This document shows positions 1-64,000 of a stretch of 64,000 nucleotides of DNA, piece after piece (position 1 is the first letter of the stretch; the number at the start of each line of letters is the position of its first letter). Under the pieces are notes generated by a model. That model worked only from the letters and a program-made list of their open reading frames with translations. It searched no databases and had not been told where the DNA came from. A program made the position numbers and the translations under genes. The DNA comes from Alphaproteobacteria bacterium (lineage in GTDB: Bacteria; Pseudomonadota; Alphaproteobacteria; Micavibrionales; Micavibrionaceae), in NCBI GenBank assembly GCA_021775955.1, contig JAJFGU010000024.1, positions 142,621 through 206,620 of the forward strand, in the 5' to 3' direction.

Positions 1-95
1 CCGTCTTTTTGCTGCGCCAGCTCGATAGCCCTTGCCGATTTGCCGCTGGCCGTCGGCCCGGCGATGATGTGGATGTTTTGTTTTGCTGCGCTCAC
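1..95 (-). CDS. miaA: tRNA dimethylallyltransferase MiaA, N-terminal fragment
   Basis: Reading the minus strand from a GTG at 93-95 gives MSAAKQNIHIIAGPTASGKS followed by ARAIELAQQKDG before the window edge. GPTASGKS is the P-loop of MiaA, which transfers a dimethylallyl group to A37 of tRNAs that read UNN codons. The GTG overlaps the TGA stop of the protease gene upstream (GTGA), which suggests translational coupling. Only about 31 residues are visible, so the call rests on the P-loop context and on the company of hflK and hflC, which lie near miaA in many proteobacteria. Another P-loop protein is possible but less likely. Confidence 0.8.
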   Translation of the reverse strand, partial: MSAAKQNIHIIAGPTASGKSARAIELAQQKD

Positions 96-1552
96 TGCTC
101 TGTTAGGCGCAACGCGACAAAGCGGACATCGCCTTCACGGTTGACCAGAAGCAGCACAGAAGATCGACCATTGGCCTGCGCCTTGTCGATAATCTCGACT
201 GCCTTGTCCGTCTCTGTTACGGGTTGCTGGTTAATCTCGACAATAACGTCACCTTCGATCAGACCTTTTTTCGATGCCTCGGAAAGATGCTTGACCGATG
301 TAATGACGACACCGTTCACATCGTGAGGGGCGGCGTATTCCTGGCGCAGGGTTTCATTCATTTTGCTGAGCTTGAGGCCGATGCTTGGCACTTCTGTGCC
401 TTCGCTGGTCGCGCGCGGGCCGGTGGCCAGCAGCCCTTCATCTTCGGCTTTTTCCAGCTCACCGATTTTTACCTTGGTTTTCTTTTCTTTGCCGTCACGC
501 CAGTAAATCAACTCCGCCTTTGAATCAATCGAGGTTTCGGCGACAATGCGTGGCAAAGCGCGCATGGTATCGACCTCTTTGCCATTAAATTTCAAAATGA
601 TATCACCGGCTTTAAGGCCCGATTCCTCTGCCGGGCCACCCTTTGTGATGCTGGCCACCAATGCGCCTTTGGCTTTTTCGAGGCCGAGACTTTCGGCGAT
701 TTCATCGGTAACGCTTTGAATGCGCACGCCGAGCCAGCCACGCCGCGTACGGCCATATTGGATGATCTGATCGACAACCGGCTTGGCCAGAGACGAGGGG
801 ATGGCAAAGCCGATACCGACCGAGCCGCCGGACGGGGAGAAAATCGCGGTGTTAATGCCGATCACATTGCCGTCCAGATTGAACATCGGGCCGCCGGAAT
901 TGCCGCGATTGATCGAGGCGTCGGTCTGGATGTAATCATCATAAGGCCCGGATTGAATGTCGCGCTGGCGGGCCGAAACGATGCCGGCCGTCACAGTGCC
1001 GCCCAGGCCAAAAGGATTGCCGATGGCGACAATCCAGTCGCCGACGCGCAGGGTTTCGCTTTCACCGAATTGCACGGCCGTGAGTTTTTTGTCCGTTTCT
1101 ATTTTTAAGACGGCTAAATCCGTTTTCTCGTCATGGCCGATGATTTCGGCGGGGACGGATTCATCGTCATGCAGGATGACACGGATTTCATCAGCGTCTT
1201 TGACCACATGGCCGTTGGTGATGATATAGCCTTTTTCTGCATCGATAATAAAACCGGAGCCCAGTGAGGCCGAGGGGATGGCGGGCATGCCGTGGCCGCG
1301 GCGTTCCATAAATTCTTCGAAGAAATCTTCAAATGGGGAGCCGTCGGGGAATTGCGGGAGCTCGGGAAAATCTTCGGCCTGCTCGATTTTCTGGGTTGAG
1401 GAAATATTGACCACGGCGGGCAGGAGGTCTTCCACCAGATCGGCAAAGCTGCCTGTCTGTGCGCCCAGCGGCGGCGCTTTTTTGGCGGCGGCCTCGATGG
1501 GCGTGTAAACCAGACAAAAACTCAAAAGCAGAAATGATATTAATATGCGCAT
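92..1552 (-). CDS. periplasmic serine protease, DegP/DegQ (HtrA) family
   Basis: 486 residues from the ATG at 1552, chosen because it opens a signal peptide (MRILISFLLLSFCLVYTPIE, cleaved near EAAA); a longer reading adds only low-complexity sequence. The trypsin-like domain carries the triad His115 (TNGHVV), Asp145 (TDLAVL) and Ser219 (GNSGGP). Two PDZ domains follow (about 275-365 and 395-485), the second ending the protein. The family degrades or refolds misfolded envelope proteins in the periplasm. It sits downstream of hflK-hflC-DUF2065 on the same strand and overlaps miaA, so it probably belongs to a membrane quality-control operon. The exact paralogue (DegP, DegQ or MucD) cannot be set from the sequence alone. 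Confidence 0.93.
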   Translation of the reverse strand: MRILISFLLLSFCLVYTPIEAAAKKAPPLGAQTGSFADLVEDLLPAVVNISSTQKIEQAEDFPELPQFPDGSPFEDFFEEFMERRGHGMPAIPSASLGSGFIIDAEKGYIITNGHVVKDADEIRVILHDDESVPAEIIGHDEKTDLAVLKIETDKKLTAVQFGESETLRVGDWIVAIGNPFGLGGTVTAGIVSARQRDIQSGPYDDYIQTDASINRGNSGGPMFNLDGNVIGINTAIFSPSGGSVGIGFAIPSSLAKPVVDQIIQYGRTRRGWLGVRIQSVTDEIAESLGLEKAKGALVASITKGGPAEESGLKAGDIILKFNGKEVDTMRALPRIVAETSIDSKAELIYWRDGKEKKTKVKIGELEKAEDEGLLATGPRATSEGTEVPSIGLKLSKMNETLRQEYAAPHDVNGVVITSVKHLSEASKKGLIEGDVIVEINQQPVTETDKAVEIIDKAQANGRSSVLLLVNREGDVRFVALRLTEQ

Positions 1553-1598
1553 TGCGGTGGACCTTTCCCGGGATCTTTTCCTGAAGACGGCTGATAAC

Positions 1599-1799
1599 CT
1601 ACCAAGCCTGCAGCAGCCACACAAGGCCAAACCCGGTGGCGGCCATAACCAGGCCAAATAGACGCAGTTTTTCGCTGGGCATTTGTATGGCCATGGCCAT
1701 CATTTTACGTACCGAGTCCGGGAATAGAGCATATATAAGGCCTTCAATAACGAAGACAAGGGCGAAAGCCGTGAGGATATAGAGGCTGAAAGACTCCAT
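1599..1799 (-). CDS. DUF2065 (YjeT-like) small membrane protein
   Basis: A 66-residue protein with two hydrophobic segments (about 6-25 and 45-64) separated by a short basic stretch (FPDSVRKMM). Size, two-helix layout and position directly after hflC match the DUF2065/YjeT family, which follows hflC in Escherichia coli as well. Its biochemical role is unknown; the conserved neighbourhood suggests a link to the HflKC-FtsH assembly (inference). It starts 9 bases after the hflC stop, so it is almost certainly co-transcribed. Confidence 0.85.
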   Translation of the reverse strand: MESFSLYILTAFALVFVIEGLIYALFPDSVRKMMAMAIQMPSEKLRLFGLVMAATGFGLVWLLQAW

Positions 1800-1808
1800 G
1801 GGTTTATA

Positions 1809-2771
1809 TTAGGGGTTGCTGCCCGGCGGTTGGAAATGTTTGAAAAACTCGCTGTCCGGGGACAGGATTAGCCGCGTTTCCGGATTGGCCATTGTCTTGC
1901 GGTAAGCTTCCATAGAACGGATGAAAGAATAAAACTCTTTGTCTTTGTTAAAGGCCTCAGCGTAGATTTTAATCGCGGTCTTGTCGCCTTCCCCGCGCAG
2001 CATCTGGGCATCGCGCTGGGCTTCGGCGATTAATACGGTGCGCTCTTTTTCCGCTGTCGAGCGGATTTTGAGCGCCTGTTCTTCCCCCTTGGCGCGGGTT
2101 TCCGTCGCGCGCTCTTTGAGCTCGGATTTCATTCGCTGCACGGTGGAGGTGCGCAGCTCCGCCGTCAGATCGGCGCGCACGATACGCACATCGACAATTT
2201 CAATGCCGAGCTGGTCCTGATGAATATTTCTGTTCACGCGGTCGCGGATTTCGGTCATGACCTGAGTGCGCTGCGAGGAGAGAAGCTCCTGCAATGTGGT
2301 GCGGCCGAGCACGGTTTTCGTGGCCGATGAGAGGATATTCTGAATGCGGGAATTGGCGTTGTAAATTGTGCCCAATGCCTTCAGGAATTGCAGCGGGTCG
2401 GTAATTTTATAGCGCGCAAAGGTGTCGACGATAATCGGCTCGCCGCTGACATCTTCTATTCTCGGTCCATCTTTAAGACCTCCTTCAGCCTCCGTCTTAT
2501 CTGTCTTTTTTTTCGGGCGGGTAACGGTAAAGCTGGAAATCACCATCTGTTCTGGCTGCGGGTCGACAGACAGCACACGGCGGTCGAAATAGCGTATATC
2601 CTGGATGAACGGGATTTTGGTATGTAGACCGGGGCTGCGCGGCTCGCCTTTGGGTTGGCCGAGTTGCAGGACAATGGCCTGCTCGGTCTGCTCAACCGTA
2701 AAAAATGCCTGTGAAGCCAGGATGAGTCCCACGGCCACAACGGCAAGAATAGAAAGAAGCGCTTTGTTCAT
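1809..2771 (-). CDS. hflC: HflC, SPFH-domain modulator of FtsH protease
   Basis: 320 residues: an N-terminal membrane anchor (ALLSILAVVAVGLILASQAF), then an SPFH/band 7 domain beginning VEQTEQAIVLQLGQP, then a helical coiled-coil region rich in Ala, Glu and Arg (about 215-265), a typical HflC layout. HflC and HflK form a large cage at the inner membrane that encloses FtsH and limits its access to substrates. A Lys/Thr/Glu-rich insertion near residues 85-105 (TRPKKKTDKTEAEGG) interrupts the SPFH domain and is longer than in the E. coli protein. The ATG overlaps the hflK stop (TAATG), indicating coupling. Confidence 0.95.
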   Translation of the reverse strand: MNKALLSILAVVAVGLILASQAFFTVEQTEQAIVLQLGQPKGEPRSPGLHTKIPFIQDIRYFDRRVLSVDPQPEQMVISSFTVTRPKKKTDKTEAEGGLKDGPRIEDVSGEPIIVDTFARYKITDPLQFLKALGTIYNANSRIQNILSSATKTVLGRTTLQELLSSQRTQVMTEIRDRVNRNIHQDQLGIEIVDVRIVRADLTAELRTSTVQRMKSELKERATETRAKGEEQALKIRSTAEKERTVLIAEAQRDAQMLRGEGDKTAIKIYAEAFNKDKEFYSFIRSMEAYRKTMANPETRLILSPDSEFFKHFQPPGSNP

Positions 2772-3886
2772 TATTGTCCCGTCCTCTTTTGTCCGGTCTT
2801 TAATTCGTTTAGCGGCAGATAAGGCACAACGCCCTGTTGGTTGTCGCCACCCAAAATAATTTTTTGTGCATTGCCGAGTACGTCTTCCATGGTTTCAATG
2901 AAAATCCGCTCTCTGGTCACGTCTTTGCCGCTTAAATAGGCTTCATAAACCGAGGTGAAACGATCAGCATCCCCGCTGGCCTTGGCGACCTGCGATTGCT
3001 TATAGGCCTGGGCTTCCTGCATCATCTTAATGGCTTGCCCGCGCGCCTTTGGGATAATGTCATTGCGATATTGATTGGCGCGGTTCTGGACGTCTTCGGC
3101 ATCCTGTTTGGCTGATTGGACGTCCTGAAAGGCGCCCTGAACATCAGGATGGACTTCCGCCTTTTCAACCAGGATCAGCGTAATGTTGACACCGGAATTA
3201 TATTCATCGAGGTTCTTCTGGATGATTTCTTTTGTCCGATCGGCGACGACTTCGCGGCCGCTGGTGATAATCGAAAACATGTCGGTTTGTCCTGCGACTT
3301 CGCGGATCGCGCTTTCAGCAACTTTTTTAATTGTGTTTTCCTGGCCCTGAATTTCAAACAGGAATTGCTCGGCAGATTTTATATTCCACTGAATGACCAG
3401 ATAGAGGTCGACAATATTGCGATCCGAGGTCAGCATCAGGCTTTCTTCGGGAATGTCCTGCTTCTGGCTGGCGCCGCTACGTGCAACACGTTCGGTAAAG
3501 CCGATATTCATGCGGCGGATGGCGTTGACATTGACCTTGCTGGCTTTTTCAATCGGTGTGGGCAGGTGATAGCCCAGCCCTTCCACGGTTTGTGTGCGGT
3601 CCCATTTGCCAAAGCGCTGGATAACGGCATGCTCTCCGGGGTTTACGATGTAAAAGCCACTGGCAAACCACAGCGCCAGCACGCCAAGAAATATAAGGAC
3701 TATGATTTTGCCGTTGCCGAAATCACCAGGCATCATGTCGCGGAAATTGTCCTGGGCCTTGCGCAGAATTTCGTCAATGTCGGGCGGTTCCTGCCCGCCA
3801 CCATTGCCGCCCCATGGCCCTCGGTCACCGTCATCATTGCCGGGTGCGCCCCAAGGGTTCTTTTTCGATTTGTCGTCGCGGCCCAT
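2771..3886 (-). CDS. hflK: HflK, SPFH-domain modulator of FtsH protease
   Basis: 371 residues from the ATG at 3886, chosen because the family begins with a Gly/Pro/Asn-rich cytoplasmic tail (MGRDDKSKKNPWGAPGNDDG); an upstream in-frame start at 3958 would add an unrelated extension. A membrane helix (KIIVLIFLGVLALWFASGFY) precedes the SPFH domain (VNPGEHAVIQRFGKWDRTQT). The coiled-coil region (about 255-310) is followed by a tail ending near GGDNQQGVVPYLPL, typical of HflK. It is the first gene of a block with hflC and diverges from mrp, with an 84-base gap to the proposed mrp start. Confidence 0.95.
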   Translation of the reverse strand: MGRDDKSKKNPWGAPGNDDGDRGPWGGNGGGQEPPDIDEILRKAQDNFRDMMPGDFGNGKIIVLIFLGVLALWFASGFYIVNPGEHAVIQRFGKWDRTQTVEGLGYHLPTPIEKASKVNVNAIRRMNIGFTERVARSGASQKQDIPEESLMLTSDRNIVDLYLVIQWNIKSAEQFLFEIQGQENTIKKVAESAIREVAGQTDMFSIITSGREVVADRTKEIIQKNLDEYNSGVNITLILVEKAEVHPDVQGAFQDVQSAKQDAEDVQNRANQYRNDIIPKARGQAIKMMQEAQAYKQSQVAKASGDADRFTSVYEAYLSGKDVTRERIFIETMEDVLGNAQKIILGGDNQQGVVPYLPLNELKTGQKRTGQ

Positions 3887-3903
3887 GTGTTTTTGCTCTA
3901 TCT

Positions 3904-3932
3904 TTGCGCTTGCTTTTGAAAAGAGATATAAC
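3904..3932 (+). promoter_or_regulatory. candidate sigma70-type promoter for mrp
   Basis: TTGCGC (3904-3909), a 17-base spacer and TATAAC (3927-3932) lie in the hflK-mrp divergent gap and point toward mrp. The spacing is ideal but the -35 matches only three positions (TTG). It overlaps the hflK upstream region, so the two genes may compete for polymerase. Seen by eye only. Confidence 0.35.
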
Positions 3933-3970
3933 AATATTCTTTTTGCAACGGAAAGCAAGGACTGAAGGCC

Positions 3971-5011
3971 ATTTTAACGCAGGAAAAAATTCTAACCACG
4001 CTTAGTGGTGTCGACGATCCGGATAGCGGCGGCGATATCGTCAGCCGCCATATGGTGTCGGGCGTGCAGGTATCCGATAGCGGCGAAGTGTTGTTTATGA
4101 TCGAGGTTGATCCGCAGCGGGGCCCGAAACTCGAGCCGTTAAGACAGGAAGCCGAGCGCGCCGTACGTGCGCTGCCCGGTGTCACCAAAGTGACGGCGGT
4201 GCTGACGGCACAAAAATCGCAGGCGGTGAATGATCCGCATGGCATGGAAAAGAACCCAAAGCTCGATTTGCCTATTCGCCATATTATCGCGGTGGCCTCG
4301 GGAAAGGGCGGTGTCGGTAAGTCAACAATAGCAACGAATTTAGCGATTGCATTGGCCAAGAGTAGCCAAAACTCAAAGCTCAAGGTGGGCCTGCTTGATG
4401 CCGATATTTACGGTCCTTCGCAGCCGAAGTTGTTTGGGGTTGAAGAGCAAAAGCCGGAGCAGGAAGGCGGCAAGTTGATCCCGCTCATGGCACGAGGCGT
4501 ACGGATTATGTCCATTGGGTTTATGATCGAAAACGAAGCGCCGCTGGTCTGGCGCGGGCCGATGGTGCAGACCGCGATTTACCAGATGTTGCGTGATGTT
4601 GATTGGGGCAGCGAGGACGACCCGCTCGATGTGCTGGTGGTTGATATGCCGCCGGGAACCGGCGATGCGCAATTGACGCTGGCGCAGAAAGTGCCTGTGA
4701 CCGGCGCGGTGATTGTTTCGACGCCGCAGGATATTGCGCTGATCGATGCGCGCAAGGCGGTGGCGATGTTCGAAAAGGTTGATGTTCCCGTGCTCGGAAT
4801 TATTGAGAATATGAGCACCTATCAATGCTCCAATTGCGGCCATGAGGATCATATCTTCGGCCATGGCGGCGCGCGCAAAGAGGCAGAAAAGCTCGGCGTC
4901 CCGTTCCTGGGTGAGATTCCACTGCGCGCAGATATCCGCGAAAAATCAGACGCGGGCGAGCCGTTCGATTTTAACCCCGAAATCGCAGCACAAATCCTCT
5001 CTGTGCTTTAA
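3971..5011 (+). CDS. mrp: Mrp/ApbC/NBP35-type Fe-S cluster carrier ATPase
   Basis: The reading frame is open from 3932 and homology-like sequence begins near 3971 (LTQEKILTTLSGVDDPDSGG), which is the usual N-terminal MIP18/DUF59 segment of Mrp. The first ATG (4052) would delete about 27 residues of it. No ATG, GTG or TTG precedes it in frame; the ATT at 3971 lies 9 bases after AAGGA (3957-3961) and is the best candidate start, with CTG at 3962 as alternative. The ATPase domain has the deviant Walker A GKGGVGKST, the DADIYGPSQP switch region and VVDMPPGTGD. The C-terminal CSNCGHEDHIFG holds the CxxC that binds a bridging [4Fe-4S] cluster. The protein delivers Fe-S clusters to target enzymes. 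The 3' end overlaps the convergent peroxiredoxin-like gene. Confidence 0.9.
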   Translation: MLTQEKILTTLSGVDDPDSGGDIVSRHMVSGVQVSDSGEVLFMIEVDPQRGPKLEPLRQEAERAVRALPGVTKVTAVLTAQKSQAVNDPHGMEKNPKLDLPIRHIIAVASGKGGVGKSTIATNLAIALAKSSQNSKLKVGLLDADIYGPSQPKLFGVEEQKPEQEGGKLIPLMARGVRIMSIGFMIENEAPLVWRGPMVQTAIYQMLRDVDWGSEDDPLDVLVVDMPPGTGDAQLTLAQKVPVTGAVIVSTPQDIALIDARKAVAMFEKVDVPVLGIIENMSTYQCSNCGHEDHIFGHGGARKEAEKLGVPFLGEIPLRADIREKSDAGEPFDFNPEIAAQILSVL

Positions 5012-5550
5012 CCCTTAATTGCTTCGATAATGGCCTCGACAGGCGGGCGTTTTTTGTAGCCTTCTTCGGCCAGCTTGTTCCTGATAACGCCATGCCTATT
5101 GACCACAAAAATGGTCGGATGCGGAACGCCGTAATAGCTTGAAGCCGGATCCATATCCGTGTTCAAAATGTCAAAAGCCTTGATGATTTCCGAGCCTTTA
5201 TCCGACAAAAGCGTATAGCCAAAGCCGTATTTCGTGCTGAAGGCTTTGAGCTTTTCGATATCGTCATAGCTGATGATGACCAGAGAATAGCCGAGGCTTT
5301 CAATCTCCGAAGCGCGGTTCCCCAGATCAATCAATTGCGCCTGACAAAACGGACACCAATCCGCCGAGCGTATAAAAACCAGAACTGCTCCCTTTTCGCC
5401 CTTCAGCGTATCAAAGCTTTGCAGCGTGCCATCTTGATTGGGCACTTCCAGTTTGTGCGGGATATTGTCACCGATTTCAGCAGCGGTAGCAGGCTGGGCA
5501 ATCATAAAAACAGCAATCAGGCAGAGGTAAAGGCGAATATGTTTAAACAT
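5008..5550 (-). CDS. secreted peroxiredoxin-like (AhpC/TSA, redoxin) protein
   Basis: 180 residues with a signal peptide (LYLCLIAVFMIAQPATAAE) and a thioredoxin-fold domain. The active-site segment SADWCPFCQAQLIDL carries a CxxC pair at the position of the peroxidatic cysteine. A cis-proline motif (VPHPTIFVVNRHG) follows. Membership of the AhpC-TSA/redoxin superfamily is clear; peroxide reduction in the periplasm is likely but a thiol-disulfide reductase role is also possible given the CxxC. An AAGGA ribosome site lies 8 bases before the ATG. It is convergent with mrp (4-base overlap) and co-directional with folA. Confidence 0.8.
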   Translation of the reverse strand: MFKHIRLYLCLIAVFMIAQPATAAEIGDNIPHKLEVPNQDGTLQSFDTLKGEKGAVLVFIRSADWCPFCQAQLIDLGNRASEIESLGYSLVIISYDDIEKLKAFSTKYGFGYTLLSDKGSEIIKAFDILNTDMDPASSYYGVPHPTIFVVNRHGVIRNKLAEEGYKKRPPVEAIIEAIKG

Positions 5551-5565
5551 GGTTTTGTTCCTTAT

Positions 5566-6168
5566 CTAAGAGTTCTTTTTACGGTCAAGGGTAAAAAACG
5601 TAAAGGCCGGCCCATCATCTGACGAGCCGTCGTGTTTTTCTTCTGATATAATGCTCCAGTCTTCCCAGTCAAATTCCGGGAAGTATGTATCACCTTCATA
5701 CTCACGGTGGATGAGCGTGATATAGAGTCGGTCGATCACTGGCAGGGTTTGCTTGTATATCTCGCCGCCGCCGGTGATAAAAATATCGTCTAACCCTTGT
5801 TCTTCCACCATTTCCCGCGCTGCCTCAATGCCGTCTTCAATCGAGGCGTACAGGAATGGGCCGTCCTCATTTTGCGGCTCGACCTTATGGGCAACCGCTT
5901 CCATGCCCTGATGAATTTCGCTCGGGGCATTGGAAGGCAAATCCTTGTAAGAGCGGCTGATCACGATATTGGCGCGGCCCGGCAGCGGTTTGCCCAGGGA
6001 TTCATAGGATTTACGGCCCATGAGTATCGGTTTGCCGATCGTTGTGCGCTTGAAATGCTTGAGGTCCTCGGGCAAATGCCAAGGCATACCGCCATCTTTG
6101 CCGATCACATTGTTTTCGGCCATCGCCGCTATGGAGCTTATCCTCACTCTGGGTTTGATTTCACTCAT
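5566..6168 (-). CDS. folA: dihydrofolate reductase
   Basis: 200 residues from the ATG at 6168 (MSEIKPRVRISSIAAMAENN). It shows the DHFR signatures IAAMAENNVIGKDGGMPWHLPE, with the active-site acidic residue in LPEDLKHFKR, the NADPH-binding MGRKSYESLG-PLPGR segment, and FITGGGEIYKQ. It reduces dihydrofolate to tetrahydrofolate in the cytoplasm. At 200 residues it is about 40 longer than the E. coli enzyme; the extra length includes an insertion around HQGMEAVAHKVEPQNEDG. It diverges from folB, and with folB and thyA forms a folate/thymidylate block. Alternative starts at 6186 and 6192 would overlap folB. Confidence 0.95.
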   Translation of the reverse strand: MSEIKPRVRISSIAAMAENNVIGKDGGMPWHLPEDLKHFKRTTIGKPILMGRKSYESLGKPLPGRANIVISRSYKDLPSNAPSEIHQGMEAVAHKVEPQNEDGPFLYASIEDGIEAAREMVEEQGLDDIFITGGGEIYKQTLPVIDRLYITLIHREYEGDTYFPEFDWEDWSIISEEKHDGSSDDGPAFTFFTLDRKKNS

Positions 6169-6184
6169 AGCTTCTATATAAGTC

Positions 6185-6580
6185 ATGAGCATGAAAAAAG
6201 ACAGTCACGTAAAGATCATTCTGAAAGACATGGCGGTGGATATTCGTATCGGCCTGCTTCCGCATGAAAAGGAAGGCGGGCGAAAACAGCGCGTGATCGT
6301 CAATGCCGAGCTTCTCGCCGGACCGGTTGGTTACCTGAAAGATGTCAGCCCGGATAACATCATTGATTACGGTGTGCTGTTGGCGGCGGTGAAAAGCTGG
6401 GAAGAGAAACCACATACGGAACTTCTTGAGACATATATCAATGAGTTTCTGGATGTCAGCTTTAAAGATCCGCGTATTGAGGCCTGCCGGGTGTCGATTT
6501 TGAAGGCCGAAATTTGCGAAGAGGCCGAAGGCGCCGGCGTTGAGGTTTTTATGAAGCGCGAGGATTGGGACAAACACTAA
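6185..6580 (+). CDS. folB: dihydroneopterin aldolase (FolB)
   Basis: 131 residues. The segment [20 protein letters not shown] is the FolB start of the T-fold, with the Glu that binds the pterin, and [14 protein letters not shown] corresponds to the conserved YxxL/V region. The enzyme cleaves dihydroneopterin to 6-hydroxymethyl-dihydropterin and glycolaldehyde in folate synthesis. It is divergent from folA with overlapping upstream regions and convergent with thyA (4-base overlap). The family includes FolX epimerase-like members, so the exact substrate is inferred from the folate context. Confidence 0.9.
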
Positions 6581-7371
6581 ACCGCCACTTTGCCTTTGAT
6601 ATGCGGGTGGGCCTCGTATCCGACCAGTTCGAAATCCTCGAACTTAAAGTCAAAGATATTCTTCACATGCGGGTTTAAATGCATCTCGGGCAGCTTGAAG
6701 GGCTGGCGCGAGAGCTGCAATTCCACCTGCTCGAGATGGTTCGAATACAAATGCGCATCGCCCAAAGTGTGGATGAACTCGCCGGGCTGGAGCCCCGTAA
6801 CCTGCGCCACCATCATGGTCAGCAGCGCATAAGAGGCAATGTTAAACGGCACGCCCAAAAAGATATCGGCGCTGCGCTGGTAAAGCTGGCACGACAGTTT
6901 CCCATCGGCGACATAGAACTGGAAGAAGCAATGACAGGGCGGCAGCGCCATCTTGCCGATTTCGCCGACATTCCACGAACACACAATTAGGCGGCGATCA
7001 TCGGGGTTGGATTTGATGCGCTCGATCACGTTTGAGATTTGATCAATATTGTGGCCATCTGCGCTGGGCCAGGACCGCCATTGATGGCCGTAGACAGGGC
7101 CGAGATTACCATCCTCATCGGCCCATTCATCCCAGATGCGCACGCCGTTTTCCTTGAGGTAGGCGATATTGGTGTCACCGGTCAGGAACCAGAGCAGCTC
7201 ATGCACAATCGATTTCAAATGGCATTTCTTGGTCGTGACCATCGGAAAGCCTTCGGCCAGATCAAAGCGCATCTGATGGCCGAAAACGCTGAGCGTGCCG
7301 GTGCCGGTGCGGTCTTCTTTTTTGGTGCCATGGTCGCGCACGTGGCGCATGAGGTCTAAATATTGCTGCAT
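6577..7371 (-). CDS. thyA: thymidylate synthase
   Basis: 264 residues, the same length as E. coli ThyA. The catalytic Cys146 lies in [10 protein letters not shown], with RRLIVCSWN (phosphate-binding Arg) before it and [20 protein letters not shown] after it; the C-terminus ends in GKVAV as required for closure of the active site. It methylates dUMP to dTMP with methylene-tetrahydrofolate, producing dihydrofolate that FolA, encoded nearby, recycles. A good ribosome site (AAAGGAG) lies 7 bases before the ATG. Confidence 0.98.
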
Positions 7372-7494
7372 AGGTTACTCCTTTGTCCCGGCATTATATG
7401 GTGATTCCCTCCTGATAAGGGAGATAGATCGACTTCGCGCCATGGCAAAATCCGGGGACAAGTCATTTTTACGCGGAGTTCCGGAGGAGCGGAG

Positions 7495-7625
7495 TATCTT
7501 GCCTTCCTTGTCACCCCGAACGCCGCCTTGTCCGTCCGAAGCTGCGCAGCAGCGAAGGCGGAAGGCGGAGGGATCTCCTGCAACATGAGATTTCTCGCTA
7601 TCGCTCGAAATGACAGGAAGGGAAA
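7495..7625. repeat. intergenic palindromic repeat region
   Basis: This 326-base gap (7372-7697) holds no convincing gene. It contains GTCACCCCGAA ... AGGGATCTCCTGCAACATG and GAGATTTCTCGCTATCGCTCG followed by AAATGACAGG, wording typical of short interspersed repeats in alphaproteobacterial genomes. It includes the palindromic core AAGCTGCGCAGCAGCG and GCC-rich inverted stretches (CGCCGCCTTGTCCG, GCGGAAGGCGGAGG). A related fragment appears at about 9646-9680. Confidence 0.5.
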
Positions 7626-7697
7626 TCTCCGGCTCTCCGCGTTTAATAGTCCGTTGGTCATTTTTTTCTGTAGATTCTCTAACCTTTTGTTTTTTCA

Positions 7698-7979
7698 TCA
7701 TTTTTTTTCGCCGAATAATAGTTTGTTTGTTTTTCGTAACGTTCCTGGATTGCCTTCAGTGACGATTTTCAGCGCCAATTGCCGCAATTCTCTGTTGAGC
7801 CTGAAAAGCCGCCGGTAATCGTCGTCGATCCGGCAGCGTGCACCTTCTTTAATGGCGTTGATCGAGCAGCGGCCCTTGCCCTCTTCCGTTCTCGGGCCGG
7901 TCGATTGTTCCCATGGTTTCCAACGTTTTATTGCCTCAGATTGTTTTCTTTTTTCTTCCTCGGTCCATTTTCTTGCCAT
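7698..7979 (-). CDS. small conserved protein of phage-associated type, unknown function
   Basis: 93 residues from the second of two ATGs (7979), chosen because AAGGA lies 6 bases upstream of it. The first half, KRWKPWEQSTGPRTEEGKGR, resembles a short motif common in alphaproteobacterial prophage-type hypothetical proteins (WxPWExSTGPxTxEGKxxS, usually followed by NAxKHG; here NAIKEG). The rest is Arg/Leu-rich and helical (YRRLFRLNRELRQLALKIV). There are no other phage genes nearby, so it may be a remnant. Function unknown. Confidence 0.6.
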   Translation of the reverse strand: MARKWTEEEKRKQSEAIKRWKPWEQSTGPRTEEGKGRCSINAIKEGARCRIDDDYRRLFRLNRELRQLALKIVTEGNPGTLRKTNKLLFGEKK

Positions 7980-8060
7980 TGTCATTCCTTACGCAGTATG
8001 CAAAAATAAAGCTAGATTGTAGGATATTATTCCTTATTTGTCAAGGAAGCGGGCGCAAAT

Positions 8061-8090
8061 TTGCTTTTTAGGCCCAGGCAGGTCTATATT
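8061..8090 (+). promoter_or_regulatory. promoter of the degenerate HAD-fold gene
   Basis: TTGCTT (8061-8066), an 18-base spacer and TATATT (8085-8090), 24 bases before the ATG at 8114. The sequence after the -10 (ATTACGGAAAA) recurs after the -10 of the paralogous gene at 8713, supporting both calls. Confidence 0.5.
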
Positions 8091-8113
8091 ACGGAAAAAT
8101 AAAGGTTTTGGTT

Positions 8114-8620
8114 ATGCAAGAAATTAATACTTCAGAATTGATACGTGTCTTGGTTGATAAGCGCGAGTTTTGTAAGCCTCACGTGGTTTGCAATTTGTGG
8201 GGTGGCTTGTTTGTATCTAATGAGAACGAGCCAGAACATAATAAAGACGGCTCTGGAATTAAGTTCAGGGCAGATTTGTATCAGTGTTTGCGCGATCTAC
8301 GTCGGCTAGGGTTCTCTGTTATGTTATCGGATCCTGCAAATGAAGGAAGGGATTTCGAGCTTACTAAAGGCTTTGCTTCCAAGATGATGGCTAGACGCTG
8401 TAGAGATTACGAAATTCCCTACAGTCCCGGGATCAGGGTATTTCCCGAACACAGATTTGAACAGATGCCCATCGGTGTATTGATAGATGGCAACCCGCCT
8501 CAGGTACTTAAGGACAATTCATATCTTGTTCTGGAGCCGGATGATCCGGCTTTGAATGAATTTTTGCAGCGCTATGCGGTGCTTAATCAGAATCCTGAAT
8601 TACTGCCAGATATTGGTTAA
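8114..8620 (+). CDS. degenerate HAD-fold paralogue, unknown function
   Basis: 168 residues from the ATG at 8114, with AAAGG 8 bases upstream. Alone it is hard to place, but it aligns in outline with the next gene: VVCNLWGGLFV stands where the neighbour has VLAIDWDGTLD, LRRLGFSVMLSDPANEG where it has AREKNVDVIIATTVSP, and IGVLIDGNPPQVL where it has LAVLIDNDPPKDV. The HAD nucleophile Asp and the +2 Asp are replaced (NLWGG), so phosphatase activity is unlikely. A binding or regulatory role is an inference. It is flanked by AT-rich DNA with its own promoter. Confidence 0.6.
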   Translation: MQEINTSELIRVLVDKREFCKPHVVCNLWGGLFVSNENEPEHNKDGSGIKFRADLYQCLRDLRRLGFSVMLSDPANEGRDFELTKGFASKMMARRCRDYEIPYSPGIRVFPEHRFEQMPIGVLIDGNPPQVLKDNSYLVLEPDDPALNEFLQRYAVLNQNPELLPDIG

Positions 8621-8654
8621 AATCATTATATTTCAATGGCTTAACTTAAAAACC

Positions 8655-8683
8655 TTGCGTCGTGGCGGCGGACGGTATATAAA
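8655..8683 (+). promoter_or_regulatory. promoter of the HAD-like hydrolase gene
   Basis: TTGCGT (8655-8660), 17 bases, TATAAA (8678-8683); the transcript would begin shortly before the ribosome site GGGAG at 8699-8703. The following ATTACGGAAAA is shared with the promoter at 8061-8090. Confidence 0.5.
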
Positions 8684-8712
8684 TTACGGAAAACAAATGG
8701 GAGTTTTTTAAT

Positions 8713-9210
8713 ATGTCCGATGAATACACAAAGGCTTTTCAACAGGTTACTCAATATGAGGCAGAGAAAAGCCCCGCGCCCGGTGTAAAAAAGGTGCTTG
8801 CTATTGACTGGGATGGCACTTTGGATAGGCAGGGTCAGAAATTTGGTTTTGACCCTTTGATTTTGGATATTTATAGAACGGCTCGTGAAAAGAATGTTGA
8901 TGTCATTATTGCTACAACGGTTTCACCGCAGAACTTTGTAGATATGCAGCTGAGACTTTCAATGGTATTGGATGTTGAAGATTACACAAGTCTGACGGTT
9001 GAGCCTAAAGATCTTTATATGGGTTCAGATAAACCAACTCTTGCTGTCCTGATCGATAATGATCCGCCAAAAGATGTGAATGCTGTTGTCATGGCACATC
9101 CTGATCGTGATCGTGCATGGCTTGAGGGTTTTCTGGTTGATTTAAAACAAATGCCTGCATGTGAGGGAGAAAAAGGGCTTCCTGTGCCCCCGCCGCCCGA
9201 AAATGACTAA
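8713..9210 (+). CDS. HAD-like hydrolase family protein
   Basis: 165 residues. The HAD motif I is intact (KVLAIDWDGTLDRQG, nucleophile Asp plus +2 Asp). A motif II-like strand ends in Thr (VDVIIATTVSP), and an acidic motif IV-like stretch (LAVLIDNDPP) follows. No cap domain is visible. It resembles small phosphatases and polynucleotide-kinase-type phosphatase domains, but the substrate is unknown. The C-terminus is Pro-rich (GLPVPPPPEND). It is a diverged duplicate of the gene upstream and ends only 42 bases before the tmRNA transcript. Confidence 0.65.
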   Translation: MSDEYTKAFQQVTQYEAEKSPAPGVKKVLAIDWDGTLDRQGQKFGFDPLILDIYRTAREKNVDVIIATTVSPQNFVDMQLRLSMVLDVEDYTSLTVEPKDLYMGSDKPTLAVLIDNDPPKDVNAVVMAHPDRDRAWLEGFLVDLKQMPACEGEKGLPVPPPPEND

Positions 9211-9216
9211 CTTTCT

Positions 9217-9245
9217 TTGAAATTTAAGATTTTGTGCCCTATAAT
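9217..9245 (+). promoter_or_regulatory. strong promoter of the permuted ssrA gene
   Basis: TTGAAA (9217-9222), exactly 17 bases, then a perfect TATAAT (9240-9245). Transcription would begin near 9252, at the start of the tmRNA acceptor piece. Confidence 0.8.
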
Positions 9246-9251
9246 GGGAAT

Positions 9252-9592
9252 TGCCGGGCTTGCCCGGCTATGACGCTAAACGTTTGACGGAATAAGCGTT
9301 GTGGACCCGGGGGCAGTACCCGGCGACTCCACCATTTAAGATCTAAGGCTTGTCAGGATAAGATTTGCGGGTTCTTAGAGTATGGGGTCGAAACAGGATC
9401 GACACACGTAGTAAAGGTTATAACTTGCGTCCGGCATGGTATCCACCGTTACCGGGCTATACACATAGTTGCAAATGACAACTTTGTCGTAGCGAATGAT
9501 AACTTCGCCACTGGTGAAGCTATCGCTGCTTAGTTTTCTAAGTAGGTATTAGCTACAAACTAATTCCTGTTCTCTAGACAAGGACAGGTGGG
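9252..9592 (+). ncRNA. ssrA: two-piece (circularly permuted) tmRNA
   Basis: The acceptor piece (about 9252-9334) comes first and ends in CGACTCCACCA. Its T-arm is CCGGG-GGCAGTA-CCCGG. An intervening segment (9335-9383) follows, then the coding piece from 9384, which begins GGGGTCG; those seven bases pair with CGACTCC of the acceptor piece to rebuild the acceptor stem (one G-U pair). The resume codon is GCA at 9471 after ATAGTT, and the tag frame runs 9471-9533, reading ANDNFVV-ANDNFATGEAIAA then TAG. tmRNA with SmpB rescues stalled ribosomes and marks the product for ClpXP. Gene permutation is characteristic of alphaproteobacteria. At 20 codons the tag is long, because of an internal duplication. 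The 3' boundary before the terminator is approximate. Confidence 0.95.
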
Positions 9593-9596
9593 GTTT

Positions 9597-9634
9597 GGCC
9601 AGTTTCCTCGCAACAGAAAACTGGCCGTTTTTTT
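9597..9634 (+). terminator. intrinsic terminator of ssrA
   Basis: GGCCAGTTT (9597-9605) pairs with AAACTGGCC (9618-9626) around a 12-base loop, followed by GTTTTTTT. Confidence 0.9.
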
Positions 9635-9637
9635 ACG

Positions 9638-9690
9638 GCGGCACCTTCCGCCTTCGCCGAGGCTACGGCGGACAAGCGCAACAGAAGCTA
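9638..9690. repeat. fragment of a GC-rich interspersed repeat
   Basis: CGGCGGCACCTTCCGCCTTC followed by GCCGAGGCTACGGCGGACAAG. The wording CCGCCTTCGCCGAGGCTACG is a known kind of alphaproteobacterial interspersed element and overlaps in composition with the repeat at 7495-7625. No gene is seen between the ssrA terminator and sspB. Confidence 0.4.
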
Positions 9691-9818
9691 CCCATTTTCT
9701 TTTACCTGCCACTGTAACGCCGGGCAAAAACACCAGTCTTTTCCACAATATTGTGAGGCCGGGATGTCAATGCGCTGGCCTTGCGGGTGAGAACTATGTC
9801 ATTGATAGAAAGTGGGTG

Positions 9819-9845
9819 TTGTTAATCGATTTCCTTCCCTATAAT
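9819..9845 (+). promoter_or_regulatory. candidate promoter of sspB
   Basis: A perfect TATAAT (9840-9845) lies 26 bases before the sspB ATG. The best -35 (TTGTTA, 9819-9824) has a short 15-base spacer. No clear Shine-Dalgarno sequence lies in the short leader. Confidence 0.5.
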
Positions 9846-9871
9846 CTGTTCAGATAAAACGTTGATATATT

Positions 9872-10369
9872 ATGACTGAAGAAGATGAAATTTTGCGCTA
9901 CGACAAGATGGTCGAAGGTGCCCTGCGCGGTGTCGTGCGCCGCGCTGTCGAGGAAGTCATGGAGCACGGCCTTCCCGGCGATCATCATTTCTACATTACA
10001 TTCCTGACCGATTATCCCGGCGTCAAAATCCCCGATTACCTGCGGGATCGTTATCCGGGTGAAATGACCATTGTTTTGCAATACCAGTTTTCTGATCTCA
10101 ATGTCGATGATGAGAATCTGGGTGTTACGTTGTCGTTTAACAATGTGCCTGAGCAGCTGGTGGTGCCGCTCGCTGCGATTAGTATTTTTGCCGACCCGTC
10201 GGTCAATTTCGCTCTGCAGTTCCAGCCGATGGATGAAGAACTGGATGAGAGCGATTTTATTCTCGATGAGGATGACGGTCCCGATGATGACGGCAGCGGC
10301 GGCGGCAAGAAAAAAGCCGAAGACAAAACCGGCGAGGTTGTCTCCCTCGATAAATTCCGCAAAAAATAG
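9872..10369 (+). CDS. sspB: SspB-alpha, ClpXP adaptor for ssrA-tagged proteins
   Basis: 165 residues. The segment from YDKMVEGALRGVVRRAVEEV through GLPGDHHFYITFLTDYPGV, IPDYLRDRYPGEMTIVLQYQ and VTLSFNNVPEQLVVPLAAI to FADPSVNFALQF matches the alphaproteobacterial SspB substrate-binding domain (about 1-120). An acidic, Gly-rich disordered linker (about 121-150) and a short basic C-terminal module (VVSLDKFRKK) follow; in SspB this tail docks on the ClpX zinc-binding domain. SspB tethers tagged proteins to ClpXP. It lies directly after ssrA, which encodes the tag it recognises. Confidence 0.92.
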   Translation: MTEEDEILRYDKMVEGALRGVVRRAVEEVMEHGLPGDHHFYITFLTDYPGVKIPDYLRDRYPGEMTIVLQYQFSDLNVDDENLGVTLSFNNVPEQLVVPLAAISIFADPSVNFALQFQPMDEELDESDFILDEDDGPDDDGSGGGKKKAEDKTGEVVSLDKFRKK

Positions 10370-10375
10370 ACGACT

Positions 10376-11287
10376 GTGATCTCCCCCGATAATGAACCCC
10401 ATAAAGTGCTGCTGAAACGCGGCGAGTTCGTTGATGATGCGCGCGATGGCCGCATTGTTCCCTATAAGATTTATCATCCCACAGAGCATGGTCAGGAAAA
10501 CCTGCCGGTGGTGCTGTGGAGCCACGGGCTTGGTGGCAATCGCGATGGTGCGTCTTTTATCTCGCGCTTTGTGGCGAGCCACGGTTATGCGGTGGTGCAT
10601 CTCACTCATATCGGCACGGATAGCAGCCTGTGGGAAGGCAAGGACGAGCATCCCTGGGATGTTATGAAGAAGGTCAAAATATCGCGCGAGACGACGCTGG
10701 CGCGGATGCATGATGTGCCGTTTGTGCTGGATCAGTTGCATCACTGGGCGGCAGAGAATTCGGATATTCCGCTTGATTTAGCGAATGTCGGTATGTCGGG
10801 CCATTCCTTTGGCGCAATGACGACGCAGGTGATGGCCGGGCAGATGATGCCGGATGTGGATGAAAATCTGATCTCGTTTAAAGAGGCGCGGATCAAAGCG
10901 GGAATCCTCTACAGCCCGGTGCCGATTGATCATCTCACCGATGCGCCGCATGAGCAGATTTACGGGCCGATTGATATTCCGCTGTTTCATATGACCGGGA
11001 CGGAAGATGACTCGCCGCTGGGCGGGTATCAATATGAGCAGCGCCTGTTGATCCATGAGCATTCCGGCCATGAGGACAAGCATTTGATGGTCCTGCAGGA
11101 CGGCGATCACATGGTCTATAACGGCACGCGCGGCAAGCTCGATAAAAACCCCAACCGCGAAAAGCATGAGGACCTTATCAAGGTGTCCTCGCTGGTCTTT
11201 TGGGACGCCTATCTGAAGAACGACGAAAAAGCGAAGGAATGGCTTAACAAAGGTGGGATGGAGACCTATATAGATCAACATGGATAA
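10376..11287 (+). CDS. alpha/beta hydrolase, dienelactone hydrolase-like
   Basis: 303 residues from a GTG at 10376, 6 bases after the sspB stop; no in-frame ATG is near. The nucleophile elbow is GMSGHSFGAM, the oxyanion region LPVVLWSHGLGGNRDG, and a late His lies in LQDGDHMVYNG, giving a plausible Ser-Asp-His triad (Asp in MTGTEDDSP). The layout matches predicted dienelactone hydrolases and platelet-activating-factor acetylhydrolase-like esterases. No signal peptide is evident, so it is probably cytoplasmic. The substrate is unknown. The 3' end overlaps the ABC ATPase by 8 bases. Confidence 0.75.
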   Translation: MISPDNEPHKVLLKRGEFVDDARDGRIVPYKIYHPTEHGQENLPVVLWSHGLGGNRDGASFISRFVASHGYAVVHLTHIGTDSSLWEGKDEHPWDVMKKVKISRETTLARMHDVPFVLDQLHHWAAENSDIPLDLANVGMSGHSFGAMTTQVMAGQMMPDVDENLISFKEARIKAGILYSPVPIDHLTDAPHEQIYGPIDIPLFHMTGTEDDSPLGGYQYEQRLLIHEHSGHEDKHLMVLQDGDHMVYNGTRGKLDKNPNREKHEDLIKVSSLVFWDAYLKNDEKAKEWLNKGGMETYIDQHG

Positions 11288-12206
11288 CGCCGTTGAAATT
11301 TCCGGGCTCAGCAAAACCTACCGCGCATCGGGCAAAAGCCCGGCGACGGTGGCGCTGACCGATGTCGATCTGACCATTCCCAAAGGCTCGATTTTCGGCC
11401 TGTTGGGGCCAAACGGCGCGGGAAAGTCGACGATCATCAATATTATGGCCGGGTTGGTGGTCAAAAGTGCCGGCAGCGTTAAAATCTGGGACATCGATAT
11501 CGATAAGGATGCGCGCAACGCCAAATCCGCCATCGGCGTGGTGCCGCAGGAGATTAACGCCGACTGGTTTTTCAGCCCGGGGCAAACGCTGAATTTGCAG
11601 GCCGGAATGTATGGCGTGCCCAAAGCCGAACGGCGGACAAAGGAAATTCTGAAGATGGTTGGGCTGGCGGATAAGGAGCATGCCTATTCCCGCTCTTTGT
11701 CCGGCGGGATGCGGCGGCGGCTGATGATTGCCAAGGCAATGGTGCATAATCCGCCGATTCTGGTGCTGGATGAACCGACCGCCGGGGTCGATGTCGAGCT
11801 GCGGCGGCAGCTTTGGGACAATATCCGTGAGCTGAACAGGAAAGGGGTGACGATTTTGCTGACCACCCATTATCTGGAAGAAGCCCAGGAGCTGTGTGAC
11901 CGGATTGCGATCATCGATCACGGAAAGGTGGTTGTATCGGAGGAGACGGAGGTCTTGCTCGGTCGTATCGATAACAAAACCATCCGCTTTCGTCTTGATC
12001 GCGAGATTGATGATATTCCGGATAATTTAAAGGATATGTGCAGCAAAAAGGAAGGGCGAAGGACGTTGGTCTTTTGCTACAGCCCCGGTGAGCAATCGGT
12101 TGGGGAAATTATCGAAAAAATCCGGGACTCGGGGTTTGGAATCAGTGACATCTCCACCGAGGAGAGCGATCTTGAGGATGTGTTCCTCCAGCTAACTGGC
12201 AGCTAA
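11280..12206 (+). CDS. ABC transporter ATP-binding protein (ABC-2 exporter type)
   Basis: 308 residues with Walker A GPNGAGKST, Q-loop VVPQEINAD, signature LSGGMRRRL, Walker B ILVLDEPTAG and switch His LLTTHYLEEAQ. About 70 extra C-terminal residues are typical of DrrA/CcmA/YadG-type export ATPases. These pair with an ABC-2 permease for export of lipids, polyketides or drugs, but no permease gene is adjacent; the downstream gene is a CBS protein. The partner must be encoded elsewhere. It overlaps the hydrolase gene and is probably co-transcribed with it. Confidence 0.9.
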   Translation: MDNAVEISGLSKTYRASGKSPATVALTDVDLTIPKGSIFGLLGPNGAGKSTIINIMAGLVVKSAGSVKIWDIDIDKDARNAKSAIGVVPQEINADWFFSPGQTLNLQAGMYGVPKAERRTKEILKMVGLADKEHAYSRSLSGGMRRRLMIAKAMVHNPPILVLDEPTAGVDVELRRQLWDNIRELNRKGVTILLTTHYLEEAQELCDRIAIIDHGKVVVSEETEVLLGRIDNKTIRFRLDREIDDIPDNLKDMCSKKEGRRTLVFCYSPGEQSVGEIIEKIRDSGFGISDISTEESDLEDVFLQLTGS

Positions 12207-12320
12207 TCGGCTCTGAATAAGGGGTTTGGGCTATATTAGGTCTGCACGATTTGTCTTTTTCTCCAAAATATGCTTTGATAGCGGCTCAGTTCATAAAAAA
12301 CAAAGAAAAGGAGGTCCGCA

Positions 12321-12785
12321 ATGGCCGAAATACGTGATGTGATGTCTATCAATTCTATCTGGGTGCCGCCCGAAACGACACTGCTCGAGGCTGCTCATAT
12401 TATGCGCGAAAAAGATATCGGCTTTTTGCCGGTTGGCGAAGATGACCGTCTGGTCGGTGTTGTAACCGACCGCGATATGACGGTACGCGCCGTAGCGCAA
12501 GGGTACCACCCACAATCTGATACGGTACGTGCCATTATGACACCGGCCGTATATTACTGTTATGACGACCAGAGCGTTGCGGAAGTTTGCGACAGTATGG
12601 CGACGGCCAAAGTGCGGCGCATGCCCGTGGTCAATCGTGATAAGCGCCTGGTCGGCGTGGTTTCAATCGGTGATCTGGCGCAGGTTTGCGGCAAAGGTCA
12701 AATTGGTGAAACTGTTACCAAAATTACATTTAATGGTACCCGCTTCATGGAAGAAGTCAGGGCTGCTAACACCAAGGCCGCTTAA
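12321..12785 (+). CDS. CBS-domain pair protein
   Basis: 154 residues consisting almost entirely of two CBS motifs: first IRDVMSINSIWVPPETTLLE with LVGVVTDRDMTVRAVAQG, then VRAIMTPAVYYCYDDQSVAE with RLVGVVSIGDLAQVCG. Such stand-alone pairs bind adenine nucleotides as energy or stress sensors. A strong AAGGAGG lies 7 bases before the ATG. An intrinsic terminator follows at 12836. The regulated partner is unknown. Confidence 0.88.
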   Translation: MAEIRDVMSINSIWVPPETTLLEAAHIMREKDIGFLPVGEDDRLVGVVTDRDMTVRAVAQGYHPQSDTVRAIMTPAVYYCYDDQSVAEVCDSMATAKVRRMPVVNRDKRLVGVVSIGDLAQVCGKGQIGETVTKITFNGTRFMEEVRAANTKAA

Positions 12786-12835
12786 GTTTTTTTGCGTAAA
12801 ATATTTTGTAATCCTGTCCTAGGTTGACATGTAAG

Positions 12836-12870
12836 CTGCGCTCGGTTTTTACTGCCGGGCGCAGTTTTTT
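12836..12870 (+). terminator. intrinsic terminator after the CBS-domain gene
   Basis: CTGCGCTCGG (12836-12845) pairs over 10 bp, with one G-T pair, with CCGGGCGCAG (12855-12864), followed by TTTTTT. Confidence 0.88.
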
Positions 12871-12911
12871 ACTGCCATTTTAATTTCTTCAGCTATATGT
12901 TGGTTGATGAA

Positions 12912-12988
12912 GCGCCCGTAGCTCAGTTGGATAGAGTGTTGGTTTCCGAAGCCAAAGGTCGCAGGTTCGAATCCTGCCGGGCGCACCA
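12912..12988 (+). tRNA. tRNA-Arg (anticodon CCG)
   Basis: 77 bases with CCA encoded. Acceptor stem GCGCCCG/CGGGCGC, D-arm GCTCAGTTGGATAGAGT, anticodon loop TTCCGAA on a TTGGT/GCCAA stem, T-arm GCAGG-TTCGAAT-CCTGC. The anticodon CCG decodes CGG. The minus-strand LamG gene ends 4 bases beyond the tRNA, leaving no visible terminator between them. Confidence 0.97.
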
Positions 12989-12991
12989 TCC

Positions 12992-15900
12992 TTACGGCGT
13001 GATAGAAAATACAACAACTGCTGCCGACGCATCCCTGGCCGTTGTCCAGCTTGCAGTGCTTTCTTTTGCGCCCGCGCTGGTGTCGTGGGAATAACCGGTA
13101 TAAATACCGATGCTGCCGCTGGCCGTGTCGCCAAGTTCATTTGCCACCCCATTTGTCCAGGTTGGCGCGGTGGCCGGGGCGTCTCTGGTGACCAGACCGG
13201 TAATCACCAGTGAATCGGCCGTGGCGGATGCGGCTGTGGTGCCGGAGCTAATTGATGTAACATCCACCGTGCCTCCTTGCGTTTCCGCCGTGACATCAAA
13301 GGCGACCGTGCCGCCGGTGATGGCAAATTCCTGAACAATAAGGCGGCTGCTGCCGTTACTGATATCGGTGGTAATGGCCGTCGGTTCGGCGGCGCCGGCG
13401 ATCTTGCTCCAGATTGCCAGGTTTCGGCGGTTGGTTGCATTGCCGCTAAGGGCATCAAAATACACATGCTGGGTCCAGCCGGTGCCGGAAATGCTGTTAT
13501 CTCCGGAATCAGCGCGACCCGCTGCAATGGCGACCAGAAGGTTGCCCTCGACCGGCGTCGAGGCAAGCGTAACACTTGCCGGGTTTGTACTTGTGGAAAT
13601 TTGGGATTGCACGCGTGCAACACTGATCGGCGCGCCGTCCAGATCGGCCGTCGTCTGGGGGCAAGCACTGGCCTGGGATAATTCGGCGATTTCGGCGGCG
13701 CTCAAGGCGCGATCATAAACCCGCATATCGTCAAGCATGCCATCAGGCCTAAAGTTAGAATTATCTCCTGAATTATAACCCATGAGATGGGTATTACCCG
13801 ATGGCGATATGGTTCCGACGCCGTCATTATCCTCTTCCACGCCGTTGATATATAGTCTCTGCGTTGTTGCATCCCAGGTGCCGGCCACGTGATACCATGT
13901 GTCTTCAGCCATCGTAGTAGTGGATATTGAGTTAACAGCATTCATAACGAGTCTAAATTTGCCGTCTGAGGTGTTTCTGTATATAGAGGGATCGTGCGAA
14001 TTGGCGCCGCTGGCGGAAAAGAAATATTCGTTACTAGGGAATATACTATCAATATTGGCCCAGAAGGATATTGTTCCCGCCGCGGCTGATAGCTGGTCCG
14101 CGAAATCTGTTGCTATGATCTTGTCATCGCTGCCGTCGAAATCGAGCGCGCCGCCACGGATGCCGGGGATCCAGTCGGTTGCGGGATCCATACTCGTGAG
14201 CAAACCAGTATTGCTGTTGGCAGAATAATCATTGGCCGTGGTGCTGCCTGTACCGTCTTCAAATTTCCAGTGTGCGATCAGACCATCCGTGGTGCCGCCG
14301 GAACAAAAGCGCCCGATCGCCACCCATTTCGCGCCGTCGCAATATTGCATCATGTTGAAATCTGAATTGTAAATCATCACGCCTTCATCCCGCGCCGGGT
14401 TGGTGCAGCCCGCACCGCCGGTGCCGGGGTTCGGCCCCATCGCGTGCCAGGCCTCGCCGTCGCAATATTGCATGACGTTTTGATCGTCGTTATAGACGAA
14501 TGCGCCACGCTGGCCCACCGGGGATGTGCAGCCATAGATAACGGCGATTTCCGTGGGGGCGAGCGCACGGTCATAAACCCGCACATCGTCGATTTTACCA
14601 AGGAAGGGGAATTGTCCGGTACTAAGGGCCCCTATCGATGCAGGGCTGCTGCTTGAAACGGAACCAAATGTACCAGACATGGCATTTGTATCCCATTCTG
14701 CCCCATCGACATAGACGTAATGCGTATCAGATGACCGATCGATAACCGCAAATAAATGAACCCACTGATCGTTGATGGGTGCTCCATTAAAGCTAAGAAC
14801 TTCATTCTCATCGCCGTCGGAAATCCCTGAGGCCCAGTTTCCGGTTCCGAGCTCCATATCATAGCCAGCGCTGCCGGCGCTGGAGCCACCTTTCCACCAA
14901 GGCATATCAAAGCTGCCGGCATTATTGGGTGCGTAAACCCACATGCCGTAACTAAAGGAGCCGGAGCCGAAATCAAGGCTGCCGTCGCCGGGATCGCCGA
15001 TATCAACGCGGTCATTGGTGGCGTCCGCGCCAGTATCACCGCTGAATTCCAACGCGCCGCCGATAAGGCCTCCGCTTTGCGTTGGGCTGTTGGTATAGGT
15101 GCCGTCATTTGTGGCCGAGCCGACATCCACGGCCGTTGTGCCGGTGCCTTCATCCAGCTTCCAATGCCCGACCAGCCCGCGTGTCGGGTCCGGGCCCATC
15201 GAGGCGAGCTGGGTGATTTCCTTTTGTGAAAGAATGCGGTTATACACCCGCGTATCATCGATTGGGCCGTCAAAAGTGCGGCCACCATTGGTGTTGTTTC
15301 CAATATTCAAATTCTGTGAATCGGTAAAGCCCCCGTCCCCGTCCACGCCGAAATCATAACTGGCCTCGACCCCGTTCACATAGATATGAACATTGGTGTA
15401 ATCCGTTCCCATATCCCAGGTTGCCAGCACATGTTGCCATTCATTCAACGTGATGGCATTGGTGTTGGTTCGGCGAGTCATATCGGTTGTAGCAAACTCG
15501 CCATCAAATTTAAGCCTGTTACAGCAACTGCCGCTATCAGAGATGGTAAACCTCCAACCATTACGTGCGGCCGAATTGTCTGATTTGTCGACAATGCGCC
15601 CTTCACCGGCTTCGCCATCAGTTTGGGGGTATATCCAGGCCGACACCGTCATTCCGGTGAAATTATCAGCATCGATTGAGGCCGCGTTGGTGACACGGAC
15701 ATAATCATTCGCACCGTCAAAAGTGATGGATGTATCGACATAGCCGTTGGCCGTTTCCTCGGTCACGTCATTGTTGACCGCGTCTGTCCATGTACCATTG
15801 TTGCTTCCTGCGGAATCATTGATCGTTGCGCCACTGGTTTCATCAAGCTTCCAATGCCCGACCAGGCCGTTATCCAGTGCATCGCCGCTAAAAGCCGGGC

Positions 15901-16198
15901 GCATGGTGACCCAGGCCGTGTCATTGCAATATTGCGGCACGCGCCATTGTTCGTTGTAATAGACATCGCCCGCGCTGCCCACCGGATTGGTGCAGGCGGC
16001 ATGGGCAGATGCTGTTGCCAGAAGACAGAAGACAGAAAGCAGAAGGGTGCAAATTCCCCTCACCCGGCTTCGCCTTTGGCTCAGCCACCCTCTCCCCTGG
16101 GGAGAGGGATGCGCAGGGTTGGCGAGGCAAAGCCCGAGCCTTACCCGCAGCTGGGTGAGGGGAATAAAAATGCCAAAATGGTAAAACGCTCTTTTCAT
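12992..16198 (-). CDS. secreted LamG-domain surface protein (third gene of the fibre operon)
   Basis: 1068 residues from the ATG at 16198. A signal peptide core (GICTLLLSVFCLLATASAHA) cleaves before Cys69. Order: a CxNPxGxxGxxxYN...QYCN..W module; LamG/ConA-like domain 1 (GLVGHWKLDETSG ... RILSQKEI); LamG 2 (GLVGHWKLDEGTG ... RALAPTEI); two further Cys-YN-MQYCDG-W modules; LamG 3 (GLIAHWKFEDGTG ... RALSAAEI); and an unclassified beta-rich C-terminal domain of about 220 residues, absent from the paralogue. LamG domains usually bind glycans or proteins, so adhesion is inferred. The 46-residue n-region is encoded by an in-frame palindromic repeat. An alternative start at 16366, 7 bases after the previous stop and with AGGA, would add 56 residues of repeat-derived sequence. 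The start at 16198 matches the paralogue. Confidence 0.85.
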   Translation of the reverse strand: MKRAFYHFGIFIPLTQLRVRLGLCLANPAHPSPQGRGWLSQRRSRVRGICTLLLSVFCLLATASAHAACTNPVGSAGDVYYNEQWRVPQYCNDTAWVTMRPAFSGDALDNGLVGHWKLDETSGATINDSAGSNNGTWTDAVNNDVTEETANGYVDTSITFDGANDYVRVTNAASIDADNFTGMTVSAWIYPQTDGEAGEGRIVDKSDNSAARNGWRFTISDSGSCCNRLKFDGEFATTDMTRRTNTNAITLNEWQHVLATWDMGTDYTNVHIYVNGVEASYDFGVDGDGGFTDSQNLNIGNNTNGGRTFDGPIDDTRVYNRILSQKEITQLASMGPDPTRGLVGHWKLDEGTGTTAVDVGSATNDGTYTNSPTQSGGLIGGALEFSGDTGADATNDRVDIGDPGDGSLDFGSGSFSYGMWVYAPNNAGSFDMPWWKGGSSAGSAGYDMELGTGNWASGISDGDENEVLSFNGAPINDQWVHLFAVIDRSSDTHYVYVDGAEWDTNAMSGTFGSVSSSSPASIGALSTGQFPFLGKIDDVRVYDRALAPTEIAVIYGCTSPVGQRGAFVYNDDQNVMQYCDGEAWHAMGPNPGTGGAGCTNPARDEGVMIYNSDFNMMQYCDGAKWVAIGRFCSGGTTDGLIAHWKFEDGTGSTTANDYSANSNTGLLTSMDPATDWIPGIRGGALDFDGSDDKIIATDFADQLSAAAGTISFWANIDSIFPSNEYFFSASGANSHDPSIYRNTSDGKFRLVMNAVNSISTTTMAEDTWYHVAGTWDATTQRLYINGVEEDNDGVGTISPSGNTHLMGYNSGDNSNFRPDGMLDDMRVYDRALSAAEIAELSQASACPQTTADLDGAPISVARVQSQISTSTNPASVTLASTPVEGNLLVAIAAGRADSGDNSISGTGWTQHVYFDALSGNATNRRNLAIWSKIAGAAEPTAITTDISNGSSRLIVQEFAITGGTVAFDVTAETQGGTVDVTSISSGTTAASATADSLVITGLVTRDAPATAPTWTNGVANELGDTASGSIGIYTGYSHDTSAGAKESTASWTTARDASAAVVVFSITP
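16054..16164. repeat. palindromic element inside a coding region (copy A)
   Basis: Outer arms TTCCCCTCACCC (16054) and GGGTGAGGGGAA (16153-16164) are inverted repeats. The centre is CCCTCTCCCCTGGGGAGAGG, itself palindromic. Nearly identical to copy B at 18792-18900. On the minus strand it reads in frame as PLTQLRVRLG ... NPAHPSPQGRGWLS ... RSRVRG, extending the signal peptide of the LamG protein. This peptide is the familiar translation of a widespread bacterial interspersed repeat. Confidence 0.9.
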
Positions 16199-16202
16199 CC
16201 AC

Positions 16203-16366
16203 CTGCCGTCATCGCCTGAATTTGCATCGCCTGAATTTGCATCGCAAATTCTAGGGCGATCCATACCATACCCATGGATTCCCCTAGGATTTCCTCGCAG
16301 AAATCCGGGGAATGACGGAATATGAGTCCGTACAAAATTCACAAAATGTAAAAACGTTTTTTTCAT
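16203..16366. repeat. repeat mosaic between the two LamG genes
   Basis: Holds a 15-bp tandem duplication (CGCCTGAATTTGCAT twice, about 16213-16242) and an inverted pair TGGATTCCCCTAGGATTTCC / GAAATCCGGGGAATGACGG typical of interspersed repeats. The stretch is open on the minus strand and could be translated (DANSGDANSGDDGR) if the LamG gene starts at 16366. MKKTFLHFVNF at 16366 resembles MKRAFYHFGIF at 16198, hinting that the start region was duplicated. Confidence 0.6.
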
Positions 16367-16373
16367 TCTATTC

Positions 16374-18932
16374 CTACAAGCACCCGCCACCATTCGCCAA
16401 ATTGGTGATTTCATCGGCACCCAAAACCCGGTCGTAAACCCGCACATCGTCAATGATACCGTCGAAAGTTCTAACCGGTGTGTCTATATTGCCAATATAT
16501 AAATCCCACGTATCCGTAAAAGTTCCGACGCCGTCCGTAGCTGTAAGATAAGAAGGGACTTCCGTACCATCCACATATATTTTGGCATTGGTAGCAGTTG
16601 TCGATTTATCCCAGGTGACGAGTACATGCTGCCAGGTATTGAGAGTGATCACATTGTCTCCGGATCTATGATAAAGATCTGTTGTCGAAAATTCGCCGGT
16701 AAACGAAAGTCTGTTTGGTCCGCCGCCATCGCCGAGTTGAAATCTCCAACCATCATGTAATGCGCCGGTGTTATCTGATTTATCAACAATACGCCCCTCA
16801 CTATTTTCTCCGGTGGTTCTGGGGTATATCCAGGCAGAGGCCGTTAATCCGGTGAAATTGTCAGTATCAATAGCCGGATCGTTTGTAACAGTTACAGTAT
16901 CATCGCCGCCATCAAAATCCAGCGCACCGCTTTTGGTGCCCGTGACCCAGTCGCCGGGCGGGGACATATTGGTCAGTGTACCGTCATTGCCGTTGGCGGT
17001 GGCGTCAGCGGCGTTTGTACCGGAGGTTTCATCGAGTTTCCAATGCCCGACCAGTCCATTTGTCGGGCCGGAGCAGTACTTGCTGGCGCCCAGTGGCACC
17101 CAGGCCGCGCCATCGCAATATTGCATGATATTAAAATCGGCGTTGTAGATCATTGCGCCTTCGTCTTTTGTTGGGCTGGTGCAGCCCGCACCGCCCGCGC
17201 CGGGCACCGGACCCATGGCCTGCCACGCTTCCCCATCGCAATATTGCATGACGTTTTGATCGTCGTTATAGACAATCGCGCCACGTTGGCCCACCGGCGC
17301 GGTGCAGCCGGCAAGAACGGAAATTTCGGTAGGGCTCAGGACGCGGTCATAAACCCGCACATCATCGACGTAACCGTCCATGGGATGATTACCGCTATCT
17401 GTTGCGCCGATAGCGGCATTATTGGTGCTGGATAAAGAGCTGACTGTACCCGCAATGGCGGATGTCGGACCGGCTGTACCGTCCAGATAGGTGGTTACGA
17501 GATCAGCCGTACGGTCAACCGTAACAAACAAATGCACCCATTGGTTAAGCGGTGTTGAAGAAAATTGCGTACAGAAATTCTCATCACCGTCCCCCTGACA
17601 GGCATTCCAGCTTCCTGTGCCAAGTTCCATATCATACCCTGCGTTAAGGGCGCTTCCACCACCTTTGTACCATGGCATGTCCCATGTTCCAGCATCCGTG
17701 CGGCCGTAATACCACAGGCCGTAGCTGAAATCTCCGGTACCGAAATCGAGGCTGCCGTCGCCAGGATCGCCAATGTCAACGCGGTCATGGAGGGCGTCAT
17801 TGCCCATCTCGCCATCAAAATCGAGCGCGCCGTTAACAATGCCGCCTGCATAGTTTGGTGTGTTCTCATAGGTGCCATTATTGCCGCCTGAGCCGGAATC
17901 ATAGGCGGTGGTGCCTTGCCCTTCATCCAGTGGCCAATGCCCGACCAGGCCGCGGGAGGGGTCGGGGCCCATAGAGGCAAGCTGTGTCATTTCACCGGCG
18001 CTTAAAGAACGGTCATAAAGCCGGACATCGTCAATGAGACTGTCATGGAGCGTAGTGGCAAAGCTCGTGTCTCCACCGATATTAAAAGATTGCCCGGTAT
18101 CAGGGTTTTGAAGATCAAAGGTCATGGTTTTGGTGGTGCCGTCCTGCACCCCGTCGACATAAAAATGCAAATCGGGATAATTAACAACAGCCGCAACATG
18201 GTGCCATTGCCCGTCCGCAATAACGGTAGTGGCTGTAAAGATTTCGTCAGTGGCACCATCGCCATGCCTGAATCCAAGAATGCCATCGTCAAAGTGTAGG
18301 TCGTAATTTCTCTCAACATTTCCATCTGCTTCGTACACAATCTCGTTTTTCTCAGAATCCATCACGCTTGTCTTGATCCATGCGGCGATAGTCAGATGAT
18401 CGCCCAGCACTTCGAAAAGCGCCCTTTCTGCAACGCTGTCAAATTGTATGTGATGGGTAGCGCCATCAAAGTCGAACGCACCGCCGACAATTCCACCTGT
18501 AGGGAGCCAGGCCGCCACTCCTGCTACATCCCCGGTTGTGCTTCCGACAGAATCGCTTGCTATGATACCGGCACTTTCATCCAACTCCCAATGCCCGATC
18601 AGGCCTCTATCCAGTGCGTCGCCTCTGAAATTGCGGCGCATGGAAACCCAGCTCGTATCGTTGCAATATTGCGGCACGCGCCATTGCTCATTATAGCGTA
18701 TTTGCCCGGCTGTGCCGGTCGGGTTGGTGCAGGCGGCATTTGCGGGGCTGGAGGACAGAAGGAAGAAGCCGGAAATCAGAAGGGTAAAAACTCCCCTCAC
18801 CCGGCTTCGCCTATGGCTCAGCCACCCTCTCCCCTGGGGAGAGGGATGCGCAGGGTTGGTGAGGCTTTCGCCGAACCTTACCCGAAGCTGGGTGAGGGGA
18901 CTCATATATTTGCAAAAAAAGATAGATTGCAT
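16374..18932 (-). CDS. secreted LamG-domain surface protein (second gene of the fibre operon)
   Basis: 852 residues from the ATG at 18932, 10 bases after the stop of the giant fibre gene, with AGAG upstream. Signal peptide core VFTLLISGFFLLSSSPANAA with cleavage before Cys68. Order: CTNPTGTAG-YNEQW-QYCND module; LamG 1 (GLIGHWELDES ... RSLSAGEM); LamG 2 (GLVGHWPLDEGQG ... RVLSPTEI); two Cys-YN-MQYCDG-W modules; LamG 3 (GLVGHWKLDETSG ... RVLGADEI), ending in NGGGCL. It shares its whole architecture with the next gene, so the two are tandem duplicates. Likely exported to the periplasm or surface; a role with the fibre protein is inferred from operon structure. The even number of Cys suggests disulfides. 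Confidence 0.85.
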   Translation of the reverse strand: MQSIFFCKYMSPLTQLRVRFGESLTNPAHPSPQGRGWLSHRRSRVRGVFTLLISGFFLLSSSPANAACTNPTGTAGQIRYNEQWRVPQYCNDTSWVSMRRNFRGDALDRGLIGHWELDESAGIIASDSVGSTTGDVAGVAAWLPTGGIVGGAFDFDGATHHIQFDSVAERALFEVLGDHLTIAAWIKTSVMDSEKNEIVYEADGNVERNYDLHFDDGILGFRHGDGATDEIFTATTVIADGQWHHVAAVVNYPDLHFYVDGVQDGTTKTMTFDLQNPDTGQSFNIGGDTSFATTLHDSLIDDVRLYDRSLSAGEMTQLASMGPDPSRGLVGHWPLDEGQGTTAYDSGSGGNNGTYENTPNYAGGIVNGALDFDGEMGNDALHDRVDIGDPGDGSLDFGTGDFSYGLWYYGRTDAGTWDMPWYKGGGSALNAGYDMELGTGSWNACQGDGDENFCTQFSSTPLNQWVHLFVTVDRTADLVTTYLDGTAGPTSAIAGTVSSLSSTNNAAIGATDSGNHPMDGYVDDVRVYDRVLSPTEISVLAGCTAPVGQRGAIVYNDDQNVMQYCDGEAWQAMGPVPGAGGAGCTSPTKDEGAMIYNADFNIMQYCDGAAWVPLGASKYCSGPTNGLVGHWKLDETSGTNAADATANGNDGTLTNMSPPGDWVTGTKSGALDFDGGDDTVTVTNDPAIDTDNFTGLTASAWIYPRTTGENSEGRIVDKSDNTGALHDGWRFQLGDGGGPNRLSFTGEFSTTDLYHRSGDNVITLNTWQHVLVTWDKSTTATNAKIYVDGTEVPSYLTATDGVGTFTDTWDLYIGNIDTPVRTFDGIIDDVRVYDRVLGADEITNLANGGGCL
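18792..18900. repeat. palindromic element inside a coding region (copy B)
   Basis: Second copy of the element at 16054-16164, with the same arms (TCCCCTCACCC / GGGTGAGGGGA) and centre, differing at a modest number of bases. It also lies in frame in the n-region of a LamG protein signal peptide (SPLTQLRVRFGESLTNPAHP and onward). The shared position means it was present before the LamG genes duplicated, or was copied with them. Confidence 0.9.
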
Positions 18933-18942
18933 TCTTTGTTCT

Positions 18943-21900
18943 CTAACTCTGATCGCGTCTACGGGCTCTGAGTATACCACCAAAGACGAAGAAGAGTGAA
19001 GACATGCCGAGCATGAATAATGCGGCCACCATCACCCAGCTTTCCATCGAGGCTTTGCCGACATTGTTGCCTGCGGCCTTGTTGAGTAGCTCGACCTGTT
19101 TGGTCAGATTGCTCACCGCATCATGGACTTTGGCGGTTTCGGTCTTCATGGATGACAGTTCGGTGCGCAGGACGGCGTTTTCTTCGCGAAGCTCGTTGGT
19201 GGCCTCGATCAGCGGCGCGATAAAGCCCATGTAATTGACCGATTTGGTGCCCATTTCATCCTCGGCGGTTTTAACCAGCTCGGGGAAGGCTTTTTCAACC
19301 TCCTGCGCCATGACGCCAAGCTCGATGCGGTCCGTTGGGTCATCTTTCATCGTAAAGCTGTAAGTGTCGATCCGGCCCAGACGCTCGATAATGTCATCGG
19401 CATCCAACGGGGTGATGTTGTCTTTCAGGCGCCTGTCCGATACGTCGGTGATGGTGCCGGTAAATTCAATATCGCCCGTGACATCCAGTTCAACATCCGG
19501 ATCGGTCATGCCGATACCGACATGGTGGACGCCGGAATTGTAGTAAATGTCATCGCCCGTGCCAGCCGTCCAGACCGAGCTTCCGCCGCCGCCGATCAGG
19601 TCCTGCCATGAGCCGGCCTGATAGCCTTCAAATTTATCGCCTGTAGAGTTATAACGGATGAGGCCGTTTTCAAGTGTAGCAGGGCGCTCGCCATCGGTTC
19701 CCGCTGGAATACGCAGGGCCCCTGTGCCGGACATGAATATATCGTCATCGGCCCGGATTGTCATGGCTATGCTTCCTGCGCCGGCTTCCAGGACCCTGAA
19801 TTTCAGCTGGCCAGAATTGTCGGCGCCATCACGAGCGGCACCGATGTTGGCTATCTCATTTATGACGCCAGCATCATCCTGGATATTAAAGGCAATATCG
19901 GTTCCGAAGTCATCACCCATATTGGTGGTTTTGGTGGCAAGAATTCTTAAGGCAGACCACATAGCGTCTGTGGTTCTGTTGGTACGCTCCATTAAAGGCA
20001 GATCAGCAAAATCCGGTTCGGGCACATGGAGAAGACCTTCCGGCGTTGCCGTGCCGATACCAACGTTGCCCGCATTGTCGATTACGAACGGTGTGGTGTC
20101 GGGATCGGAATCCAGCACGACGAAAGAATCGCCGTTACCGGCGTTGATAATCCCCAGAGGCTCGGCTGTTGAGCCTGGCAATGTTGCAATATTAACAAGT
20201 GGTTGCCATGTTGTGCCGTTCGTGGATGCGGTGCTCTCTTCAAATACCATGCCAGCGGTATCATCAACTGTTAATTGCCACTGCCATGTTTGTTCATTCG
20301 CGCCGTTGGCGATTGTGCTGCCCGCCGTTGCTGCGGTGATGTCGGATAAAGCACCACTACCACCGCCGCCGATCATATTGGCCCAGGCACCGGCTTCGTA
20401 GCCTTCGAATTTACTGGTGGTCGAATTATAGCGGATCATACCGTTGGATAATGAGGCCGGTTGTTGCCCGGTTGTCCCTAGCGGCACGGTCAGCGCGCCG
20501 GTATTGGCGCCGGTCAGGACAAAATTCGTGCCGTCAAACACCACGCCGTCGCCGACATTGGCGCCGGAGGCCACAACATTATCCAGATCATCCAGCGTCA
20601 TGCCGGTTGGTGCTGGTGCGCCGGTGACGCTTTCGATGCTTGAGTTGGTGAATTCCAGAGCCGTCGCGCCGCTATTGACGCGGACAAACATACCGCCGCT
20701 GGTATACGCGCCCGGTGTGTCGGTGAGGCCGGTGAAGCTTCCGCCGCCGCCGATCAAATCGGCCCAGGCTCCGGCTTCGTAACCTTCGAATTTGTCGTTG
20801 TCGGAATTGTAGCGGATCAAACCGTTGGATAGCGATGCCGGACGCTCTGCGGTTGTGCCGAGGGGCAAGAGCAGGGCGTCCGTGTTGGCGCCGAGGTCAA
20901 GCGAGACGATTGGTGTAGTGCTGCCGATACCGATGTTGCCGCCATTTTGAATATATATATGATCTGTATTATTTGTGCCTATGCCCAGATCATCCCCGGC
21001 GCCAGTCCTGAGATAAGCTACAGCTGCGGCAGATGTTCCAAGTTTAATGTCTATAGCATCCGCATCGTTTCTGAGATGCAGCATTTGTTGCAGTGAGGTT
21101 CCTGTCTTAACATGCAAGGTTGAGGTCGGCGTAGTTTCTCCGATACCCATGCGCCCATTGGCATCATCCCAAACAAATGTTTCGTGCGTGCCGAAGGCAC
21201 CGCTGGAGTTAAACTGAATTTCCGAATTGGCGCCCGCCGCTGTGCCCCCGGCGGTAATAATGTCGGTCCATGCACCGGCTTGGTAGCCTTCGAATTTGCC
21301 GTTATCACTGTTATAGCGCAGCATACCGTTGGAAACGCCGGCCGGGCGTTGCGCGGTTGTGCCTAGCGGAACAATAAGCGCGTCGGTATTGCCGCCGGTT
21401 GTCACCCAGTTGGTGCCGTCAAAGACAACGCCGTCACCAAGATTGGCGCCTGCGGCGGCCACGTCATCAAGGTCGTCAAACACCATACCGGCCGGAGCAG
21501 GAGCACCAGTGACGGCTTCAACCGTAAGGTCGGTGAATTCCAGAGCGTTTTCAGCGCTGTTAATTCTTACATAGCGGCCACCGCTGCTGAATGCGCCCGG
21601 TGTGTCGGTGAGAGTAAGGAAGTCAACTGCGCCAGCCCCGACCAAATTCGCCCAGGCACCGGCTTCGTAGCCTTCGAATTTATCGTTGTCGGAATTGTAG
21701 CGAATCAAACCGTTTTCTAGAGCAACCGGGCGCTCGCCGTCGGTTCCCGCCGGAACGCGCAGCGCGCCGGTGCCGTACATGAATATGTCGCCTTTGTTGT
21801 CGATGCGCATGCGGTTTGCTTGTGACGTGCTGCCGTCCGGTACTGTCCAAAAATCAAATCGGCCCGGCGTGTCGTTCGCGCCCGGCGTACCATCGACCGA

Positions 21901-24900
21901 AACGATCATGGAAGCACTTTGTCTGTAGGCTGTTCCGTCATAGGACTGGAAGCCGTAATGGGCGATTTCATCTTGCGCGGCGACAATTGCTTTGGCCGCA
22001 TCGGTTTCGCCGGTGGCTTTTCTATATAGGAGTACAGCACCTTCTGCATTGGTGCCATTAAAGGACTCAACCGTTAATCCCGTGTCACTTAAATCGCCAG
22101 CCAGGTGCAGTATAGATATCGGCGTCGGCGTGCCAATACCGACATTGCCATCGCTTTTGATCACCATTTCTGGTGCGTCATCATTGTAATCGACAACACC
22201 GCCATCTTGAGCAACATGAAATTCCATACGGGCCGGCATATCACCATCGCCGGGCGTGTTGTCTACGATTGTAGAGATGATGGATGCCTCTTCCCAGGTG
22301 TCGCCGTCATATCCGAAGATACGAAATGTTCCCAGGAAATCATCGTTTTGAACAACGGTTGGTCCAGCCATCGTGCCGCGCGCCCTACGCAATCCGTAAT
22401 CCGGTTTATGGGGGTCCGCACTGTCACCATAGCTGTAAAGGTTCATATCGCCCGCGCCATCTTCACCTTCCATGACGAAAGTGCTCGCGGTGTCCTTAAT
22501 GTGGAGGCTTGCGGTTGGATCGGTTAAGCCGATCCCAACCTGTGGAGCTGTGCCGGAGTTGTAATAGATGTCGTCGAATGATCCGGCCGTCCAATGCCCG
22601 CCTTGACCGGTGGCGAAATTGATCCAGCCGCCATTTTCGTAGCCTTCGAATTTGGCGTTGTCACTATTGTAGCGGATCAAACCGTTGGACAGGGATGCCG
22701 GACGCTGCGCATCCGTTCCCAGCGGGACCAATAAGGCGTCGGTATTGGCGCCAAGATCAAGGGATACAATTGGGTCAACTGTACCGATCCCGACATTGCC
22801 TGCATCGGTAAGAGTCATATGCGGCGTTGCCAGAGAAGTTCCGCCTGTCAGTCTTAGGCTGCCGTCATCTTCCTGTCCGATTCCAGCCCAGTTCACGGTG
22901 CCGTCGGTATCAAGAGCGAACCATTGCTGGGCTTTTCCGCCCGTTCCCACATCCGCGGCAGAGGTTATGTATTCGTAAGAGTTGACTTGGGCGTGAACCT
23001 GCATCGTAACACTTGCATCATAAGGCGTATTCACACCGATTGCCATTTGACCGGTCGACGTATAGATAAAGTTCGCATCCGCGGCCATTGTGTTGCCGGA
23101 ATTAAATTGTATCCCGCGGTCGGGAGCAGCGGCGATGGACGCGCCGGTGAGGATATCCTGCCAGACACCGGCCTGAAACCCTTCGAAGCGGTTATTGTCG
23201 GAGTTATAACGCAGCATACCGTTATCGGGCACGGTCGGTCGTTCGGCGGTTGTTCCGGCGTGAATGTCGATAGCGCCGGTTCCATAGAACAAAAGATCGC
23301 CATCAGATGTTAGGCGCATGCGTTCAACGCTTGTTGTATCTGTCGCTTCGCGTGTGTCGAAGCGCAGGTGCGTCGGTAGGTTTTCATTGGCAGGTGTTGC
23401 CCCTGCATCTATGTACGCCAGTATCTGGGCGCCCCGCTCGTATTGTGTGCTATCCCAGGCATAGTAGCGAGGCCCACCAAGTACATCATTAGCTTGAACG
23501 ACGGCTTCCGCGCCTTCGGATCCGCGCGCAAAGCTGAAATCATAGTTGGCATCATCGGAAGTGTAGGCATAGTGCACTACTTCGTTGGTGCCGCCAGAAA
23601 TTGTCAGGATATCAGTTGGGTTTGCCGTGCCGATCCCGAGGTGGTGGTTTGTGTCATCCCAGACGAATGTCTCGTGCGTACCGAAGACGCCATTGGAATT
23701 GAACTGAATTTCTGAATTGACGCCTGCCGCTGTGCCGACTGCGGCTCCCGTTGTAAAGTCGGTCCAGGCACCGTTCTCGTAGCCTTCAAATTTGTCGCTG
23801 TCGGAATTGTAGCGGATCAGGCCGTTGGACAGCGATGCCGGACGCTCGGCGGTTGTTCCGAGCGGTGTCAAAAGCGCGTCGGTGCGGCCACCCAGATCGA
23901 GCGATACGATCGGAGATGTTGTGCCAAGCCCAAGACCTGCGCTGGTGTAAACAAAATTCGCATCCGCCGCGAGTGTGTTGCCGGAATTAAATTGTATCCC
24001 GCGATCTGGGGCGGCGGCGATGGACGCGCCGGTCAGGATGTCCTGCCACAAACCGGCCTGGAAGCCTTCAAAGCGGTTGTTGTCGGAATTATAACGCAGC
24101 ATGCCGTTATCGGGCACGGTCGGGCGCTCTGCGGTTGTACCGGCCATGATGTCAATCGCGCCGGTGCCTTTCAGGTAAACGTCGCCGGTATCGTACTCCA
24201 TACTCAGATGGCCCGTCCACGTTGCGCCGTCCCAGTATGCAAACAACATATCTTCACGCTCGCTTACTGTGGCGTAGGCGTCACCATAGGCTTCTATAGC
24301 CCAACCCTTGGCTTGGGCATCACCGACTGAGGCAGCGTCACCTGCTGTAAGAAGATGTAGGGCTGAGCCACCTGTCTCGTCTCCCTCTGCAACAAGTGAG
24401 CCCCAACCGGAACCATCGTAAATATGAAGGTCTATGGCCGGCGTTGTCGTGCCGATGCCGACATTACCATCACTGTCAATGCGCATGCGCTCGACCCATG
24501 ACGTGTCTGTGGCAGAACGTGTGTGAAAGCGCAGATGTGTCGGTATATCCTCGTCGGCAACGGTGGCACCTGTATCGACATACATCTCAAAACCGGCGGC
24601 TAGCTCATATTGTGTGCCATCCCATGCTCTTGCACGGAATCCGCCGAGTTTATCATCGGCAGCCACAGGGTTGGGGGCAGCCTCGGTATTGCGGGCTCTG
24701 AGAGTTTCGAAATCAGCGCCTTCATTGGCGGTGTCAGAGTATGAAATATTCTCTATTTCCGATCCGTCAGTGGAAACAACCGATAGAATGTTTGTTGGCG
24801 CCGTCGTGCCGATCCCAACTTGTGGCGCTGTGCCGGAGTTGTAATAGATGTCATCGAATGAGCCGGGTGTCCAGATGCCGCCACCGCCCGCGCCAGCTGT

Positions 24901-27900
24901 AACAAAATCCGTCCATGCACCGGCCTCATAACCTTCGAATTTGGCGTTGTCACTGTTGTAGCGGATCAAACCGTTGGATAAAGAGGCCGGGCGCTCCGCG
25001 ACCGTGCCGAGCGGTAACAGGAGGGCGTCTGTATTGGCGCCGAGGTCGAGTGATACGATTGGATCAACTGTCCCTATGCCAACATTGCCCGTTCTTTCCA
25101 GGGTCATTATCTGCGATGTGGTTGCAATGTCGCGGAAAGTAAGATCATTGTTGCTTGCGTCATAGAACATTTCCACGCCATCGGCACCAAGCCCTTCTCC
25201 GATCCTTAGGGAAGAGTCCTGGCTGTCATCAACCGTATCGGGTGCAATAATCACGACCGGGCTGCGGGTCAGGCCTCCGGAAACATGTAAATCTACAGTG
25301 GGGGTTGCCGTGCCGATCCCAACTTGTGGCGCTGTGCCGGAATTGTAATAGATGTCATCATCAGAGCCGGGTGTCCAGATGCCACCACCGCCCGCGCCGG
25401 TGGTGACGAAGTCGGCCCAGTCGCCATCTTCATAGCCTTCGAATTTGGCGTTGTCGGAGTTGTAGCGGATCAAACCGTTGGACAAAGAGGCTGGACGCTG
25501 CACGTTCGTGCCGAGTGGCACAAGCAGGGCATCTGTGCGGCCGCCAAGGTCGAGTGAGACAACCGGCGATGTTGTGCCGAGGCCTAATCCAGCGCTGGTG
25601 TATACAAAGTTTGCATCCGCGGCCATCGTGTTGCCGGAGTTGAACTGAATCCCGCGATCGGGTGCGGCGGCGATGGACGCGCCGGTCAGGATGTCCTGCC
25701 AGATACCGGCCTGGAAGCCTTCAAAGCGGTTGTTGTCGGAATTGTAACGCAGCATGCCGTTATCGGGTGAAACCGGGCGCTCGGCGGTTGTGCCAGCGTT
25801 AATGTCGATCGCGCCGGTCCCCCTTAGATAAAGATCACCTGTGTCATATTCCAGCAAAAGTTGCTGCGAGGCTGTGGCACCATTCCAGTATGACATGAAA
25901 AAATCGTTTTGTTCAGAGGCGGTGGGGTGGGTATCACCTCTTGCACCTAGAGACCAGCCAGTCGCATTCGCAGAAAGAATCTGACTCGCGCCATCTCCTG
26001 AGGTTAGTAACTCTAGTATTGTGTTGCCGCTTTCATCACCTTCAAGGATAACAATGCTGCTGGCTGCGTCATCATATATATGCAGATCACTGGCCGGTGA
26101 TGCTGTGCCGATACCAATATCGCCGCCTGCTTCGATGCGCATACGCTCATCAGTTGTGGCCCGGCCTCCGGTGTAAAAACGCATATCGGCAGAGGCATCG
26201 GCTGCGATCAGGTCAAGACCTGCCGCAACGCCGCCATAAGCACTGGAGGCTGCATCGCTGGCCAAAACGGTGAAGCGGTCGGCAAAATGCGCACCGAGAA
26301 GTGTGCTGTTGTCCGGCCATGCCCCAGTACCACCTTCGGATGTTGCGGACACAACCCATGTTCCGGCGCGTGCATTGGCGCTGTCCGTCGTGTTTTCGAT
26401 GAAAGTAAAGGTGCCAACATCGCCGTCACGTTTGATGTGAAGGTCGGTAATTGGGTCAGTAATGCCGATACCGACGAAAGGGTTGGTGCCGGAATCGTAA
26501 TAAATGTCGTTATCGGAGCCGCGGGTCCAGATACCGCCCCCGCCGCCGGTGGTCACAAAGTCGGTCCATGCACCAGCCTCATAGCCTTCGAATTTGGCGT
26601 TGTCGGAGTTGTAGCGGACCAAACCGTTGGACAATGATGCCGGGCGCTCCGCCGTTGTGCCGAGCGGGAGGCCTACAGCATCTGTGTTGGCGCCGAGATC
26701 TAATGATACGATGGGGTTGGCCGTGCCGACACCCATGAGGCCCGCATTGGTGAAGACAAAATTGGTGTTCGTGTCTATGACTCCATTGGAGTTGAATAAA
26801 ATTTCACGATCAAGTCCCGGCACTGTGTTGTTGGCGACATCGGAAGCAAGGAAGCAATTGTTCCCGGCCGCGTCACAATAATTGGTTGCGCCGAGATCGC
26901 CGGTAACATCAACTTCGAGATCCTGCTCTCCGCCGGTGGTCAGAGTTGCCGAACCGACCGCGATGCCGCCAAGATTAAGGGCGGTCAGCGTATTGGCATT
27001 ATTGCCGATGGTTAAGACCTCTTCGAGATTCTGGTCGTCAAAAGCGCTGGCCGAAACATATTCAAGACCGGTCGCGCCTGCATTGACACGCAGAAAGTCG
27101 AGGGCGACACCGGTGTAATCCGCAGGTGTGTCATTCAGATCGAGGAAAGTAATGCCGCCAGCCCCGGAGGTAATAATGTCCGACCATGCCCCGCCTTGGC
27201 GGGCTTCGTATTTGTTTGTGACTGTGTTGTAGCGCATCATGCCGTCAACTGGTGCGGCCGGTCGGTTGGTACCGTCACCGCGCGGGAAGAGGATCGCGTC
27301 CGTGCCCGTGACGTCGAGTGCGGCTAACGGCGTGTTTGTACCAATACCCATCAGTCCGGTGCTGGTGAAGACGAAATTGGCATCTGTGCCTGCGACACCG
27401 TTCGAATTAAACAGCACTTCACGATCAAGCCCCGGCACGGTGTTGTTGGCGACATCGGTGGCAAGAAAACAGTTGTTGCCGTCAGCATCGCAGTAATTGG
27501 TGGCACCGATGTCGCCGGTCACATCCACTTCGAGGGTCTGGTCGCCGGCGCTTACGGTTGTGTCGCCGATAAGTAGTTGTCCAGCTGCGGTGACGCGCAT
27601 TTTCTCTGTGCCTGCCGTCGCAACGCCGATAGAATCGGCGGCGGCCCGGAACAGGCCAGTGGTCGCGGAGTTTGTAAAGGTAAGAGAAGGGTCAGCGGCG
27701 CTGCCGTCCTTAAGTTGTGCATCATTGGTAAAGGTTGCGATTCCGGTCACGCCCAGTGAACCACCGACTGTCGTGGCGCCGCTAATTGCAGCCGTGCCTG
27801 TGACATCCAAAGTCTGCGCCGGGGCGGCATTGCCAATGCCTATTCTTCCGGTGCTGGTAAAGACAAGGTTTGTGTCCGTGCCAAGCACGCCGCCGGAATT

Positions 27901-30900
27901 AAAGATCATCTCACGGTCCAGGCCCGGCGCACCGGTGGAGCCACCAGCAATATCGGCAGCGGTAAAACAGGTGGCGAGATTTTCATCACAATATTTAAAG
28001 GTGCCAACGCGCGGGTCGAGGCCGGTTCCGGTTTCACCGAAGAGTGTGTCCCCTATATTAATGTAGTTGCTCGTAGCGGCCAGCGGTACATCGGCCTGGC
28101 GACCGATGATGATATTGCTAGCACCCGTCGTTAAAGTGGCAGCTGCATCCGTGCCGATAATCGTATTGTCGTCAGCGCCGGTCAGAATATTCTCGGCAGC
28201 TTGACGGCCAATAAAGACATTCTCTGATACATCGCTGGAAGCGGCTACGCCTTCTCCGGCAGCATAGCCCAAGACCGTATTCCAACGGCCGGTTTCATTG
28301 TTGTTGAGGGTAAAACCGCCAAGCGCAGTATTTTGTGCGCCGGAAACAAGATCGCCCATCGCGGCTGAGCCAATGGCCGTGTTGTAGTTTCCTGATGCGC
28401 TATTGTTTAGGGCACCGTCCCCAACAGCGACCATGTCAGAAGCTGTTGTAATTGCATCGCCGGCTGAAGCGCCTACTACGACGTTTCTGGCGCCACTTAG
28501 AGTCTCGTTCCCGCCCGAAATAAAGACATTGCTGTTGCTGCTAAATACAAGGCGGTTATTGGAGGTAAAGGTAAAGCCTGGCTCCGCATGGAAGGCGCCG
28601 TTTGAATTAAAGATGACTTCGCGGTGGCTGCCGGGTGCATTGCCGTTATTGGCGACGGAGGCGGCCGTAAAACAGTTATTGCCAAGCTCATCACAATATT
28701 GAATGGAGCCGGTATTGCCTTCCACATCAAGGAAGAGCTGCCCGCCTGTGCCGGTATCGGGTGATGTTTCATTAATGCCGACATAGCCGTTGCTCGTAAC
28801 TCTTAACCGCTCGGCGCCATTTGTAGAAACGCCTATCGTATCGGCGCCGATAGAATAAAGTCCGGTATTGGTATCATTGATAAAGCTGAGGCTTGGTATT
28901 CCGGCTGTGCCGTTGCCCGCACGCAAAATATCTGTGCGCGTCGTGCCGGTGACATGAAGCGCTTCGCTTGGTGCGGTATTGCCGATTCCGACTTGCGGCG
29001 TGCCGGAGTTGTAATAGATGTCGGCGCCAGGGCCTTGCGTCCACAGTCCGGCGCTGCCGCCGAGAATGTCAGCCGCGGTAAAACAGTTTGTAAGGTCGGA
29101 TTCGCAAAACTGGTTGGCGCCCAGCAGGTCGAAGTCTTCGGCGTCCTGTCCTTGGGCGTCATTGCCTTCGGTCAAAACATCATCAAGATTTTGACCGCCG
29201 CCGCCGCCGCCGGAGCCCAAATCGGTTTCACAAGACCAGCCGACGCCATTGGTCCATTCCAGTTTTTGCGTGGCCGTATTACAGTTGAGTGGTGGGCCGA
29301 GCTGATCGCCATTTACAACCATAGTGCTGCCGGCTGTAACATTTCCCGCAGTGGCAACAATATTGCCTGTTGTCGATGTAATTCCGGTTCCGGCCGTGAT
29401 GGTTGTTGTGATATCGGCGCTTCCTAAAACGTCCAGCGCATCGTCAGGAGCGGCCACGCCAATACCGATACGATCATTGGCAAGATCGCCGTAAAGCGTG
29501 TTGCCTATATTAAGGTAGTCACTGGTTGTGGCCAGAGGCACATCCGGTGGGGTAGCGCTGGAGCCGATGACGATATTATTGTCTCCAGTTGCCAAAGTCG
29601 GCGCGCCGCCATTGCCGATGACTGTATTATAAGTGCCTGTTGTTAATGCATTGCCTGCGCTACCGCCAACGATTGTATTGTTGTCCCCTGTGACCAGGGA
29701 GCCTGCGCCGCCACCGACCAGGATCGAACCGCCCATGGTGTTGTCTGTGTTCAAGACGGTGATGCCGTCGATTTTATAATAACTATCGGCGTCAATCGCA
29801 CCGGCGACATCCAGAGCGTCATTGGGGTTGGCAACGCCAATTCCGACATCGCCGTCATTTTGAACCAGTAATAAAGAAGTTGTGCCGCTGTCTCTTATAT
29901 GTAGGGCGTTCTCGGTGTCGTCAGCTGTGGCACCTTGCACCAGTAATGTGTTGGTTGCAACCGCTGCCGTTCCGATACCGACAATGTCCGGGCCGATATT
30001 GATCTCTACACCCGTACCGCCATTGGCATCAAGCTGCAGCACACCTGCATTGCCAAGCACTTGTGAGCCGGAGCCCCAGACAATAGATTGACCATCGGTC
30101 ATCATCGCATTGCCCGAGAGCTCTATATTGCCGGTGACGTCGAGGGCTTCCGAAGGATTATCGTTAAGGACACCAACCTGTCCGGTCCCACCACTGCTAA
30201 AGTGAATGCGGTTGCCTCCGAGGTCGGTCCATAGGTTGGCTCCGGGTGCACCGTCGGCAACGGATACCCAGCCATTGGGATTATCACAAATTTGTAGGTG
30301 GTCAGGGTCGGACAATGTGTTGACCCTTAAGAGTCCGTGATTGGCTCCATTACAGGTTGTTAATACGCCCTGATCAGGAAACAACATGGAGGCTGCGCCG
30401 AGTTGCAGGGCTGCGGTGCTGGTGGTCAGGTCAATCCCGGCGGTAAAAGAAGCGCCGCCTGTGACTTCGATGTCTTTGGCGATCTCTGCTGTATCCGGCG
30501 CGCCGGTTTTGATGTTCCAAAGACCGCCCGTAGCCGCTGCCGCGCCCTGATAATTAAATTCCATGACAAGATCGTCACCACCTCTTGTGATAAGCCCGGG
30601 ATGGTCGGTACAGGTGGCCTGGAAGGTTCTGTCCGGTCCGGCGGAGATAATGGCTATCATCGTATAGCCCGGGTCATCAATGCCGTTACCGGCCAGACGT
30701 GTTTGGCCAACGCCGCCACAACCGGCGTCATCGACGATTGGGCCCGCATCCCATACGCAGTATCCGTAATCCGAGCTCCACGGGTCCTGTCTGTTGGTGC
30801 CGATGGTGGCGGGCAGTGTACCACCGCCTGTCAGGCCCGCGATATTGGCAGCGTATTCCAGGGGTTCAACATAACCGTCAGAATCACAATCACCACTCAG

Positions 30901-31125
30901 GGCCTGCGCCGCTGATTCCAGCATGGCAAGCTTGGCGGCGATAGACATATGGCTTTCGGCCTGGGTGCGGCGGTTAACTTCGACCATCGTGCTTAAGGGG
31001 CCACGCATAGTGGCCATGATCCCGGCACCCAGAACACCGACGATCGCGACAGCGCCGAACAATGTAAAAAAGACATTGCCTCGTTCTGATCGCCTGCTCC
31101 TTAGCGTCGTTTTATGGTCCCTCAT
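18943..31125 (-). CDS. giant tail-fibre-like protein with pseudopilin-like N-terminus and peptidase S74 chaperone
   Basis: About 4060 residues from the ATG at 31125; 31161 is an alternative. (1) Basic start, then a membrane helix (NVFFTLFGAVAIVGVLGAGI), then a head with DPWSSDYGYCVWD and IISAGPDRTF, resembling GspG-type pseudopilins. (2) YadA-head-like stretches (TGDNNTIVGGSAGNALTTGT, WNTVLGYAAG). (3) Many phage-fibre-style VGIGTxxPxxxLHV and IYYNSGTAPQVGIG units, five CDxxxxxCF motifs, and 14 RYNSxxxKFEGYxxGxW modules. (4) Near residue 3890 a peptidase S74 intramolecular chaperone (VSDRRLKDNI; Ser-Lys dyad), which trimerises and self-cleaves in known members. (5) A coiled coil and a C-terminal helix (VMVAALFMLGMSSLFFVFGG) with a basic end. 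Probably a trimeric envelope fibre; its target is unknown. First gene of a three-gene operon. Confidence 0.88.
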   Translation of the reverse strand: MRDHKTTLRSRRSERGNVFFTLFGAVAIVGVLGAGIMATMRGPLSTMVEVNRRTQAESHMSIAAKLAMLESAAQALSGDCDSDGYVEPLEYAANIAGLTGGGTLPATIGTNRQDPWSSDYGYCVWDAGPIVDDAGCGGVGQTRLAGNGIDDPGYTMIAIISAGPDRTFQATCTDHPGLITRGGDDLVMEFNYQGAAAATGGLWNIKTGAPDTAEIAKDIEVTGGASFTAGIDLTTSTAALQLGAASMLFPDQGVLTTCNGANHGLLRVNTLSDPDHLQICDNPNGWVSVADGAPGANLWTDLGGNRIHFSSGGTGQVGVLNDNPSEALDVTGNIELSGNAMMTDGQSIVWGSGSQVLGNAGVLQLDANGGTGVEINIGPDIVGIGTAAVATNTLLVQGATADDTENALHIRDSGTTSLLLVQNDGDVGIGVANPNDALDVAGAIDADSYYKIDGITVLNTDNTMGGSILVGGGAGSLVTGDNNTIVGGSAGNALTTGTYNTVIGNGGAPTLATGDNNIVIGSSATPPDVPLATTSDYLNIGNTLYGDLANDRIGIGVAAPDDALDVLGSADITTTITAGTGITSTTGNIVATAGNVTAGSTMVVNGDQLGPPLNCNTATQKLEWTNGVGWSCETDLGSGGGGGGQNLDDVLTEGNDAQGQDAEDFDLLGANQFCESDLTNCFTAADILGGSAGLWTQGPGADIYYNSGTPQVGIGNTAPSEALHVTGTTRTDILRAGNGTAGIPSLSFINDTNTGLYSIGADTIGVSTNGAERLRVTSNGYVGINETSPDTGTGGQLFLDVEGNTGSIQYCDELGNNCFTAASVANNGNAPGSHREVIFNSNGAFHAEPGFTFTSNNRLVFSSNSNVFISGGNETLSGARNVVVGASAGDAITTASDMVAVGDGALNNSASGNYNTAIGSAAMGDLVSGAQNTALGGFTLNNNETGRWNTVLGYAAGEGVAASSDVSENVFIGRQAAENILTGADDNTIIGTDAAATLTTGASNIIIGRQADVPLAATSNYINIGDTLFGETGTGLDPRVGTFKYCDENLATCFTAADIAGGSTGAPGLDREMIFNSGGVLGTDTNLVFTSTGRIGIGNAAPAQTLDVTGTAAISGATTVGGSLGVTGIATFTNDAQLKDGSAADPSLTFTNSATTGLFRAAADSIGVATAGTEKMRVTAAGQLLIGDTTVSAGDQTLEVDVTGDIGATNYCDADGNNCFLATDVANNTVPGLDREVLFNSNGVAGTDANFVFTSTGLMGIGTNTPLAALDVTGTDAILFPRGDGTNRPAAPVDGMMRYNTVTNKYEARQGGAWSDIITSGAGGITFLDLNDTPADYTGVALDFLRVNAGATGLEYVSASAFDDQNLEEVLTIGNNANTLTALNLGGIAVGSATLTTGGEQDLEVDVTGDLGATNYCDAAGNNCFLASDVANNTVPGLDREILFNSNGVIDTNTNFVFTNAGLMGVGTANPIVSLDLGANTDAVGLPLGTTAERPASLSNGLVRYNSDNAKFEGYEAGAWTDFVTTGGGGGIWTRGSDNDIYYDSGTNPFVGIGITDPITDLHIKRDGDVGTFTFIENTTDSANARAGTWVVSATSEGGTGAWPDNSTLLGAHFADRFTVLASDAASSAYGGVAAGLDLIAADASADMRFYTGGRATTDERMRIEAGGDIGIGTASPASDLHIYDDAASSIVILEGDESGNTILELLTSGDGASQILSANATGWSLGARGDTHPTASEQNDFFMSYWNGATASQQLLLEYDTGDLYLRGTGAIDINAGTTAERPVSPDNGMLRYNSDNNRFEGFQAGIWQDILTGASIAAAPDRGIQFNSGNTMAADANFVYTSAGLGLGTTSPVVSLDLGGRTDALLVPLGTNVQRPASLSNGLIRYNSDNAKFEGYEDGDWADFVTTGAGGGGIWTPGSDDDIYYNSGTAPQVGIGTATPTVDLHVSGGLTRSPVVIIAPDTVDDSQDSSLRIGEGLGADGVEMFYDASNNDLTFRDIATTSQIMTLERTGNVGIGTVDPIVSLDLGANTDALLLPLGTVAERPASLSNGLIRYNSDNAKFEGYEAGAWTDFVTAGAGGGGIWTPGSFDDIYYNSGTAPQVGIGTTAPTNILSVVSTDGSEIENISYSDTANEGADFETLRARNTEAAPNPVAADDKLGGFRARAWDGTQYELAAGFEMYVDTGATVADEDIPTHLRFHTRSATDTSWVERMRIDSDGNVGIGTTTPAIDLHIYDGSGWGSLVAEGDETGGSALHLLTAGDAASVGDAQAKGWAIEAYGDAYATVSEREDMLFAYWDGATWTGHLSMEYDTGDVYLKGTGAIDIMAGTTAERPTVPDNGMLRYNSDNNRFEGFQAGLWQDILTGASIAAAPDRGIQFNSGNTLAADANFVYTSAGLGLGTTSPIVSLDLGGRTDALLTPLGTTAERPASLSNGLIRYNSDSDKFEGYENGAWTDFTTGAAVGTAAGVNSEIQFNSNGVFGTHETFVWDDTNHHLGIGTANPTDILTISGGTNEVVHYAYTSDDANYDFSFARGSEGAEAVVQANDVLGGPRYYAWDSTQYERGAQILAYIDAGATPANENLPTHLRFDTREATDTTSVERMRLTSDGDLLFYGTGAIDIHAGTTAERPTVPDNGMLRYNSDNNRFEGFQAGVWQDILTGASIAAAPDRGIQFNSGNTMAADANFIYTSTGQMAIGVNTPYDASVTMQVHAQVNSYEYITSAADVGTGGKAQQWFALDTDGTVNWAGIGQEDDGSLRLTGGTSLATPHMTLTDAGNVGIGTVDPIVSLDLGANTDALLVPLGTDAQRPASLSNGLIRYNSDNAKFEGYENGGWINFATGQGGHWTAGSFDDIYYNSGTAPQVGIGLTDPTASLHIKDTASTFVMEGEDGAGDMNLYSYGDSADPHKPDYGLRRARGTMAGPTVVQNDDFLGTFRIFGYDGDTWEEASIISTIVDNTPGDGDMPARMEFHVAQDGGVVDYNDDAPEMVIKSDGNVGIGTPTPISILHLAGDLSDTGLTVESFNGTNAEGAVLLYRKATGETDAAKAIVAAQDEIAHYGFQSYDGTAYRQSASMIVSVDGTPGANDTPGRFDFWTVPDGSTSQANRMRIDNKGDIFMYGTGALRVPAGTDGERPVALENGLIRYNSDNDKFEGYEAGAWANLVGAGAVDFLTLTDTPGAFSSGGRYVRINSAENALEFTDLTVEAVTGAPAPAGMVFDDLDDVAAAGANLGDGVVFDGTNWVTTGGNTDALIVPLGTTAQRPAGVSNGMLRYNSDNGKFEGYQAGAWTDIITAGGTAAGANSEIQFNSSGAFGTHETFVWDDANGRMGIGETTPTSTLHVKTGTSLQQMLHLRNDADAIDIKLGTSAAAVAYLRTGAGDDLGIGTNNTDHIYIQNGGNIGIGSTTPIVSLDLGANTDALLLPLGTTAERPASLSNGLIRYNSDNDKFEGYEAGAWADLIGGGGSFTGLTDTPGAYTSGGMFVRVNSGATALEFTNSSIESVTGAPAPTGMTLDDLDNVVASGANVGDGVVFDGTNFVLTGANTGALTVPLGTTGQQPASLSNGMIRYNSTTSKFEGYEAGAWANMIGGGGSGALSDITAATAGSTIANGANEQTWQWQLTVDDTAGMVFEESTASTNGTTWQPLVNIATLPGSTAEPLGIINAGNGDSFVVLDSDPDTTPFVIDNAGNVGIGTATPEGLLHVPEPDFADLPLMERTNRTTDAMWSALRILATKTTNMGDDFGTDIAFNIQDDAGVINEIANIGAARDGADNSGQLKFRVLEAGAGSIAMTIRADDDIFMSGTGALRIPAGTDGERPATLENGLIRYNSTGDKFEGYQAGSWQDLIGGGGSSVWTAGTGDDIYYNSGVHHVGIGMTDPDVELDVTGDIEFTGTITDVSDRRLKDNITPLDADDIIERLGRIDTYSFTMKDDPTDRIELGVMAQEVEKAFPELVKTAEDEMGTKSVNYMGFIAPLIEATNELREENAVLRTELSSMKTETAKVHDAVSNLTKQVELLNKAAGNNVGKASMESWVMVAALFMLGMSSLFFVFGGILRARRRDQS
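19620..27270 (-). repeat. 14-copy coding repeat array in the giant fibre gene
   Basis: Fourteen copies of a roughly 35-residue module (ERPASLSNGLIRYNSDNAKF then EGYEAGAW) centre near 19640, 20400, 20790, 21300, 21680, 22650, 23190, 23790, 24070, 24940, 25440, 25725, 26590 and 27205. Two subtypes alternate in the middle: SLSNGLIRYNSDNAKFEGYE and VPDNGMLRYNSDNNRFEGFQ. The second is followed by an almost invariant QDILTGASIAAAPDRGIQF block (near 23090-23180, 23990-24080 and 25620-25720). Near-identity of these blocks at DNA level suggests recent duplication or gene conversion. Confidence 0.85.
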
Positions 31126-31167
31126 TCTTATTTTGGCTCCGTCTACGCGTTTCCTGCACAATTATTA

Positions 31168-31598
31168 GGTAAGAACTCAAGTGGGAAGTCAGACACAAAG
31201 ATAGATGTCCGGTCCTTGTTAGCGGACCGTAAATACGCAAAGCTATTTGTAGCTTTCTTATTGCTCATTTAGAGATTGGGCCCCCCAGCCTCAAAACACG
31301 TGATTTCCCACCTCTTATGATTATCGCTTATAACTCCTTTATAAATTGTTATCGTCCGGGTGTTTTTTTTGAGGTGGATTCCTGGGTCGGATTTCTGGGG
31401 ATATAAGGGTTTTATTTCATAACTCCCGAGTCGTTTTTCAGCCATTTTCCCATATTTTGAAGAAGGGCTTTTGTTATCCACAGAATCGGGTGCGTTTTGG
31501 TGTAGCAGGAAAAGTGGGGCAATGGGTGCTGTTGATTACCCCGGGAGGCACATAAATACTATTTATTAACAGCTGTTTAGCCAATATTATCCAATTAT
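31168..31598. other. 430-base gap upstream of the fibre operon
   Basis: No convincing gene. It must hold the promoter of the fibre operon, but no hexamer pair with good spacing stood out. A perfect 7-bp hairpin AAAGCTA-TTTG-TAGCTTT lies at about 31239-31256. A 70-codon open frame at 31269-31481 (minus) has no family resemblance and no clear ribosome site. Confidence 0.4.
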
Positions 31599-32960
31599 TT
31601 AGGCAGCCAGCGGGACATCAAACTGATTGAGCGCAGCCTTTTGTCTGGCGCGCAAAGATTCAAGGTCAAAATCGGCAATGAGCTCATTAAAAACCCGGTA
31701 CCAGTTAATTTCAGCCTTGAGGTGTAAAAAGACAGAGCCCAGACCCAGGGCTGCGCGGTCCATAAACACAAATTCACGCGGAACGGAAATTCCTCCCGTG
31801 CTTTTATTGAGTTCACGCAGCTTTTGATGGACTTTTTCAGCGGTTTCGCGGCCGTAAACCCCGCCGGAAACCTCGCCTATGGGACGAATTTTATCTTCCA
31901 TTACAGGGCCATAGAGGAAATTCGCCCAGATATTGAGAGTTTCAATTTGATCCTTGCTTAAATCGTGAAAACCCCATGTCTCATAGGCGTGAACCGCCAG
32001 GGCGATATCGTCATTGGTCAAGGCATTGTAAAGATCAATCACACCGCCGATAAATTCCGGCTGAAAAACGCGGACGCAGCCGAAATCGAGCAGATTTATA
32101 GAATTATCGCGGCGCACCGTGTAATTACCCAGATGCGGGTCACCGTGAATAATGCCGTAGTGGTATAGCGGCACATACCAGGCCCGGAACATATTCATCG
32201 CCAGTTCGTTGCGCTGATCCGGGTGGGCATCGACAAAATTTAGAATCTTTTCACCCTCCAGCCATGTACCGGTCAGGAGCCTGCGCGTTGACAGATTGTC
32301 GATAATTTCAGGGACATGGACGTTCGGCTCGTCCCGTAACATATAGGTGTAGAGCTTGCTATGTTGCGCCTCAAGCCCGTAATCGAGCTCTTCAAAAAGC
32401 CGCGCGGAGAGCTCGTCATGGATTTGTCCGGTCTTGATAGCTTTGTCATAGCGTTCATAGAGCGAAAAAATGATCTTGAGCTGGCTTAAATCCGTGCTGA
32501 TGGCCGATTGCATGTCGGGGTATTGCAGCTTGCAGGCGAGCATCTGTCCGTCATGCGCGGTGGCCTTGTGGACCTGGCCGAGACTGGCGGCTGCCGCGGC
32601 TTCCTTTTCAAAGGAGGCGAATTTTGAGCCCCAGTCCGGCCCCAGCTCCGCCTTCATCCGGCGCCTGACAAAGGGCCAGCCCATAGACGGGGCGTTGGCC
32701 TGTAGCTCCTGAAAAGCACGGGCATATTCCGGTGGCAGGGCTTCAGGGATAGTGGCCAGAATCTGCCCGACCTTCATCAGTGGCCCTTTGAGGTTACCCA
32801 GTGCCTGCATAAGTTGCTCGGCATGATCTTCGCGTTCAATCCTCAGTCCGAGATATTTTTCTCCGGCCAGCCGGGCGGCCAGTCCCGCCATAGTGCCCGA
32901 TACTTTTCCGTATCGCCTGATTTTTCCGCCGACTGAGTTTTGATCCAGCTTGTCTTCCAT
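31599..32960 (-). CDS. ABC1/UbiB (AarF) atypical kinase family protein
   Basis: 453 residues. The family KxGQ motif is LKGPLMKVGQILATIPEALP. The Ala-rich nucleotide loop is EAAAAASLGQVHKA (in place of the canonical Gly-rich loop). The catalytic segment is GIIHGDPHLGNYTVR and the metal-binding segment NLLDFGCVRV. Bacterial UbiB-type proteins act as ATPases in ubiquinone synthesis or lipid handling. This member lacks the C-terminal membrane helices of UbiB itself, so it is better described as an ABC1-family protein. It stands alone on the minus strand, divergent from the IcmL-like gene. Confidence 0.88.
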   Translation of the reverse strand: MEDKLDQNSVGGKIRRYGKVSGTMAGLAARLAGEKYLGLRIEREDHAEQLMQALGNLKGPLMKVGQILATIPEALPPEYARAFQELQANAPSMGWPFVRRRMKAELGPDWGSKFASFEKEAAAAASLGQVHKATAHDGQMLACKLQYPDMQSAISTDLSQLKIIFSLYERYDKAIKTGQIHDELSARLFEELDYGLEAQHSKLYTYMLRDEPNVHVPEIIDNLSTRRLLTGTWLEGEKILNFVDAHPDQRNELAMNMFRAWYVPLYHYGIIHGDPHLGNYTVRRDNSINLLDFGCVRVFQPEFIGGVIDLYNALTNDDIALAVHAYETWGFHDLSKDQIETLNIWANFLYGPVMEDKIRPIGEVSGGVYGRETAEKVHQKLRELNKSTGGISVPREFVFMDRAALGLGSVFLHLKAEINWYRVFNELIADFDLESLRARQKAALNQFDVPLAA

Positions 32961-33087
32961 AGCTTTTTAAAAAGCCTTTATTATCTTAAATGTCCAGAGG
33001 TGCTTTTAAAAATGCCAGAGGCCGGTATAGACAGGGAGATAGAAAATGTGATGCAATTGGGTAACGCTGTGAGAAGGTTTAAAAATA

Positions 33088-33762
33088 GTGATACGCGTTC
33101 GATTTTTTATTTTAGGTGTTCTGGCTGTTGCATTGGTGTTTGGCAGCCCTCCCGTTCATGCGAAGACGGTATTTGAAGCGCTGATGTCTGCTTTCTCAAA
33201 AAAGGGTGATGGTGAGCCAGGCCCTGAAGACACGCTGCAAGCACCGTTTTCCTACGAGGCGCCGGTTGTGGAAGGGCAAAGCGACGCGGCCAATGAGGCG
33301 GCTTTGGACACCATTCACAGGAGAACCGAGGAGATTGGAGAGTGGTTGATGACGGTGGCTTCTGAAGTGCTGACTTTTGATGGTGAAGATTATAATGCGG
33401 ATATAAAGGAAGCGGCTGGGTATTTTGATGCTAAAGGGCAAAAGGAATATACGGCTTTCTTACAACAGGCGGGTTTGTTAAATACTTTGGACTCGGAGCA
33501 ATATCAGGTGCGCAGCTTTGTACAAGAAGCCCCCCTGCTGCTTAATGAAGGGGCTGTCGATAAGCGGTATCGCTGGCTTTACAGAGTAAGGGTCATGACC
33601 AGCTATTTGCCGCGCGGCGCCAGTGATTACAAGGAAATGAAGCCGATTAACCGGACTATGGTCGTAACTCTGCAGGTTGGGCGTACGGATAAAGCCGATA
33701 ACGAGCACGATATTTTGATTGAGAGTTGGAGCGGAAAAGTCGAAAAATGGGATAAGAAGTAA
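33088..33762 (+). CDS. DotI/IcmL-like protein, secreted
   Basis: 224 residues from a GTG at 33088 with GAGAAGG upstream. A signal peptide (FFILGVLAVALVFGSPPVHA) precedes a linker and a domain from about 85 to 215 with the pattern of T4BSS DotI/IcmL: EWLMTVASEVLTFDGEDYNA, EAAGYFDAKGQKEYTAFL, VQEAPLLLNEG, YRWLYRVRVMTSYLP and VVTLQVGR. DotI/IcmL is an inner-membrane component of type IVB secretion systems. Here the usual N-terminal membrane anchor is replaced by a cleavable-looking signal, and no other dot/icm gene is near, so it may have an independent periplasmic job. Confidence 0.65.
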   Translation: MIRVRFFILGVLAVALVFGSPPVHAKTVFEALMSAFSKKGDGEPGPEDTLQAPFSYEAPVVEGQSDAANEAALDTIHRRTEEIGEWLMTVASEVLTFDGEDYNADIKEAAGYFDAKGQKEYTAFLQQAGLLNTLDSEQYQVRSFVQEAPLLLNEGAVDKRYRWLYRVRVMTSYLPRGASDYKEMKPINRTMVVTLQVGRTDKADNEHDILIESWSGKVEKWDKK

Positions 33763-33844
33763 ATAGAGCCAAAAAACACTTATCCGTAGCCCATATTTCA
33801 TTACAATTTTTCCATTACGAATCATAAGCAAGGAGTGAAAGACA

Positions 33845-34150
33845 ATGTCAGAAAACGTGGCAAATTTCCCGCAATCCTCAGATGAAGAGGGCAGCGGTGA
33901 AGGAGAAAAAGGTGAAGGCAGTGTGGCGGGCAAGCGGCTCATTTCCTTTCTGGAGCGTGTTGAAACGCTTGAAGAGGAAAAAACGGCGCTCGCTGATGAT
34001 ATCAAAGAGGTTTATGCAGAGGCCAAAGGCGTGGGGTTTGATGTCAAAATCGTTCGCCGTATTGTTAAGCTGCGCAAAATGGAGCCGGAAAAACGTCAGG
34101 AAGAGGACGAGCTTTTGGAGCTTTATAAGTCAGCCATCGGCATGGCTTAA
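33845..34150 (+). CDS. gapR: GapR-like (DUF2312) nucleoid-associated protein
   Basis: 101 residues. The C-terminal 75 residues (RLISFLERVETLEEEKTALA, DDIKEVYAEAKGVGFDVKIV, RRIVKLRKMEPEKRQEEDEL) match the DUF2312/GapR family, which clamps around overtwisted DNA ahead of replication and transcription and aids topoisomerases in Caulobacter. The N-terminal 27 residues are an acidic, Ser/Gly-rich tail. A strong AAGGAG precedes the start. Monocistronic. Confidence 0.92.
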   Translation: MSENVANFPQSSDEEGSGEGEKGEGSVAGKRLISFLERVETLEEEKTALADDIKEVYAEAKGVGFDVKIVRRIVKLRKMEPEKRQEEDELLELYKSAIGMA

Positions 34151-34165
34151 CCACTGCTAAAAAGT

Positions 34166-34262
34166 TCGATAAATGGCCTGCAAACTCTGAATTTCTGCGC
34201 TTCCACTTCTCAAATACACCAATGTATTCTGCGATGCGGTTCTCGAAATCCAGAGTTTTCGG
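34166..34262. repeat. long-armed inverted repeat downstream of gapR
   Basis: AAACTCTGAATTTC (about 34173-34186) and GAAATCCAGAGTTT (about 34245-34258) are inverted over 14 bp with one mismatch, about 58 bases apart. It could form a stem in the gapR 3' untranslated region or be an interspersed repeat. There is no T-run, so it is not a classical terminator. Confidence 0.5.
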
Positions 34263-34317
34263 CGCATTTCTCTTTCTTTGTTAACAGCGGTTGGTTCTCA
34301 GTAAGACTTGTATAGCA

Positions 34318-36267
34318 ATGAAATTTGACCTGAAAAAAGCCCTGTCCTTTCCATGGATCATATCTGTTCCATTATTGCTTGGCGGGTTTGTGCTGAGCGT
34401 ATTTTTTCGCGGTACAGATAGTGTTTTATTTGCGCCAGCGATTTTTTGTCTTCTGGCGTTTGCGGGCGTAGCGCTTTATCCGAACTTTAAAAAATCATGG
34501 AGCGTTCCAAAGACAGCAACGGTATTGTTCGTGGCTTTGTTTTGGATGTGGCTGGTGCTAAGCCATTTTTGGTCGAGTATCCCTTATATTGCTACATTTT
34601 TTACCGTTCTCATCAGCATATTGCCGGTGTTGTTTCTGGCGTTAATTTTGACTCCGGAGGCAGAAAAATCGGTAAAAATTTATGCGTTGGCGATTGGGGC
34701 TGCGATTTGCGGTTTTGCGCTATGGGCGCTGGTGCAGTTCTTTTTTCTCTACGATCTTTATGGTCCGCGTATTCATCATCCGATGCTCAACCCCAATAAT
34801 CTGGCCGGAGTATTTGCAATGGGGCTATTGCCCTCTGTTGGGATGTTTCTAATGGCTAAAGAGCGGCGCCCGCTCGTTTTATCAGCCCTTGTCATGGTTC
34901 TTTTGTATACGGCTTTGGTGATTACCCAAAGTCGTGGGGCGTTTTTATCCTGTGCTATTGCCGGTTTTGTGCTGCTTGTTTTTGCGGCTTGGACAAGGCC
35001 TGTTCCTTGGCAAAAAATTGCCGCTGTTGCCGCTCTGGCCCTTGCTATTCCGTTTTCAATTAATTTTTACGGTAGCGGGGTGCTGAACGAGAACCTGATG
35101 AGTCCCACAGATGTGATGGGGCTGCGCAGCGTTCTCGACCGTGTAACGCTCTGGCAATCAACGCTGGAAATGGCACTGGACAATGTGTGGCTGGGAACCG
35201 GGCTCGGCAGTTTCTTTTATTACTACACCAATTACCGCCAGATGTCGGATTTGAGCGATGGATTCTTCGCTCATATGGACCCGCTTCAGTTCTGGGCGGA
35301 AATGGGCATCATGGCGCCGGTTTTGTTTTACGGCGTTTTGATTTGTGTTTTGCTGCAGACGGTCAAGGCGGTTCGCGCCACCGGGGACCGGGGTTTAAAA
35401 CTGCAGATTATGGGTTTGTTTTGCGGCATGCTGGCTTTGGCGCTGCACACCCATATTACCTTTCATCTTTATATGCCGGGGATTTTGGTGCCGCTGGCGA
35501 CCTTGATGGCGTTTTGGTATGTCAGCACGGAAAAAGCCCTGGGTGGTGAAGGGGTACGATTCCAGTTCCAGCCTTCGCGTAAAATATTGATGGCCGGCGG
35601 TGCGCTGGTTTTGTTTGCGGCGTTGTTGGTGACTGGTTGGTGCGCGCGCGCGGCGGTATCCGTTCATCTGATGAACCGGATTATGGCGCAAGTAGCCGAC
35701 GGGAAGATGGAAGAGGCTTCAAAAACCACAGATTTCCTCGGGCATTGGGCGCCCGACAGCTATGCCCGCTATCCCGAATACAAGGCGCGGTTTGTAATTG
35801 ATCGCCTATGGTTTAATGCCAAAAAAATGCCGCCCGAGCAGGCCACAGCGCTTTTCCAGGAAGCGACGTATTACCTGAATGAGACAGAAGAAAAAAATCC
35901 AGCCCATACGCGGGTCTGGGATTTGCGCGCGCGGATGTATCTGGCGCTCGATAATGTGATTGTCGACCAAGGTGAAGAAAAGGCGATCCTGCTGTTTCGA
36001 AGAGTGCTAAATGCCAATCCGCTGGCGGTGGATTCGCGGGTGATGCTGGCCAATATTTATCGCTCGAACGGCGAGCAACAAAAAGCGCTGGCGCTGCTTG
36101 AGGAAGGTACGCGCTGGCCCGCTGTGAAAGGGCAGCAGGATATTAATTTCCTGGTAGCGATGGCCCAGCTGCGCCTTGAGATGGGTGATAGAGATATTCA
36201 TGACCGCATTATCGAGGAGGCGCGACGTAGAGCGAAGCGGTATGGGCTGATTACGAATGGGAGGTAG
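34318..36267 (+). CDS. O-antigen ligase/polymerase-like membrane protein with TPR tail
   Basis: 649 residues from the ATG at 34318. About 10-12 hydrophobic segments fill the first 460 residues. The Wzy_C/WaaL signature region includes ALVITQSRGAFLSCAIAGFV and a periplasmic loop beginning NVWLGTGLGSFFYYYTNYRQ, with conserved His and Arg-rich stretches. The C-terminal 180 residues are soluble and TPR-like (LLFRRVLNANPLAVDSRVML, IYRSNGEQQKALALLEEG). Such proteins join or polymerise lipid-linked glycans at the periplasmic face. The substrate is unknown, and no glycosyltransferase genes are adjacent. Confidence 0.75.
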   Translation: MKFDLKKALSFPWIISVPLLLGGFVLSVFFRGTDSVLFAPAIFCLLAFAGVALYPNFKKSWSVPKTATVLFVALFWMWLVLSHFWSSIPYIATFFTVLISILPVLFLALILTPEAEKSVKIYALAIGAAICGFALWALVQFFFLYDLYGPRIHHPMLNPNNLAGVFAMGLLPSVGMFLMAKERRPLVLSALVMVLLYTALVITQSRGAFLSCAIAGFVLLVFAAWTRPVPWQKIAAVAALALAIPFSINFYGSGVLNENLMSPTDVMGLRSVLDRVTLWQSTLEMALDNVWLGTGLGSFFYYYTNYRQMSDLSDGFFAHMDPLQFWAEMGIMAPVLFYGVLICVLLQTVKAVRATGDRGLKLQIMGLFCGMLALALHTHITFHLYMPGILVPLATLMAFWYVSTEKALGGEGVRFQFQPSRKILMAGGALVLFAALLVTGWCARAAVSVHLMNRIMAQVADGKMEEASKTTDFLGHWAPDSYARYPEYKARFVIDRLWFNAKKMPPEQATALFQEATYYLNETEEKNPAHTRVWDLRARMYLALDNVIVDQGEEKAILLFRRVLNANPLAVDSRVMLANIYRSNGEQQKALALLEEGTRWPAVKGQQDINFLVAMAQLRLEMGDRDIHDRIIEEARRRAKRYGLITNGR

Positions 36268-36296
36268 TTGACATAAGGTTTGTTTCTCTGTAGGGT
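36268..36296 (+). promoter_or_regulatory. candidate promoter of the following hypothetical gene
   Basis: A perfect -35 TTGACA (36268-36273), 17 bases, and a weak -10 TAGGGT (36291-36296). GTTGAC and GTCAAC flank the spacer as an inverted repeat. Confidence 0.4.
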
Positions 36297-36333
36297 CAAC
36301 TCGTTTTTTAATGCTGCGTATAAGGAGATTTCA

Positions 36334-36765
36334 ATGGAGCAGGGTAATTCACTTGTCGAACAAATGAATCAGGCCACTGAGGGTAATGCCGATTGGCGGA
36401 TAAGAGATGGGATTCTAATAACAGAGCATCCTGAATGTAGAGCTGATGGTTACTTGCTGGTTTTTCAGGAAGCTGCAAAGAAGGCCGGTTTGCAATCAGA
36501 AAGTATTACAAAATGTGTTACAGGTGAGGGCAGCGAAAATCCTGCTGCTACTCCGTTTGTGAGTGAAGAAGAAAGCGGGTGGTTTGCAACAGAAATAGCC
36601 GTTCCCGCCGATTTCGCTTTGAATCAAATATTTTTGAATGAAGTCAAAGCAAGAGCGCGGCAGCTCACAGGTGCCAGAGTAATGCAGTTTGATGATTTAA
36701 GAGAGGTTTTGGCATCTTTGCAACGAACTAATCTGGGTGCATTAAGCAGAGATGAGGTGGGTTGA
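36334..36765 (+). CDS. hypothetical protein, 143 residues
   Basis: Start fixed by AAGGAG 7 bases before the ATG at 36334. No signal peptide or membrane helix. Acidic, with a possible alpha/beta middle part (DGYLLVFQEAAKKAGLQSES, GWFATEIAVPADFALNQIFL). No family was recognised. It sits between the ligase-like gene and the convergent acs gene, with a promoter of its own. Confidence 0.6.
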   Translation: MEQGNSLVEQMNQATEGNADWRIRDGILITEHPECRADGYLLVFQEAAKKAGLQSESITKCVTGEGSENPAATPFVSEEESGWFATEIAVPADFALNQIFLNEVKARARQLTGARVMQFDDLREVLASLQRTNLGALSRDEVG

Positions 36766-38691
36766 TCAAGCTTCTTGCCTATTCTCAATCAGTTCATCCA
36801 CCACGGCCGGATCGGCAAGGGTAGAGGTGTCACCCAGATTTTCAAATTCATTGGCGGCGATTTTTCGCAAAATGCGGCGCATGATTTTGCCCGAGCGCGT
36901 TTTCGGCAGACCGTTTGCGATTTGAATAACATCCGGCGTGGCGATGGGGCCAATGATCCGGCGCACGGTTTCGATGACTTCTTTTTTTAGCTCGTTGCTC
37001 GGCTCTGCGCCTTCAATCAAGGTGACATAAGCGTAGATGCCCTGGCCTTTCACATCATGCGGGTAGCCCACAACGGCGCTTTCGGCGACGTGTTCGTGCT
37101 CATTAATTGCGCTTTCGATCTCGGCGGTCCCGAGGCGGTGGCCGGAGACATTGATCACATCGTCAACCCGGCCCGTAATCCAGTAATAGCCGTCTTCATC
37201 GCGGCGGGCACCGTCTCCGGTGAAATACAGACCCTTAAAGGTGGAAAAATAGGTTTGGATAAAACGATCATGATCGCCGAACACGGTGCGCATCTGGCCG
37301 GGCCAGGAATCGGCGATGCACAAAGCCCCTTCGCAGGCACCCTCCAGTTTTTTGCCCTCGCCATCGACGATAACAGGCTTGATACCGAAAAACGGCTTGC
37401 TGGCTGAGCCGGGCTTTAATTCATGACAAGGAAGCGGCGTAATCATGTGCCCGCCGGTTTCGGTTTGCCACCATGTATCAATTACCGGGCAGCGTCCTTC
37501 GCCAACCACATCGTGATACCACATCCAGGCTTCATGGTTGATCGGCTCACCGACTGTGCCGAGAATGCGCAAGGTTTTACGTTTAGTTTTTTTGACGAAA
37601 TCGTCGCCTTCACGCAAAATCGCGCGGATCGCCGTCGGAGCGGTATAGAAGATATTGACGTGGTGCTTGTCGACAATCTGCCAGAAACGTGACCAGTCCG
37701 GGTAATTCGGAACGCCTTCGTAAACAAGGCTGATTGCGCCATTGGCCAGCGGCCCGTAAACGATATAGGAATGCCCGGTGACCCAGCCGACATCGGCGGT
37801 GCACCAGTAAACCTCGCCCGGTTTGTAGTCGAACACGACTTCATGGGTCAGTGACGTGTAGACCATATAACCGCCGGTGGTGTGGAGCACACCTTTCGGT
37901 TTTCCTGTTGAGCCGGAGGTGTAGAGAATAAAGAGCGGGTCTTCGGCGTTCATTTCCTCGCACGGGCAATCGGGAGATTGCTCATTGACCAGAGAGCCTT
38001 CGACATCGCGGTCTTCATGCCAGTCGATATCGCCGCCGCTATGGCGCAGGACCAGAACCGTATGCACATTGGGGCAGCTTTCCAGGGCTTTGTCGGTATT
38101 GGCTTTGAGTGGAATTGTTTTGCCGCCGCGCAGGCCTTCATCGGAGGTAATCACCATGGCTGATCCGCAATCAAGAATACGATCCTTGAGCGATTCCGGC
38201 GAAAACCCGCCAAAGACCACGGAATGCACGGCACCGATACGGGCGCAGGCGAGCATGGAATAAACCGCTTCCGGCACCATCGGCATATAAATTGTAACGC
38301 GGTCACCTTTTTTGATGCCGCGTTCTTTCATTAGATTGGCCAGGCGGCAAACCTCTTCATGCAACTCGCCATAGGTAATCCTTTTGTCCTGGCCTGGTTC
38401 GTCACCTTCCCAGATCAGGGCCGTGCATTTTGCTTTTTCTGCCAAATGGCGGTCGACGCAGTTATAACAGGCGTTCAAAACGCCATCTTCGTACCATTTG
38501 ATCGAGACGTCGTCCTTGAAACTCGTATCCTTAATTTTTGTTGGCTTTTGAAACCAGTCGAGACGCTCCGCCATGTCGCCCCAAAACCCTTCCGGGTCGT
38601 CAACCGAGCGTTTGTACAATTCCTCGTATTTTTCTTCCGTAATGGTGACGTGGCTTAAGATATCTTTGGACGGCTTGAATGTCTCTGCCAT
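36766..38691 (-). CDS. acs: acetyl-CoA synthetase (acetate-CoA ligase)
   Basis: 641 residues, typical for Acs. Adenylate-forming motifs: [20 protein letters not shown] (P-loop), [37 protein letters not shown], and [20 protein letters not shown] at the hinge. The catalytic Lys is in [16 protein letters not shown], the site of regulatory acetylation in known enzymes. It activates acetate to acetyl-CoA via acetyl-AMP. Good ribosome site (AGGA). Stands alone. Confidence 0.97.
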
Positions 38692-38883
38692 GGTTTTCCT
38701 GCTTTTTTCCTGCCGAAGTTCAACTCTGGCGGTTTAGCATAAACTGTTGTAAAAGCAAAGTGTTGCGCCATGACTTATTGCATTATCTATTAAGAATCAT
38801 GATAAAATTTGACCTACGCACTATAATTATGTAAATTATAAGCCGGAAAGATAAATCAGCTAACAAGCGAGGTTTTTGAGTTT

Positions 38884-39717
38884 ATGTCTAAAATACTAAA
38901 AGATTTGCCGATTATAGCGCCAGCAGAAGACTTAAACAGGCGAGAAGAATCATTGGCGTCTTGGCGTGACACGCTTAATCTTTTATGTGGATTTCAAAAA
39001 AATGCTTGGGAGAAGACACATGAGGTTGAGCCGCCTGAGCCTTTTCCTCCCTGGAGTCTTGAGGTTTTAGAGACTGCGCTTCAAAATCCAGAATATTTAA
39101 GTCTTCAAAGAGCGTCAAATAAGTTCGGCCTAACCTTAAAGGATGTTGTTGGGTTTAGGCCAAAAGGTTTAAGGCCAGGAGGATATTTTTTAAAAAGAAT
39201 TCACTTCAGTGGGCAGAATTTATCTGGTTGGAGTTTTTTGCGTTGTGATATGGAAGAGGCCAACTTATCGCTCGTCAACGCTATAGGAGCCAATTTTGGC
39301 AGTAGTAATTTAAAGGGCACCCAATGCCATGGCGGCGATTTTCGTCAGAGCATTTTCTTTGGTGCAAATGTCGATAAAGCAACTTTTACATCCGCAAAAT
39401 TACCGCTGGAAAGTTTTTTCTGTACCCAAAATTATCAAACGGCCTGTTTGGAAGATGTAAGTTTTTATCTTCATGATGGGCGTCGTGTGGTTGGAATTTT
39501 GCTGGATGAACAGAACCACCCTTATGAAGATCCTAACTATCCAGTGCGAGATAGTTTTAATTTACTAACATCCTTTGAAAATAAAGCAAAAGAGGAAGGT
39601 GTTGTTCGTTTTTCTGAGATTGTTACACATCAGAGCTTACGGGAAGCTTATGGCCTTCCAGAGCCTGTTAGGGCTGATGTAATTCAGTTGGGGGCGTACC
39701 GAAGTGAAATTGCTTAA
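38884..39717 (+). CDS. pentapeptide-repeat-like protein
   Basis: 277 residues. The middle (about 115-185) has loose pentapeptide periodicity with A/S-N/D-L/F cores (SGQNLSGWSFLRCDMEEANL, VNAIGANFGSSNLKGTQCHG, GANVDKATFTSAKL), which usually forms a right-handed quadrilateral beta helix. The flanks are not recognised; the N-terminus is helical and Trp-rich. No signal peptide. The gene is noticeably more AT-rich than its neighbours and is preceded by a 190-base AT-rich gap, suggesting acquisition. Function unknown; some pentapeptide proteins protect gyrase, but nothing here shows that. Confidence 0.6.
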   Translation: MSKILKDLPIIAPAEDLNRREESLASWRDTLNLLCGFQKNAWEKTHEVEPPEPFPPWSLEVLETALQNPEYLSLQRASNKFGLTLKDVVGFRPKGLRPGGYFLKRIHFSGQNLSGWSFLRCDMEEANLSLVNAIGANFGSSNLKGTQCHGGDFRQSIFFGANVDKATFTSAKLPLESFFCTQNYQTACLEDVSFYLHDGRRVVGILLDEQNHPYEDPNYPVRDSFNLLTSFENKAKEEGVVRFSEIVTHQSLREAYGLPEPVRADVIQLGAYRSEIA

Positions 39718-39720
39718 CTC

Positions 39721-40131
39721 CTAAACCCCGCCCATCTCGCAGACGGTTTCCCACTCTTCTTCGCTCACCGGGGAAACGGAGAGGCGCACCTGCTTCACCA
39801 GTTTCATGTTTTCCAGCGCAGGATGGGATTTGATTTCTTTCAATGTGACGGGTGTTTCTAAAGGCTTTACCGGTTTGACATCGACGGTGACGAACTTGCC
39901 GGTCTCATCATCCGGATCGGGATAGGCCTCGCCAGTTACCTCAACAATACCGACGATTTCCTTGCCCTCATTGGAATGATAGAAAAACGCCTGGTCGCCT
40001 TTTTTCATCGCCTGCAGATTGTTGCGCGCCTGATAATTGCGCACACGTTTTTCCCAGCGCCCGTCGCCTTTTTTGCATTGGTCATCCCAGGAAAACTTAT
40101 ACGGCTCCGATTTGACCAGCCAGTACGCCAT
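39721..40131 (-). CDS. EVE-domain protein
   Basis: 136 residues, all EVE (PUA-like) domain: MAYWLVKSEPYKFSWDD, WEKRVRNYQARNNLQAMKKG and QAFFYHSNEGKEIVGIVEVT are the family signatures. EVE/thymocyte nuclear protein 1 relatives bind modified bases in nucleic acid through an aromatic cage. It follows gpsA after 2 bases and is probably co-transcribed with it. Confidence 0.9.
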   Translation of the reverse strand: MAYWLVKSEPYKFSWDDQCKKGDGRWEKRVRNYQARNNLQAMKKGDQAFFYHSNEGKEIVGIVEVTGEAYPDPDDETGKFVTVDVKPVKPLETPVTLKEIKSHPALENMKLVKQVRLSVSPVSEEEWETVCEMGGV

Positions 40132-40133
40132 TT

Positions 40134-41132
40134 CTATGCCCCCGTCATTTCATAGCTGAAAGGGCGGTTCAGCATATCTTCAATCGCTTCATCAATGCTG
40201 ATACCAAGATGGACGCATTTGTTTACGGCCTCGGTGATTGGCATATCGACGGCGTGTTTTTTCGCCAGATCGAGCGTGGCTTTGGCTGTGTGCACGCCTT
40301 CTGTGACTTCTTTGCGCGGCCCCAGAATTTCCTCCAGCGGTTTTCCTTCGCCCAGCGCAGCGCCGAGTGAAAAATTGCGCGATTCCATCGAGGAGCAGGT
40401 GAGCATCAAATCGCCGATCCCGCACATACCGAGCAGCGTTTCCTTGTTTGCGCCCATCGCCACACCGAGCCGCGCTATTTCAGCCACACCGCGTGTCAGC
40501 AGGGCTGCCCTCGCGCTTTCCCCCAGTTTGCGGCCATAGACCACGCCACAGGCAATGGCGATAACGTTTTTGATAGCGCCTCCAAGCTGCGCGCCGACCA
40601 CATCATCGGTGATATAGGGGCGAAAGCGTTTTACACCGAGCGCTTCCTGCAATTCCTGCGCGACATCCTTGTCGGCGGTTGCGATCGTGACGGCGGCGGG
40701 TAGACCTTTGGCAACTTCATGGGCAAAAGTAGGCCCGGTTAAAACCGCGATGGTTGCGCCGGGCACGACATCTTCGGCGACTTGCGTCAGAAGCAGGCCG
40801 CTATCGATCTCAATGCCCTTGGAGCAAATCACGACCGGCTTGCCGTCGACGATCGAGCCTTTAAGGCTTTTCAGCGTCGCCCTGACATGCTGCGCCGGAG
40901 TGACCACCAACAAGATATCGCTCTCACCAACTTCACTGAGACTTTCGGTGGCTTTGAGATTTTTATCCAAAGGAATACCGGGCAGAAAGACAGGATTTTC
41001 ATGTTTGGTGTTGATGCTTTCAACAACTTCAGGCTCCCGCGCCCAGATGGTAACGCTGCGCCCGTTTTTGGAAAGGATTTGCGCCAATGCGCTTCCCCAG
41101 GCTCCGGCACCGATAACACCAATGGTTTGCAT
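40134..41132 (-). CDS. gpsA: glycerol-3-phosphate dehydrogenase [NAD(P)+]
   Basis: 332 residues. N-terminal dinucleotide-binding motif IGVIGAGAWGSALAQIL, then ICSKGIE, LTGPTFAHEVAKGLPAAVTI, and the catalytic Lys in LGGAIKNVIAIACGVVYG, with MCGIGDLMLTCSS and EGVHTAK in the C-terminal domain. Makes sn-glycerol-3-phosphate for phospholipids. Lies downstream of tsaD on the same strand, 48 bases apart. Confidence 0.97.
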   Translation of the reverse strand: MQTIGVIGAGAWGSALAQILSKNGRSVTIWAREPEVVESINTKHENPVFLPGIPLDKNLKATESLSEVGESDILLVVTPAQHVRATLKSLKGSIVDGKPVVICSKGIEIDSGLLLTQVAEDVVPGATIAVLTGPTFAHEVAKGLPAAVTIATADKDVAQELQEALGVKRFRPYITDDVVGAQLGGAIKNVIAIACGVVYGRKLGESARAALLTRGVAEIARLGVAMGANKETLLGMCGIGDLMLTCSSMESRNFSLGAALGEGKPLEEILGPRKEVTEGVHTAKATLDLAKKHAVDMPITEAVNKCVHLGISIDEAIEDMLNRPFSYEMTGA

Positions 41133-41180
41133 GAAACATCCCTATCGTTTTTACGTTTTTCTTTGCTTACGCTTTAACGC

Positions 41181-42269
41181 TTATTTATTTGTTCTGGCAC
41201 CTTGCCTTGGCGCGGTCCCAAGGTCAATAGAGCGGTCAAGGGGCCAGCGCGGCCTGGCCTTAAAGTCAAAATCGTCGGTGAGGCCTTTTTGCAGGCGCTC
41301 TAGACCCGCCCAGGCAATCATCGCGGCGTTATCAGAGCATAATTCCAGCGGCGGTGCATATAAATCCATGCCGTGATGGCTCGTTAGGGCCTGCAAAGCC
41401 TTGCGGATCGCCATATTGGCAGAAACTCCGCCGGAAATCACCAGAGTCGGTGTTTTGGGCTTATATTGCTGCAAAAAGCCTTCAATTGCCTGTTCACAAC
41501 GGTCGACCAGGATTTCACCCATTGTGATCTGAAACGCACAGGCCAGATCGGCTATATCTTCGGGTTGCAGTGGGCCTTCTGGGAGCTTTTCCACATGGTT
41601 GCGGACAGCTGTTTTCAGGCCGGAAAACGAAAAATCACAGTTCTTGCGCCCTTTCATGGGCAGGGGTAGCGGGAATCGCGCAGCGGCTTTTTCGGGGTCC
41701 GCGCATTTTTCCGCCATTTTCTCAAGTTGCGGCCCGCCGGGATAAGGCAGCCCCATCAGCTTGGCGGATTTATCAAAACATTCCCCGGCGGCGTCATCCA
41801 GTGTTGTGCCGAGGCGTTTATATTTACCAATATCTTCTGCGACCAGAATTTGTGTATGTCCGCCAGAGATCAGCAGCAGCAGATAGGGGAATGCGAGATC
41901 GTCGGTCAGGCGCGGGGTGAGCGCGTGACCTTCAAGATGATTAACAGCGATAAAAGGTAAATCGTGGGCAACGGCAATGGCTTTGCCGGCCATCATGCCG
42001 ACCATCACCCCGCCGATTAGGCCCGGGCCGCAGGTGGCTGCCACGCCGTCCAAGTCTTTGAAGCCTAGCCCGGAATCGCTCATCGCCGCGCGGATTAGGG
42101 TATCCAGATGATCCATATGAGCTCTCGCGGCAATTTCCGGCACGACGCCGCCAAAGGCTTCGTGTTCTTTCAATTGGCTGAGGACGTGATTGACGACAAT
42201 GGTGCGCTTGTCGTCGACAATCGCCACCGAGGTTTCATCACAGCTTGTTTCTATGCCCAAGACGTACAT
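41181..42269 (-). CDS. tsaD: tRNA N6-threonylcarbamoyladenosine synthase TsaD
   Basis: 362 residues. Family motifs: VLGIETSCDETSVAIVDD, PEIAARAHMDHL, the metal-binding pair in AVNHLEGHAL, LLISGGHTQI, and SGGVSANMAIRKAL. Transfers threonylcarbamoyl to A37 of ANN-decoding tRNAs with TsaB, TsaC and TsaE. Divergent from hemC across 26 bases, a common alphaproteobacterial arrangement. Confidence 0.97.
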   Translation of the reverse strand: MYVLGIETSCDETSVAIVDDKRTIVVNHVLSQLKEHEAFGGVVPEIAARAHMDHLDTLIRAAMSDSGLGFKDLDGVAATCGPGLIGGVMVGMMAGKAIAVAHDLPFIAVNHLEGHALTPRLTDDLAFPYLLLLISGGHTQILVAEDIGKYKRLGTTLDDAAGECFDKSAKLMGLPYPGGPQLEKMAEKCADPEKAAARFPLPLPMKGRKNCDFSFSGLKTAVRNHVEKLPEGPLQPEDIADLACAFQITMGEILVDRCEQAIEGFLQQYKPKTPTLVISGGVSANMAIRKALQALTSHHGMDLYAPPLELCSDNAAMIAWAGLERLQKGLTDDFDFKARPRWPLDRSIDLGTAPRQGARTNK

Positions 42270-42295
42270 AATAGCCCCTGATATAGGGAGAAATC

Positions 42296-43219
42296 ATGAG
42301 TGTCAAACCCATAAAGATCGGAACCCGTGGCTCGGCGCTGGCTTTGAGGCAGGTGGAGATGGTTCGGGATGCGCTCGGCCCGGAGGTTGAAACCGAAACC
42401 GTGGTGATCAAAACTTCGGGCGATTGGAACCCGGCCGATGGGGAGGTGCGCCTGCCCGAAGGTGGTGGTGGGAAGGCTCTGTTTGCCAAGGAAATCGAGG
42501 AAGCGCTTTTGGCGGGCGCCATCGATTGCGCCGTGCATTCGATGAAGGACATGGACTCTGGCCTGCCTGCGGGTTTGATGATTGAGCATATGTTGCCGCG
42601 GGAAGACCCGAGAGATGCCCTGATTTCAAAAAGTGGAGCCACGCTGGCTGATTTGCCGGAAGGGGCGACTGTAGGAACCACAAGTATAAGGCGGCAGGGG
42701 TTTTTGCTCAGGCAAAGAACGGACCTTAAAATCGTGCCGTTTCGCGGCAATGTCGGGACGCGTCTGGAGAAGCTCAAAAATGGTGAGGTCGATGCGACGT
42801 TACTGGCGGTGGCGGGTCTAAGGCGCCTGGGGCTGGAAAGTGAGATTACAGAAATACTCGAGCCGGAGGTTATGTTGCCATCTGCCGGTCAGGGCGCTGT
42901 CGGTATAGAGTTACGTGAGAGCGATAATAAATTGATAGCCATTTTTAGCCAATTAATATGCAAAGAAACTGTGCTCTGTGTCAGTGCGGAGCGGGCGGCG
43001 CTGGCCGCATTGGGTGGTTCCTGCCATACCCCTGTCGGAGCCTATGCGATACTCGAAAATGGAGAGATTTACTTACGCGTACAGCTGGTCTCGCCGGACG
43101 GAAAACAGGATTATTTTGAGGAGGCGCGGAGGGCTGTGACTGATATGAATGAAGCTGTGGCTTTGGGCAGGCAGATCGGGGAGGCCTTAAAGCCGGGCAT
43201 TCCAAAGGAGCTGTTATAA
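42296..43219 (+). CDS. hemC: porphobilinogen deaminase (hydroxymethylbilane synthase)
   Basis: 307 residues. IGTRGSALALRQVEMV, DCAVHSMKDM, GTTSIRRQGFLLRQRTDLK and RGNVGTRLEKL contact the substrate. The dipyrromethane cofactor is attached to Cys in ALGGSCHTPVGAYA. Polymerises four porphobilinogens to the linear tetrapyrrole. First gene of hemC-hemD-mic60-hemY; hemD starts 1 base after the stop. Confidence 0.97.
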   Translation: MSVKPIKIGTRGSALALRQVEMVRDALGPEVETETVVIKTSGDWNPADGEVRLPEGGGGKALFAKEIEEALLAGAIDCAVHSMKDMDSGLPAGLMIEHMLPREDPRDALISKSGATLADLPEGATVGTTSIRRQGFLLRQRTDLKIVPFRGNVGTRLEKLKNGEVDATLLAVAGLRRLGLESEITEILEPEVMLPSAGQGAVGIELRESDNKLIAIFSQLICKETVLCVSAERAALAALGGSCHTPVGAYAILENGEIYLRVQLVSPDGKQDYFEEARRAVTDMNEAVALGRQIGEALKPGIPKELL

Positions 43220-43220
43220 G

Positions 43221-43985
43221 ATGGCAGGAAAGAACCTCATTCTTGTGACCAGACCGGCGCAAGCCATTGAAGAATTTTGTGCAGCTCTTGAGCCGGAAGG
43301 TTTTGAAACCTTTTCCGAGCCGATGCTTGAGATTGTTCCCGAAGATTTTGTCTGCCCGGATTTGAGTGATTATCAGGCTTTGATCTTTACCAGCGCCAAT
43401 GCCGTACATGTCTTTGCCGCGCGTTGCCCGGAGCGGGATATTGACGTTTATTGCGTTGGTGATAATACCGCTGAACAGGCCCGGGAGTACCAATTTAATA
43501 TTTTATACAATGCAAAAGGGGGTGGGGAGGAGCTGGCTTCCTTGATTGTCTCTCAAAAGGGTGATGGGAGAAAGTTTCTCCATATCCGTGGGGCGCATGT
43601 CGCAAAACCGATTGATAGAATGCTGGCGGCGGAAGGGGTGCAGGTCGACACGTTGGTGGTTTACCGGGCGGAGAAGGTCAGCGAATTAAGCGCCGATTGT
43701 ATCTCTGCAATTAAATCCAGTGCCATTGAGGCCGTCACTTTTTTCTCCAGACGTACGGCTGAAAACTTTATATATCTGGCTGTAAACAATGGCTTAGAGG
43801 ATGATCTGAAAAATATAAAGGCCTTGTGTATCAGTGAGCGCGTGCTAGAGTACGTACGCACATATGCATGGGCAGATACGTACGCCGCCGGAAGCCCTGA
43901 CAGGAAAGGGATGCTGGCGTTGGTGAAAGATACATGTTTGTCCAATCTGGGGAACGATCAAGATTTAAGGAGTGGGACATCATGA
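43221..43985 (+). CDS. hemD: uroporphyrinogen-III synthase
   Basis: 254 residues. Sequence is poorly conserved in this family, but LVTRPAQAIEEFCAALEPEG, YQALIFTSANAVHVFAARCP, FLHIRGAHV and VVYRAEKV fit the two-domain HemD fold, and position after hemC supports it. Cyclises hydroxymethylbilane with inversion of ring D. The stop overlaps the next start (ATGA). Confidence 0.9.
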   Translation: MAGKNLILVTRPAQAIEEFCAALEPEGFETFSEPMLEIVPEDFVCPDLSDYQALIFTSANAVHVFAARCPERDIDVYCVGDNTAEQAREYQFNILYNAKGGGEELASLIVSQKGDGRKFLHIRGAHVAKPIDRMLAAEGVQVDTLVVYRAEKVSELSADCISAIKSSAIEAVTFFSRRTAENFIYLAVNNGLEDDLKNIKALCISERVLEYVRTYAWADTYAAGSPDRKGMLALVKDTCLSNLGNDQDLRSGTS

Positions 43986-45583
43986 GCAAAGCAGACAACA
44001 ACGCGATTGCGGATGCCGAAAAAGTCATTGAACGATTTGGCGGCATAAGGCCGATGGCCAGCAAGATGGCTGTGCCGGTAACAACGGTGCAGGGCTGGAA
44101 AAAGCGCAATGTCATTCCGGGAACGCGCCTGGACGATCTTTTGAAGGCGGCGAAAAGCCATGATGTTGAAATTGAGGATCTGGTGCAAAGAGCCGAGATC
44201 GCCAATGAAAACGAAAAGAAGGAGCCAAAGAGCCCGCAAACACAAACCCGTATCGTGCCTGAGGTTAGGGCCACTGCATCCTCTTACAGAGCCGCGGAAG
44301 AAAAGAGTGCTAAAAAGAGTGACAAAAAAGGTGGTGGTAGCAAGCCGCCCCATCCTCATGATGCTGATTTTGAAGAGCAACTTCTGGCCGCGGAGAAAAA
44401 GGCCGTGAGCCAGTCTACGTTTATCAATGTCCTGCTGATTGCGATCGCGCTTGGCGCCATTGTTGCCATTATGTGGCCCAAGGTTGAAAAAGTTGCGCAG
44501 ATCGAAATGCAAGTTGAGCAAGTGCAGGAACAGCAATCCCTTATTCGCAATGTGCTCCCCGACGGTCTGGAAGAGCGCATGGGCGCGTTGCAGGAACAGG
44601 CCAAAGCGGCGCAGGAAAGCGTTGGTCTGGCCCTGGAGGCAGCGCAGACGATTTCCAATGATGTGCTGGCTGAAGATGCGGGTACCATGGAAGAACGTAT
44701 GATTAGGCTGGAATCCCATGTCGCCGATCTGACAGGCGGCTCGCCGCAAATGGCAGCGCTGATGGGGCACGTTCGGAAGCTGCGCGAGAGCGTGAGTGGT
44801 CAGGAGCAGCTTCTGCAATCGGTTGCCGAGTTAAGCGCTCTGGTTGGCGGGCTGGATGGCGACATGGAAGGACTTGATGCGGCGCTGGATCAGGCGCGTG
44901 GGCAAAGCGAAGCTTTGAACCAAACCTTTGAGAATGTGCCGCAGGAAGATTTAAAAGCTGCGGCGTTATTGCTCGGCCTGTCACAATTCCGCAGCTCTCT
45001 AGGCCGTGACAACCAATCCTTCGAACAGGATCTTGCGCTTTTGATGAAGCTTGCCGGAGAAGAAAATGTGGGGCTAAAAACCTCTTTAGAGCAGCTTGCG
45101 CCCCATGCCAAAGACGGCGTTTTAACCCCGGATGGTTTGTCGGAGGAATTCAGAGGTTTGGCCGGTGATATTGTTGTTGCATCGCTCAAAGGCGAGGATG
45201 TTTCAGTGCAGGAAAAGGCTAAAGCGCGTTTCAATCAGGTTTTTCAGGCTGAACAAGAAGGCGAACCTATCACCGGAACCGATACGGAATCGAGCGTTGC
45301 CCGTGCGCAAAAATATCTCGAGGACGGAAATGTTGAGGCGGCTATGGCGGAGTTGCAGAGCCTTGAGGGGCCGGCCGCCAAAGCGGCGCAGCCCTGGATG
45401 GATGAGGCGCAGATTACTTTGCTGGCGCAGCAGGCCGGACAGTTGATAAATCAAACTATTGATTTTAACATTTATGGTGGCGGGCAACCGGGGCTGAGCG
45501 GCGCAAAGCTGATTCAAAGTGAAGAAACGGGAATCAATATCCTGAAACCCGGATCCTTAAGCAAGCGTAAGTTTGGACAGTAG
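43982..45583 (+). CDS. alphaproteobacterial Mic60 (mitofilin) homologue with N-terminal HTH-like domain
   Basis: 533 residues from the ATG at 43982, with AAGGAGTGGG upstream. Residues about 1-70 look like a Cro/YdaS-type helix-turn-helix (AEKVIERFGGIRPMASKMAV, PVTTVQGWKKRNVIPGTRLD). A polar, Lys/Pro-rich linker follows, then one membrane helix (STFINVLLIAIALGAIVAIM), a long coiled coil (about 165-330), and a helical C-terminal domain with a mitofilin-like end. Alphaproteobacterial Mic60 genes lie in the heme operon between hemD and hemY, exactly as here. Mic60 shapes intracytoplasmic membranes in species that have them. A hairpin (45585-45615) separates it from hemY. Confidence 0.78.
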   Translation: MSKADNNAIADAEKVIERFGGIRPMASKMAVPVTTVQGWKKRNVIPGTRLDDLLKAAKSHDVEIEDLVQRAEIANENEKKEPKSPQTQTRIVPEVRATASSYRAAEEKSAKKSDKKGGGSKPPHPHDADFEEQLLAAEKKAVSQSTFINVLLIAIALGAIVAIMWPKVEKVAQIEMQVEQVQEQQSLIRNVLPDGLEERMGALQEQAKAAQESVGLALEAAQTISNDVLAEDAGTMEERMIRLESHVADLTGGSPQMAALMGHVRKLRESVSGQEQLLQSVAELSALVGGLDGDMEGLDAALDQARGQSEALNQTFENVPQEDLKAAALLLGLSQFRSSLGRDNQSFEQDLALLMKLAGEENVGLKTSLEQLAPHAKDGVLTPDGLSEEFRGLAGDIVVASLKGEDVSVQEKAKARFNQVFQAEQEGEPITGTDTESSVARAQKYLEDGNVEAAMAELQSLEGPAAKAAQPWMDEAQITLLAQQAGQLINQTIDFNIYGGGQPGLSGAKLIQSEETGINILKPGSLSKRKFGQ

Positions 45584-45626
45584 AATAAGTCAGGAATTTA
45601 ACCAGCCTGGCTTATGAGAGGAAAAC

Positions 45627-47003
45627 ATGATCAGGGCCTTTGTGTTTATGCTCAAAGTGGCGCTGCTGATCGCGGCGACGATCTGGGTGGCCGATCGTCC
45701 GGGAACGGTCTCGATTGAATGGATGGGCAAAAGCGAGACATATCATCTGGGTGTGGTTTTGCTTGTTCTTATTTATACGATGCTGTTGGCGAACCTGATA
45801 TTCCTCCTTCTGAAAAGCATTGGCGATTTCCCCGCTGATTTTAGAGATTACCGCAAGCGTGTCAGGCGCGACAAAGGCTACCGCGCTTTGACGCTGGGCT
45901 TAACGGCAGTGGCGGCGGGCGATGCCAGGGAAGCGGGGCAGCAGGCGCAAAAAGCCGTAAAATTTTTGCCCGATGATACCGGGCTACCCTTGTTATTAAA
46001 GGCACAATCCGAGCGCCTTGATGGCCGTGAGGATGATGCACGGTTGACCTTCGCCGCTTTGCTGGAAGATAAGGATGCCGCCTTTTTGGGTGTACGCGGC
46101 CTATTGCAGGCGGCGCTGGATATGGAGAATTATTCCAAAGCGCTCGAGCTTGGCCATGAGGCCTTAAAGCTGCACCCCAAGCAGCCGTGGATATTAAAGG
46201 TGGTCTATGATCTTGAGATCAAAACGCGTGATTGGGAGCGGGCGCGGGAGATTTTAAAACGTGCGGAAAAGGCGGGAGCGATTGACAGTGATAAAGCTTG
46301 TAGCGACCGCGTGGCGATGTTGCTGGCCGAAGGCGATAGAAATCTTCAAGATGACAAACGCCAGAATGCGTTTGATAAATTTAAAAAAGCCAATGGTATA
46401 GACGGTGCTTTTGTTCCAGCAGCGGCGCGGCTGGCACGGCTGTACATTCAAAAAGGCCACCGTAGGAAAGCCGTCTCTACAATAGAAAAAGCATGGAAAG
46501 CAGGCCCACATCCGGAGCTGGTGCCGCTTTGGATACTCGCGGCGCCGAAAAGCAAAAACAAGCACGGCGATTCCAAAAGCAGGATCAAATGGCTGGAGCA
46601 TTTACGGGATTTGAATCCAAAAAGTGCCGAGGCGCGGATCGCGCTGGCGCGTGAGGCGATGGATGACGAGTTATGGGGCGAGGCGCGGGCACATCTTAGT
46701 ACAGCGGAAGAATTGGAGCCGTCAAAGCGTGTCTATTTGATGATGGCGGAATTGGAGGAGCATTTAAGTGGCGATGAGGAAGCTCCTCTGGTATGGCTTG
46801 ATAAAGCCGATGATGCGCCGCCGGAGAGGCAATGGGTCTGCAGCGAGACGGGCCGCGTCTATCCGGTCTGGGCGCCGGTGGCTGATCCGCATGGCAGTTT
46901 TAATACGATTGAATGGACCCACCCGGAAGAAGGCAGCGCGGCTTCCCTCATGTTATCCGACGGCACGACCGGCGGGGTGTTTTTGGAATCACCTAAATCC
47001 TGA
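45627..47003 (+). CDS. hemY: HemY-like membrane protein with TPR repeats
   Basis: 458 residues. Two N-terminal membrane helices (VFMLKVALLIAATIWVA and YHLGVVLLVLIYTMLLANLI) with VADRPGTVSIEW between them are the HemY_N domain. TPR-like helices fill the rest (KALELGHEALKLHPKQPWIL, RLYIQKGHRRKAVSTIEKAW). The C-terminus has QWVCSETGRVYPVWAPV. This proteobacterial HemY is not the protoporphyrinogen oxidase of Gram-positives; its exact part in heme synthesis is unsettled. Ribosome site GAGAGG. Ends with an 11-base convergent overlap with the rhomboid gene. Confidence 0.9.
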   Translation: MIRAFVFMLKVALLIAATIWVADRPGTVSIEWMGKSETYHLGVVLLVLIYTMLLANLIFLLLKSIGDFPADFRDYRKRVRRDKGYRALTLGLTAVAAGDAREAGQQAQKAVKFLPDDTGLPLLLKAQSERLDGREDDARLTFAALLEDKDAAFLGVRGLLQAALDMENYSKALELGHEALKLHPKQPWILKVVYDLEIKTRDWERAREILKRAEKAGAIDSDKACSDRVAMLLAEGDRNLQDDKRQNAFDKFKKANGIDGAFVPAAARLARLYIQKGHRRKAVSTIEKAWKAGPHPELVPLWILAAPKSKNKHGDSKSRIKWLEHLRDLNPKSAEARIALAREAMDDELWGEARAHLSTAEELEPSKRVYLMMAELEEHLSGDEEAPLVWLDKADDAPPERQWVCSETGRVYPVWAPVADPHGSFNTIEWTHPEEGSAASLMLSDGTTGGVFLESPKS

Positions 47004-47766
47004 TAAAACCTTTTCGCATCGCGAAATAAAGTCCGACACCGCCGAGGAATCCACCCAGATGCGCCTGCCACGCCACATCACCGGCCAGCATCCCCATACC
47101 GGAGATGAGCACGACCCACAGGACAATAAGCGGCAACGGCCCGCGCTTTCCCATCGGGCCGAGCATGCCGCGCTCATATAAAATTAGGAAAGTAACGCCG
47201 AACAACCCGCTGATGCTGCCCGAAGCGCCGATCACAGGCTGGGTTAAAAACGGGTTGAGCAAAAGGTAGAACAGCGCGCCGACCAGGCCGCTGACAAAAA
47301 AGAAAATCAGCATGCGCTTTGCGCCGAATGTGGTTTCCATGAACATGCCCATCACCAGCATCATCACGGCGTTAAACACCAGATGCATCCAGCCGCCATG
47401 GATAAAGATATGGGTAAACGGCCCGGCCAGCGCAAACCAGCTCCACTCCTCGGCTCCGGTGTAATAGGCAGGAACAAAGCCGAGGATATAAAAAATCTCC
47501 AGTCGGTCCCCGGCATCCAGCAGCAGATAAAGCGGCAGGTGAACAGCCAGGAACAGCGCAATCAATACGCGGGTCAAAAATGGAATTTTTTCGGTGTTAA
47601 AAAACGGAATGCTGTTTTCTTTTTTATATTCTTTGCGCCAGGTTTTTTCCTGTTTTTCCTTTTCTTTCCTGGTGCGATCGCGCTCGGCCAGAGTCGGCAT
47701 GCGGACGACATTGTCATCCTCATCCTTATCGTGCCCGTTTCCCGATCCGTTGGTTTTCTTGCCCAT
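46993..47766 (-). CDS. rhomboid family intramembrane serine protease
   Basis: 257 residues from the ATG at 47766. A charged cytoplasmic N-terminus (about 1-65, many Lys/Glu) precedes six or seven hydrophobic segments. The catalytic Ser is in PVIGASGSISGLFG and the His in VAWQAHLGGFLGG; HGGWMHLVFNAVMM is the conserved second-helix motif. Cleaves transmembrane substrates within the membrane; the substrate is unknown. Confidence 0.92.
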   Translation of the reverse strand: MGKKTNGSGNGHDKDEDDNVVRMPTLAERDRTRKEKEKQEKTWRKEYKKENSIPFFNTEKIPFLTRVLIALFLAVHLPLYLLLDAGDRLEIFYILGFVPAYYTGAEEWSWFALAGPFTHIFIHGGWMHLVFNAVMMLVMGMFMETTFGAKRMLIFFFVSGLVGALFYLLLNPFLTQPVIGASGSISGLFGVTFLILYERGMLGPMGKRGPLPLIVLWVVLISGMGMLAGDVAWQAHLGGFLGGVGLYFAMRKGFIRI

Positions 47767-47825
47767 GAAGTGAGCATAACAAAAAATCGCCGGATGCTCT
47801 AAGACTAACTGCATTGTCACCCCGG

Positions 47826-47945
47826 CGGTCTGCCGTCAGGCAGACTTTTAGATAGCGGGGGGTGTAAAGACAGCCCGCAAGCGGGCTGACATATGGATCC
47901 CGTTCGTGCGAACGCCGCGAAAGCGGCGTGCCAACGGGATGACGA
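47826..47945. repeat. cluster of palindromic hairpin repeats
   Basis: Four hairpins in 120 bases: AGTCTGCC/GGCAGAC-like arms at 47828-47845; CAGCCCGC-AA-GCGGGCTG (47871-47888); ATCCCGTT (47897-47904) with AACGGGAT (47933-47940); and CGCCGC-GAAA-GCGGCG nested inside it. The composition (GTCACCCCGGCG ... GGATCCCGTTCG ... AACGGGATGACG) is typical of REP-like interspersed elements. Confidence 0.75.
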
Positions 47946-47969
47946 AGGGTTTTTATGTTTTTTGAGTTG

Positions 47970-48614
47970 CTATCCCAGCGTTGATCGGAAGCCGATATCG
48001 GCGTTCTTTTCCTGGTCGTATTTATATGTGACCGTTTCATCGCCTTTGGGCGCCATGAAGCTTGGTGGCATCACTTTCGTGATCATTTTGCCAGCCTGGG
48101 CCAGCAACGCTGTCGTCGAAACTTTTGCCTGATTGATCTGTTTTGTTAATTGTGTCAATACCTCGCCGAAAGCTTCGGCAGCGATTTCCGAGCCCATAAT
48201 GACCATCTCGACAATTTTACCAAGTGCTGGAATTTTACCGTCAACCACTTCACCAAAAGCAGAGGCCATCAGCTTCATTTTCTGGCCGCCGGAGCCGCCT
48301 TTGCCGCTGGATGATTTGCCTTCTTCTTCGCCTTCTTCCTCGTCTGATTTATTGTCATTAATGACTTCGATCTCGACATAGGTAGGCATTTGCAGACTGA
48401 CAGGATAGTTTTTAAGTTTTTGGGGCTCCAGGTCTTTTCCGCTCAGACCCGGTTTGATTTCCAAACGGATTTTTTCAGGTACGCGCCAGTCCAGAACCAC
48501 ACAATGGCTCTTGAACTCGCCCGTCTGAGCACAGGGAAGCACAATTCTCTTGCCCGGATAAAATGGTTCTTTAACCCCGGCATCATCTAAAAATTGTTGT
48601 ACGTTCACCTGCAT
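47970..48614 (-). CDS. hypothetical protein with two segments joined by an acidic/Gly-Ser linker
   Basis: 214 residues; start supported by AGGAGTG upstream. The first part (about 1-85) is beta-like (GKRIVLPCAQTGEFKSHCVV, YVEIEVINDNKS). A low-complexity linker follows (DEEEGEEEGKSSSGKGGSGG). The last part is helical and hydrophobic (VEMVIMGSEIAAEAFGEVLT, ALLAQAGKMITKVMPPSF). No signal peptide and no recognised family. Between a repeat cluster and a divergent gene for a secreted basic protein. Confidence 0.6.
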   Translation of the reverse strand: MQVNVQQFLDDAGVKEPFYPGKRIVLPCAQTGEFKSHCVVLDWRVPEKIRLEIKPGLSGKDLEPQKLKNYPVSLQMPTYVEIEVINDNKSDEEEGEEEGKSSSGKGGSGGQKMKLMASAFGEVVDGKIPALGKIVEMVIMGSEIAAEAFGEVLTQLTKQINQAKVSTTALLAQAGKMITKVMPPSFMAPKGDETVTYKYDQEKNADIGFRSTLG

Positions 48615-48801
48615 TACACACTCCTTTTATATTACAAACCGTTTATCCGGTTTTTTACGGAAATCGATTTAATAATGCACGGAATTCATTAAGAAATTGT
48701 TAATATTCTGGAAAGACTTGCTGGTTGCGGTTTTTGAGTTGGGGGTAGATGTTCTGTTACAATAAAAGGCGATGGGTAGATTCGTACGGAAAAACAGAAA
48801 A

Positions 48802-49395
48802 ATGAAGCGTTTTCTAATGTTTATGGTGGTTTTAGGCGTTTTGGCGGCGCCGCTGGCCTATGCGCAATCGAGCATTTTTGTCGATGCCAATAAGAAAAAA
48901 AAGGATTCGGCTGCTGCACAGGAAAAAAGTGGCGGCAAATCGAGCGTTTTTATCCGGCCGGGGGCTTCAAAATCAGAGAAAAAGCCGTTTTTTTTCAAGA
49001 AATCCTTCCGCAGTAACCCCAGAGCCAATGCCTATAACAATATCAGTCGTAAAAGAGAGCATCTGGCTATGCCCAATATGGATATGCGAGGAGACAAAAC
49101 TCCAACGATTGAAGAGCTTTTGACTATGGTCAAGGCCAATCGCCAGGGTGATTTTGAAATTATGCAAAAACAATCGGCGCTGACGCTGGCGAGGCTGGAG
49201 GAAAGCCGGGCCCTGCGCGAAATACGTGCGCGCGAAAGGGAGGACGCCAAAAGGATTGCGCGGCGCAAATCAAAACTGCACGCGGCGCAAAGGTCTTCCG
49301 CAAAGAGCGGTGGCAAGAAAAAAAGGCAGGTTTTTGTCAGGAAAAGGAACACCAATCCTGAAAAGCCACCCCGTGTCTTTAACACTTACGACTAA
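48802..49395 (+). CDS. hypothetical secreted, very basic protein
   Basis: 197 residues from the ATG at 48802, which opens a signal peptide (MKRFLMFMVVLGVLAAPLAY, cleaved near AYAQ); the in-frame ATG at 48772 would add 10 residues and has its own AAAGG. The mature part is extremely Lys/Arg/Ser-rich with two SSxFVDA/SSVFIRPG-like segments and a helical, charged middle (LARLEESRALREIRARERED). No family recognised. A basic exported protein could bind polysaccharide or nucleic acid (inference), and it precedes an exopolysaccharide cluster. Confidence 0.6.
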   Translation: MKRFLMFMVVLGVLAAPLAYAQSSIFVDANKKKKDSAAAQEKSGGKSSVFIRPGASKSEKKPFFFKKSFRSNPRANAYNNISRKREHLAMPNMDMRGDKTPTIEELLTMVKANRQGDFEIMQKQSALTLARLEESRALREIRAREREDAKRIARRKSKLHAAQRSSAKSGGKKKRQVFVRKRNTNPEKPPRVFNTYD

Positions 49396-49424
49396 CTTTG
49401 ATTATAGGTATTCCAATTATATTT

Positions 49425-49520
49425 TCGTCATGCCGGACTTGATCCGGCATTTGTGCCGATATAAAATCCACCGCCACAAACCCCGGATATTGCTTCGCTC
49501 TTCCGGGGTGACAGAGTTGT
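49425..49520. repeat. interspersed palindromic repeat
   Basis: ATGCCGGA-CTTGA-TCCGGCAT (49430-49450) forms a perfect hairpin, and CCCCGGAT ... CTTCCGGGGTGACAG follows. CGTCATGCCGGACTTGATCC is a frequent intergenic sequence in alphaproteobacteria. Confidence 0.75.
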
Positions 49521-49597
49521 TAATAGTAGAAAATAAAAGCACAAGACAGCCATTTTATGGTTATTCTTTGGCGGTCATTGTGCTATGAATCACCCCC

Positions 49598-50866
49598 ATG
49601 CACAGCGTATCTACAAGATATCCAGGTTTTATCCCGGGTTTCATCCATATGGATGTCTGGGCTACCCGGCTGCTGTGTTTTCTGGCCGGGCTTGGCGTTT
49701 ATGCGCTGTGGGGCTCACCGACGCCGGATAACCCTGGTTTGCCGGAAATTGTAATCGGTCTTCTTTTTGTTATGGCTGTCGGTTTTGCGGGAGCAAAGCA
49801 GGCTCTTATTCCATCATTGGCGGGCAAAGAAGCGCTGTGGCAAAGTGGCGGCAAGCTGCTTTTGATCTATGGTCTGACCATGCCTTTGCTGTTGGCGGGG
49901 CTTCGTGGCCATGATCCGTTATGGGTGATCCGTGATTTGCTGCCATTCCTGTTTTTTCTTTTGCCGGTTTTTCTTGCGCGTAACTTTGAGCAAAGGTCGG
50001 GTTATGCCCCTCATCTTCTTGCCGGCATCATAGCTTTGGGTTGTGTTTTTGCACTTCGCTCTCTGGTGCATCTTTATCCTTTTAATATTTTGAACCTTGT
50101 TTTTTTTGTTTCGTCAGAAGAGCTGTTTTATTTTGCCAATGCGCCGACGGTTTTGTTTAGCGCTCTTATTTTTCTCGGGCTGGCGGGTAGAGAATTGATC
50201 AAGGCAGGTGGGGTGAAACAGCTGGCCGGTGCCGCCGGGTTGTTTGTGCTCTCGCTGCTGCCCTTGCTTGCTATGACATTGTCAGTGCAGCGCGCAACAT
50301 TGGGTGCGGTTTTACTTTATGTTTTTCTTTTGACCTTTTTGGCTCTATGGAAGAAACCGGGCAGAGCATTGCGGCTTGTTATTCTCGGTCTTGTTATTAT
50401 CTGGGCCGGGCTTCCGGTTATCGCCGAAATGTGGGGTGTGTTGTCACAAAAAACCTCGCTGGTGGGTTTGAATATGCGGGCGCAGGAAGCAGCAGCGGTG
50501 TGGGACGCTGTTTCCCAAGACCCTGCAACAATGCTTTTTGGTCTGGGTTGGGGCGGGAGCTTTCATTCTCCTGCTGTGGGCGGACTATCAGTTAATTTTA
50601 CCCATTCTCTGGTGACCTCCATGTTGCTAAAGACTGGGCTGGCCGGTTTGTTTCTGGCCTTTGTCTATCTGGTCGGTCTTTTGAATCTGCTTTCGCGTCT
50701 TTTGTTTAAGCATCCTGTGTTGGCCCTGGCTTTGGCCGCGCCGGTTTTAATTGATATCTTTCTTTATGCGAGTTTTAAATCTCTAGATTTTGGGTTAATC
50801 TTGCTGCTGATTCCAGCATATCAGCAGTATTTAGCGAATGAGTTTGGGCCCCAGGGACATGCGTAG
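49598..50866 (+). CDS. polysaccharide polymerase/O-antigen ligase-like membrane protein
   Basis: 422 residues (372 nt later start at 49649 is also possible for the first ATG after a 17-residue polar lead). About ten hydrophobic segments; the Wzy-type periplasmic loop lies near PATMLFGLGWGGSFHSPAVG, with a preceding LSVQRATLGAVLLYVFLLTF helix. Overall weak sequence identity is normal for Wzy. It polymerises or ligates repeat units at the periplasmic side. First gene of an exopolysaccharide cluster; the stop overlaps the next start by 8 bases. Confidence 0.7.
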   Translation: MHSVSTRYPGFIPGFIHMDVWATRLLCFLAGLGVYALWGSPTPDNPGLPEIVIGLLFVMAVGFAGAKQALIPSLAGKEALWQSGGKLLLIYGLTMPLLLAGLRGHDPLWVIRDLLPFLFFLLPVFLARNFEQRSGYAPHLLAGIIALGCVFALRSLVHLYPFNILNLVFFVSSEELFYFANAPTVLFSALIFLGLAGRELIKAGGVKQLAGAAGLFVLSLLPLLAMTLSVQRATLGAVLLYVFLLTFLALWKKPGRALRLVILGLVIIWAGLPVIAEMWGVLSQKTSLVGLNMRAQEAAAVWDAVSQDPATMLFGLGWGGSFHSPAVGGLSVNFTHSLVTSMLLKTGLAGLFLAFVYLVGLLNLLSRLLFKHPVLALALAAPVLIDIFLYASFKSLDFGLILLLIPAYQQYLANEFGPQGHA

Positions 50867-52112
50867 ACCGTCAGTCTTATTTTTAAATCGTGTTTATCCG
50901 CCAGGGCGCGGCGCCACTGGGCGTGTGCTGCGTGATCTGGCACGCGCTTTTGCAAAGGAAGGCTGGCATGTCACCATCATCACCACGGGACCAAAGCGGG
51001 GCAAGGAGCGTGACGGCTCGATCCGCGTTATCCGTCTTAAAGGCTCCGAAAAGCCGGGTGGTTTGCTTGGCTATAGTTGGGTATGGATGAAGATTATGTT
51101 TGCCGCCTTGCGCCTTTCAAAAAAGCATCTGGTTGTGACAATGACTGATCCGCCGATGCTGGTTCTGGTCGGTAATGTCGTCGCAAAATTCAAAGGGAGC
51201 CGCCATATTCACTGGTGTCAGGATTTATACCCGGATGTGCTCCCGGCGCTGGGCTTTAAATTGCCGGGATTTGTTTTGAGTTTTTTCAAATCTGTATCCC
51301 GCAGGGCAATAAAATCATGTGACAAGGTCATCGTTATCGGCCGCTGTATGGCAAGGCATCTGACTTATGATGATGTCGATCCCAAGCGCATTACTATGAT
51401 TCCCAACTGGCCGGATTTTGAGCTGGTGCGCCCGGCCAATGCCAATAAGAAACGTGACGATAAAGCTGTTAACGGCGCTTCGCACGCTGACGAGGTGATA
51501 CAAAATGCCAGGCCCTATAAGGATTTATTAAAGAGCGGCCTTAAGTTCAAGGTTTTGTATGCCGGCAATATCGGTAAGGCCCATCCGATTGATACCATTC
51601 TCGATGCCGCTGAAACGTTGAATGCCGAGCATCCGGAAATTGAGTTCGTTTTTGTCGGCGACGGCAAGCGTTTTGACATTCTGTCTGAAGAACGTACCAG
51701 GCGCGGGTTGGAAAATATTCGTCTTCTGCCCTATCAGCCGGCCAGTCGCCTGCGTGAAACGATGGAAAGCGGTGATGTGCATTTAATCTCGATGAAGGAA
51801 GAGGCCGCAGGCTACCTTGTGCCGTCCAAGCTGTATTCTGCACTGGCAGTGAATCGCCCTTGTGTATTTGTCGGGCCGGAGCAATCGGAAGCGGCCAAGG
51901 TCATACACGATTTCGGTGCCGGGACGATTGTGCCGCAAGGGCGGGCGGATGAGTTGGCCAAGGCCATTGTTAAATACCGCATGAGCGGCGAAGACTGGTT
52001 TGCGGCGCAAAGCGGCTCAGCTAGCGCCGGAGAGGTTTTTGTACCCAAAGACTCGATTGAGGCCTGGATGAAGCGGGCCTGGGATGTGGTTGAACAGGAT
52101 TTAGGAACGTAA
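50859..52112 (+). CDS. glycosyltransferase family 4 (WbuB-like)
   Basis: 417 residues from the ATG at 50859, translationally coupled to the polymerase-like gene. GT-B fold: N-terminal LFLNRVYPPGRGATGRVLRD and HWCQDLYPDVLPALGF; C-terminal FKVLYAGNIGKAHPIDTILD, EFVFVGDGKRFDIL, and LVPSKLYSALAVNRPCVFVG, the donor-binding EX7E-type region. WbuB-like enzymes add an amino sugar (often N-acetyl-fucosamine) to a lipid-linked precursor, but the sugar cannot be read from sequence. Cytoplasmic side of the membrane. Confidence 0.85.
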   Translation: MRRPSVLFLNRVYPPGRGATGRVLRDLARAFAKEGWHVTIITTGPKRGKERDGSIRVIRLKGSEKPGGLLGYSWVWMKIMFAALRLSKKHLVVTMTDPPMLVLVGNVVAKFKGSRHIHWCQDLYPDVLPALGFKLPGFVLSFFKSVSRRAIKSCDKVIVIGRCMARHLTYDDVDPKRITMIPNWPDFELVRPANANKKRDDKAVNGASHADEVIQNARPYKDLLKSGLKFKVLYAGNIGKAHPIDTILDAAETLNAEHPEIEFVFVGDGKRFDILSEERTRRGLENIRLLPYQPASRLRETMESGDVHLISMKEEAAGYLVPSKLYSALAVNRPCVFVGPEQSEAAKVIHDFGAGTIVPQGRADELAKAIVKYRMSGEDWFAAQSGSASAGEVFVPKDSIEAWMKRAWDVVEQDLGT

Positions 52113-52126
52113 AGGGAGTTAAGGCT

Positions 52127-53071
52127 ATGAGCATAGAAGAAAAAACACTGGTTGATGTATTGCGCGATATCTGGCGGGCGAAGGTTTATGTCGCTGTGCT
52201 GGGCGCTGCCGGTCTGGTTCTGGCTGGTTTATGGATGGTGGCTTCAACGCCGTATTACCGTGCCAACATGATTATATCCCCGGCCAGCCCGATGAACGGG
52301 GCCGAAGTGTCTTCTTTGCTGGCCAATGACAACCTCTTTGCCCTGCGCTATCTGGTGCAGCGGGTCGGGGTTGCCAATTCCTCTGATTTCCTGCGCTTTG
52401 AAAGCATTTATAACGGCCCGTCTGTGGCGGCTGTGCTGCTGAAGGATCCGAATATTGAAAAAGGCCTGAATATGGATCGGGCTTTTGTGTTTTCACGGAG
52501 ACAGAGCGAATGGAGACCAGAATTGCTGGCTGAGTATGTCACGGATAATGTGGCTTTGGAGCCGGTGGGCAATACCAGCCTGCGGCGGCTGGTTTACCAC
52601 CATCCCAACCGCAAATTCGCCACGTATTTTCTGGGACGGCTGCATGGAATTAGTGATGCGCTGATCCGCAAGACCATCCGCGAAGAAACGGAAGGCCGGA
52701 TAACTTATCTCAAGGGCTCGGTTCAAAAGACCTCCAACCCCGAGCACAGGCGGGCTTTGACCAGCTTATTGCTCGAGCAGGAGCGCTTGCGCATGCTGGT
52801 GTCAATTGACCAGCCTTATGCCGCGGCCGTGGTAGAGCCGCCCTCGGGCCGGGTGAAACCGTCCTGGCCGGACCCGTATTTTCTGTTCTCTGTCTTCGCC
52901 TTTGCCGGGGCTGTGGCCGGATTTGTTGTCTTTAGCATCCGGGAAGAGCTCACCAAGAGCAAACGCATCAAGGCGGCTGTCTCGACCAGGCGGCGCAGCT
53001 GGATCAAGTCGGGGCGGGCGGGCAGCAATGAAAATGTTATCATTTCCTCTTCCTCGCATGCGGCGGAGTAG
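52127..53071 (+). CDS. Wzz-type polysaccharide chain-length/co-polymerase protein
   Basis: 314 residues. Two membrane helices (about 20-37 VYVAVLGAAGLVLAGLWM, and about 250-270 FLFSVFAFAGAVAGFVVFSI) flank a periplasmic domain with coiled-coil potential; the Pro-rich PPSGRVKPSWPDPYF before the second helix matches the Wzz/PCP signature. No tyrosine kinase domain is attached, only a short basic Ser/Arg tail. It sets chain length for the polymerase. Ribosome site GGGAG. Confidence 0.8.
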   Translation: MSIEEKTLVDVLRDIWRAKVYVAVLGAAGLVLAGLWMVASTPYYRANMIISPASPMNGAEVSSLLANDNLFALRYLVQRVGVANSSDFLRFESIYNGPSVAAVLLKDPNIEKGLNMDRAFVFSRRQSEWRPELLAEYVTDNVALEPVGNTSLRRLVYHHPNRKFATYFLGRLHGISDALIRKTIREETEGRITYLKGSVQKTSNPEHRRALTSLLLEQERLRMLVSIDQPYAAAVVEPPSGRVKPSWPDPYFLFSVFAFAGAVAGFVVFSIREELTKSKRIKAAVSTRRRSWIKSGRAGSNENVIISSSSHAAE

Positions 53072-53080
53072 GACGCGGGT

Positions 53081-53899
53081 ATGAACGCCATTCCCGTCAG
53101 CGCTGTGGTGGTGACCAAAAACGAAGAGCGCAATATCAGGCGTTGCTTAGAGGTGCTGAACGGCTTTGGCGAGGTGATTGTTGTTGATTCCGCCAGCAGT
53201 GATAAGACGCAGGATATTGCCAGCGAATGCGGTGCGGCGGTTGTTAATTTTGAGTGGGACGGGCGCTATCCGAAAAAGCGCCAATGGTGCCTGGATACGC
53301 TGGAGCTAAAGCATGAGTGGGTGTTTTTCGTCGATGCCGATGAGGTTCTGACCCCTGATTTGGTGCAGGAAATGGCCGCCTTGTTTAAAAGCGAACCATC
53401 TTGCGCTGGATATTTCGTAAAGGGCCAATATGTCTGGCGGGACAAATTATTGCGCCATGGCCAGCGCAACAACAAATTATGTTTGCTCGATCGAAGCAGG
53501 ATGATGTTCCCAATCGTCGATGATCTGGACATGCCGGGCATGGGTGAAATCGAAGGGCATTACCAGCCGGTTTTAAAAAACACGTACAGGGGCGGCGCAA
53601 TCGGCCAGCTCCATAATCCGCTCTTGCATTACGCATATGAAAATGAGCAGGGCTGGGCGGCTCGTCATGAGCGCTACGCCGACTGGGAAGTGGCAATGAC
53701 CCAAAAACAAGCCTGGCCGGATGAAGTAAAACCCTTGCGTTCTCTACTGAAAAAGCTGTTCCGCCTGACCCCGCTTCAGCCAATCTTGGCCTTTTTATAT
53801 AGCTATGTTTTGCGGCTTGGAATGCTCGATGGCGGTGCCGGATTTGATTTTGCCCGCAGCCGGTTGCGCTATTACAAAATGATCCGGGAGCGCTCTTAG
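53081..53899 (+). CDS. glycosyltransferase family 2 (WaaE/KdtX-like)
   Basis: 272 residues. GT-A motifs: VSAVVVTKNEERNIRRCLEV, VIVVDSASSDKTQDIA, FVDADEVLTPDLVQEM (metal-binding DxD), then YPKKRQWCLDTLELKHEWVF. Similar to lipopolysaccharide core beta-glucosyltransferases such as WaaE, but the acceptor here is probably the cluster's own polysaccharide. Follows the Wzz-like gene by 9 bases. Confidence 0.85.
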   Translation: MNAIPVSAVVVTKNEERNIRRCLEVLNGFGEVIVVDSASSDKTQDIASECGAAVVNFEWDGRYPKKRQWCLDTLELKHEWVFFVDADEVLTPDLVQEMAALFKSEPSCAGYFVKGQYVWRDKLLRHGQRNNKLCLLDRSRMMFPIVDDLDMPGMGEIEGHYQPVLKNTYRGGAIGQLHNPLLHYAYENEQGWAARHERYADWEVAMTQKQAWPDEVKPLRSLLKKLFRLTPLQPILAFLYSYVLRLGMLDGGAGFDFARSRLRYYKMIRERS

Positions 53900-53920
53900 T
53901 TCAAAGCATACGGATTATGT

Positions 53921-54673
53921 TTATGACTTTTTGCTCTTTGCTTTCCAGTACAATGACGGAAGGATTTTGCGAAAACCCCAGGCGAGACTCTGGGTGATAA
54001 AGATGAATGTGTTGACGCTCGGCTTAACACCGAGGTTTTTGCGAATTTGAAATTGCTCGGCGCGACCCTTAAGAGCTTTTTGCTGTGAAACCCCGCCGGG
54101 CTCAAAAATACAAATTGAGGAGTTTTGGTAGAGCACATGTTTTGCCCTTTTCAAAAACCGCGCCGTGAAATCATAATCGGCCGCAATATCATAAAGCGGG
54201 CTATAGCGTAAATCGCCAATCGTTTCCCGTGCGTACAGCATCGCCTGGTGATGGGTGAACATGCCGTGCACAATTTTGGTGTGCGAGTGTGCGGGTTTGC
54301 ACTTACCCCCTTCAATAGAGTCTCCATACACGAAATCGGGACGTTTCGGCTCGTTTTCAATGGCGCGGGCGAGGTTTTCGAGAATGCCGGGCTCCGCCAG
54401 CGTATCACCGGCATTGAGGAATAGCAGATATTGCCCCTGGGTGCGTTTGATCCCCTTGTTCATGGCGTGGTAAATGCCCTCATCCGGCTCGCTGATATAG
54501 GAAGCGCCGGAGCCTTTGAGCCAGTCCGCGCTGCCGTCTTTCGAGCCGCCGTCAATGACAATCCATTCGTAATTTTTGAAGCTTTGCGCGTCAATCGAGC
54601 CGCCAGTCGCCTTTAATCCGGCGATATTATTGTAAGTCACTGTTACAATTGAAAAAAACATTTCATCCGGCAT
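53921..54673 (-). CDS. glycosyltransferase family 2
   Basis: 250 residues from the ATG at 54673. GT-A motifs FFSIVTVTYNNIAGLKATGG, WIVIDGGSKDGSADWL, DEGIYHAMNKGIKRTQGQYL and LFLNAGDTL. The pattern of 'IDGGSxDGT ... DxGIYDAMNKGI' is that of WcaA/PssE-like family 2 transferases. Opposite strand to the rest of the cluster, convergent with the WaaE-like gene. Substrate unknown. Confidence 0.88.
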   Translation of the reverse strand: MPDEMFFSIVTVTYNNIAGLKATGGSIDAQSFKNYEWIVIDGGSKDGSADWLKGSGASYISEPDEGIYHAMNKGIKRTQGQYLLFLNAGDTLAEPGILENLARAIENEPKRPDFVYGDSIEGGKCKPAHSHTKIVHGMFTHHQAMLYARETIGDLRYSPLYDIAADYDFTARFLKRAKHVLYQNSSICIFEPGGVSQQKALKGRAEQFQIRKNLGVKPSVNTFIFITQSLAWGFRKILPSLYWKAKSKKS

Positions 54674-54806
54674 GGCAAAAAGCACCTAAATTCGCAAAAT
54701 ATTAACGATTATGTCATAATATAAGGCATACCAAAAACGGCAAGTAACAAATAAAAAAAGCCGGAAAAACAAAACGATTACACGCGGTAGTAAGAGGGTA
54801 AAAATT

Positions 54807-55853
54807 ATGGGCGCTGACTCCCAAAATCCATCCAAACCAAAAGATGACGGCCTGGAACGTCATATGAGGGAGTGGAAACTGGGTCTATCGGGTAGTAGCC
54901 CGAATAACCGGGAAGCCGCCGTTTCCATGGTTAATGTCAAAAAACGAGTGAGTGATATCTTTGGTGGTGGGCCAGTGGCCGCGTTGTTTAACAAGATGGT
55001 CGGTCTGTTCGGCGGGGGAGAAAAGTTAGAAAAGCCCAAGCCGCCCAATCCCGAGCATGTAAAGTTGATGGCCGATGTGTTTACGAAGGTTGGTCTAGAT
55101 AGTACATCTCCGGATCAAATGTCCATGGATGTTAGCGCCAAAATAGACGCATTGATTGATAATGGTACTCTTGTCATTCCCGAGGATGCCAGCGGCGCCC
55201 GCATATATGAATTTATGCAGGAGGTGGAGAGCGCGGTTCACCACGCAAATGGCGGTAATGCGGCAACAGATTTTGCCAAGCATATGGTGGCAATGGCGAA
55301 ATATTACGATATTGAAATTAATCTGGATGCGAAGGCCGGGGCCGGGAACAACGCTGGAGCTGATGCCAAAGCCGATATTGCCTTTGACCACAATCAGGAG
55401 GTTCCTATTACGCCGGGGCAACTGGTAGATATTGTAAGACCTGTTACGCCTAAATATATGAATGCCTATAAAATGTATGACAAGCATCCCGTTGAGCAAG
55501 GCAATGTTCTGACTGCCGAGGTCATGGAAGCTATCAAAAACGGGGGGACAATAAAGGCTTTTGTTGAAAATGATCCGGCAGTGAATACAGAAGGTTTAGT
55601 CGGACAGGGTCCATCGAGAGATCCTGTGTTTTTAGAGATCGAAGGTGCCGATGGCAAAACGTACTACACAGATTTTGCCAGCTTGCCGGGCTTGGCTGAC
55701 AAGAATAACGAAAAAGGTCAAGCGCTCTGGAACGATATGAAGCAGGAGCCAAAATCGGTAGAGCCAGAGTCGGCGCCGACAAGAGGTATGCAAATGCAGG
55801 TTCAGTCACAACCCGCAGTTAACAATGACATGGCCCTTCTTGTTGCCGACTAA
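54807..55853 (+). CDS. hypothetical protein, 348 residues
   Basis: Ribosome site GAGGG before the ATG. No signal peptide. A flexible N-terminus (GADSQNPSKPKDD) is followed by an amphipathic/hydrophobic patch (GGGPVAALFNKMVGLFGGGE), then alternating helical and beta segments and a Gln/Met-rich tail (RGMQMQVQSQPAVNND). KYMNAYKMYDKHPV and GADGKTYYTDFASLPG look like parts of folded domains but match no family I know. It lies inside the exopolysaccharide cluster in opposite orientation to the export gene. Confidence 0.6.
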   Translation: MGADSQNPSKPKDDGLERHMREWKLGLSGSSPNNREAAVSMVNVKKRVSDIFGGGPVAALFNKMVGLFGGGEKLEKPKPPNPEHVKLMADVFTKVGLDSTSPDQMSMDVSAKIDALIDNGTLVIPEDASGARIYEFMQEVESAVHHANGGNAATDFAKHMVAMAKYYDIEINLDAKAGAGNNAGADAKADIAFDHNQEVPITPGQLVDIVRPVTPKYMNAYKMYDKHPVEQGNVLTAEVMEAIKNGGTIKAFVENDPAVNTEGLVGQGPSRDPVFLEIEGADGKTYYTDFASLPGLADKNNEKGQALWNDMKQEPKSVEPESAPTRGMQMQVQSQPAVNNDMALLVAD

Positions 55854-55856
55854 CCC

Positions 55857-58376
55857 CTAATCATCATCCCTGACATCATCAAGAAAAATGCCGGTAATCG
55901 CCAGATTTGAAAGAATCTGGCTGATGTCTTTGGCTGTTGTGATGAAGTCGAACGGCTTGGGATCGCGCGGCACAACGATTGTGCTGCCGGGGGGGATGAA
56001 ATTGGCCCTGTGGTTCCAGACGCTGACCTGCAAGGGCTGGGCGCTGCCATCGGGATACAAAACAAAGCTGCGGTCCTTATCAGCATGATAGGTAAAGCCG
56101 CCAGCCTGATCGATATAATCGCGGGCATCGCGGTTTGAGCGAAATTGCAGACTGGCCGGCGATAGAATTTCACCGCTGACGCGCACGGTTAAAGGGCGCT
56201 TGGGAATATAAAGGCGATCACCCGCTTCCAACAGCATATCCAGCTCTTCCTGCACAGCGAGCACAGCCGGGTCGGCTTCAACCGTGATACGGCCCACGGC
56301 CTGAACCTCGCGCAGCTCGCCAGCCAGCTCTCTAGCCATGGCAATTTGCGTGGTATCGGGTCCGTCATCATCCTTTTCGATCGCCATAGCAATGGCACGC
56401 TCCATATCGCGGGCCGTAGAGCGGAAGCGTGATTCCTCGGCTTTGCGCTCGTTTTCACGGCTAAACACCGCGCCGTCCGGGTAGGCTTGACGGGTCATTC
56501 CTCCGGCCCGGCGGATGAGGTCGGACACCTTATCGCCGGGCACAAGGTCATAGCGGCCGGGATGGGATACCTCGCCAATAATGAGCACGCTTTTGTCCTC
56601 TATTTTTTTGAATTTCTGATTAACGCGCACGGCATCGCCCGCACCGATGGCAACATTTTGTGGATTGGTTTCACGGAAATTCACGCGGATGCGGCGCGTG
56701 CCCGAGGGTCTGTCTGCCTGATGTCCTTCACCTTGCAGCGCCGAAGTTACTTCGATATTGCCGGTATTGGCCTCGAGCGTCAGCCCGCCGGCCACCGCCA
56801 GAACGCTGTCGAGCGTGATGCCGGGCGCCACCGGATAGGCGCCGGGATTGCGCACCGCGCCTCTGGCAAAGGCCGAGCGCTCTTTGAGGAAAGACGCCAT
56901 GACCGGGTCATCAATAATGTCTTCATCCGGGTCCTCGGCCGAGCCCATAGCCACTTTGCGCAGCTTGGGCCGATCCTTTCCATTATGCAACGTAGCGATT
57001 TGTCGGCGCGAAAAGAGGTGAACAATATCACCGTCCTGCAGTTTGCGGTCATATTCCCCTTTGAGGACCAGTAGCAGCGGAAAATCGACAAGTTTGGTGG
57101 TGAGTTGCTTATCATCCCAACGCTCAATCACGCCAATCAGCGGATAGGCTTTGGGTCCCAGCACCTGGTCATTGTTTAAAAGATCGGCCAGAGTCGGAAC
57201 TTCGTGCAGCGCGTGCAGGCCGGGGCGGCGGGTATGGCCGACCAGCTCGACGGTGCTGGCGCGTTTCTCCTGGCCTTTGGAGAGCATGAGGACCGCGCCG
57301 TCACCAAATTGCGGCTTGAAGGGATCGTGAATTTCATCAACCATTTCGCGGCCCTCTTTCGTCACATCGAGGCGCAAGAATCGGTTCTGGCCGGGCGCAA
57401 GCACGCCGCCGCCGAGCTCGAGCATTTCATTTAAGCTAAGGTTTTCGCTCGATTGCTTGGGCTGATGGCGCATGCCTTTGATGACGGGAAGGATTTCATA
57501 AATGCCGGGGCGTTTCATTTCTCCGGCCACCGCAACGGTCGGGCCTATGGGGGGGATGATGATACGGTCGCCATCGCGCAGACGCAAATCCATATTGGTG
57601 CTGCCATGCATCAAAAGGCCGTAAAGATCGATGATCGTGCCGCGGCCGCTGCGCACCAGTTTGATTTGGCGCAAGCTCCCGGTTTTGTCTATGCCGCCCG
57701 ATTCCATGAGAGCATCAAGCACGGTGTGAAAAACGGTTAAAGTGCGGCGGCCCGGCTTTTTGACATGACCAACCACCAGCACACCGATCTGGCGCACCGT
57801 GGCTAGAGAGACATAAGATTTGGTGTTGTGGAGGTTTTGCGCTGCGGTTTCGATGGAAATACGGACCTGGCCGATACTGCGTCCGGCGGCAGGAACAGGT
57901 GGGAAGTCGTTGATCAGCAGCAGACCCTGATCATTGACCTTATAGATGTCGCGGTCGGTGCGCTGGCCGCTAAATACGATCTCAAGCTCATCGCCCATGG
58001 CGAGGATAAAATCATCCTGCACCGCGCCCATCGGCTTGGAGGCGATATGGTCGAGCTTATCCCGGGTTTCGGGCTCCGGCACGCCGAACAAATCATAGCC
58101 GAACTGTTCGAGCTCATCGACGATGCGCTGCGAATACATGGATTCAAGCGCCGAAGGCTTTGCAGGATCGAGAGCGGATCTGGTAAGGCGGTTTGCCTGC
58201 TTTGGTGCTTCTTCTTCCCGGTCACGTTTTTCATGTTTTCGTTCTTTGCGGTCATTTTGTGCTTCAAGCTCGTCGTCCTCCATCCATGGTGAGAAGGCAG
58301 GAAAAGGCGACTCCGCACGCACAGGCGTGGCAGCAAAAACAAAACAGAGAGATAAAAGAACAAGAACCCTGAACAT
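55857..58376 (-). CDS. large polysaccharide export outer membrane protein with SLBB repeats
   Basis: 839 residues. Signal peptide [17 protein letters not shown] without a lipobox Cys. An acidic/basic low-complexity region (about 35-60, many Glu/Lys/Arg) precedes the Poly_export domain ([20 protein letters not shown]). A series of SLBB beta-grasp domains follows ([76 protein letters not shown]). The end has [20 protein letters not shown]. Wza/KpsD-type proteins form the outer-membrane export channel; the absence of a lipid anchor and the extra SLBB units make this more KpsD-like. Probably exports the polymer of the neighbouring genes. Confidence 0.9.
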
Positions 58377-58509
58377 ACGAGACGTTTCGTTATTAAGCGG
58401 GCAGAGATTTAAAGATTCGCAAACTGCAACTTCAGTATATAAGGGAGAGCGTGTGGTTGGAATGCTTTATGGGATTTCAACCCCAGCTTTTATTGTCTAT
58501 AGTCATGCC

Positions 58510-58938
58510 ATGACCGTTCATTTGATTAAGCTTGTTGTTGGTGTCAGCGACCTTGCGCATTTTGCCGAGCTGCAGGAGCGATACACCGTTGATTATAATG
58601 GTGGCCGCGCCGTTCCGGTACGCACCCGCCATAAACCGCGTCGCGAAGATGAGCTTCTTCAGGGCGGCTCGCTGTATCGTGTCATCAAAAACCGTATTCA
58701 GTGCCGCCAGAGGATTGTCGGGCTGGAGGTGGTGGAAGATGAGCAGGGTGGCCGCTTTTGCCAGATTATGGTCGATCCGGAGATTATCCTGACCAGCCCG
58801 GTGGCCAAGAGAGCATTTCAGGGTTGGCGCTATCTCGAGGTTTCCGCCGCGCCGTCGGATAGAGGGCCGCTTCATGCCAATGAAGATTTACCGCCTGCTG
58901 AGATGGAAGAGGAGTTGCGCAAACTAGGTTTGATTTGA
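58510..58938 (+). CDS. DUF1489 family protein
   Basis: 142 residues from the ATG at 58510; the frame is open much further upstream but that part is antisense to the export gene. Family features: [74 protein letters not shown] and [11 protein letters not shown]. Conserved in alphaproteobacteria; function unknown. No signal peptide. Confidence 0.88.
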
Positions 58939-58944
58939 TTGGTG

Positions 58945-60636
58945 TTATTCGCCTCTCTCATGGCTGTGCTGGCGGGCATTTTCGATGATCGCATAGGCGA
59001 CAGAGGTGATATAGGAATTAATCCGCCGGTAATCGCGGATCACATCCAGATGCAGCGATGAGGTGGCCAGCGTTTCCGGTGTGCCGCTGCGCAGGCGCTC
59101 AAAATGCAGTACCGAGCTTTCAATCTCGGCCTCGCGGAGGCTCTTTTTCTCTTTAATAAGCTCCCGTGCCAGCTTGGGGTCTTCCGAGAGAAAAATCGTC
59201 TGTGCGGTGCGGATGTTTTTCAGCACCTGAGCGTGGACGGCCTTAATTTCTTCAAAGCCTTTTTTCGAGAATTTCTCCTGTTTCGTTGCCTTTTTCAGTG
59301 CCGAGTCCATCAGGTTTTTATCAATAATATCGCCGACATGCTCGAGATTGGTTGAAAAGGTCAATATCTGGACGTAGCGGTCGGCTTCTTTGGGGTCGAG
59401 CGCTTCCTGGGTCAGTCTCGTCATATAGAGCTTGATACGGGTATAGAGGTGGTCGACGATTTCTTCCTGTTTGCGGATGGCCTTGGCCAGCTTTTCATCA
59501 TTGGTTTCAAAAACTTTAATGGTCTTGGCCAGCATTTTTTCAACAATCTCCGCCATGCGCAGGGTTTCGCGCGCCGCCCCGGCCAGGGCAATCACGGGCG
59601 TGGAGAGTGCATTTTCATCGAGATATTGCGGCTCTTTCGGATCGTCCTTTTTATCGGCATCGGGCACCAGTTTTTCACACAGCGCGGCAAAGGGGTTGAG
59701 CAGGGGAATGAAAATAAGCGCCAGGGTGATATTAAAGACGGTGTGAAAATTAACCAGCATACGGGCAGGATCAGCGCTGATTTGCTGTAGCTGGCTTGCG
59801 ATTAGCCCCATAAAGGGAAAGACAATGATAATGGTGACAAAGCGCATCAAAAGATTGCCGGTTGGAATGCGCCGCACCGCCGGGGCGCTTTTATAAGACG
59901 CCATATAAGGCACGAAAATGCTGCCGATATTGGCGCCCAGTATAAGGTAAAGCCCCAATTGCACGGGGATCAGGCCGGCGGCGGCAAAAGAGGCAAACAG
60001 CAAAACGCTGGCCAGAGAGGAATGCAAGAGCCAGCTCATGATGGTGGCAACCAGAATGGCAAGGATCGGCTCGTTATTGAGGGGTGCCAGAATGAGCGGC
60101 AGAACTTCCGAGTTTTGCAGCGGCGTCGCGGTTGCGCGGATCAGGCCAAGCGCCAGCAACATCAGGCCAAGACCAATTAAAACCCGCGCCAGATGGCGTT
60201 TGCGCCCACCATGCTCGTTGCTCATATGCAGGATAATGCCGACAGAGAGTAAGGCGGGGGACAACAGGGATAAATCATGGCTCAGCACCTGTGCGATCAG
60301 CGTGGTACTGATATCGGCGCCGATGATGACGGCCAGCGCGGCGGCGGTGCCGATCATTTGCTTGCTGACAAAGGAATTAAGGATCAGCGCTGTGGCGGTT
60401 GAGCTTTGTAAAATCGCTGTGACCCCGGCCCCGGCCAGCAAAGCGGTGAAGCGGTTACTTGTCCCGGCAGCAATGGTTTTTTGCAGGCGGGCGCCGTAAG
60501 CCCGGCTAAATCCCGTACGCACCATGCGCGTGCCCCATAATAAGAGACACACGGCGCCGGTTAAGTGCAATAAAATGGCTGAAATGGTGATGGCTGGCTC
60601 CAAATTCTGCGCGGTAATCAAAGACCTGTCCATCAT
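58945..60636 (-). CDS. Na+/phosphate cotransporter family protein with PhoU-like tail
   Basis: 563 residues from one of two adjacent ATGs (60636); a TTG at 60660 is possible. Eight or so membrane helices include the duplicated Na/Pi motifs GAGVTAILQSSTATALILN and SWLLHSSLASVLLFASFAAA. GADISTTLIAQVL and GANIGSIFVPYM are the paired GxNIGTT-type motifs. The C-terminal 200 residues are helical and PhoU-like (LRMAEIVEKMLAKTIKVFET, LTFSTNLEHVGDIIDKNLM). YjbB/NptA-type proteins move phosphate with sodium. Monocistronic. Confidence 0.92.
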   Translation of the reverse strand: MMDRSLITAQNLEPAITISAILLHLTGAVCLLLWGTRMVRTGFSRAYGARLQKTIAAGTSNRFTALLAGAGVTAILQSSTATALILNSFVSKQMIGTAAALAVIIGADISTTLIAQVLSHDLSLLSPALLSVGIILHMSNEHGGRKRHLARVLIGLGLMLLALGLIRATATPLQNSEVLPLILAPLNNEPILAILVATIMSWLLHSSLASVLLFASFAAAGLIPVQLGLYLILGANIGSIFVPYMASYKSAPAVRRIPTGNLLMRFVTIIIVFPFMGLIASQLQQISADPARMLVNFHTVFNITLALIFIPLLNPFAALCEKLVPDADKKDDPKEPQYLDENALSTPVIALAGAARETLRMAEIVEKMLAKTIKVFETNDEKLAKAIRKQEEIVDHLYTRIKLYMTRLTQEALDPKEADRYVQILTFSTNLEHVGDIIDKNLMDSALKKATKQEKFSKKGFEEIKAVHAQVLKNIRTAQTIFLSEDPKLARELIKEKKSLREAEIESSVLHFERLRSGTPETLATSSLHLDVIRDYRRINSYITSVAYAIIENARQHSHERGE

Positions 60637-60672
60637 GCGGCAAAGAGAATAAGGAGGCAAGGGAGCATAGAA

Positions 60673-60700
60673 TTGAAAAAATCCTTGAATTATCCATAAT
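60673..60700 (+). promoter_or_regulatory. candidate promoter of the zeta-toxin-like operon
   Basis: TTGAAA (60673-60678), 16 bases, CATAAT (60695-60700), about 30 bases before the start. Surroundings are AT-rich, which weakens the call. Confidence 0.35.
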
Positions 60701-60730
60701 AATTATATAGAGTAAGGAACAAAAATTTTG

Positions 60731-61747
60731 ATGGAGACGAAAATGGAAGATGGGTTAACTGGTAGTCACCAAGACGTAAGCAACAAAGATTCTGAATCTT
60801 CTATACAGGTTCCGGAACACATATTGGATATGATTCCGGGGTGTGCACAGGTTTATTTAGAGGGGAATAGAGCCCGTTTGTTGGCAGGTATCCCTCCAGA
60901 CCAGCACCAAAATATTTTGGAACAATCTACACATAATCAGATTGAAACGCCTGAACGCAGAGAGTTGCACAGGAAAATTCTTCAATCGGTACCCATGAAT
61001 TTTATGGGTGAGAAATCCGATAGGCCAATTATGGTTTATATTTCCGGCCCCATGGCGGTTGGCAAAACGACTTTGTGCCAACAATTTGATAAGAGAATTG
61101 TGCAGGAATCAGAAAGACGTACTATCCGTCCTTATGGTGAAGATGCTTTAGAAAATGTTTATCAATTATATAAGCAGGCCGACGGATATCGTATGCAGCC
61201 GGATGTCACTGTGTGTAAGCAAATGCTGCCAGAATTTGAAAGTTCGGGAAAAAACTTCACTTTAATCAGGGTAGAGGCTGCGGCTTTGGGCCATGCTGTT
61301 ACAGCATGGGCGAAAGAGCTCGGCGCCAATATTATACTGGAGCAAATGGGCGATGCTGATATGCGCCCCTGGGCGAAAAAGCAAGCTGAGGATTATAGTC
61401 TTGTTGTGATTGGCGTGACGGCCAATCCCGTTGTGAATGCCCAGCGTTTGCAGGAGCGTTGCAAAGAGACTGGACAAAAGGTGACAGGAGAGGAATTAGC
61501 AAAAACGATCATAGGTTACAGCCAGCTGGGGGCATTTTTCGGGATGTCTCAACATGCAACCCATGCGGTTCTTTTGGCATCGGACTATGACTATAGGCTT
61601 GTTTATAGATGCGATAATGGAAAAGGGCAGACTGTGATATCACGGTTGGCTGGAGACTTTGTTTCCTATGCAGATAGAGAAGTAAGTGATTTGGTGGCTA
61701 CATTTCCCTTGGAGGAAGAAGCAATAGCAAGTCCACGGGTCAAATAA
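60731..61747 (+). CDS. zeta-toxin-like P-loop kinase
   Basis: 338 residues from the ATG at 60731 (a second ATG at 60743 has GGAG at better spacing). The first 100 residues are unassigned and polar. Walker A is YISGPMAVGKTTLCQQF. A zeta-like middle follows: RVEAAALGHAVTAWAKELGA with NIILEQMGDADMRPWAKKQA, then YSLVVIGVTANPVVNAQRLQ-ERCKETGQ, where zeta kinases have their second acidic residue and the Arg-rich lid. Zeta toxins phosphorylate UDP-N-acetyl sugars. No epsilon-type antitoxin gene is adjacent; a larger unknown gene follows after 41 bases. An effector or a housekeeping kinase are alternatives. Confidence 0.55.
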   Translation: METKMEDGLTGSHQDVSNKDSESSIQVPEHILDMIPGCAQVYLEGNRARLLAGIPPDQHQNILEQSTHNQIETPERRELHRKILQSVPMNFMGEKSDRPIMVYISGPMAVGKTTLCQQFDKRIVQESERRTIRPYGEDALENVYQLYKQADGYRMQPDVTVCKQMLPEFESSGKNFTLIRVEAAALGHAVTAWAKELGANIILEQMGDADMRPWAKKQAEDYSLVVIGVTANPVVNAQRLQERCKETGQKVTGEELAKTIIGYSQLGAFFGMSQHATHAVLLASDYDYRLVYRCDNGKGQTVISRLAGDFVSYADREVSDLVATFPLEEEAIASPRVK

Positions 61748-61788
61748 GTGAGTAATCGGAGTTGTAGGTTTTTAAAAAGGAAATGACT

Positions 61789-62778
61789 ATGGGTTTGTTC
61801 TTACAGAAAGAGTTTATATCGAAGGAGGCGGCATTATGGCGGCGGCTAAAGGAAGTTGGTCTTCATTATGATGTTGAGCGCAATATGGAGTTGTGCTTGG
61901 ATGAAGCGTTGGGACCTAACGCTATTGCGAGCATTCCCAAAGAAATATTGAAAAGACCCCTTCTTGTTGTCTGTGCGGCGCGCGACCTTGAGGGGCCGCT
62001 TATGGAAGAGCTTAACGAGACTGCTGGTAAGTATTTTGTCGTTGTTGCCGGGGCGGGCCATTATGCATTGGCACCGATAGGTGAACAGGACTTTGACCGC
62101 AGGAAATATCTTGATCCAAAGCTCGTGCATGCAGCGCTTACCAATTCATCTGATGGAAATTCTCATACAAAGGCCCTTAAGGCAGTGAGAGAGCACCTTG
62201 TTTACTTTGCTGCTTCGCATTGTGCATCCGAACCTTTGGGACCAGAGGGTAGCAAGGTTGGGCCGACCATACAGCATTTGATGGATAATAGTGCAAAGAT
62301 CCGCCTTTTTCATGCGCTTTTGCAAGAAGGTCAGACAGAGCCAGAAGGAGTTGAGCGCAATGGAACTGGGACAGGCGCGCCGCCTGCTGTTATTTCCCTT
62401 GCTCTTGGGTTAAGAGAAGAGGAGGGTATTACTGATCGGCTGGAAGTCAGAATGGCCGGCTGGAATGGTGGTGTTGATTTTATTCCGGGCGTTAGAGAAG
62501 AATTGCCACAAGGCTATCTCGATCGCCTTCAGCAAGGGAATGTTGGTGTTTGGTTTGAAGGAAATCATTACTCTGTCCAGCAGGTGTTTTTTGACCAGAT
62601 GCGTCAAATTTCTGCCATGGCCAATAGTCGCCCTGATTTAATCAGTAAAGTGACTGTCGATAGCTCTAAGTCCTTATTTGGCAGGGTTTTTAATGTTAAT
62701 GGCTTGCCTCGGACGGATTATGTGCTTTATGGTTCCGACGGGCAACCCTTAGAGGAAATAGGTAGCCCAAGTCCGTAG
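61789..62778 (+). CDS. hypothetical protein downstream of the zeta-like kinase
   Basis: 329 residues from the second of two ATGs, chosen because AAGGA is 7 bases upstream. Mixed alpha/beta sequence with a hydrophobic strand then Arg-Asp (LLVVCAARDLEGPLMEELNE), VVVAGAGHYALAPIGEQDF, and a C-terminal part RVFNVNGLPRTDYVLYGSDG. No signal peptide or helices in the membrane; no family recognised. Same strand as and 41 bases after the kinase gene, so probably an operon. Followed by a hairpin terminator at 62854. Confidence 0.6.
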   Translation: MGLFLQKEFISKEAALWRRLKEVGLHYDVERNMELCLDEALGPNAIASIPKEILKRPLLVVCAARDLEGPLMEELNETAGKYFVVVAGAGHYALAPIGEQDFDRRKYLDPKLVHAALTNSSDGNSHTKALKAVREHLVYFAASHCASEPLGPEGSKVGPTIQHLMDNSAKIRLFHALLQEGQTEPEGVERNGTGTGAPPAVISLALGLREEEGITDRLEVRMAGWNGGVDFIPGVREELPQGYLDRLQQGNVGVWFEGNHYSVQQVFFDQMRQISAMANSRPDLISKVTVDSSKSLFGRVFNVNGLPRTDYVLYGSDGQPLEEIGSPSP

Positions 62779-62811
62779 CGCAAAAAACACCAAAAAACCT
62801 CAAAAACTTGT

Positions 62812-62841
62812 TTGACAAGGGCTGAATAATAGGTGTATACA
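62812..62841 (+). promoter_or_regulatory. candidate upstream promoter with palindromic -10 region
   Basis: A perfect TTGACA (62812-62817), 18 bases, TATACA (62836-62841). The -10 lies inside a perfect 14-bp palindrome AGGTGTATACACCT (62831-62844). About 425 bases before 16S rRNA. A hairpin with T-rich tail begins about 6 bases after the predicted start site. Confidence 0.5.
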
Positions 62842-62853
62842 CCTCGCACACAT

Positions 62854-62880
62854 GGCGCAGACCGCTTCTGCGCCTTGTTT
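62854..62880 (+). terminator. intrinsic terminator (hairpin plus T-rich tail)
   Basis: GGCGCAGA (62854-62861) pairs with TCTGCGCC (62867-62874) around CCGCT, then TTGTTTT. It most simply ends the hypothetical-gene operon ending at 62778, but it also sits just inside the transcript of the promoter at 62812. Confidence 0.7.
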
Positions 62881-62913
62881 TATGAGGGGGTTCGGGCCCT
62901 TGAATAGGTAAAG

Positions 62914-62943
62914 TTGACGGCTCTTTGTTAATCAGGCTATATT
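62914..62943 (+). promoter_or_regulatory. rRNA operon promoter
   Basis: TTGACG (62914-62919), 18 bases, TATATT (62938-62943), with the start site near 62950. TTGACGGCTCTTTG is wording often seen at alphaproteobacterial rRNA promoters. It lies downstream of the terminator, so it is the best candidate for driving the rRNA genes; the leader would be about 315 bases. Confidence 0.7.
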
Positions 62944-63157
62944 GCGGCCATCATTACAAAGTATTTGGAAGCGAGTAACAAGAAGTGGGAATTTTCACTT
63001 CTTCTTTCTCGGTTCGCTTTTTGCGGATTAGAGTTGGTTCTTGGACATCGTGAAACGGAAAGAAGAGATACGCAGGCAGCAGTGTCTTGTTTATGTATTG
63101 AACGCATAGAACAAAGACTTGCTTGCTTAAGTGTATCTCAGCTAACGCAGTATACGC

Positions 63158-63185
63158 ACGTTACATATAGCGATATATGTAACGT
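63158..63185 (+). other. perfect 12-bp hairpin with GCGA tetraloop in the rRNA leader
   Basis: ACGTTACATATA (63158-63169), GCGA loop, TATATGTAACGT (63174-63185), about 80 bases before 16S. A GNRA tetraloop on a perfect stem could be an RNA processing or antitermination structure. The rest of the leader (62779-63266) holds the promoters and terminator listed here; no gene is convincing in it. Confidence 0.6.
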
Positions 63186-63266
63186 TAATTTAACGCAAGC
63201 GGGTCTGAAAATACTTACTTTGTATTTTAAGACTTACTAATAGATTTCTTGAGATATGATGGATCT

Positions 63267-64000
<734 letters not shown>

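What the first reader, a model, noticed from the sequence alone, without database searches (positions are those of the whole stretch)
18943..31125. Giant fibre: pseudopilin-like head fused to phage-tail-fibre repeats and a self-cleaving S74 chaperone
One roughly 4060-residue protein joins an N-terminal single helix with a DPW...Y.Y...SAGPD segment (as in GspG-type pseudopilins, but without the canonical Glu5), YadA-like head repeats, dozens of phage-fibre units, and a peptidase S74 domain followed by a coiled coil and a second membrane helix. S74 normally ends phage fibres. A membrane helix beyond it means that self-cleavage would free the fibre from its C-terminal membrane anchor, a possible release switch. 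This may be an undescribed surface fibre for attachment, perhaps to prey or host cells.
Basis: partly seen in the sequence, partly recalled or inferred. Interest (0 to 1): 0.85.

Follow-up and report, generated by a model that had tools for sequence, protein, structure and literature searches.

The report
Giant pilin-headed fibre with self-releasing tail
A gene from a likely relative of the predatory bacterium Micavibrio encodes a 4,060-residue protein with a predicted membrane helix at each end and, just before the last one, a chaperone domain of a self-cutting phage family that would cut the finished fibre loose from that anchor, which would make it a likely giant adhesive fibre of the cell surface.

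Summary
One open frame on the minus strand (31161/31125 to 18943) encodes about 4,060 residues: a predicted Glu5-less pilin-like head on a membrane helix, a shaft of phage-fibre units, a peptidase-S74 domain with its Ser-Lys dyad, a predicted coiled coil, and a second predicted membrane helix with a basic tail. It is not a one-off. The head occurs in 90 of 142 genomes of the order. Among 79 proteins found by the head alone, 62 of 64 with S74 end in a membrane helix and 0 of 15 without S74 do. The same S74-coiled coil-helix tail also ends Sec-signal fibres and one canonical prepilin. By profile and structure its S74 part is closest to human MYRF, where self-cleavage frees a trimer from a membrane anchor; the raw sequence slightly prefers a phage fibre. 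The likely reading is a tether-and-release assembly checkpoint: chains trimerise while held in the inner membrane, S74 cuts, and the fibre tip is freed. Cleavage, trimer, surface display and any role in prey binding are untested. Related in print: Bdellovibrio MAT fibres and modular pilins with S74. The C-terminal membrane tether and the giant size appear to be new. New variant of a known kind.

The parts
18943..31125 (-). giant fibre gene, 4,060 aa from ATG 31125 (frame opens at TTG 31161)
   Evidence: P0004 begins at this ATG
31006..31080 (-). predicted N-terminal membrane helix, residues 28-52 (GNVFFTLFGAVAIVGVLGAGIMATM), basic residues before it
   Evidence: hydropathy; model helix; G-1, N+1, F+7, A+9 and G+14 invariant in 76 of 76
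30502..31089 (-). pilin-like head, residues 25-220, Glu5-less
19531..30501 (-). shaft of phage-tail-fibre-like units, residues 221-3877
   Evidence: PHROG matches in up to 16 stretches; RYNS x13
19270..19440 (-). peptidase S74 domain, residues 3908-3964; Ser3908-Lys3913 dyad; predicted cut just before Ser3908 (between bases 19441 and 19440)
   Evidence: Pfam PF13884 57.9 bits; dyad invariant in the 31 rows of A2; best structural match MYRF ICA
19063..19233 (-). long helix, predicted coiled coil, residues 3977-4033
   Evidence: model helix 100-156
18967..19041 (-). predicted C-terminal membrane helix, residues 4041-4065, followed by a basic tail (RARRRDQS at the end)
   Evidence: hydropathy; model helix 163-192; net tail charge +2 or more in 137 of 139 relatives with such a helix
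16374..18983 (-). downstream gene in the same direction: three Laminin_G_3 stretches, Sec-type N-terminus by eye; true start uncertain
   Evidence: a Laminin_G_3 gene follows the fibre gene also in L131, L134, L135 and L136, 4 of 9 downstream stretches fetched
12992..16453 (-). second downstream Laminin_G_3 gene, same direction
31599..32960 (-). ABC1 (UbiB-type) kinase gene, conserved upstream neighbour (chromosomal synteny, not part of the machine)
   Evidence: Pfam; same neighbour in 29 of 77 sequences compared, the window itself included (76 loci and the window)

Best explanation
The gene encodes a giant fibre protein with a predicted pilin-like head on a predicted N-terminal membrane helix and, at the other end, a peptidase-S74 chaperone domain followed by a predicted coiled coil and a second predicted membrane helix; three chains likely trimerise while both ends sit in the inner membrane, and self-cleavage before Ser3908 would then free the fibre's far end and leave the chaperone behind. 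Shown here: the domain order, the conserved Ser-Lys dyad, and the near-strict rule that in this family a C-terminal membrane helix occurs only behind an S74 domain. Predicted: the pilin-like fold, the coiled coil, both helices and the inside position of both basic ends. Inferred: that S74 cuts only the assembled trimer, so only finished fibres are released, as in phage fibres and MYRF. Inferred more weakly: that the N-terminal head then anchors the fibre, perhaps by entering a pilus-like filament that carries it through a secretin, and that the freed tip binds surfaces such as other cells.
Confidence: 0.6

Rival explanations
1. Tip-minor-pilin route: the head is built into the tip of a type IV-like filament (as proposed for CofB and TcpB), and filament growth pushes the folded fibre through a secretin. 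This is a display route and can hold together with the best explanation.
For: Pilin-like head; own genome holds 11 N_methyl matches at E<=1, 6 T2SSE ATPases, 4 secretin matches (one in a 57-aa frame) and 3 prepilin peptidases; a canonical prepilin carries the same S74-helix tail (P0208); TcpB homotrimers are proposed to pass the secretin at the pilus tip (passages); modular pilins are likely tip-exposed (passages).
Against: No Glu5 in 76 of 76; invariant Asn at +1; PilO matched in only 1 of 142 genomes and T2SSG in 2 of 142; no filament gene among the nine window neighbours scanned.
Confidence: 0.35
2. No release: the C-terminal helix is a lasting second anchor, so the protein is a loop or arch in the periplasm and S74 serves only to trimerise, or is inactive.
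For: No cleavage has been measured.
Against: The catalytic dyad is invariant; a helix without S74 is almost absent, which a plain anchor would not need.
Confidence: 0.1
3. Contact device of the type IVB (Dot/Icm-like) secretion system rather than a free adhesin.
For: A DotI/IcmL-like gene lies at 33088-33762, beyond the kinase gene, with a similar gene in 25 of 77 sequences, window included; DotI matches in 138 of 142 genomes of the order; another S74 gene lies beside T4BSS-like genes on C3.
Against: Other conserved neighbours (ABC1 kinase, GapR, acetyl-CoA synthetase) are housekeeping genes, so shared order may be only ancestral; the system is near-universal while the head is found in 90 of 142 genomes.
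Confidence: 0.08
4. MYRF-like signalling: the retained C-terminal fragment is the active product and reports fibre assembly to the cell.
For: Same order S74, helix, membrane segment as MYRF.
Against: Only about 8 residues lie beyond the helix and no signalling domain follows.
Confidence: 0.04
5. Prophage tail fibre caught in the chromosome.
For: PHROG tail-fibre matches.
Against: Membrane helix and pilin-like head; the gene sits at a conserved chromosomal place next to core genes in many species; no phage structural gene among the nine window neighbours scanned.
Confidence: 0.02

Closest known systems
Mosaic adhesive trimer (MAT) fibres of Bdellovibrio bacteriovorus (PMC10769870; abstract and passages read)
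   Same: Phage-fibre-like shafts in a predatory bacterium, variable tips, S74 and non-S74 subgroups, S74 self-cleavage shown at the Ser.
   Different: MATs begin with a signal peptide and a conserved ~130-aa beta-rich domain; here a pilin-like head on a membrane helix. The term 'transmembrane' does not occur in the main text; here S74 is followed by a membrane helix. Bd3182 has at least 922 residues (construct numbering) and 4,060 are found here.
Modular type IV pilins, including the IPR012902-IPR030392 (pilin + S74) architecture (PMC8179133; abstract and passages read)
   Same: A pilin module at the N-terminus of a larger, likely tip-located binding protein; S74 as second module is mentioned there as a predicted peptidase.
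   Different: Those were searched by the canonical pilin signature; the most extreme multi-domain case named there has 860 residues; no C-terminal membrane tether is mentioned in the passages read.
MYRF / MrfA membrane-bound transcription factors (PMC3742443, PMC3828593; passages read)
   Same: Trimerising S74/ICA domain followed by a leucine-zipper helix and a membrane segment; self-cleavage frees the N-terminal trimer and leaves the C-terminal part in the membrane.
   Different: Eukaryotic transcription factor with a DNA-binding domain and a single membrane segment; no pilin-like head, no fibre.
CofB and TcpB trimeric minor pilins (PMC9565799; passages read)
   Same: Pilin-like domain followed by a trimeric beta-rich tip module on a type IVb pilus.
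   Different: A few hundred residues, no S74 and no membrane tether (recalled, not tested).
Phage S74 intramolecular chaperones (3gw6, T5 L-shaped fibre 4uw8, neck appendage 3gud)
   Same: Same domain by profile and fold.
   Different: Shed after the cut, no membrane segment (recalled).

Membership tests
Peptidase S74 / intramolecular chaperone (PF13884) | profile match above the curated cut-off | tested here: met
   57.9 bits, cut-off 22
Peptidase S74 / intramolecular chaperone (PF13884) | Ser-x4-Lys catalytic dyad | tested here: met
   S3908/K3913; invariant in the 31 rows of A2
Peptidase S74 / intramolecular chaperone (PF13884) | self-cleavage and trimer | not testable with these tools
   needs expression; only monomer models were run
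Type IV pilins / pseudopilins | long N-terminal helix packed on an antiparallel sheet | tested here: inconclusive
Type IV pilins / pseudopilins | Gly at -1 of the class III signal | tested here: met
   Gly in 76 of 76
Type IV pilins / pseudopilins | Glu at +5 | tested here: not met
   Thr 45, Ala 20, Met 8, Val 2, Leu 1; Glu 0 of 76
Type IV pilins / pseudopilins | N_methyl or T2SSG profile match | tested here: not met
   0 Pfam families for the window's head and no pilin family among 29 members; own-genome N_methyl matches do not include the gene; T2SSG matches 2 of 142 genomes, not this one
Type IV pilins / pseudopilins | processing by a prepilin peptidase | not testable with these tools
   three candidate peptidases in the genome, no assay
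MAT fibres of Bdellovibrio | signal peptide plus conserved ~130-aa beta-rich N-terminal domain | tested here: not met
   a pilin-like head on a membrane helix instead; definition from a passage; no direct comparison with a MAT sequence was made
MAT fibres of Bdellovibrio | exchangeable tips, S74 and non-S74 subgroups | tested here: met
   head-bearing proteins with S74 and others with C-type lectin or other domains instead
MYRF-type tethered S74 proteins | S74, then helix, then membrane segment | tested here: met
MYRF-type tethered S74 proteins | DNA-binding transcription factor part | tested here: not met
   no such domain in the Pfam scan

The most novel reading that the evidence does not exclude
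A bacterial tether-and-release assembly line: a portable S74-coiled coil-membrane helix tail holds the C-termini of giant fibre chains in the inner membrane, forces trimerisation there, and lets go only of finished fibres. It serves pilin-headed, Sec-secreted and prepilin fibres alike across an order of predatory or predator-related bacteria, and is a prokaryotic counterpart, perhaps a forerunner, of the MYRF mechanism.
Probability: 0.5. Interest if true: 0.83.

Novelty: new variant of a known kind. Interest (0 to 1): 0.72.

Why it matters
How predatory and epibiotic bacteria hold on to other cells is poorly known, and I know of no account of how bacteria build trimeric fibres thousands of residues long across two membranes (recalled). 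This family gives a testable answer: self-cleavage as a quality gate at the inner membrane. It would also supply a bacterial precedent for MYRF, for which one paper asks outright why it is membrane-bound (passage). The family includes Micavibrio aeruginosavorus EPB (P0050), a named predator, so it can be tested in an organism at hand.

Tried and rejected
Prophage origin: rejected because of conserved chromosomal order and the membrane helices. Head as a canonical pilin or T2SSG member: rejected on Glu5 and Pfam. Head as a predator-only part: weakened, since Stappia, Stella, Nitratireductor, Microvirga and Hyphomicrobium records also hold it. Transitive link of the head to Glu5 pilins: 17 stretches were fetched around distant class hits and a second small family; 16 proteins in 14 of them matched the head profile, one cut at its start (L158), and none showed the canonical Glu5 signal by eye, so the link was not made; L151, L154 and L157 gave no match in that script and were not read. 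T4aP co-occurrence: PilO matched 1 of 142 genomes, so uninformative. MYRF as uniquely closest: weakened, where a phage fibre scores slightly better; the two controls, S74 proteins of the same genome without the helix, preferred phage fibres more clearly (for the protein is cut at its N-terminal side by the contig end). First tally by simple patterns misfiled some proteins and was replaced by profile tallies. Rows left out: three head-found proteins with cut starts; A1 holds 29 of the 55 diverse heads selected; A2 holds 31 of the 39 tails selected, the eight left out by hand being P0023, P0038, P0041, P0053, P0057, P0062, P0068 and P0081, among them divergent S74 parts and one without a helix. 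Paper searches used: (one search found none); among the listings seen, none describes a pilin-headed S74 fibre with a C-terminal membrane helix. Most subscription papers are not held, so this is weak evidence of absence.

Full report
What is there. The frame lies on the minus strand from TTG 31161 (ATG 31125) to 18943 and holds 4,072 codons, 4,060 from the ATG. Only two segments reach a hydropathy of 1.6 over 19 residues, one near each end. Pfam finds peptidase S74 at residues 3908-3964; PHROG phage families match in many repeated stretches between.

The organism. The genome has 2.32 Mb in 25 contigs. A same-genus genome, G101, has a contig of 97,783 bases, the length of the record BQJE01000006 of Micavibrio sp. 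DHS20C02 that holds a 67%-identical head. I infer a relative of Micavibrio. The head occurs in 90 of 142 genomes of the order, 37 of 54 genera. Among 385 genomes drawn from the class it matches in 15, four of them of the same family (own genome included) and the rest at E 4e-26 to 1e-3.

The decisive comparison. If the C-terminal helix were a plain anchor it should occur with any tip. In the 79 head-found proteins it occurs with S74 in 62 of 64 and without S74 in 0 of 15. Some of the 15 may be cut at contig ends, so I repeated it on frames with a stop in named genomes: raw counts were 12 of 15 with S74 and 1 of 33 without. Two of the 33 do carry S74 by Pfam (L125, L128) and six have odd, frame-shifted or masked tails as judged by eye (L057, L070, L082, L094, two in L100); after moving and dropping these the table is 12 of 17 against 1 of 25, Fisher p 6e-6, not corrected for shared ancestry. 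The single exception, L103, is borderline and has no basic tail. The wider P set, partly fetched by tail queries and therefore biased, gives 99 of 102 against 0 of 15. The dyad is present in 152 of 152 S74 proteins with the helix and 89 of 89 without (protein and locus sets overlap). Tail charge is +2 or more in 137 of 139; the flank before the head helix is net positive in 82 of 93 head proteins with S74. Both ends are thus predicted to lie in the cytoplasm and the fibre outside the inner membrane.

The tail is portable. In same-genus genome G102 the gene right behind the giant gene encodes a 1,045-residue fibre with a Sec-type start and the same S74-helix tail. By eye nine listed proteins of this sort have a clear Sec start (P0091, P0125, P0134, P0138, P0147, P0148, P0149, P0164, P0186). 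For them the C-terminal helix would be the only anchor, so a cut would set the fibre fully free. One 665-residue protein (P0208) has the canonical N_methyl start and the same kind of tail.

Setting. Downstream and in the same direction lie two LamG genes. Upstream lie an ABC1 kinase, a DotI-like gene and GapR, conserved in 29, 25 and 20 of 77 sequences, window included. I infer an old chromosomal gene, not a prophage.

Mechanism. Sec would insert both ends in the inner membrane. Chains held side by side by their tails would meet through S74 and the helix, fold their shafts, and be cut before Ser3908. The far end is then free and the chaperone stays behind. S74 self-cleavage of a bacterial fibre at this Ser is published for Bdellovibrio Bd3182 (passage), and retention of the C-terminal part in the membrane is published for MYRF (passages). 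How the fibre crosses the outer membrane is open; a secretin route at a pilus tip, as proposed for TcpB (passages), is the most likely of those considered.

Known and new. MAT fibres share lifestyle, shaft, tips and S74 but not the head or the membrane tail. Modular pilins share the principle and even S74 but carry the canonical pilin signature, and the most extreme multi-domain case in the published survey has 860 residues. The 79 proteins here span 2,242-6,936 residues, a range bounded by the search's own length window; shorter head-bearing frames exist. What appears new is the tethered S74 tail in bacteria, its coupling to S74, its portability, and the size.

Noticed in passing
window 18793-18899 and 16056-16162: A 107-base palindromic element, 91.6% identical in two copies; the copy at 18793 folds far better than shuffles (z -6.6). 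One lies between the giant gene and the signal-peptide part of the first LamG gene, the other in the 5' part of the second. A relative (80.6%) sits at the start of the Sec-type fibre gene in L131.
   Followed up: partly
window 33088-33762; G000:C3:194574-195107: DotI/IcmL-like genes; this type IVB secretion marker matches in 138 of 142 genomes of the order and in none of 14 control genomes.
   Followed up: partly
L005 8724-14021 (G000:C3): Another S74 protein, cut by the contig end, lies beside T4SS_TraI-, T2SSE- and TcpQ-domain genes.
   Followed up: partly
L006 8983-11178 (G000:C19); L046, L047, L052: Long proteins with canonical GFTLIELM prepilin starts; the one in L006 ends in S74 without a membrane helix, the others were seen only in part and show fibre-like GIGT or 'YC/FC' motifs by eye.
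   Followed up: partly
L076, L077, L089, L112: In Hyphomicrobium, Nitratireductor, Stappia and Stella records a serine-recombinase-like gene lies 0.2-1.8 kb before the head gene (Pfam Resolvase checked for L089 only), which suggests mobile or invertible contexts there.
   Followed up: partly
protein residues 91-102 (window 30856-30891): The head holds a DxDxDG....E stretch (DCDSDGYVEPLE), common in the family, like an EF-hand loop; one of 29 members hits EF-hand weakly. A calcium-bound GspG-type structure is among the matches (5o2y).
   Followed up: no
L162 1468-2226 (G000:C6), L161 1047-1745: A second Glu5-less, about 230-285-residue protein family with a similar GN-type membrane helix and no Pfam match occurs in several genomes of the order.
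   Followed up: no
P0023, P0014, P0020, P0041, P0053, P0056: Different S74 subtypes sit before the same kind of membrane tail, as if the S74 part were exchanged and the tail kept (by eye).
   Followed up: no
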